Source: a virus. Taken from it: 24,612 nucleotides of DNA. Positions 1 to 24,612 of the stretch are shown piece by piece. The translations under genes were made by a program, and so were the position numbers. The DNA lies in the IMG/VR virus record IMGVR_UViG_3300045996_003089, positions 1 through 24,612 of that record; one strand, 5' to 3'. The notes under the pieces were generated by a model that searched no databases, had not been told where the DNA came from, and worked only from the letters and a program-made list of their open reading frames with translations. Position 1 is the first letter of the stretch; each line of letters opens with the position of its first letter.

Positions 1-1551
1 GGTGCGGCGCACGGCTTTGTACATGCCCCGCCGCTGCAACTCGCGGATCAGCGCCGGCTTGGCGGGGATGCCGTCGTCGGCGTCGGTGATCGTGTAGGTG
101 GTCTCCGGGCTTACTGCACCCGGCCCGTCTTCCTGCTGACGTACGATGCCTTCTGTCAGTTCCCTGTCGCCGATGTAGTACGATGGTTTGGTACTGTAAG
201 TACCTTGCAGAGTCACCATCACCCGATCGTCGCCTGCGGAGAAGTCCTGCATGCCGGCGCGGCGGGCGTTCTCGGCGTCTTCGCGCGAGATGCCCTCGAC
301 CTTGTGAACCATCGCCTTCCTGTTGCCGTACTTGGCGCGGACGGCTTTGAACCGTTTGATCGCGCCGACGCCGGGCCTCCAGGCTACCGGGGGGATGTCG
401 GTGGCCGTCATGTCTCCGTGGGGCACGGGCACTTTGACCGACTTCAGGTCGAGCTCGACCTGATCCACGCCCGACTGGTTGCGCTCACGCGAGTCGCGGA
501 TGACCTCGTCGTAGACTTCCTTGCGCGGCTGCGGGGTGACCCCGACGGCCTCGCGGCCGTCGTGCGTCATGTGCAGCTCCGTTCCCCCGCCCGACCCGGC
601 GCGCCCCTCGATGCGCACCTTCGCCTTCACGCCCCGGACTGTCTTAAGCTCTTGGTTTGTCTCGACGTTGTAGGCGCGCGCCTGGGTGGAGGGCAGTCTG
701 CGCAGCTCGGCGGCCACGACCGCGGCGTCGGCTTCCATTGTCCCCCGACCCCCGACCTGCTCGAAATCAACTTCTTCCCTGCCGTCTTCGTGGCGTACGA
801 CCCGCCGGTATCGCGCCCCTCCCGGCGCGTCCCGCACCGTGATCTCGTGCGAGGCTTTCCGCCCCACGCACGCGCCGAGCGACTTCACGAGCATCGGCGA
901 CGGGCGCTTGCCACAGATCTTGGGCATGCACAGCGCCTTGCGAACCGTGTCCTGGTTCGCGGGCATGACGACGGCGCTGACTTCGAGCAGCAGCGTCTGG
1001 AGCAGGTGCAGGCCCTGCGGCGTGCCCGTCATGTAGTCGGGCGACATGGGCATGGCCTTGACGACCTGGTAGCCGATGCTGCCCGCGCGGACGTAGCGTT
1101 TGGCGATCAGGTCGAAGAGCTGCTCGCAGAACAGGCTGTGGTCGTAGTCCTTCGCCGCGTCGTAGCCGGGCAGCGCGCCCTTGCCTTGGTAGAAGTACGC
1201 CTTGGCCCGAGCGGTCTTCCGCATCGGGTCGATCTCCATCATGTACGCCTTCGACTGCGGGTCCTCGCACAGCCCGATCGGCAGCGTCACCTGCTTGCCG
1301 TGGTCGAACAGTACCACGGGGTTCATGCGGTGGCGCTCGGTGTTGATGCCCCCGACCTCGAGCAGGTCGCCTACGCCGTCGCGGCGGTTGCCGTCGGCGT
1401 ACGGGATCCACACCGACATCTCCGACTCGTCGATGTCGAGGTCGCCGCCGAACATCGTGTCCATGCCGTACTGGAGGTTCTCCCCGAGCTTGTAGGAGAA
1501 CTTCGGGTCGTAGTGCGGTCGCGATTCCAGCAGCGTGATCGGGTCGGTCAT
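1..1551 (-). CDS. HK97-type prohead protease, long C-terminal extension, runs off left edge
   Basis: Serine protease that would cleave the capsid scaffold or delta domain during head maturation. The reading frame is open from the ATG at 1551 to the left edge (517 codons, no stop). Residues about 30-200 look like the prohead protease family: the segment LFDHGK supplies a candidate catalytic His84 and LLLEVSAVVMPAN supplies Ser192 in the family pattern E-x-S-x-x-x-x-P-A. After about residue 210 comes a long charged tail not expected of the core enzyme, which may act as scaffold or carry an added domain. The family is usually near 200 residues, so this protein is at least 2.5 times that length. 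The start overlaps the upstream stop as ATGA and is preceded by AGGGGAA. The major capsid gene is expected beyond the left edge. The protease assignment is fairly sure; the tail's role is unknown. Confidence 0.8.
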   Translation of the reverse strand, partial: MTDPITLLESRPHYDPKFSYKLGENLQYGMDTMFGGDLDIDESEMSVWIPYADGNRRDGVGDLLEVGGINTERHRMNPVVLFDHGKQVTLPIGLCEDPQSKAYMMEIDPMRKTARAKAYFYQGKGALPGYDAAKDYDHSLFCEQLFDLIAKRYVRAGSIGYQVVKAMPMSPDYMTGTPQGLHLLQTLLLEVSAVVMPANQDTVRKALCMPKICGKRPSPMLVKSLGACVGRKASHEITVRDAPGGARYRRVVRHEDGREEVDFEQVGGRGTMEADAAVVAAELRRLPSTQARAYNVETNQELKTVRGVKAKVRIEGRAGSGGGTELHMTHDGREAVGVTPQPRKEVYDEVIRDSRERNQSGVDQVELDLKSVKVPVPHGDMTATDIPPVAWRPGVGAIKRFKAVRAKYGNRKAMVHKVEGISREDAENARRAGMQDFSAGDDRVMVTLQGTYSTKPSYYIGDRELTEGIVRQQEDGPGAVSPETTYTITDADDGIPAKPALIRELQRRGMYKAVRRT

Positions 1552-1751
1552 CGCTTCCCCTGGGGCGGCGCGGTGATGAGCTGCATCAGGATGCGGAGCT
1601 GCGAGGGGTTCGTGAGCGCCAGCCTCGCCATGCCCGCCAGGTCCTCCACCGAGTCGCAGTGCTTGGCGAGGGCCTCGGCGATCGGGACGAGTTCGTCCAG
1701 CACGCGGCGCAGGCCGTCCTCGAGCTCTTCCTGTTTGGCGTTCGGCGCCAT
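1548..1751 (-). CDS. Small helical protein, 67 aa, unknown function
   Basis: Predicted 67-residue, mostly alpha-helical, acidic-then-basic protein lying between the 903-residue virion-like protein and the prohead protease. I chose the ATG at 1751 because it follows AATAGGAG with a spacing of 5; a GTG at 1778 in the same frame would place that Shine-Dalgarno inside the gene. Its stop overlaps the protease ATG (ATGA), so the two are probably translationally coupled. No family is recognised. Its position before the protease would suit a small head-assembly or scaffold-like factor, but that is only inference from context. Confidence 0.7.
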   Translation of the reverse strand: MAPNAKQEELEDGLRRVLDELVPIAEALAKHCDSVEDLAGMARLALTNPSQLRILMQLITAPPQGKR

Positions 1752-1810
1752 GTCTGCTCCTATTCCTAAGTGTATCACCGATTACGGACGGACGCGACGG
1801 GTTTGCTGGA

Positions 1811-4522
1811 CTATTGGTCGGGGTCGGGCATCGGCCCTTCGTCGGGCAGGAACTCTTCGACGTAGTCTCGAATCGTCAAGTTTTCGTCGTCCGTCTCTAC
1901 GCGGAGGCTCGGTCTGCCGTCGGTGTGCCTTATGTGGTCGGTGACGACCCCGCCTATCCCCCGCCTCATGTGCCTGACTCGGGTCCCGACCTCGGGCACC
2001 CACGCCTTCCACTTCTTCCGCAGCGACTTCATGCGCTTGGAGTAGTTGACCCCCGCGTCATCCTTCAACTCCGACGGGTCGACGATATAACCACCGTTAG
2101 TAGGGGTGCGTACGATTATGGCGTTTTCTAGGGCGGCGATCGGCTGCGGACCAGACTCAACGACCCCGTCGTCCACCTCCGCCACCGCGCCGGGGAAGTC
2201 GGCATGGACCCGGTCGCCGACCCGCGGGTACCGGTTCGACTTCGTGTGGATGCGGTAGTTCTTCCCCTGCTCCAGCTCTCGTAATTCCTGTGCGAGCAGC
2301 ACGGGCTGCACGGGACCCGTTTGTTCGTCGGGGTCCGGGGGGCTGTCGGGAGAGCCGGTCTCGTCGATGACGTTATTGGTGAGCCGTGAGGCGTAGACCC
2401 GAGCGGCTTGGTGCGTCAAGGCTGCGTCACGCAGGCCCCCGTTATCGCCCACTATTCTGTAGGAAGCAGGCAGCTTTTGGCCACGGTTGTTGGTGCGCCC
2501 CGTGCGCTGGATGCGGACGGCTTTCTCTTCGGGCGGCGCGTTACGCGCCAGGGTCTCTTCGTCGGTCTCCAGGTAGCCCCGCCGACGTAGATGCCGTCGC
2601 CCGCTATCCGTCTGCCGGTACCTGTTCGCCCAGTGCCCGAGAGGAGTCTTCGGGTCGTTCATGTCGTCCACGTTTTCTTGCAGGGTGGCATTGACGTTCT
2701 CGGGTCCGACCTGTTCCAGCACGTACGTATGCGAATCGGTGCCGGGCGGGGGCACGCGGAAGGCTTTGGTCGCGGGGAGCCCGGCGGGCGGCGCCCCCTC
2801 TTGCGGCGCGCCCTCTTCTTCTACCGGCTCGCCGTTCTCGTCGAGCTGCTGCACCACCTCCTCGCCGATGATGTCCCAGCCGTACTCCGTCTCGACCAGT
2901 TGCGTCACGACGATCATCGTGTCGGCGTTCAGCAGCACCTCGTCGGGGCCTGAGAGCAGCGCGTTGCCCACGGTCAGGCACATGCGGAACTTGCTGAAGA
3001 ACTGCGCGTCGTCGCGCGTCGTGCAGGGCGTGTAGCCAGTCAGCGTCATCGGCTCGCCTGTGGCGATGCTGGCGTTGCACTGGTCGAGCATCTGCTGGGA
3101 GAGTTCGGCGCTGTAGCTGAGGTCGACGCCGCGGTACACCTCGGCCCGCGCCGTCGGAGTCATCTGGAAGGCGCGCTGCAAGCGCGCGTGCTGCGACAGC
3201 GACGACGGGTCGAGCTCCCCGGCGTTGCGTAGTAGTTTGTTCAGCGCGAGTAAACTGGGGGACTGGCACCAGGTGTAGAGGCGCATGACCCCTTCGACCA
3301 CGTACCACTCGCACTCGACGGCGGCGTTCTCGATCGGGGTGTCGCGCCGGATCAGGAACCCCTCCTGCCCGAACTCCTGGGGCGACTTGGGGTCGGTCGC
3401 CTGCTCGGGGCGGCCCTGCTCGCCGGGCCAGGAGCCCGGCTCGGGCTTGGCGCCGGGGCGCTTCGCGGGCTCCTTCTGCTTGCGCGGGCACGGGACGCGC
3501 TTGCCCTCGCGGAAGCAGACGGTGTGCCCCTGGCGGTCTTTGACGACGCCCGTGAACTTGGGCTCGGGCGGGCCGACGCCGCCTTTGACGAGGATCGGCA
3601 GAGACTTCCACTTAGCCTGCAGCGCTTTGACGCGGTTGGCGTAGGCGTCCTGGTTCAGGAACCGGGGCTTGCGGCGCGGGGCGCCACGCAGCGCGCCGCC
3701 CGACAGCGTGTCGAGGGACGACAGGGTTTTGTCTTCTACCAATTCATAGGTCTGGTTAGGTAGATCTAAGTCTAACCTGCCATCTTCACTCGTTTCGAGA
3801 TACGGACTAGCCATCTCGTCTTCTTGGTAAACCCCGCGAATAGTGGACGCATTCTGGATATCGACGGTGGCCATAGGTCCGTGGGCTCCGGGAGGAGCGT
3901 TCGGGGCCCACGAATCGGCGTGCGCTGCGGTGGGTCGGATTTTGGCAGGGGTTCCTGGCAGTATCGCTTTATCGTCTATTAAGTGCAGAGTGCCCGGGGA
4001 ATCGTCGCCCCCGAGAAGAACCTCCGTGCCGTCAGCAAGGCGCACCCGGTGAGTGCCAGCTTCATCCCCGGGCTGGTACGTCCCCTCGAACGAATGATGA
4101 TCGTTGACGAAGTCGTAGGTCGTCTTCGGGCTCCGGTCGATGTCCTCCATAGGCTGCGTGTTGCCCAGTTCGGCTTGTCGCAGCGCGTATGTATCGATGT
4201 CGTCCGGGGTGTAGTCCGGGGTGTAGCGTACCCGCTCGTTCGGCTCTGGTGGCCTGGGCTTGAACTCTTTGTCGTCCACGACCTCGAACGTGTCGCCGTC
4301 CATCTGCGCGTCGAACTGCGCGTTGGCGACCTGCTGGTAGCCGCCGCGCTCCTCCTTGATGACCTGCGGCGGCCCCACCTGATCGCGCGACGAGTGGCGC
4401 TCCGTGGTGATCTGCGCGTCGCCGTTCAGCGGCTTGCGCTTGATGACGCGGTGCGCTTTCAGGGAGGGGGAGGGGGCGCAGAGCCGCTTGCGGCCCCGGA
4501 AGGGGGAAGGCCCGATCACCAT
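1811..4522 (-). CDS. Large multidomain virion-operon protein with ADP-ribosyltransferase-like segment
   Basis: A 903-residue protein of the late operon. Residues about 460-555 read like an ADP-ribosyltransferase fold: VYRGV with Arg464, then TGYTPCTT (495-502) where the Ser-Thr-Ser strand normally lies, and DEVLL with Glu528 at the usual catalytic glutamate. The first Ser of the motif is Pro499 and the upstream Glu of E-x-E is absent, so activity is uncertain. Two matching linkers, NRVKALQAKWKSL (296-308) and SKRMKSLRKKWKAW (828-841), each precede a small beta-rich segment (about 322-345 and 844-893), suggesting duplicated SH3- or KOW-like modules. A Pro/Glu-rich linker covers about 345-385. 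ATG 4522 has AGGAG six bases upstream. ART domains in phage head or ejection proteins are known. Here the role could be virion structural or injected effector. Parts of the gene are visibly less GC-rich than their surroundings. Confidence 0.75.
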   Translation of the reverse strand: MVIGPSPFRGRKRLCAPSPSLKAHRVIKRKPLNGDAQITTERHSSRDQVGPPQVIKEERGGYQQVANAQFDAQMDGDTFEVVDDKEFKPRPPEPNERVRYTPDYTPDDIDTYALRQAELGNTQPMEDIDRSPKTTYDFVNDHHSFEGTYQPGDEAGTHRVRLADGTEVLLGGDDSPGTLHLIDDKAILPGTPAKIRPTAAHADSWAPNAPPGAHGPMATVDIQNASTIRGVYQEDEMASPYLETSEDGRLDLDLPNQTYELVEDKTLSSLDTLSGGALRGAPRRKPRFLNQDAYANRVKALQAKWKSLPILVKGGVGPPEPKFTGVVKDRQGHTVCFREGKRVPCPRKQKEPAKRPGAKPEPGSWPGEQGRPEQATDPKSPQEFGQEGFLIRRDTPIENAAVECEWYVVEGVMRLYTWCQSPSLLALNKLLRNAGELDPSSLSQHARLQRAFQMTPTARAEVYRGVDLSYSAELSQQMLDQCNASIATGEPMTLTGYTPCTTRDDAQFFSKFRMCLTVGNALLSGPDEVLLNADTMIVVTQLVETEYGWDIIGEEVVQQLDENGEPVEEEGAPQEGAPPAGLPATKAFRVPPPGTDSHTYVLEQVGPENVNATLQENVDDMNDPKTPLGHWANRYRQTDSGRRHLRRRGYLETDEETLARNAPPEEKAVRIQRTGRTNNRGQKLPASYRIVGDNGGLRDAALTHQAARVYASRLTNNVIDETGSPDSPPDPDEQTGPVQPVLLAQELRELEQGKNYRIHTKSNRYPRVGDRVHADFPGAVAEVDDGVVESGPQPIAALENAIIVRTPTNGGYIVDPSELKDDAGVNYSKRMKSLRKKWKAWVPEVGTRVRHMRRGIGGVVTDHIRHTDGRPSLRVETDDENLTIRDYVEEFLPDEGPMPDPDQ

Positions 4523-4552
4523 GACTGGCTCCTGTGCGGGGGCCGGAGAGAC

Positions 4553-5026
4553 TCAGCCCGAGACGACGGGGGTGTAGCTGACCGTCCAGCCGTCCTGGCC
4601 GCTCGTGGTCGTGTGGACCAGGCCGCTCGTGAAGGCGTAGCCCAGAGAGACCGTGCGGCCCGTGCGGAAGCCGCCGGAGACAGTCTTCTCGTAGTCGGCG
4701 AACCCCTTCCAGATGACCTTGTGACCGGAGGCCGAGAGCGGCCCGCCGCTGACGGCGACGGCGCTGTCGTAGAAGGTGATCGGCAGGCCCGAGTTGATGT
4801 CCGAGCCGTTGGCGACGGTGCGGACCGACGGCGGGTGGATGGTGACGGAGTCGAGCCGGCCCGCGCCGACGTGGATGCAGATGTCCGGGCCGACGGCGCC
4901 GCTCATGGCGCTGAAGGTCTTCGTGCCCCCGTAGGTGATCGGCACCTGGCCCGTGTTGGGCGTGCCGCTCTCGATCACCGAGCCGACGAGCACGGTGGGG
5001 TTCTTGGTGGGGTTGCGTTCCGGCAT
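4553..5026 (-). CDS. Beta-rich virion-like protein, 157 aa
   Basis: A 157-residue protein without signal peptide or membrane segment, rich in Gly, Ser, Thr and Val, as expected of a small beta-sandwich virion protein. Visible features are a central GAGRLDSVTIHPPS segment, an SGG-P-x-x-ASGH segment, and a C-terminal end reading DGWTVSYTPVVSG. Ser-Gly pairs recur as in the fibre proteins further right. I do not recognise a named family. A role in head decoration or tail appendage is inferred from composition and from its position between the glycan genes and the large ART-like protein. ATG 5026 is preceded by GGGAGG, 11 bases away. Confidence 0.7.
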   Translation of the reverse strand: MPERNPTKNPTVLVGSVIESGTPNTGQVPITYGGTKTFSAMSGAVGPDICIHVGAGRLDSVTIHPPSVRTVANGSDINSGLPITFYDSAVAVSGGPLSASGHKVIWKGFADYEKTVSGGFRTGRTVSLGYAFTSGLVHTTTSGQDGWTVSYTPVVSG

Positions 5027-5073
5027 GGTGTGGGTAACCTCCCGTGCGCCGGGTGGTGCGGCGCAAGGCCTTC

Positions 5074-5094
5074 GGGCGGGGGAAGTCCCCGCCC
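5074..5094 (-). terminator. GC-rich hairpin between triple methyltransferase and virion-like gene
   Basis: A perfect 8-bp inverted repeat (GGGCGGGG / CCCCGCCC) with a 5-base loop lies in the 102-base gap between the stop at 5129 and the ATG at 5026, the second longest gap in the minus-strand array. No T-run follows on either strand, so it is not a textbook intrinsic terminator. It could be an mRNA-stabilising or attenuating stem marking the end of the glycan gene block. Confidence 0.35.
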
Positions 5095-5128
5095 ATAGGC
5101 TCAGTGTCTCACAGGAAGGGTCCTTTGT

Positions 5129-6811
5129 CTAGGCGGGAGAGGCCTCCATGTACAGCGACAGGCACGGCAGCACGTCGAGGGTCTCGTTCAGGACCGTGGG
5201 GTCGCCCTCGCGGAAGGCGCGCGGCGTCGGGGCGAACCCGGCGGCGCGGAAGGCGTCGGAGAGCGTCGCGGCGTCGTAGCAGCTCTGGTGCCCGTCGTGC
5301 AGCAGCGCCCAGAGTTTACCCGCGGGCGTGGGCGCCTTCTCGCAGGACTCGCTGATCTCGTGGAACTCTTCCAGCTTGCCCGGGTCGAGCAGGTAGTACC
5401 CTTGCAGCAGCGAGGCGTCGGGCACGGAGACGCGGACGACGCCGTCGGGCCTGAGGACGCGGCGGCACTCGGCCAGGAACCTGGCGCCCTCGGCGTAGGT
5501 GAGCTTGTCGAGGAAGTGGTTGGCCAGGATCAGGTCCACGGCGCCCGTGCCGTAGGGCAGCCCGCCGCGCACGTCGAGCTGGCGGAACTTGTAGCGGTGC
5601 TGGTTGGCGAAGGCGCCCAGGTCGGCGATGTCGATGTTCTCCCACCCGTGGTGGTGCATGGTCAGGAAGCAGCCGACGTTCAGCTTGACGCGACCGCCCG
5701 CCTCGAACAGCGCGGCGGGCGCCGGGCCCGGCGACAGCGGCCCGGGGACCAGTTCGCCCTCGTACCCCGACCGGAACACCTCCCCGAACTGTTGATACCA
5801 CCAGTCGAGGGGGCGCGACGTACACCCGCCGTCGGGGTAGATCCCCAGCAGGCAGCGTCGCGACACGCGCGCCATCTCGGCGATGACTTTCGGGAGGTCG
5901 GCCTCAGGGACGTGTTCGAGCACGGCGTTGCCGAGCACCATGTCGAACTCTTTGTCTTTGAACGGCCAGGGGGTGTCGCAGAGGTCGCGGTTGATGAGGC
6001 CGTCGCAGGCGCGCGTCAGCCAGCAGTGCCGGCTGACCTCCAGGCCGTTGGCGCGCACGCCGGCGCCCTGGAGGCGCTTCATCAGGTAGCCCCGCGCCGC
6101 GCCCAGCTCCAGCACCGACTCGGGGCGGCGCTTCATGGCCTCGGCGAACGCGATGTCGTTCGCCTCGGAGTCCCGGTAGGCCTCCGTCAGCCCCCCGCCC
6201 GAGGCCTTCCCGTTGAAGTAGTCGCGGCCGAACGGCGTGGCAGGCGCCGCGGCGCCCGTAATCGCGGGCGCTTCCTCTTTCTTGGCAGGCTTCGAGGCGA
6301 TCACGGCCATGTCGGTCGGGCCACGGTCGGGGCCGTAGGGCTGCACGGTGATGTCCTCGAACCCCGCCTCGCCGAACAGTTTGACGGCCAGGTCGGGGTC
6401 CCAGTAGTTGCGGTGGGTGTTCTCCGGGTAGTCGTTGGCCCCGAACAGGATGCACGAGAACGACTCGAAGTCGTCCATGCCGTCCCAGCCCTCGGGGTGC
6501 GACTTGATCCACTCGATCTGCGCCTTGGTGTTGGCCGTGATCGTCAGCACCTTGCCGCCGGGCTTCGTGACGCGGTAGAGCTCGCGGACGAACTGCCGGA
6601 CCTTGCGCCACGACAGGTGCTCGATGACGAACTGGTTGAACACGCCGTCGAAGTCTTCGTCCTTGATGGGCAGCGGCTCGTTGAAGTCTGCGGTGAAGTT
6701 GATGTGCGGCCCGGGGCGGCAGTCCACGTGGACCTGGCAGGCCGGGTGCGGGTTGTCGCCGCAACCGAGGTCGAGGTACCTGCCGTTCGGGTCGGTGTTG
6801 AGCGTAATCAT
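5129..6811 (-). CDS. Three SAM-dependent methyltransferase domains in one polypeptide
   Basis: A 560-residue protein that looks like three consecutive class I methyltransferases. Domain 1 (about 1-175) has the SAM-binding motif YLDLGCGDN (12-20) and FVIEHLSW (61-68). A Lys/Glu/Ala-rich linker (about 174-192) leads to domain 2 (about 195-365) with VLELGAARGYL (233-243) and NAVLEHVPEADL. Domain 3 (about 370-560) has KLNVGCFLTMHHHGWENIDI (376-395), the form seen in the SAM methyltransferases associated with glycan gene clusters, but with NHFLDKL where the second motif usually has E-H. All three probably O-methylate sugars or another small acceptor; the substrate is unknown. ATG 6811 overlaps the previous stop (ATGA) and has GAGGGAG upstream. 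A longer frame reaching further upstream is antiparallel noise and is not used. Confidence 0.88.
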   Translation of the reverse strand: MITLNTDPNGRYLDLGCGDNPHPACQVHVDCRPGPHINFTADFNEPLPIKDEDFDGVFNQFVIEHLSWRKVRQFVRELYRVTKPGGKVLTITANTKAQIEWIKSHPEGWDGMDDFESFSCILFGANDYPENTHRNYWDPDLAVKLFGEAGFEDITVQPYGPDRGPTDMAVIASKPAKKEEAPAITGAAAPATPFGRDYFNGKASGGGLTEAYRDSEANDIAFAEAMKRRPESVLELGAARGYLMKRLQGAGVRANGLEVSRHCWLTRACDGLINRDLCDTPWPFKDKEFDMVLGNAVLEHVPEADLPKVIAEMARVSRRCLLGIYPDGGCTSRPLDWWYQQFGEVFRSGYEGELVPGPLSPGPAPAALFEAGGRVKLNVGCFLTMHHHGWENIDIADLGAFANQHRYKFRQLDVRGGLPYGTGAVDLILANHFLDKLTYAEGARFLAECRRVLRPDGVVRVSVPDASLLQGYYLLDPGKLEEFHEISESCEKAPTPAGKLWALLHDGHQSCYDAATLSDAFRAAGFAPTPRAFREGDPTVLNETLDVLPCLSLYMEASPA

Positions 6812-7509
6812 GACTCCCTCTTTTTGAACGTGCGGGGCGTGCGCCGCTTGCGCAGTTTGAACAGTGCCGAGACGGCGGGGACGCCGTGCAGGTTGCACAT
6901 CAGGTCGGGCCAGGTGGGCGAGGCGCCTACTTCGACCTCTTTGCCGTTCGCGTGGTACCTCTCCATCACGCGCGTGTGCAGGCCCTCCAGCACGAAGTCT
7001 TGGATCAGCCTCGAGGAGGCGCTGCCCCAGTCGTAGACGCGCCAGTGTGGCCACATCTCGAAGTGGGCGCCGCCGAACGGCACGACCAGGTAGCAGGAGC
7101 CGCCGTCCTTCAGCAGGTCGTAGGCGTAGCGCATGGCGACCACGTCCAGGTACTTGTGCGGCCTGGCGTCGTAGGTCGTCAGGCCGAAGTGTTCGACCGA
7201 CGACACCGCGATGACGCAGTCGACCCGGCCACGCCACGTCCGCCAGAAGTCGTCGGACAGCGCGCAGAAGTCGCCCGTTATGTGCGTGTGACGCATCGAC
7301 GGGGGCAGCCCGTCGAACGCCTCGTAGGGCCGCAGGTCCACGCTCAGGGCGCGCCACCCGGCGTGCGCCAGCATCAGCGACAGCGGGGCGTCGTGCGCCC
7401 CCACCTCGAGCACGACCGAATCGACAGGCTCGTCGAAATGGTCCAGAAAGAAACTACACTCCGGATCGAACTTCGGGTAACGCGCGCGTACCTCATCGGG
7501 GACCCTCAT
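6808..7509 (-). CDS. Class I SAM-dependent methyltransferase, 233 aa
   Basis: Single-domain methyltransferase. The motif VVLEVGAHDAPLSLMLA (32-48) binds SAM, VDLRP (57-61) carries the acidic ribose ligand, and DCVIAVSSVEHFG (97-109) corresponds to motifs around the active site. LLKDGGSCYLVVPFG further on is the post-core strand. The C-terminal 20 residues are strongly basic. The ATG at 7509 overlaps the stop of the 85-residue upstream gene as TGATG, and its own stop overlaps the triple methyltransferase start, so the three are likely translated together. A sugar or peptide-linked glycan is the likely substrate given the glycosyltransferases upstream; this is inference. Confidence 0.85.
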   Translation of the reverse strand: MRVPDEVRARYPKFDPECSFFLDHFDEPVDSVVLEVGAHDAPLSLMLAHAGWRALSVDLRPYEAFDGLPPSMRHTHITGDFCALSDDFWRTWRGRVDCVIAVSSVEHFGLTTYDARPHKYLDVVAMRYAYDLLKDGGSCYLVVPFGGAHFEMWPHWRVYDWGSASSRLIQDFVLEGLHTRVMERYHANGKEVEVGASPTWPDLMCNLHGVPAVSALFKLRKRRTPRTFKKRES

Positions 7510-7766
7510 CAGTTGCGCCCCCCGGAACCGTAGGGGGCGTTGGGCTTCTGCGCGGCGACGGGGAACGTGTGCATGCCGATGATGTTCTCCAGCTCCACGG
7601 CGTAGGCGGTGCCGTTGAGGTCCACGCCGTCCACGGTGATCTGCCTGCGCGCGTGCAGGGCGCGCGTCTTCCACGCCTCGAGGATCTGCCCCGCGTGGTC
7701 GGCCGTCAGCACGAGGTCGAGGAACATCCCGTGGCGGAGCAGGAACCTAAGACCGATCTGACCCAT
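7509..7766 (-). CDS. Small protein in glycan locus, 85 aa, unknown
   Basis: An 85-residue protein with a hydrophobic start (FLLRHGMFLDLVL) followed by amphipathic and beta segments and a Pro/Gly-rich tail. No family recognised. ATG 7766 has a strong GGAGGAGG eight bases upstream. The gene overlaps the end of the preceding glycosyltransferase by 20 bases and the following methyltransferase by one base (TGATG), so it is embedded in the operon and is unlikely to be spurious. It may be a small partner of a neighbouring enzyme, or an unrelated small phage protein. Confidence 0.7.
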   Translation of the reverse strand: MGQIGLRFLLRHGMFLDLVLTADHAGQILEAWKTRALHARRQITVDGVDLNGTAYAVELENIIGMHTFPVAAQKPNAPYGSGGRN

Positions 7767-8817
7767 CGAGCAGCCTCCTCCAGGCGGTTTGGTAGCGGTG
7801 CCTGACTTTGTCCCAGGTGTGGTCCGCGGCGGCGGCGCGCCAGTCGGGGTAGCCGTAGCCGGTGCCGGCGCCGCGGTAGCGGATCTCGTCGATCTTGCCC
7901 GCCAGCTCCTCGGCGTCGCGTGGCGTGGTGCGGTACCATTCGGGCACCAGGTCGGCGGCGCCGGCGCCCTTGCTGCACAGCACGGGGCGGCCGTGCGCCA
8001 TGGCCTCGACCACCTCGATGCCGAAGCCCTCGGTGACGCTGGGCTGCACGTAGAGCGAGACGCCGTTGTAGAAGTCGCTCACGTCGCCGACCCACCCGAG
8101 CACCTGGACGTTGCCGCGGCCCGCGGCGCGTATCATGTGCTGCACGAAGGGGTGGGTCGTGTGCCTGCCGGCGATCTTCAGCACCGCGTCCTTGTAGCGC
8201 AGCTTGCCCCACGCCTGGATCAGATAGATCAGCCCCTTGTCGGGGCCGACGGCGCCCAGGTAGCCTACGGTGAACGTCTTGGGCGGGGGCGCGACCCGTT
8301 CTGGCAGGTCGCAGCCGTGGGGGATGACTTCTATCGGGCCCGTGCGCCCCTGCCCTCGCACCACCTCCATGGAGTGCGTCGAAGGCACGATCAGCAGGTC
8401 GGCCTCCATGTACCCGCCCGCGTAGCGCTTGAACAGCCCGGGGTCGGTCAGGTGCGGGTAGTCGTACGACCCGGCTATCGCGACGTGCTCCTTGCGTGAC
8501 TCCTCGACGCTGTGCGCGGCACAGGTGTAGCTGACTTTGGCGCCCAGCTTCTTGAACCTGCTGACGGCGCGCGAGAAGGTCCCCGAGTAGATCTGCACCA
8601 ACTTCAGCTGGTCGAAATTCACGCCCCCCAGATGCGCGGCGCACACCGTCTCGTCCCAGTGCCACGGGTCGCCGCCACCGAGCAGCGCCGGCTCTAGCGT
8701 CTTACGGTCCACGACCGTACACGGGCCCAGCGCCTTCAGGGCCTCGGACTCTTGATAGGTCACCAGGCCGCCGCCCGAAGGGGTGCCCACCTCGTCGGCG
8801 GTGAGGTAGAGGTTCAA
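7747..8817 (-). CDS. GT4-type glycosyltransferase (GT-B fold), 356 aa
   Basis: Retaining glycosyltransferase of the GT4 type, transferring a sugar from a nucleotide donor to an unknown acceptor. The N-terminal Rossmann half is less conserved; it starts MNLYLTADEVG with a glycine-rich loop GTPSGGG. The hinge is IEVIPHGCD (162-170), the donor-site strand is VGYLGAVGPDKGL (184-196), and the signature EX7E is Glu263 and Glu271 in EGFGIEVVE. The start is TTG at 8817 in a TTGA overlap with the GroES-like gene and has GGGAG upstream; no ATG is available nearby in frame. Length is typical. Position among two further glycosyltransferases and several methyltransferases indicates assembly of a modified glycan. 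Confidence 0.9.
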   Translation of the reverse strand: MNLYLTADEVGTPSGGGLVTYQESEALKALGPCTVVDRKTLEPALLGGGDPWHWDETVCAAHLGGVNFDQLKLVQIYSGTFSRAVSRFKKLGAKVSYTCAAHSVEESRKEHVAIAGSYDYPHLTDPGLFKRYAGGYMEADLLIVPSTHSMEVVRGQGRTGPIEVIPHGCDLPERVAPPPKTFTVGYLGAVGPDKGLIYLIQAWGKLRYKDAVLKIAGRHTTHPFVQHMIRAAGRGNVQVLGWVGDVSDFYNGVSLYVQPSVTEGFGIEVVEAMAHGRPVLCSKGAGAADLVPEWYRTTPRDAEELAGKIDEIRYRGAGTGYGYPDWRAAAADHTWDKVRHRYQTAWRRLLDGSDRS

Positions 8818-9071
8818 CGTTCGGACTCCCGGGGCTCGTCGATCGCCTCCTCGTAGGCGCTGCCGTGCCGCTCGACCACGGCGATCACGTCGTCCTCGCG
8901 GACGATGATGATGCCGTTGCGCGAGTCGACGACGCGGTAGTCGGCGTCGTCGATGAACACCTCGTCGCCGTCCTCGAGGTCCTCGACGGCGGGGCCGACG
9001 TACTCGACGGTGTAGTTCGTCAGCCGTTTACGGAGCACGACGCAGTCGTTGCGCGGTCGGTAGGATATCAT
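8814..9071 (-). CDS. GroES/Cpn10-like small protein, 85 aa
   Basis: Resembles the 10-kDa co-chaperonin fold. An N-terminal strand PRNDCVVLRK (6-15) matches the usual P-x-x-D-x-V-x-V-x-x start. EYVGPAVED (23-31) and DGDEVFIDD (34-42) correspond to the central barrel, and IIIVREDDVIAVVE (54-67) matches the conserved closing strand of GroES. The stretch that normally holds the mobile loop that docks on GroEL is shortened to a few residues, so ordinary co-chaperonin action is doubtful. An acidic 18-residue tail follows. ATG 9071 has AGGAGA six bases upstream. Phages do encode GroES substitutes for capsid folding; alternatively this barrel was recruited as a structural part. Confidence 0.6.
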   Translation of the reverse strand: MISYRPRNDCVVLRKRLTNYTVEYVGPAVEDLEDGDEVFIDDADYRVVDSRNGIIIVREDDVIAVVERHGSAYEEAIDEPRESER

Positions 9072-9080
9072 GCGTCTCTC

Positions 9081-9467
9081 CTAAAAGTGCCCAGAGTACG
9101 TGAGCGGCTCCACCGACGGCGGCGACGGAGGCCCGACGATGATACTGCCGGAGGCGCCGTATAAATAAGGCGCCGTCGGCCAGGACCCGACTCCTATGGC
9201 GCCCGAGCAGACCACGCCGCTCACAATTGACATTGTTGGCCCCGGCCCGGCGGTGACGGTTAGGGGCTCTCGGTACCACGACCCGCCCGGCGTGAACCCG
9301 CCGCGCACGAGTTGCGCCGCGTCGGGGCGGCCCTCGTCGGTCAGCCAGTCGGCGAAGGCGTCGCGCGTCAGTTTGTCGCCGGGGTCGGTGCGCAGCAGGT
9401 GCGCGAACACGCGCTCCTGGGGCTTCATCAGCATTTCGGTGAGGTAGATGAATTCCTGAGGCGTCAC
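9081..9467 (-). CDS. Repeat-companion-like N-terminus with beta-rich C-terminus, 128 aa
   Basis: The N-terminal half (about 18-56), with LLRTDPGDKLTRDAFADWL and DEGRPDAAQLVR, closely follows the pattern of the 'repeat-companion' domain found at the start of many Planctomycete and Myxobacterial proteins (D-x-x-R-x-x-x-A-D-W-L-x-x-x-G). The second half (about 57-128) is Gly/Ser/Pro-rich and looks like a short virion beta segment, so the gene may be a fusion. The GTG at 9467 is chosen because it overlaps the FkbM stop (GTGA) and has AGGAGGG just upstream. Function unknown. Its value is mainly as a hint of host range. Confidence 0.65.
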   Translation of the reverse strand: MTPQEFIYLTEMLMKPQERVFAHLLRTDPGDKLTRDAFADWLTDEGRPDAAQLVRGGFTPGGSWYREPLTVTAGPGPTMSIVSGVVCSGAIGVGSWPTAPYLYGASGSIIVGPPSPPSVEPLTYSGHF

Positions 9468-10447
9468 ACGACCCTCCTGGCGCTGAGCGCCGCCTCGCGC
9501 GTCTTCGGCGTAAGGTCGAACGACGGCGGGCCTTTGAAGCACCACATATCGCACAGCAGCTCGCGGAGCTGGTTGTCCTTCAAGAACTCGCGCACTTTGT
9601 TCAGATCCACGAGGTCCAGTTCGCCCGTCTCGTGGTTCTCGATGCGCACCGTGAAGCCCAGCTCCTCGACGCGGTCGATCAGCTCGAACTCGCTGCCGCC
9701 CGTGTGCCGAAGCCCCAGGGCCCAGAGCTCCATCGACAGCGCGACGCCCGGCGACCGCGCCAGCGTGGCGGCGGCGCCGAGCAGCACCTGCTGCTCGCAG
9801 CCCTGCGTGTCGATCTTTATCAGGTCCACCTTGGCGCCGCCCAGCTCGTCGTCCAGCGTCGAGACGGTCACGCCGACGTGCTCGCGCGCCTCGTTCGGGT
9901 CGGGCCAGATCCTGTGGTCGCCGTTGTTGTCCACCGACTTCGGGCTGAAGTACAAATTGGCGAGGCCTACGTACGAGTACAGCGCCTTCTCACGCACCTC
10001 CGCCATGCCGTCCAGGCCGTTGAGCGTCAGGTTCTTGCGCAGCACGGCGGCGCAGCGGGGGTGCGGCTCGAAGGCGTAGACTCTGCCCGTAGGCCCGACC
10101 ATCTTCGCCAGGGGCACGGTGAACATGCCGATGTTGGCGCCCACGTCGACCACGGTGCCCCCCGGCCTCAGGTGCGCCCGCGCCATGTTCAGGTGCGCGT
10201 CGTCGCCGCCGCCCTTCTTCATGACGCGGCCGATGGCGTCGTCGTCGGTGATGAACACGAGCGACCCCGACGAGAACGCTAGCGACAGGTGGCCCCCGGC
10301 CAGCTCGCGGACCGCCTCGGCCTCGGCCCCCATGCCGTGGCCCGCCTGGCGCAGCGCCTCCTTCAGCAGGCAGGCGCACAGGGACCCGTTGTGTTCGCGC
10401 AGCACGGACCGGATCTTGTCGAGCTTATCGTCGGGGAGGGGGAACAT
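9464..10447 (-). CDS. FkbM-family methyltransferase, 327 aa
   Basis: SAM-dependent O-methyltransferase of the FkbM family, which commonly methylates sugars of surface polysaccharides and secondary metabolites. The core runs from about residue 90 to 290: VVDVGANIGMFTVPLA (99-114) binds SAM, VYAFEPHP (123-130) holds the acidic ligand, and DLIKIDTQGCEQQVLLGA (208-225) is the family signature with DTQG in place of the more frequent D-V-E-G. The first 85 residues are a helical extension. ATG 10447 overlaps the preceding glycosyltransferase stop as TGATG and follows a G-rich stretch. Its place between glycosyltransferase genes supports sugar methylation. Confidence 0.9.
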   Translation of the reverse strand: MFPLPDDKLDKIRSVLREHNGSLCACLLKEALRQAGHGMGAEAEAVRELAGGHLSLAFSSGSLVFITDDDAIGRVMKKGGGDDAHLNMARAHLRPGGTVVDVGANIGMFTVPLAKMVGPTGRVYAFEPHPRCAAVLRKNLTLNGLDGMAEVREKALYSYVGLANLYFSPKSVDNNGDHRIWPDPNEAREHVGVTVSTLDDELGGAKVDLIKIDTQGCEQQVLLGAAATLARSPGVALSMELWALGLRHTGGSEFELIDRVEELGFTVRIENHETGELDLVDLNKVREFLKDNQLRELLCDMWCFKGPPSFDLTPKTREAALSARRVV

Positions 10448-11487
10448 CACCAACCCCCCGTTTCGAGTGCTTCTTTGCACAGCTCTTCGTAGCGGGATAC
10501 CATGTTCTCGACGGAGAACTGTAGGGCGTGCTCGCGGCAGAGTTCACGATCTCTACTGCTTAAAGCTGCCGGAGTAGAAGAATAGAATTTGATTTGATCT
10601 ACGAGTTCCTCGTAGCTTCCAACTAAATTGACCTCACGCGCCCACACCGTTTCTTTCATGGCGCCGTAGCGCCAGGCGATGACGGGGCAGCCGCACAGCA
10701 TGGCCTCGACTGGCGCCAGGCCGAACGGCTCGCGGAAGCGCTGGTTGGGGTGCAGCAGGGCGTGCGCCTGCGTGAACCACCGCACGCACTCGCCGCGCGT
10801 CGCCGGGCCGACCATTCGGATCTGGTCGCCGTCGCACTGGGCCTTGCACCGCTCGAAGTAGTCGGGCTCGTGGGTGATGCTCGTGTCTCCCACCAGGTCG
10901 AGGCCGACTCCCGCCTCCTTGCACGCTTGAATGGCCAGGTCGGCGCCCTTGATGCTGCTGAACCGCGCCAGGAACAAAAACCGGTCGGTGCGGGGCACGC
11001 CGTAGATCGGCTTGTAGTAGTCGGGGTCGACGCCGTTGTAGGCGTAGCGCGCCTCGCGGTCGAACAGCGCCTCGAAGTGGTTGGCTTGGTCCTTGCTGAT
11101 GCACACGAAGCAGGGCTTCTCGACGGGGGGCAGCGTCTGGTACATCGTGTTGACGGGCGCGTGCATGACCCCGAGCACGGGCGCCTTCAGCACCCCCTCG
11201 GCCTTGAGCAGGTAGGAGTGCTTCTGCCAGCTGTTGTCGACGACGACATCGGCGCCCAGCAGGTGCTGCCAGTATTTCTGGTACGCCATGTGCTCGTCGT
11301 GCTGCCCGGCGGGGCCCGTCGGGAGCACCTTGGCGTGCTCGGCCCAGGAGCCGTCCGGGGCGACGAGCGTGACCTCGTGGCCACGCTTCGCCAGGCCCTC
11401 CGCCTGGAGCCAGGCGAGGTGTTCCAGGCCGCTGTAGCCGGGGGGCGGGCACGGGAAGACGGGCGTGCTGACGACGGTGACCTTCAT
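10447..11487 (-). CDS. GT4-type glycosyltransferase (GT-B fold), 346 aa
   Basis: Second GT-B retaining glycosyltransferase. The N-terminus MKVTVVSTPVFPCPPPGYSG with LAWLQAEGLAKRGHEVTLVA is typical of GT4 enzymes that act on polysaccharides. The hinge segment is YAYNGVDPDYY (148-158), the donor domain begins FLFLARFSSIKGADLAI (170-186), and EX7E is Glu253 and Glu261 in EPFGLAPVE. ATG 11487 overlaps the upstream stop as TGATG. The last 55 codons (about 10470-10640) are noticeably less GC-rich than the rest, which may mark a recombined end. Confidence 0.92.
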   Translation of the reverse strand: MKVTVVSTPVFPCPPPGYSGLEHLAWLQAEGLAKRGHEVTLVAPDGSWAEHAKVLPTGPAGQHDEHMAYQKYWQHLLGADVVVDNSWQKHSYLLKAEGVLKAPVLGVMHAPVNTMYQTLPPVEKPCFVCISKDQANHFEALFDREARYAYNGVDPDYYKPIYGVPRTDRFLFLARFSSIKGADLAIQACKEAGVGLDLVGDTSITHEPDYFERCKAQCDGDQIRMVGPATRGECVRWFTQAHALLHPNQRFREPFGLAPVEAMLCGCPVIAWRYGAMKETVWAREVNLVGSYEELVDQIKFYSSTPAALSSRDRELCREHALQFSVENMVSRYEELCKEALETGGW

Positions 11488-12164
11488 CAGGTGCTCGAGG
11501 TGGAGTCGACGGGTACGAAGCTGTGGTAGTCGGCCTGCGCGTAGCCGATGTGGCGGCAGCGGACGCTCGTGTCGACGAGCACCTTGTAGCCGAACTGCGT
11601 CTTGGCGCGCATGCACATGGTGAAGTCTTCGCTGAGCGCCTGCCCGGGCGGGAACAGGTGCTGCGCGTCCACGCGCCAGTCGAACACGGGCTTCTCGGGG
11701 CGGCGAGGGTCGGGGTTGGCGAAGAACTTCTCGAGGACGCCCCGCTTGATGAGCAGGCAGCCCGCGCCGACCACGTCCACCTCGAGCATCGGGTCCTGCG
11801 ATTTGGGGTCGGGCAGCTCGCGCACCCAGTCGCCGTTTTTGAGCATGACCGGGATGCCGTGCGGCGGGCTGCGGCGGCAGTAGACGCCGCTGACGATGTC
11901 GGCGTCGCGCGCCAGCAGTCGCGGCACGGCGTCGCGCGGGGGCACCACGTCGCTGTCGAGGAAGAAGACGTGCGAGAAGCCGTACTGGAGGGCCTGCTGG
12001 CACGCCTGGTTGCGCGCCATGTCGTACGGCATGCCCGCCAGGCCGATGAACTGCCCGGGGATCTGCAAATTGCGCAGCCCGAAGGCCCAGGCGACGGTGA
12101 CCGTGTCCACGTGCAGGATGGCGCCGAGGACGCGGTGCTGGTGCTGTTCCCAAGCTCCTGGCAT
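11487..12164 (-). CDS. GT-A fold glycosyltransferase (GT2-like), 225 aa
   Basis: Short GT-A glycosyltransferase. HVFFLDSDVVPP (65-76) carries the D-x-D motif (Asp70, Asp72) that binds the metal and nucleotide sugar. VSGVYCRR (91-98) and GAGCLLIKR (133-141) are conserved in this group. SEDFTMCMRA (178-187) supplies the acidic catalytic-site pair, and CRHIG with His205 fits the C-terminal metal ligand. At 225 residues it is a minimal catalytic domain, as often found in phages. ATG 12164 is preceded by GAGGG and lies in one copy of a 19-base direct repeat. It is probably the first enzyme of the glycan operon, and may add the first sugar to a protein acceptor (inference). Confidence 0.88.
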   Translation of the reverse strand: MPGAWEQHQHRVLGAILHVDTVTVAWAFGLRNLQIPGQFIGLAGMPYDMARNQACQQALQYGFSHVFFLDSDVVPPRDAVPRLLARDADIVSGVYCRRSPPHGIPVMLKNGDWVRELPDPKSQDPMLEVDVVGAGCLLIKRGVLEKFFANPDPRRPEKPVFDWRVDAQHLFPPGQALSEDFTMCMRAKTQFGYKVLVDTSVRCRHIGYAQADYHSFVPVDSTSST

Positions 12165-12178
12165 CAGTAAACCCTCAC
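12160..12178. repeat. 19-bp direct repeat, left copy
   Basis: Exact copy of the 19 bases at 12377-12395. On the minus strand it holds the stop of the 68-residue gene, a GAGGG ribosome-binding sequence and the ATG of the GT-A glycosyltransferase. Confidence 0.9.
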
Positions 12179-12381
12179 GATTCGACCATCTCGACCAGGA
12201 ACGTGTCGTCGCTCTCGTCGTACTCCTGTCGCACGACGCGGAAGGGCCACAGGCCGCCCCAGCTGGACATCTTCTGCAGGTCGCCCATCAGGTCCCCCGA
12301 CACCTCGAACAGCCCGGCCTCCAACCCGTCGAAACGCAGCTCGCCGTTGACGCAGCGGGTGGCGGACAGGACTTTGGGCAT
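12175..12381 (-). CDS. Small protein, 68 aa, flanked by a 19-bp direct repeat
   Basis: A 68-residue acidic protein (Asp/Glu-rich C-terminus ESDDTFLVEMVES), beta-alpha-beta in appearance, with no recognised family. The start ATG at 12381 overlaps the upstream stop as TGATG and uses the ribosome-binding sequence GAGGG in the right copy of the direct repeat. Its stop lies in the left copy, so the whole gene sits between the repeats like a cassette. Function unknown; the context is the start of the glycan operon. Confidence 0.7.
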   Translation of the reverse strand: MPKVLSATRCVNGELRFDGLEAGLFEVSGDLMGDLQKMSSWGGLWPFRVVRQEYDESDDTFLVEMVES

Positions 12382-12395
12382 CAGTAAACCCTCAC
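12377..12395. repeat. 19-bp direct repeat, right copy
   Basis: Second copy of the repeat at 12160-12178, with start points 217 bases apart. Here the same bases encode the last residues (RVY) and stop of the 59-residue gene and provide the start region of the 68-residue gene, so it is read in a different frame from the left copy. Confidence 0.9.
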
Positions 12396-12560
12396 CTGGC
12401 CCGACAGGTGCGGCAGCAGCGCGTCGAGCACCTGGGGCTGGAAGCAGTGGTCCATCATGCGACGCAGCAGGTCGGCCATGGGCAGGGAGCTCTCCTGGGA
12501 GAGCAGCCGCAGGCCGCTCATGCGGTTGTCGCTGGGGTGGAAGAGGAACTTGGAAGACAT
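12381..12560 (-). CDS. Small protein, possible ribbon-helix-helix type, 59 aa
   Basis: A 59-residue protein starting at ATG 12560. The segment SGLRLLSQESSLPMADLLRRMMDHC resembles the helix-turn-helix part of small ribbon-helix-helix DNA-binding proteins (helix, short turn with S-L-P-M-A, second helix), and a short N-terminal strand KFLFHP precedes it. That would make it a candidate regulator of the glycan operon, but a structural role cannot be excluded. A TTG at 12626 would extend the gene through the strong hairpin at 12590-12616, so the ATG is preferred. Only AGG with short spacing precedes it, and TATATA lies six bases upstream. Confidence 0.6.
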   Translation of the reverse strand: MSSKFLFHPSDNRMSGLRLLSQESSLPMADLLRRMMDHCFQPQVLDALLPHLSGQVRVY

Positions 12561-12589
12561 AGGACCTATATATCCTGGGCCCCAAGGGG

Positions 12590-12616
12590 GGCGGTTCGGG
12601 AACGACCCGAACCGCC
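12590..12616. terminator. Perfect 11-bp stem hairpin between fibre block and glycan block
   Basis: GGCGGTTCGGG and CCCGAACCGCC flank a 5-base loop with no mismatch. It lies in the 119-base gap between the 57-residue virion-like gene and the 59-residue gene, the longest gap in the minus-strand array. There is no T-run on either strand, so an attenuator, a processing stem or a factor-dependent stop is as likely as an intrinsic terminator. The rest of this gap shows nothing I can name. Confidence 0.55.
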
Positions 12617-12679
12617 AGATGGTCAACCAGGCAGCGATGCTGAGAGTAATCTACACGGGGGCCTAGGCGACGGTCAAGG

Positions 12680-12853
12680 TCAGTAATCGGGATTATCGGA
12701 AGTCCCCGTGACCGAAGCGCCCGTGACGTTGCCGCCCGTGATGTAGACGGTCTCCTTGACCTCCGAGGGCTGCTTGGGCGTCGCCGTGAAGGCCGAGTCG
12801 GGGAACTGGATGAGGGACTCGGTGGGGCAGACTTGGCTGAAGTCGATCGTCAC
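12680..12853 (-). CDS. Small virion-operon protein, 57 aa
   Basis: A 57-residue protein beginning at GTG 12853, which overlaps the upstream stop (GTGA) and has AGGAG seven bases before it. The C-terminal half (VYITGGNVTGASVTGTSDNPDY) repeats a short N/S-V-T-G pattern similar to the small glycine-rich virion proteins nearby. Unrecognised family; probably a minor virion or fibre-associated part. It is the last gene before the hairpin that ends the fibre block. Confidence 0.65.
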   Translation of the reverse strand: MTIDFSQVCPTESLIQFPDSAFTATPKQPSEVKETVYITGGNVTGASVTGTSDNPDY

Positions 12854-13524
12854 CCGCTGCTCCTTTGCATCACGAAGGCCATGGGCAGCGGGTCGCTGGT
12901 GCCGCCGCTGACGCCGTTGGCCGTGAACAGCAGCTTGACCGTGACCGCGTCCACGTCGCCGCTCGTCAGCGCCTGCAGGTTGTAGAACCCCCGGCCCACC
13001 TCGGTGAACGCGCCGCTCTGGAGCGCGCTCGGGGTGGTGGCGCCGTCGCGCCAGATCTGGCCGCTGACGACGCCCGACACGAACGGCGTGACGTGGTCGG
13101 CCGCCGACTTCAGGTAGAGCGGGAAGTTCAGCACCATCTCGCTGCGCGCCAGGCGCACGGGCGTGTTCCGCGCCAGCAGGCCGCTCGTCGCCAGGTCCGA
13201 GAGGGGCAGGCGCTTGGTGCCGTCCCACTCGACCTCGCCGCCCGCGAAGCAGTTGTCGGTCTGCGCGGGCGACCCCGCCGCCTGCTGCCGCGCGTCGATG
13301 TCGAACACGCCCGCGGGCACGGCGGCGGGGAAGTTGCCGACGTAGATGTTGCTGGCGCCCTGTTCGGTCAGCGCCACGTCGTAGTCCGTCCAGTGGTCCG
13401 AGTCGAAGCCCTCGAACCCGCCGGTGCCCCCCGACGTGCTCCAGACGCTGCTGCCGCTGCCCCGGATGAGGAAGTAGCAGGTCATCCCCGTGCCGGGGCC
13501 TTTCGTCTTCACCTCTCCGGGCAT
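12850..13524 (-). CDS. Virion structural protein, probable fibre or baseplate part, 224 aa
   Basis: A 224-residue protein with two beta-rich halves. The first has NIYVGNFPAAVPAGVFDIDA and a central GGEVEWDG. The second begins LARSEMVLNFPLYLKSAADH and contains QIWRDGATTPSALQSGAFTE and GRGFYNLQALTSGDVDA, followed by VTVKLLFTANGV. The pattern 'input value, Gly-rich step, gain over the strand' is typical of small beta domains in phage tail-tip and receptor-binding proteins, but I cannot name a family. ATG 13524 has GAGGTGA five bases upstream. It lies just after the methyltransferase gene, whose stop is 9 bases before. Confidence 0.75.
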   Translation of the reverse strand: MPGEVKTKGPGTGMTCYFLIRGSGSSVWSTSGGTGGFEGFDSDHWTDYDVALTEQGASNIYVGNFPAAVPAGVFDIDARQQAAGSPAQTDNCFAGGEVEWDGTKRLPLSDLATSGLLARNTPVRLARSEMVLNFPLYLKSAADHVTPFVSGVVSGQIWRDGATTPSALQSGAFTEVGRGFYNLQALTSGDVDAVTVKLLFTANGVSGGTSDPLPMAFVMQRSSG

Positions 13525-13533
13525 AGGCTCACC

Positions 13534-14175
13534 TCACGGCTTGTCCACTCGGAAACACAGCACCTTGAGCTCCACCTTGCGCGGCTCGTGCGGCTCGGGG
13601 GACAGCTCGTCGAACGTGTACTTTAGCACGTCTTCGGGCTGTTCGGTCAGGCGCTGCCCGAACAGCCCGAAGATCGACCTCGCCACCGACAGGTCGATCG
13701 TGTGGTTGTGGCGCGCGTTCGGCGCCACGTCGAACGTGACGAGCAGGCGCCCCTTCGACGCTAGTACGCGCCAGAGCTCGCGTACGACGCTCTGCGGGTC
13801 GTCGATGTGTTCGAGGACGGAGACGCACACGACGCGGCTGAAGACGTTCTCGTGGAACTGTGACAGCCTCTTGAGGTCTCCTTTGGCGCTGAGCACGCCG
13901 TTGACCGAGGGCTGCTTGGCCGTGTCGAGATCGACGTTGACGACCTGCACCCCCTTTTCACTCAGGAAGTGCTGTAGGGCGCCGTCGCCGCCCGCGGCGT
14001 CGAGGCACCACTGCCCGGGCTCGAACACGCCTTGCAGCGATACCCAGGGGTACTCGAAGGCGCGCGACCAGTGCTTCACGTCGTGGTGGGTGGCGTACCA
14101 GTGTTTCAAATCGCGCATCGGCGCATCGGTCTGCGCCCGCGCCCAACAGGAATCGAAGTTCTCGCCTCGCAGCAT
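13534..14175 (-). CDS. SAM-dependent methyltransferase among fibre genes, 213 aa
   Basis: Class I methyltransferase, type-11 pattern. WCLDAAGGDGALQHFL (56-71) is the SAM-binding loop, VVNVDLD (78-84) carries the acidic ligand and VCVSVLEHIDDP (116-127) is motif IV with the following helix. SKGRLLVTFDV is the post-core strand. The ATG at 14175 overlaps the stop of the 873-residue fibre gene (TGATG), so the enzyme is coupled to its fibre. This placement makes the fibre, or a glycan on it, a plausible substrate; that is inference. It is separated from the other methyltransferases by about 4 kb. Confidence 0.87.
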   Translation of the reverse strand: MLRGENFDSCWARAQTDAPMRDLKHWYATHHDVKHWSRAFEYPWVSLQGVFEPGQWCLDAAGGDGALQHFLSEKGVQVVNVDLDTAKQPSVNGVLSAKGDLKRLSQFHENVFSRVVCVSVLEHIDDPQSVVRELWRVLASKGRLLVTFDVAPNARHNHTIDLSVARSIFGLFGQRLTEQPEDVLKYTFDELSPEPHEPRKVELKVLCFRVDKP

Positions 14176-16796
14176 CAGAAGTTCCCCGGCGGGGACGCCA
14201 TGGCCCCCGAGGTGATGATGTTGTCGGGGTTGACGACGATGCCGCCCGAGTAGGCGACGCCCAGGCGCTGCCAGCCCTGCCCGGAGACGAGCAGCGACTG
14301 CGCCACGATCATGCCCCCGCTGCCCACGTAGAGCGGGCGGCCCTGCTCGCCGCTCCAGGTGGCGTCGAGCGTGGAGGGCGCCAGCACCGACCTGCCGATG
14401 ATGACCGTCGCCACGTCGCCCGAGGCGAAGTTGTCGGCGACGACCCCCACGGCGGGCAGGCGCAGGCCGCTCCCGGCCATCGCCAGCGCGATCACGTTCC
14501 CCGACGTGATGCAAACGGCCTTGAAGCCGCTCACCCTCTCTACTGTAGGCATCAGGAAGTAATCGTACAGTCCCGAAACGAGATGGCCCCGGCCGACGGC
14601 CCCCGAGCCGATGTGCCCGCTGCGCACGGCGCCCGAGCCGATGTGCAGCCAGGTGATCCCGCCCGAGGCGAGGTGGTGCGACTGCACCGTGCCGCTGCCG
14701 ATGTCGAAGCTGCCCACCGTGCCGCTGGCGACGCAGTGCGCCCCCGACGAGTTCGCGCCCAGCACGGCGCCCGAGGCCACGTGGCCGCTGTGGACGGCGC
14801 CCGACGCGATATGGTTCTGCGACACGACCCCGGCGGCGATGTTGCCGCTGAGCACGCCGCCGTCGGCCAGGTGGGGCCAGGCGATGCTGCCCGAGGCGTA
14901 CTTGCCCGACGCGATGGCGGCGGCGGCCACGTTCCCCAGCGCCGTGCCGCTGCTCAGGTGGTTGACGCCGATCTGCCCGCTGGCGACGTGGCCGCTCTGC
15001 ACGCCGCCCGACGCCAGGTCGAGCGGGCCGATGCTGCCGCTGGCGATGTTGAGGTTGCCCCCCGCCAGCGACCCCGCCACGGCGCCCGAGGCGACGTGGC
15101 CGCTGTGGACGGCGTCGATGCCCAGCTGGTACCGCTGCACGCCGCCGCTGTTCAGCACGACGCCGCTGGCCAGGTGCATCTGCCCGATCTGCCCGGAACC
15201 GATGTTGCCGCTCAGCACCCCGCCCGACGCGATCTTGAACGTCGTGACCGCGCCCGAGGCGAGGGCGGTGTTCCAAACGGAATCATTGGCAAGATGTCCG
15301 CTGCTGACACTGTTGTCGGCCAGATGATTTCGACCCACCTGTCCAGAGCCGAACGCACCCGAGAGCAGGCCGCCGCTCGCGACATGGAGCGTGAACACCG
15401 AGCCGCTAGAGATCGAGCCGCTGACGACAGAATTATTACCGAGAGCGCCGCTGCGCACGCCGCCAGAAGCGATATGGTCATTACCGATTTGCCCACTGGC
15501 GAAGGCCCCCGAGGTCAGGCCGCCCGACGCGATCTTGAGCGTCTGGATGCTGCCCGACGCGATGTTAGTGGTCCAGATGGAGTCGGCGGCGAGCTGGCCG
15601 CTCTGCACGGCGCCCGACGCCAGCGCCGCCTGGCCGATCTGCCCGGCGCCGAAGGCGCCCGACTGGAGGCCGCCGCTGGCGATCTTGAGCGTCGTGACCG
15701 ACCCCGACGCGATGTTCGTCGTCCAGACGCTGTTGGCGGCCATCTGCCCCGACTGCACGGCGCCCGACGCGAGATGGGCCTGGCCGATCTGCCCGGCGCC
15801 GACGGCGCCCGACCCCAGGCCCCCGTCCACGACGTGCAGGGTGCCGATCGCGCCCGAGGCGACGCTGCCGGAGATGACCGAGGCGTTCGCCAGTTTGCCC
15901 GACAGGATCTGGCCGCTGCCGACGTGTACGCCGCCCAGCACGCCGCTGCCGACGCTGCCCGACGCCACGGCGCCGTTGCCCAGGTGTCCGCTCTGCACGG
16001 TGCCGCTGGCGACGAGTACGATGCCCGTGCCGAAGTGGAAGGTGCCGATCTGCCCGCTACCGATGTTACCGCTCAGGACCCCGCCGCTGGCGATGTGCGT
16101 CGTCCCGATCTGGCCCGACGCGATGCCGCCCGACACGACGGTGGCGTTGGCGATGCGGCCGCTGCCCACGCCGCCCGACGCGATGTGGAAGTTCGTCAGC
16201 TGGCCGCTGCCTACCGAGCCGGAGAGCACGGAGGAGTCGCCCAGCAGGCCCGAGCCGATGCTCCCCGACGAGTTCCCTATCAGGCCGCTGGCGAAGTGCA
16301 TCGGCCCGATCTGCCCGGAGCCGATGTTCCCCGACAGCACGCCCCCCGAGGCGATGTGCGTCGTGCCGATCTGGCCCGAGGCGACGTTGCCCGACAGCAC
16401 GGCGGCGGCGCCCAGCGCGCCGCTGCGGACGCCCAGCGCGGCGATGTGGTCGTGGCCGATCTGGCCGCTGCCGAACGCGCCCGACAGCAGGCCGCCGCTC
16501 TGCACGTGGAGGGTGTAGACCTGGCCGCTGGCGATGTTATTGAGCAGTACGGCGCCCGACCCCAGCTGGTTGGCGACGACGAAGCCGCTGGACCCGTGCG
16601 ACTGGCCCAGTTGCCCCGAGGCGATGTTACCGCTCAGGACCCCGCCGCTGGCGATGTGTGTGTTGCCGATCTGCCCGCTCGCCACCGAGCCGCTGACGAC
16701 GGACCCGTTGCCGAGGTACCCCGACGTGACCGCGCCCGAGGTCAGAGCCACCGATTGGAGCACGACGTATCCCCCCAGCCTGTTCGGGTTGAGCAC
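14175..16796 (-). CDS. Giant Ser-Gly repeat tail fibre, 873 aa
   Basis: Long virion fibre. Residues about 14-742 consist of an almost uninterrupted five-residue pattern, (A/G/L)-S-G-x-(V/I/L/F), for instance ASGGV, LSGNI, ASGQI, GTTHI in succession, giving 20-residue super-repeats. It resembles the A-D-G-A-V-T-T-A-K-I repeats known in phage fibres and pentapeptide-repeat beta-helices, with Ser-Gly taking the usual variable places. The C-terminal 131 residues (from LYDYFLMPTVERV) are non-repetitive and include GEQGRPLYVGSGG and GWQRLGVAYSGG, as in terminal domains of virion proteins. The start is GTG 16796, with AGGG ten bases upstream. The many Ser-Gly pairs are candidate glycosylation sites. 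A patch at about 15270-15495 uses less GC-rich codons. Confidence 0.88.
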   Translation of the reverse strand: MLNPNRLGGYVVLQSVALTSGAVTSGYLGNGSVVSGSVASGQIGNTHIASGGVLSGNIASGQLGQSHGSSGFVVANQLGSGAVLLNNIASGQVYTLHVQSGGLLSGAFGSGQIGHDHIAALGVRSGALGAAAVLSGNVASGQIGTTHIASGGVLSGNIGSGQIGPMHFASGLIGNSSGSIGSGLLGDSSVLSGSVGSGQLTNFHIASGGVGSGRIANATVVSGGIASGQIGTTHIASGGVLSGNIGSGQIGTFHFGTGIVLVASGTVQSGHLGNGAVASGSVGSGVLGGVHVGSGQILSGKLANASVISGSVASGAIGTLHVVDGGLGSGAVGAGQIGQAHLASGAVQSGQMAANSVWTTNIASGSVTTLKIASGGLQSGAFGAGQIGQAALASGAVQSGQLAADSIWTTNIASGSIQTLKIASGGLTSGAFASGQIGNDHIASGGVRSGALGNNSVVSGSISSGSVFTLHVASGGLLSGAFGSGQVGRNHLADNSVSSGHLANDSVWNTALASGAVTTFKIASGGVLSGNIGSGQIGQMHLASGVVLNSGGVQRYQLGIDAVHSGHVASGAVAGSLAGGNLNIASGSIGPLDLASGGVQSGHVASGQIGVNHLSSGTALGNVAAAAIASGKYASGSIAWPHLADGGVLSGNIAAGVVSQNHIASGAVHSGHVASGAVLGANSSGAHCVASGTVGSFDIGSGTVQSHHLASGGITWLHIGSGAVRSGHIGSGAVGRGHLVSGLYDYFLMPTVERVSGFKAVCITSGNVIALAMAGSGLRLPAVGVVADNFASGDVATVIIGRSVLAPSTLDATWSGEQGRPLYVGSGGMIVAQSLLVSGQGWQRLGVAYSGGIVVNPDNIITSGAMASPPGNF
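14571..16757 (-). repeat. Protein-level pentapeptide repeat, (A/G/L)-S-G-x-hydrophobic
   Basis: About 146 successive five-residue units encoded without a gap. Position five is nearly always Val, Ile, Leu or Phe and position three is mostly Gly. Where units fall in the order ASGGV, LSGNI, ASGQI, G-x-x-H-I the super-repeat is 20 residues. A right-handed quadrilateral beta-helix with four units per turn would fit (inference). Confidence 0.85.
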
Positions 16797-16813
16797 ATCA
16801 GGCCGCCCTGGGT

Positions 16814-17152
16814 TTAGTAGACCTCATAGTACACGCGGCAGCGCCCCGACGCGGCGAGCTCGGTGCCCGCGTACAGGTTGAAGGTGCCGCTGGTGGGGAT
16901 CGCCAGGGCGGGGATGGTGTACTCCTCGCCGGGGTAGACGGGCGTGCCGTCCATCGACCCGCCGCCCGACAGGGCGAAGCCGCCCGACAGCACGGTGACG
17001 CCGCCCGACAGGCCGATGTACGCCGGGCCCGACGCGACCAGGTCTACCTTCAGGCGTATGCACCCCACGGGCGACCTGCGCAGCCCCGAGTAGGGGTTGC
17101 CCGAGATGAGCAGCGTGCCGCCCGACACGAACCCCAACAACACCGAGGGCAT
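16814..17152 (-). CDS. Small beta-rich virion protein, 112 aa
   Basis: A 112-residue protein. IRLKVDLVASGPAYIGLSGGVTVLSGG and GTPVYPGEEYTIPALAI, followed by LYAGTELAASGRCRVYYE, show the usual layout of small phage virion beta proteins that stabilise or decorate the particle: strand, 'x-G-x-x-L-x-P-G-E' loop, then 'lyAG-x-x-a-s-g-x-x-r-v-y-y-e' closing strand. The start ATG at 17152, one base after the previous stop (TGACATG), is preferred over an upstream ATG at 17251 that would overlap the neighbouring gene. Stop TAA. Family not named; decoration or tail-spike attachment is likely. Confidence 0.75.
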   Translation of the reverse strand: MPSVLLGFVSGGTLLISGNPYSGLRRSPVGCIRLKVDLVASGPAYIGLSGGVTVLSGGFALSGGGSMDGTPVYPGEEYTIPALAIPTSGTFNLYAGTELAASGRCRVYYEVY

Positions 17153-17153
17153 G

Positions 17154-17420
17154 TCACAACTCCGCGAGCAAGACGGCGTCGCAGGCGCCGTCGATGGCGT
17201 CTTGTTTCGCCGAAAGGAATTCTTCCCACCTCTGCTGTATTCTATCCTCAATCATCCGGTACGCTAGGCGTTCTTCGTCACGCCGGTCCTTCATCCGCAT
17301 GTAGACCTCGGCGTTCATCGCGCGGTAGAACGCGCGCCCGCCGAACTTCGGCGCGTGGGGCGACCCTCCCGGGCCGGCGGGTACGAAGGTGAAGTCGACG
17401 CCGAATCCGCCTACGCTCAT
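17154..17420 (-). CDS. Small helical virion-operon protein, 88 aa
   Basis: An 88-residue protein with a Gly/Pro-rich N-terminal third (MSVGGFGVDFTFVPAGPGG) and a long charged helix in the remainder (MRMKDRRDEERLAYRMIED). It is not similar to the beta-rich neighbours and I recognise no family. ATG 17420 lies three bases after the stop of the 600-residue fibre gene and its own stop is one base from the next ATG. A chaperone for fibre folding or attachment would fit such a position, but this is a guess. The DNA of the second half is less GC-rich than its surroundings. Confidence 0.72.
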   Translation of the reverse strand: MSVGGFGVDFTFVPAGPGGSPHAPKFGGRAFYRAMNAEVYMRMKDRRDEERLAYRMIEDRIQQRWEEFLSAKQDAIDGACDAVLLAEL

Positions 17421-17423
17421 GGG

Positions 17424-19226
17424 TCAGTCCGTGTCGAGGGAGGCGACGGGGGAGGCCCCGGAGACGACGGTGATCGTCTGCGTGTAGGCGACCGTCGAGT
17501 CGTCTTCTTGGTACACCGTCAGGAAGCCGCTGGTGGCCGTCAGGCTCCACTTGTTGGTGAGCTTGCGCCCGGCGTTGACGAGGCAGCGCCCGCTGGGGCC
17601 GCTCAGGAACAGCGTCGAATACTGCGACCAGTCCTTCGTGAGAACCTCGTCGGCGACGAGCGCCGTCTGGCCGCTCGCCAGCCACGTCTGGCCGCTGAAC
17701 GACGCGGGCAGCACGGTGGCGTACACCCCGGAGTTGACGATCACGCCCGACAGGTTGGCGGGCAGCACGGTCGCGTGGACGCCGCTGTTGACGATGACTC
17801 CGGAGATGGTGGCTTTGGGGACTGTTACGAACACACCGGAGATGCTCGCCGGGTCCACAGTGGCCGTGGCCGTGACGAACAGACCGGAGTTCGCGATCAC
17901 GCCGCTCAGGGTGGCGGTCGGGACGGTCGCGAAGATGCCCGAGTTGGCGATGACGCCGGAGATCGTCGCTTTGGGAACCGTCACGAACAGACCACTGTTG
18001 GCGATCACCCCCGACAGGTTCTCCGGGAGCACCGTCACGTAGCCGCCGCTCTCCGTCACGACGCCCGACAGGGTCGCGGGGGGCACGGTGGCGAAGATGC
18101 CGGAGTTCGCGATCACGCCGCTCAGGGTGGCGACGGGCACCACGACGTGGTGGCCCGAGGCGACGAACGTGGTGCCCGAGACGATAATCACGACCACGCC
18201 CGAGATGCTCGCCGGGTCGACGGTCGCCGTGGCCGTGACGAACAGACCGCTGTTGGCGATGACACCAGAGATGGTGGCTTTCGGGACGGTCGCGAAGACG
18301 CCCGAGATGCTGGCGGGGTCCACCGTCGCGGTCGCGGTCACGAACAGGCCGGAGTTCGCGATGACGCCGCTAATGGTGGCTTTCGGCACCGTGACGAACA
18401 GACCACTGTTGGCAATCACGCCCGACAGGTTCTCCGGGAGCACGGTGGCGTAACCACCGCTCTCCGTAACCACACCGCTGATCGTCGCCTTGGGCACGGT
18501 GGCGAACACACCGGAGATGCTGGCGGGGTCGACCGTAGCCGTGGCCGTGACGAACAGACCGGAGTTGGCGATCACGCCGGAGATCGTCGCCTTGGGGACT
18601 GTGACAAACACGCCGGAATTGACGATCACCCCAGACAGGTTCTCTGGCAGCACGGTGGCGTAACCACCGCTCTCGGTCACTACTCCGGAGATCGTCGCTT
18701 TGGGGACGGTGGCGAAGACGCCGGAGATGTTCTCAGGCAGTACAGTGGCGTACCCGCCGCTCTCGGTCACTACTCCGGAGATGGTGGCCTTAGGCACCGT
18801 CACGAAGATGCCCGAGTTCGCGATCACCCCCGACAGGTTCTCGGGCAGCACCGTCGCGTAGCCGCCGCTCTCCGTCACGACGCCGCTCAGGGAGGCCTTG
18901 GGGACGGTGGCGTTCGCGCCCGAGGCCGGGTGGACGAAGCCGCTGATCCCGCCCAGCGTGACGAGGCTGTACTGCACGGGCACGCAGCCCGACGCCGTGA
19001 ACAGGTACCCTGCCGTGTCGCCGTTCGTGTCGAAGTCGTACAGGTTGGCCCGGTAGCTGCCGCCGCCCAGCTCGATGATGTTGCCGCTCAGGACGATCAT
19101 GCCCGACAGGCCGTCGAGCGACTTGCGGCCGCTGATGCTGCCGCTGCTGTTCGTGACCGCGATGCCCGAGCGGGCGCAGACGAGCGCGAAGTACAGGAAC
19201 TGGCCGCTCGTGTTCTTCTTAATCAC
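17424..19226 (-). CDS. Modular tail fibre with 12/18/22-residue repeats, 600 aa
   Basis: Fibre in three parts. The N-terminal 113 residues begin MIKKNTSGQFLYFALV and include ISGRKSLDGLSGMIVLSGN and GGGSYRANLYDFDTNGD, resembling the attachment domains of many phage fibres. Residues 114-510 are exactly 22 modules, each starting Ser-Gly-Val or nearly so: 13 of 18, four of 12, four of 22 and one of 27 residues. The last 90 residues (from SGQTWLASGQ) contain RCLVNAGRKLTNKWSLT and TVYQEDDSTVAYTQ, a C-terminal domain often seen on phage structural proteins. The start is GTG 19226 (GTGA overlap, G-rich Shine-Dalgarno). Probably a side or tip fibre contacting the host. Confidence 0.85.
   Translation of the reverse strand: MIKKNTSGQFLYFALVCARSGIAVTNSSGSISGRKSLDGLSGMIVLSGNIIELGGGSYRANLYDFDTNGDTAGYLFTASGCVPVQYSLVTLGGISGFVHPASGANATVPKASLSGVVTESGGYATVLPENLSGVIANSGIFVTVPKATISGVVTESGGYATVLPENISGVFATVPKATISGVVTESGGYATVLPENLSGVIVNSGVFVTVPKATISGVIANSGLFVTATATVDPASISGVFATVPKATISGVVTESGGYATVLPENLSGVIANSGLFVTVPKATISGVIANSGLFVTATATVDPASISGVFATVPKATISGVIANSGLFVTATATVDPASISGVVVIIVSGTTFVASGHHVVVPVATLSGVIANSGIFATVPPATLSGVVTESGGYVTVLPENLSGVIANSGLFVTVPKATISGVIANSGIFATVPTATLSGVIANSGLFVTATATVDPASISGVFVTVPKATISGVIVNSGVHATVLPANLSGVIVNSGVYATVLPASFSGQTWLASGQTALVADEVLTKDWSQYSTLFLSGPSGRCLVNAGRKLTNKWSLTATSGFLTVYQEDDSTVAYTQTITVVSGASPVASLDTD
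17697..18887 (-). repeat. 22 tandem fibre modules of four lengths
   Basis: The 397 residues split exactly into 22 modules. Common 18-residue forms are SGVIANSGIFVTVPKATI and SGVVTESGGYATVLPENL. The 12-residue form is SGVFATVPKATI, and the 22-residue form contains ATATVDPASI. Three of the four 22-residue modules are followed directly by a 12-residue one; the fourth is followed by the single 27-residue module. Protein identity is high while many synonymous bases differ between modules. Confidence 0.9.
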
Positions 19227-19951
19227 GCCCTGGCTCCCCCCATGAATACGTTGGCCCTGACGTAGGCGCCGATCGGCTGCTGGGTCGAGGCGGCGCTTTC
19301 GCCGGCCTCGATCACGATGTGGACGGCCCCCCACGCCCGGTTGTCGGCCTGGCTCGCCGTGACGCTCTTGGCCCCCGTCGCCCCGGCCGTGTCGAGCACG
19401 CCCGTCGCGCAGTAGAAGATGCCCGTGGGCGAGTTCATGCGCTCGGTGTAGGTCGGCGTCGTGCCCGCCGGTGGGCTGGTGTTGCCGAAGCCGTCCCAGG
19501 TGCCCCCGGCCCAGATCAGCATCGAGCCGTCGACCTCCGTCGTCACCGTCGGGGCCGTGACCGTGCCGCCTCCGGTGCTGCTGGCGTGGCTGGTGGTCCC
19601 CGGCGCCGGGTTGATCGGCGTGGCCGCCTGGCCGCTCAGGCGGAACATGATCCCCTCGGTGTCGGCCGAGGAGTGCGTCACCGTGTAGTTGCCCGACTCG
19701 CCGCTGGCGGCCTTGTACCAGGCGTGGATGCGGACGTGGTAACTGGAGAAGGTTGCGTCGGTGTAGTCCAGAGGCAGCCCGGTCATCAGCGTGAACCCGG
19801 TCGGGCCGGTCGCCGTCTGCGCCGGGTCGTCCCCCAGGCACATGACGATGACGAGCAGGTCGCCGTTGGCGATGCCCGAGGGGGCCGTGAACGTCGTGTT
19901 CGTGCGGGCGCTCAGGGATACGGTGGACTGTGACTGAAAAGCTACCGCCAT
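19223..19951 (-). CDS. Virion beta-sandwich protein, possible adhesin, 242 aa
   Basis: A 242-residue protein of the type 'surface-binding beta-sandwich' seen in phage and bacterial adhesins. The N-terminus has TTFTAPSGIANGDLLVIVMCLGD followed by GPTGFTLM and YHVRIHAWYKAASGESG. The middle carries the MLIWAGGTWDGFG segment, and GAVHIVIEAGES closes it. This N-terminal 'v-P-x-G-i-x-x-G-D-l-l-v-i-x' layout is common in such proteins. ATG 19951 directly follows the upstream TAA (TAAATG). The gene is coupled by GTGA to the modular fibre, so it may form part of the same appendage. No enzymatic motif seen. Confidence 0.75.
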   Translation of the reverse strand: MAVAFQSQSTVSLSARTNTTFTAPSGIANGDLLVIVMCLGDDPAQTATGPTGFTLMTGLPLDYTDATFSSYHVRIHAWYKAASGESGNYTVTHSSADTEGIMFRLSGQAATPINPAPGTTSHASSTGGGTVTAPTVTTEVDGSMLIWAGGTWDGFGNTSPPAGTTPTYTERMNSPTGIFYCATGVLDTAGATGAKSVTASQADNRAWGAVHIVIEAGESAASTQQPIGAYVRANVFMGGARA

Positions 19952-20965
19952 TTACGGCCCCACCTCATAGCAGGCGACCGCTGGCATCGGGTCCCATCCG
20001 TCGCTCCACGCCTCGCGGACGAGCAGGTAGACCCGCGTGCTATCGGCGCTGATCTCCTGGCCGATGACGGGACCACCGCCGGGGGTGGCGAACTCGGAGT
20101 GCGAGCCGAAATGCTCGCCGGGGCCGTAGCGGTACAGGTACTGCTTCGTGCCGGTCCCGAAGCCCGGCGATTGCAATTCGTAGCCGCAGTACCCCGTGCC
20201 CTGGAGGGACCAGAAGCACGCCTTGCCCCCCACCACCAGGCCGCCCCCCACGACCTCCCCCGCGAACCAGTACCCGACAGAGCCGTCCGGTGGCACGAAC
20301 CACTGCGACGCGGCGCAGGAATAATTGTTCGGCCGCTTCTCGCGCAGCTCCTTCGGCGCGTCGAAGACGGGGAACTCGTTGACGACCGTGCCGCCCAGCG
20401 TCATCCAGCACGGCCCCGACCGCGACCCCTGGCCGCTCTCGTAGCCGCCGCAGCCCAGCAGCACGCCGTCAGGGTGCCCCTTGACGAAGCCTCCGCCGAA
20501 CGCCTGCATAGGCCTGCCCGACAGGGTGACCGTCTCGGCGAGCGTGGCGGTGCTTCCCGACAGGGTGAACTTCTTCACCACCGTGGACGGGAAGCTGCCC
20601 CCGCTGGCGTAGAACCCCTTGCCGCTCATCCACAGCTTGCCGTCGCGCCACATCAGGCCGGCGGCGTAGAGCTGGTTGCCGTAGATGGTGCTCCAGCCGG
20701 CCACGGTGTACGGGCTGCCGTAGTCGCGCGCCTGGTTGACCTGCGGCCAGGCGGCGTAGCTGGTGCCCGTGCCCATCGCGGGCAGGTCGTAGCCCGCCAA
20801 ATTGACCGTCTGCGCGTGCCCCAGCGTCCACGCGCGCATCGTCGCGAAGTCGATGGCCAGGCCGCCCTTGCAGTAGGGCTGCTGGAGCCGCCATCCGCCG
20901 ATCAGACTCAGCGTGAAGTCGCCCGGCGGCGTGACGGTCATACTGAACGTCTGCGTCTGCTGCAT
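19952..20965 (-). CDS. Virion-operon protein, possible beta-propeller, 337 aa
   Basis: A 337-residue protein with repeated short strand blocks rich in Gly, Trp and Tyr: YCKGGLAIDF, RAWTLGHAQTVNLAGYDLPA, GLMWRDGKLWMSGKGFYASG, FGGGFVKGHPDGVLLGCGGYES, YWFAGEVVGGGLVVGGKACFWSL and IGQEISADSTRVYLLVREAW. Spacing of about 45-60 residues suggests a four- to six-bladed propeller, a fold also used by glycan-binding and glycan-cleaving proteins. No catalytic residue set can be assigned. ATG 20965 has GTGAGG six bases upstream. It is most likely a receptor-binding or appendage protein. The fold reading is an inference from pattern only. Confidence 0.65.
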   Translation of the reverse strand: MQQTQTFSMTVTPPGDFTLSLIGGWRLQQPYCKGGLAIDFATMRAWTLGHAQTVNLAGYDLPAMGTGTSYAAWPQVNQARDYGSPYTVAGWSTIYGNQLYAAGLMWRDGKLWMSGKGFYASGGSFPSTVVKKFTLSGSTATLAETVTLSGRPMQAFGGGFVKGHPDGVLLGCGGYESGQGSRSGPCWMTLGGTVVNEFPVFDAPKELREKRPNNYSCAASQWFVPPDGSVGYWFAGEVVGGGLVVGGKACFWSLQGTGYCGYELQSPGFGTGTKQYLYRYGPGEHFGSHSEFATPGGGPVIGQEISADSTRVYLLVREAWSDGWDPMPAVACYEVGP

Positions 20966-20972
20966 GTCAGCC

Positions 20973-21245
20973 TCACGGGGTGCTGTCGGTGACGCTGACG
21001 CCGATGGGGCCGTAGGTCCCCGCCGAGGTGGGCGTGCCGGAGAGCAGGCCCGCGGCCGAGAGCGTCAGGCCCGGGGGCAGGGTGCCGTTCGTCACGCTCC
21101 AGACGTAGGGCGTGGTGCCGCCGGTGGCGGTGAACTGGTGGCTGAACGCCACGCCGACGGGCAGCGACGCGGGCGGCGCTGCGCTGGTGATCGTCAGGGC
21201 GTTGTAGACCGTGAAACTGAACGTGACCGTCGCCTGCTGTGCCAT
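20973..21245 (-). CDS. Putative Ig-like domain protein (He_PIG type), 90 aa
   Basis: A 90-residue protein that is almost entirely one Ig-like fold. [16 protein letters not shown], then [19 protein letters not shown], then [25 protein letters not shown] follows the He_PIG family pattern (Y-x-a-x-G-x-x-P-Y-x-w-s-x-x-x-G-x-L-P-P-G-L-x-l-x-x-x-x-G-x-i-x-G-T-P). Such domains decorate phage capsids and tails and are thought to bind carbohydrate surfaces weakly. ATG 21245 has AGGAGA five bases upstream. It lies between the coiled-coil protein and the probable propeller protein, so it is probably a virion surface component. Confidence 0.85.
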
Positions 21246-21262
21246 GGGTATCTCCTGATGTG

Positions 21263-21859
21263 TCAGTCCTTAGCCTCTTCCTCGATGATCTCGGCGGGCC
21301 GGCCGTGCGCGTCGTAGGTGATGTGTTTCGTGACCTTGCGGCGCGGCACCTCGACGTTGACCGTGGGCGCCTCGACGTTCACGGTGGGCGCCTTCTGCTC
21401 GGGCACCTTCACCTCGACCTTGGGCGCCGCCTGCTGCGGGACGTTCACCGTGACCTTCGGGGCGTCCTGCTTGGGGACGTGGACGTTCACCTCCGGCGCC
21501 TTCTGCGTCGGGACGTTGACGTTCACCTGCGGGGCCTTCTGCTCGGGGACGTTCACGGTGACTTCCGGCGCCGGCATGGCCTTGATCGCCGCGATGAGTT
21601 CGGCGAGGCTGTCCTTGTAGGTCTTGGCGAGCGCCTCCATGCGCCGCTCCACGTCGTCCACCAGGGACTTCACCGACGCGGTCACCCGGTCGGAGATGAG
21701 CTTGTCGACGCTGCGGCCCACGCGCGTCGAGGTGTCGGTCTCCAGCTGGTGCAGCCGGTCGTCCATCAGCGACTTCATCTGGTCGTAGATGGCCTTCGAC
21801 GCTTGCACCAGGTCGCCCTTGGTGAGCGACTCGTGGTCGTCAATGTCTACCGTTGCCAT
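21263..21859 (-). CDS. Coiled-coil protein with A-P-x-V-x-V repeats, 198 aa
   Basis: The first 95 residues are helical and charged, probably coiled coil. Residues 97-172 hold five 12-residue repeats of the form [12 protein letters not shown] followed by two shorter versions, giving an extended polyproline/beta rod. The tail [22 protein letters not shown] is acidic. Proteins of this composition directly after portal are common in siphovirus genomes and may form a neck appendage or internal filament; the exact role is not established. ATG 21859 has GAGGGGGG upstream and lies inside the portal gene end (20-base overlap). Confidence 0.78.
21344..21571 (-). repeat. Twelve-residue A-P-x-V-x-V protein repeat
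   Basis: Five full copies (A-P-x-V-x-V-x-V-P-x-Q-x) then two partial copies, encoded in tandem within the 198-residue protein. The DNA copies are similar but not identical. Confidence 0.85.
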
Positions 21860-23519
21860 TGCGCAGGGCCCCCCTCACCAGGTCGTAAATGGTAGGTCGT
21901 CTGCCCGCGCCGTTGAGCGACTTGCGGTCGATCCCCGACTGGTCGAAGCCGCCCATGGCGCCTTGGCCCATGGCGCCGGGGTCGGGGCGCGAGGCGCTGA
22001 CCACGGCGGGCAGCAGCCGCATGGCCTCCTGGTGGCCCGCGGCGCCGTCGCCGTCCTCGGACACGACGCCCGTGCCGCCCGTCTTGCCCGCGGTGCGCAT
22101 CTCGCCCTCGTCGACGAGCCCGGCGATCTCGCTGCCCCAGTCCTCGGGCGTCAGGGGCATTTCGAGCTCCTTACGCAGCTCGTTCTTGGTCATGGCCTTG
22201 GCCTGGAGCAGCAGGTTCAGGCGGACGTTCTTGACCTCGTGATCGTCGATGCGCTTGCAGCGCACCTCGACGATCAGGTCGTCGCCGAAGAACGGCGCCA
22301 GCGTCCGCGTGAGCTGCGACGAGATGCGGTAGCACATCGGCTCCAGCGTCTGCCAGTAGAGCTGCTTCATGGTGGCGAACAGCGTGCTGTAGCTGGAGTC
22401 GTCGATCATGCCCGCGGCGGGCTTGGTGATGCCGAAGCCCCCGAGCACGAAGCTCACGAGCTGGTCCCAGCCGCGCGGGTAGTCCATGTCGATCGGTCGG
22501 CTGCCCCACTGCTCCAGTTTGCCGCCCGGGGGCGACACGTAGAGCTGCCCGGAGTTCTCGGGCCCCTGGTGCGACGCCTCGAACTCGGCGCGGATGCGGT
22601 CGATCTCCTCCTCGGGCAGGGGGACGGCGCCCTCCATCTCCTCGAAGTTCAGGACGGCGCTGGGGTTGATGCTGCGCCGCATGCCGTAGTGGCGGGAGCG
22701 GTCGATCTGCTCGACGAGGTCGATGTGGTCGCGCAGCGCCGTCTGCGGCGAGTAGCCGTCGTAGCGCAGGAACGGGTGCGGGTACTTGAACTTGAGCATC
22801 CACTGCGCCGGGATGGCGGCGCCGACGGCGCTGCTGGGCGTCGGGTAGCTGCTGAACGGCCCGTAGGGGTAGACGGGCTGGATCCGGTAGTAGCCGTCGG
22901 GGTAGTCGGGGTTGACGACGGGCTGCGGGATCGCCAGCGCCGTAGGGACGCTGTAGAGTTCGTACGGCGCGCCGAGCACGTTCGGGACCATCCAGGTGAG
23001 CGCCGACCCGGTCAGCGACATCTGCTGGAGCCAGCGGTACATCAGGTCGCCGAAGCTGTCCTCGGGGTTGGGCTTCTCGAGGAGTTCGACGAGGTCGTAG
23101 GGGCGCGCCTGACGGCCGTTCTCGGGCAGGTCGTACTTGGAGACGGGGCGCCTCCCGTCGGGGGCGCTCTCGTCCTTCTTGAAGATCTGGAACTCGCCCT
23201 GCTGGAACTGCTCGCACAGGCGGTGGATGGCGACGTACTGGATGCCCGTGAAGTGCCGCGACTGCTCCCAGCGCTCGTCGCTCCAGCCGCCCGGCGCCCG
23301 CGACCGGAAGGCCTCGAGGAGCCTCTTGAACGACGCCGAGTTGGACGCCAGCGACCTGCCGTAGGAGCCGCCCGGGACCGGGGCCTGCCGGTGGCCGTCC
23401 TCTTTGAGGGTCGCCTGCAGGCCGAACGTCTCGCGCCACAGGTTGCGCGACGCCTCGTGCGCCCGCTGGATCGGCGGCGTCGATTTCTGCGCCGACAGGA
23501 GGCCGCGGATGAAGCTCAT
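21840..23519 (-). CDS. HK97-type portal protein, 559 aa
   Basis: Portal of the HK97/SPP1-like superfamily, forming the dodecameric ring at the capsid vertex through which DNA enters and leaves. Supporting stretches are the N-terminal helix bundle near GIQYVAIHRLCEQFQQGEFQ, the wing region YDLVELLEKPNPEDSFGDL and LTGSALTWMVPN, PAQWMLKFKYPHP, the stem-like DYPRGWDQLVSFVLGGFGI, and SSYSTLFATMKQLYWQTLEP preceding the clip and crown, all in the family's order. The C-terminal 80 residues are Gly/Ala-rich and disordered-looking. Length is normal for the family. ATG 23519 follows AAAGG. It is the first gene of the leftward late operon and has its own candidate promoter about 50 bases upstream. Confidence 0.93.
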   Translation of the reverse strand: MSFIRGLLSAQKSTPPIQRAHEASRNLWRETFGLQATLKEDGHRQAPVPGGSYGRSLASNSASFKRLLEAFRSRAPGGWSDERWEQSRHFTGIQYVAIHRLCEQFQQGEFQIFKKDESAPDGRRPVSKYDLPENGRQARPYDLVELLEKPNPEDSFGDLMYRWLQQMSLTGSALTWMVPNVLGAPYELYSVPTALAIPQPVVNPDYPDGYYRIQPVYPYGPFSSYPTPSSAVGAAIPAQWMLKFKYPHPFLRYDGYSPQTALRDHIDLVEQIDRSRHYGMRRSINPSAVLNFEEMEGAVPLPEEEIDRIRAEFEASHQGPENSGQLYVSPPGGKLEQWGSRPIDMDYPRGWDQLVSFVLGGFGITKPAAGMIDDSSYSTLFATMKQLYWQTLEPMCYRISSQLTRTLAPFFGDDLIVEVRCKRIDDHEVKNVRLNLLLQAKAMTKNELRKELEMPLTPEDWGSEIAGLVDEGEMRTAGKTGGTGVVSEDGDGAAGHQEAMRLLPAVVSASRPDPGAMGQGAMGGFDQSGIDRKSLNGAGRRPTIYDLVRGALRNGNGRH

Positions 23520-23541
23520 GCCACGCCTTTAGGGAAGGAGT

Positions 23542-23570
23542 TTGCACGCGCGGTCGCGCGCGCTTACAAT
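23542..23570 (+). promoter_or_regulatory. Sigma70-like promoter for the Csf1-like gene
   Basis: TTGCAC (23542-23547) and TACAAT (23565-23570) are separated by exactly 17 bases, with transcription expected to start near 23577. The spacer contains CGCGCG-GT-CGCGCG (23547-23560), a palindrome that could be an operator. The ribosome-binding sequence AGGAGG and GTG start follow within 30 bases. Confidence 0.65.
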
Positions 23571-23577
23571 CGCTGTC

Positions 23578-23606
23578 ACTATACCCTAGGAGGACGCTGG
23601 TGTCTA
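23578..23606 (-). promoter_or_regulatory. Sigma70-like promoter for the portal operon
   Basis: On the minus strand TAGACA (23606-23601) and TATAGT (23583-23578), each one base off consensus, are separated by 17 bases. Transcription would start near 23571 and leave a leader of about 50 bases before the portal ATG. It overlaps the start of the divergent gene, so the two promoters would compete. Confidence 0.5.
23588..23593 (+). promoter_or_regulatory. Consensus ribosome-binding site AGGAGG
   Basis: A perfect AGGAGG six bases before the GTG at 23600 fixes the start of the Csf1-like gene. It is the strongest ribosome-binding sequence in the window, which suggests the protein is made in quantity. 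Confidence 0.8.
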
Positions 23607-24250
23607 CGCAAATCCTTTCCGCACCGGAGCTGTTCGCCAAGGCGCTGGGCAAGACGTGCGAGGGGGCGTTCAAGTGCCACTGGTGCTTCTCGCCCTGCAC
23701 CGACCGCGACCTGCACGACGACCCGCCGCCCGTCCCGTTCGTCAAGTCGAAGTCGGGGGCGCGCAACCCGGCGGGCATCTACGTGTGCCTGGGCTGCTGG
23801 ACCTTCCGCAGGAAACGCATGACGGTCAGGAGCATCGGCGGGCAGATGAAGGACGGGCAGTGCCCGATGAAGCACTCCTGGCTGGTGCGCGAGGAGGCGC
23901 GGGTCGTCGCCGGGGGCGAGGAGGCGGAGCTCTACCGCTTCCTGCTGGCGCCGACCACGCCCTTCTGCCTGATGTTGGGCACCGACTCCGACAGCTTCGT
24001 CCACCTGGCGCACGTCAACGCCGGGGAGGCGGGCGACAGGACGATGTTCAAGTTCACGCTGAACAACATAACCCACCAGTATTCGCCCTACGAGCTGTAC
24101 GAGACGCTGCACTCGGGGCCGTCGGGGCGCGAGCCCGGCGCCCAGGCGCTGGCGCGGACGCTGGGTCCGTACGAGGGGCTGGTCGAAAGGCCGGCGCCGC
24201 CCAAGCCCTCCGCCCAGCCCCGCCTGCCCAAGAGGCAGGTCAGTCCGTAG
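23600..24250 (+). CDS. Cysteine-rich protein resembling type IV CRISPR Csf1
   Basis: A 216-residue plus-strand protein. It opens with a short helix containing PELFAKAL, then C26-x-x-C29 and C63-x-x-C66, a spacing suited to a zinc ribbon, with C20 and C33 nearby. A later segment (about 127-170) runs LLAPTTPFCLMLGTDSDSF, a VHLAHVN strand, MFKFTLNN and YSPYELYETL. This order (S-P-x-E-L-F-x-x-A-L, paired zinc cysteines, L-L-x-P-x-x-P-F-x-x-x-l, h-x-x-x-x-A-x-V-N) is what I recall of Csf1, the Cas8-like subunit of type IV effectors. No other cas gene or array is in the window, so it may act alone or bind DNA or RNA in another role. C-terminal residues 175-216 are Pro-rich and disordered-looking. 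It uses its own promoter and a GTG start. Similarity is from pattern memory and not a search. Confidence 0.8.
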   Translation: MSTQILSAPELFAKALGKTCEGAFKCHWCFSPCTDRDLHDDPPPVPFVKSKSGARNPAGIYVCLGCWTFRRKRMTVRSIGGQMKDGQCPMKHSWLVREEARVVAGGEEAELYRFLLAPTTPFCLMLGTDSDSFVHLAHVNAGEAGDRTMFKFTLNNITHQYSPYELYETLHSGPSGREPGAQALARTLGPYEGLVERPAPPKPSAQPRLPKRQVSP

Positions 24251-24612
24251 GTTTCGTGTCCCGGTAGAGCAGGATCGTGTCGGCGCGCGTGTGCCGCCAG
24301 AGGTTGCCCTCGAACGCCATCGAGTAGCTGAAGTTCGGCGGCGCGTCGGACTGCCGGTCGGACAGGTACTGCCACTCCTTGACGTGCAGTTTCCCCTCGC
24401 GGTAGCGCCACACCCCGACCCAGACGCACCGCGAGGTGCGTGAGGTGAGCGTCGCCGAGCCGTCCTGGTACAGCGTCACGTCCCACAGGTTGTCGGCGTA
24501 GGCCCACTGGAGCACGTGGTCGCCGAGCACCCAGGCCGGGTGGGGGGACGGCGCCGGGCCCGGGCGGCGCTTCAGGGGCGCCGGGGCCCCCACCGACTCG
24601 ACGACCCCGGCG
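24240..24612 (-). CDS. Unrecognised protein with Trp-rich beta segments, may run off right edge
   Basis: At least 117 residues if the GTG at 24593 is the start; the frame stays open to the right edge and no good ribosome-binding sequence precedes that GTG, so the protein may begin outside the window. After a Pro-rich N-terminus come strands such as VLQWAYADNLWDVTLYQDG, SRCVWVGVWRYREGKLHVKE and LWRHTRADTILLYRD, suggesting a small beta-barrel. No family recognised. It is convergent with the Csf1-like gene; their ends overlap by 11 bases, with no terminator visible between them. Confidence 0.55.
   Translation of the reverse strand, partial: AGVVESVGAPAPLKRRPGPAPSPHPAWVLGDHVLQWAYADNLWDVTLYQDGSATLTSRTSRCVWVGVWRYREGKLHVKEWQYLSDRQSDAPPNFSYSMAFEGNLWRHTRADTILLYRDTKPTD

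What the first reader, a model, noticed from the sequence alone, without database searches (positions are those of the whole stretch)
5129..12164. Three glycosyltransferases and five methyltransferase domains inside a virion operon
A GT-A enzyme, two GT4 enzymes, an FkbM methyltransferase, a single methyltransferase and a triple methyltransferase follow one another with overlapping starts; a sixth methyltransferase domain lies at 13534-14175. This is a compact apparatus for building and O-methylating a glycan, placed between fibre genes and the head protease. Virion glycosylation by phage-encoded glycosyltransferases is known in mycobacteriophages. The number of methyltransferase domains here is unusual and may define a heavily methylated cap that hides the virion or mimics host polysaccharide.
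Basis: partly seen in the sequence, partly recalled or inferred. Interest (0 to 1): 0.78.

Follow-up and report, generated by a model that had tools for sequence, protein, structure and literature searches.

The report
Sugar-coating kit for phage fibres
This virus fragment carries a conserved set of sugar-attaching and methylating enzyme genes beside genes for long fibres packed with the dipeptide serine-glycine; across dozens of phage sequences the two almost always occur together, so the phage probably builds a methylated sugar coat on its own fibres.

Summary
Three glycosyltransferases (GT-A, two GT4), FkbM, a weak single methyltransferase and a triple-domain methyltransferase lie at 5129-12164, with a further methyltransferase at 13534-14175. 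Small genes lie between them, and the third domain of the triple enzyme has an altered SAM loop in the homologues examined. The new result is linkage. A profile of the first GT4 finds 41 IMG/VR loci. Most carry GT-A, GT4a, optional methyltransferases, GT4b and triple methyltransferase in that order. In 30 of 32 loci with at least 2 kb upstream, a Ser-Gly-rich gene precedes GT-A; the other two carry weaker Ser-Gly fibres. Background is 4 of 80 9-kb windows. No relative was found in 84,980 bacterial/archaeal genomes (one pattern-based scan). The window's own fibres hold 95 and 56 SG dipeptides (27 and 8 expected), with period 5 and 6. The same period-5 fibre type in 18 other records lacks the cassette; 17 of them also lack strong SG enrichment. 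Best explanation: the cassette O-glycosylates serines of the SG motif in virion fibres and methylates the glycan, as Sdg/Gtf systems decorate repeat adhesins. The chemistry is inferred; no glycan was measured.

The parts
11487..12164 (-). GT-A glycosyltransferase (first gene of the conserved cassette)
   Evidence: DxD and SED motifs invariant in 20 homologues; AF2 pLDDT 88.8; PDB neighbours STIV A197 Z 19.7 (rmsd 3.1, 175 aligned), LH3 GT domain Z 17.6 (rmsd 4.5, 190 aligned)
10447..11487 (-). GT4a glycosyltransferase, most conserved cassette member
   Evidence: PF00534 57 bits; 41 viral loci by profile; none in genome contigs
9464..10480 (-). FkbM methyltransferase (accessory; probable start ATG at 10447)
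   Evidence: PF05050 63 bits, TIGR01444 105 bits
9081..9464 (-). TIGR02996 domain with SG-rich tail (SG 4, expected 1.3); host hint
   Evidence: TIGR02996 32.1 bits, cut-off 29.05; homologues in the G001 record
8814..9071 (-). 85-aa GroES-like ORF
   Evidence: weak NF001528 hit 20.4 bits, cut-off 119
7747..8817 (-). GT4b glycosyltransferase
   Evidence: PF13692 86 bits; PDB sequence relatives include TarM
7509..7766 (-). 85-aa ORF of unknown function between GT4b and MT1
   Evidence: ORF; no homologue in the loci examined
6808..7509 (-). single methyltransferase-like protein (MT1)
   Evidence: sub-threshold Pfam; homologues 40-44% in other cassettes
5129..6811 (-). triple-domain methyltransferase MT3; domains 1 and 2 with intact motif I, domain 3 altered
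   Evidence: 28 sequences aligned; 41-52% identity full length
13534..14175 (-). methyltransferase MT6
   Evidence: PF08241 48.6 bits
14175..16796 (-). 873-aa fibre, pentapeptide period, 95 SG dipeptides: proposed main acceptor
   Evidence: SG 95 against 27.5 expected; 79 of 94 SG spacings are 5, 10 or 15
17424..19226 (-). 600-aa fibre, hexapeptide period, 56 SG dipeptides: proposed acceptor
   Evidence: SG 56 against 8.5 expected; commonest spacings 6 and 12
12850..13524 (-). g224, structural-type protein with SG excess (9 against 2.8)
   Evidence: homologues at the same place in G001, G005, G020
4553..5026 (-). g157, SG excess (9 against 2.6), conserved after MT3
21840..23519 (-). portal protein, upstream end of the virion operon
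   Evidence: PF04860 119 bits
1..1551 (-). prohead protease (S78-like), open at the window end
   Evidence: PF04586 19.8 bits, cut-off 21; homologues in G001, G005, G020

Best explanation
The cassette is a fibre-glycosylation module. After the SG-rich fibre proteins are made, one of the three soluble glycosyltransferases attaches a sugar to serine in Ser-Gly motifs. The other two lengthen the chain, and the methyltransferases (MT3 nearly always, MT6/MT1/FkbM variably) methylate the sugars, giving fibres densely studded with short methylated O-glycans. The result would be a stiff, protease-resistant, chemically variable fibre surface that takes part in host contact and shielding. Shown: enzyme families, fixed gene order, linkage to SG fibres, and SG enrichment that the fibre type itself does not require. 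Inferred: serine of SG as acceptor, order of enzyme action, methylation of sugar hydroxyls, and the benefit.
For: Gene order GTA-GT4a-(MT6-MT1)-GT4b-MT3 recurs in loci found by GT4a alone; 40 GT4a sequences form 11 clusters at 70% identity. SG-rich ORF upstream of GTA in 30 of 32 loci with at least 2 kb upstream and 17 of 18 with at least 8 kb, against 4 of 80 background 9-kb windows; both exceptions still have SG excess. In a 390-kb contig only 2 of 539 ORFs are SG-rich and both lie close upstream of the single cassette. Placement test P=0.0014. SG excess is specific: in the non-repeat operon proteins GS, TG and AG are near expectation while SG is 2.07x; in the enzymes SG is 0.75x. The same period-5 fibre type in 18 other records is not SG-rich in 17 and lacks GT4a and GTA in all 18, with positive controls ringing. 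GTA fold neighbours include protein glycosyltransferases: LH3, COLGALT1, Mnn9. Close relatives add DegT aminotransferase, formyltransferase, epimerase and C-methyltransferase genes. Precedent: SdgB/SdgA modify Ser of Ser-Asp repeats stepwise (PMC3794999).
Against: No glycan, mass or biochemical datum. Terrisporobacter phage TVCOM_ph1 has an SG-rich period-5 fibre (8.8 per 100 aa) without the cassette, so SG does not always imply it. Five SG-pattern contigs lack GT4a; three look cut off near the SG genes, G010's SG genes lie at a contig end, and G012 has only a GTA paralogue. SG could partly be a turn motif spread by repeat expansion. The contigs share ancestry for the enzyme genes, so counts are not fully independent. 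Fibre structure could not be modelled (pLDDT 43.5).
Confidence: 0.62

Rival explanations
1. The cassette glycosylates other virion proteins (capsid, tail tube), and SG is only a structural turn motif of the fibre repeats that happens to sit nearby in the virion operon.
For: SG occupies a fixed phase of a period-5 or period-6 repeat; single GT-A genes lie just after the major capsid gene in two Manatee Spring phages; mycobacteriophage capsid and tail-tube subunits are reported to carry glycans (cited in PMC12619734).
Against: The same repeat type elsewhere uses AG, DG, NG or AA at that place; SG excess extends to non-repeat operon proteins but not to portal and protease; cassette and SG genes stay adjacent in very different genomes.
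Confidence: 0.22
2. The enzymes remodel host surface polysaccharide (serotype conversion, superinfection exclusion) and are cargo genes inserted in the virion operon.
For: GT4/GT2 enzymes, FkbM and sugar-nucleotide genes are typical of surface polysaccharide loci; L076 has a Capsule_synth-like ORF.
Against: No clear membrane segment in the GTs (only a borderline stretch in GTA, at the first predicted strand); no flippase or lipid-carrier enzyme recognised among the window genes scanned; constant linkage to SG fibres; no relative found in bacterial genomes, where polysaccharide loci abound.
Confidence: 0.08
3. The enzymes hypermodify phage DNA bases.
For: Phage glycosyltransferases often act on DNA (discussed in PMC12619734).
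Against: No thymidylate synthase/hydroxymethylase family gene in 11 of 12 cassette contigs, including the 390-kb one; location in the virion operon; GTA fold nearest to protein/glycan GTs.
Confidence: 0.04

Closest known systems
Staphylococcal SdgA/SdgB and Ser-Asp repeat adhesins (PMC3794999, PMC8561734)
   Same: Dedicated glycosyltransferases acting stepwise on serine of a dipeptide repeat in a surface protein; the phage GT4b is a sequence relative of TarM, which PMC3794999 mentions alongside SdgA/SdgB.
   Different: Dipeptide is SG, not SD; a GT-A partner and several methyltransferases are added; phage-encoded; modification unproven.
GtfA/GtfB-type glycosylation of serine-rich repeat adhesins (from general knowledge)
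   Same: GT4 enzymes act first on serine-rich repeats, other GTs extend.
   Different: No GtfB-like subunit or accessory secretion system recognised; acceptor is a phage fibre; methylation added.
Glycosylated virions of mycobacteriophages (Freeman et al. 2023, known here through PMC12619734)
   Same: Phage-encoded glycosyltransferases presumed to decorate virion proteins.
   Different: There the sites are C-termini of capsid and tail tube; here a repeat dipeptide in fibres, with a fixed GT-GT-GT-MT module.
STIV A197 and collagen glycosyltransferases (LH3, COLGALT1)
   Same: Among the nearest solved folds to the phage GT-A protein (Z 19.7, 17.6, 15.2; rmsd 3.1, 4.5, 4.0).
   Different: Sequence identity only 14-24%; the eukaryotic enzymes act on hydroxylysine; shared fold does not prove the acceptor.
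Period-5 KIADG-type phage tail fibres (cyanophages, Arthrobacter phage Mimi and others)
   Same: Same pentapeptide repeat with one hydrophobic phase.
   Different: SG near expectation and no cassette.

Membership tests
GT-A fold glycosyltransferase (GT2-like) | nucleotide-sugar fold with DxD metal motif and catalytic acidic residue | tested here: met
   D70, D72, E179, D180 invariant; fold matches up to Z 19.7
GT4 glycosyltransferases | Pfam Glycos_transf_1 / Glyco_trans_1_4 above cut-off | tested here: met
   GT4a 57.5 and GT4b 86.2 bits
FkbM methyltransferase | TIGR01444/PF05050 above cut-off | tested here: met
   104.7 and 63.4 bits
SAM methyltransferase, domain 3 of MT3 | glycine-rich SAM motif GxG | tested here: not met
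   second glycine replaced (GSF/GCF/GCY) in the motif variants listed for 28 homologues
Sdg-type dipeptide-repeat glycosylation | Ser-Asp repeats as acceptor | tested here: not met
   acceptor candidate is Ser-Gly
Sdg-type dipeptide-repeat glycosylation | transfer of sugar to repeat serine | not testable with these tools
   needs protein chemistry
Gtr-type host serotype conversion | membrane-bound GT with flippase and lipid-carrier GT | tested here: not met
   no clear membrane segment in the three GTs; no such families among window genes scanned
DNA base hypermodification | thymidylate-synthase-family hydroxymethylase supplying the acceptor base | tested here: inconclusive
   absent in 11 of 12 cassette contigs, present in G001; contigs may be incomplete and the window itself is a fragment that was not tested

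The most novel reading that the evidence does not exclude
Ser-Gly is a phage-specific O-glycosylation sequon: a mobile module of SG fibres plus GT-GT-GT-triple-methyltransferase, shared by phages on contigs from under 15 kb to 390 kb, makes mucin-like methylated glycan fibres.
Probability: 0.5. Interest if true: 0.85.

Novelty: new variant of a known kind. Interest (0 to 1): 0.72.

Why it matters
If true, it is a phage protein-glycosylation system with a recognisable acceptor motif, so glycosylated fibres could be predicted from sequence in many uncultured phages, including jumbo phages. It would give a simple, testable sequon (SG), a source of new protein O-glycosyltransferases and glycan methyltransferases, and a chemical layer in phage-host contact that sequence-based host-range models ignore.

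Tried and rejected
Single-protein scans of viral contigs with GTA, portal, MT3 and GT4b found nothing; the portal scan of genome contigs also found nothing. The fibre DNA pattern and then a GT4a profile gave the relatives. Fibre model without an alignment: pLDDT 43.5, discarded. Stops inside MT3 in G009 looked like possible recoding, but the gene is broken into shifting frames, which fits frameshift errors. Literature searches found no description of SG fibre glycosylation in phages; the library lacks most subscription journals. Host identity could not be tested beyond the TIGR02996 domain. The four core glycosyltransferase groups of 'moraphages' (PMC12619734) may be this cassette; not tested.

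Full report
What is there. The window is a 24.6-kb IMG/VR fragment with no DNA relative in the phage collection. The recognised genes run on the minus strand from portal (21840-23519) through fibre genes and the glycan genes to a prohead protease at the other end. Three small ORFs lie among them: one with a TIGR02996 domain above cut-off, a family named for Gemmata obscuriglobus that points to a planctomycete host, one GroES-like, and one of unknown function. The GT-A gene, weak by sequence, has a confident model whose closest solved folds include STIV A197, the LH3 glycosyltransferase domain, Mnn9, mimivirus R699 and COLGALT1.

Relatives. Fibre repeats of the form SGQIGxxHIASGG were used as a DNA pattern: 31 stretches in viral contigs. 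15 of 20 of the records searched also encode a relative of the triple methyltransferase at about 40-60% identity. Profiles of GT4a then found 41 viral loci without reference to the fibre and nothing in 84,980 prokaryote genomes (pattern-based, so not exhaustive). Most loci show the order GTA-GT4a-(MT6-MT1)-GT4b-MT3. The nearest relatives (G005, G001, G020) largely keep the window's order: portal, SG fibre, g224, GTA, GT4a, GT4b, MT3, g157, protease; G020 is a fragment without the portal. Two of the loci add aminotransferase, formyltransferase and epimerase genes, and L070 a C-methyltransferase as well, as expected if an unusual aminosugar is made.

The acceptor. Upstream of GTA lies an SG-rich ORF in 30 of 32 loci with at least 2 kb of flank, 17 of 18 with at least 8 kb. 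The two exceptions carry fibres with lower but significant SG excess (70 against 43.6; 29 against 13.6). In one of the 30 (L100) the SG-rich ORF is only the 219-aa g224 homologue. Away from the cassette only 4 of 80 9-kb windows hold an SG-rich ORF. In the 390-kb contig the only two SG-rich ORFs among 539 lie close upstream of the cassette, and in the 225-kb contig all six large SG-rich ORFs lie within 25 kb upstream of it. A random-placement test over five long contigs gives P=0.0016, over seven P=0.0014.

SG as a motif rather than a fold. In the window, SG is 95 against 27.5 expected in one fibre (period 5) and 56 against 8.5 in the other (period 6). In other operon proteins SG is 2.07 times expectation while GS is 1.01, TG 0.91 and AG 0.93. 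In the enzymes SG is 0.75 and in portal plus protease 0.65. The same period-5 fibre in ten isolated phages and eight metagenomic contigs uses AG, DG, NG or AA instead, except in TVCOM_ph1 (8.8 SG per 100 aa) and, mildly, L182 (2.6 per 100, 21 against 9.8). None of these 18 records has GT4a or GTA, while two positive controls ring. So the fibre type does not demand SG, and SG usually accompanies the cassette. Some of the 18 records are short fragments, so absence there is weak evidence; the ten isolated phages are complete or near-complete records.

Mechanism and limits. By analogy with SdgB/SdgA on Ser-Asp repeats (PMC3794999), I infer stepwise O-glycosylation of SG serines followed by methylation. 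Which enzyme starts is open: GT4 enzymes start in Sdg/Gtf systems, but GTA is the gene nearest the fibre and has protein-glycosyltransferase fold neighbours. Methyl transfer to sugar hydroxyls is inferred from FkbM and from the genes' company; one of the methyltransferase domains may not bind SAM normally. DNA modification is unlikely and host-envelope modification less likely. No glycan has been measured, and the counter-example TVCOM_ph1 shows SG fibres can exist without this cassette.

Noticed in passing
window 8814-9071 (-): 85-aa ORF between the TIGR02996 ORF and GT4b resembles the C-terminal half of GroES (NF001528, 20 bits, far below its cut-off): possible phage co-chaperonin.
   Followed up: partly
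window 9081-9464 (-); L072 and L068: TIGR02996 (Gemmata repeat-companion) domain above cut-off inside a phage gene with an SG-rich tail; homologues beside GT4b in the G001 record and a sub-threshold hit in L068. Suggests planctomycete hosts.
   Followed up: partly
window 21263-21859 (-): 198-aa protein with VNVPEQKAP-type repeats directly after portal; relative at the same place in G005.
   Followed up: no
window 1811-4522 (-): 903-aa protein without family hit between g157 and protease; a middle stretch (RAEVYRGVDLSYS...) looks to me like an ADP-ribosyltransferase-type motif. Untested.
   Followed up: no
L059:15279-16448, L060, L061 and others: A 389-410-aa protein with weak GTA similarity (24-28%) is encoded divergently next to GTA in many low-GC relatives: probable fourth glycosyltransferase.
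   Followed up: partly
BFVD A0A6J5M7M7 and A0A6J5T3W3: GTA-like folds occur within large proteins of uncultured Caudovirales, one named FkbM methyltransferase, hinting at GT-A/FkbM fusions.
   Followed up: no
L175 (Terrisporobacter phage TVCOM_ph1) 8497-9480: SG-rich period-5 fibre without cassette: either a host enzyme modifies it or SG has another role.
   Followed up: partly
L066/L106 (G009): Cassette genes broken by many frameshifts; probably assembly or sequencing error, not recoding.
   Followed up: yes
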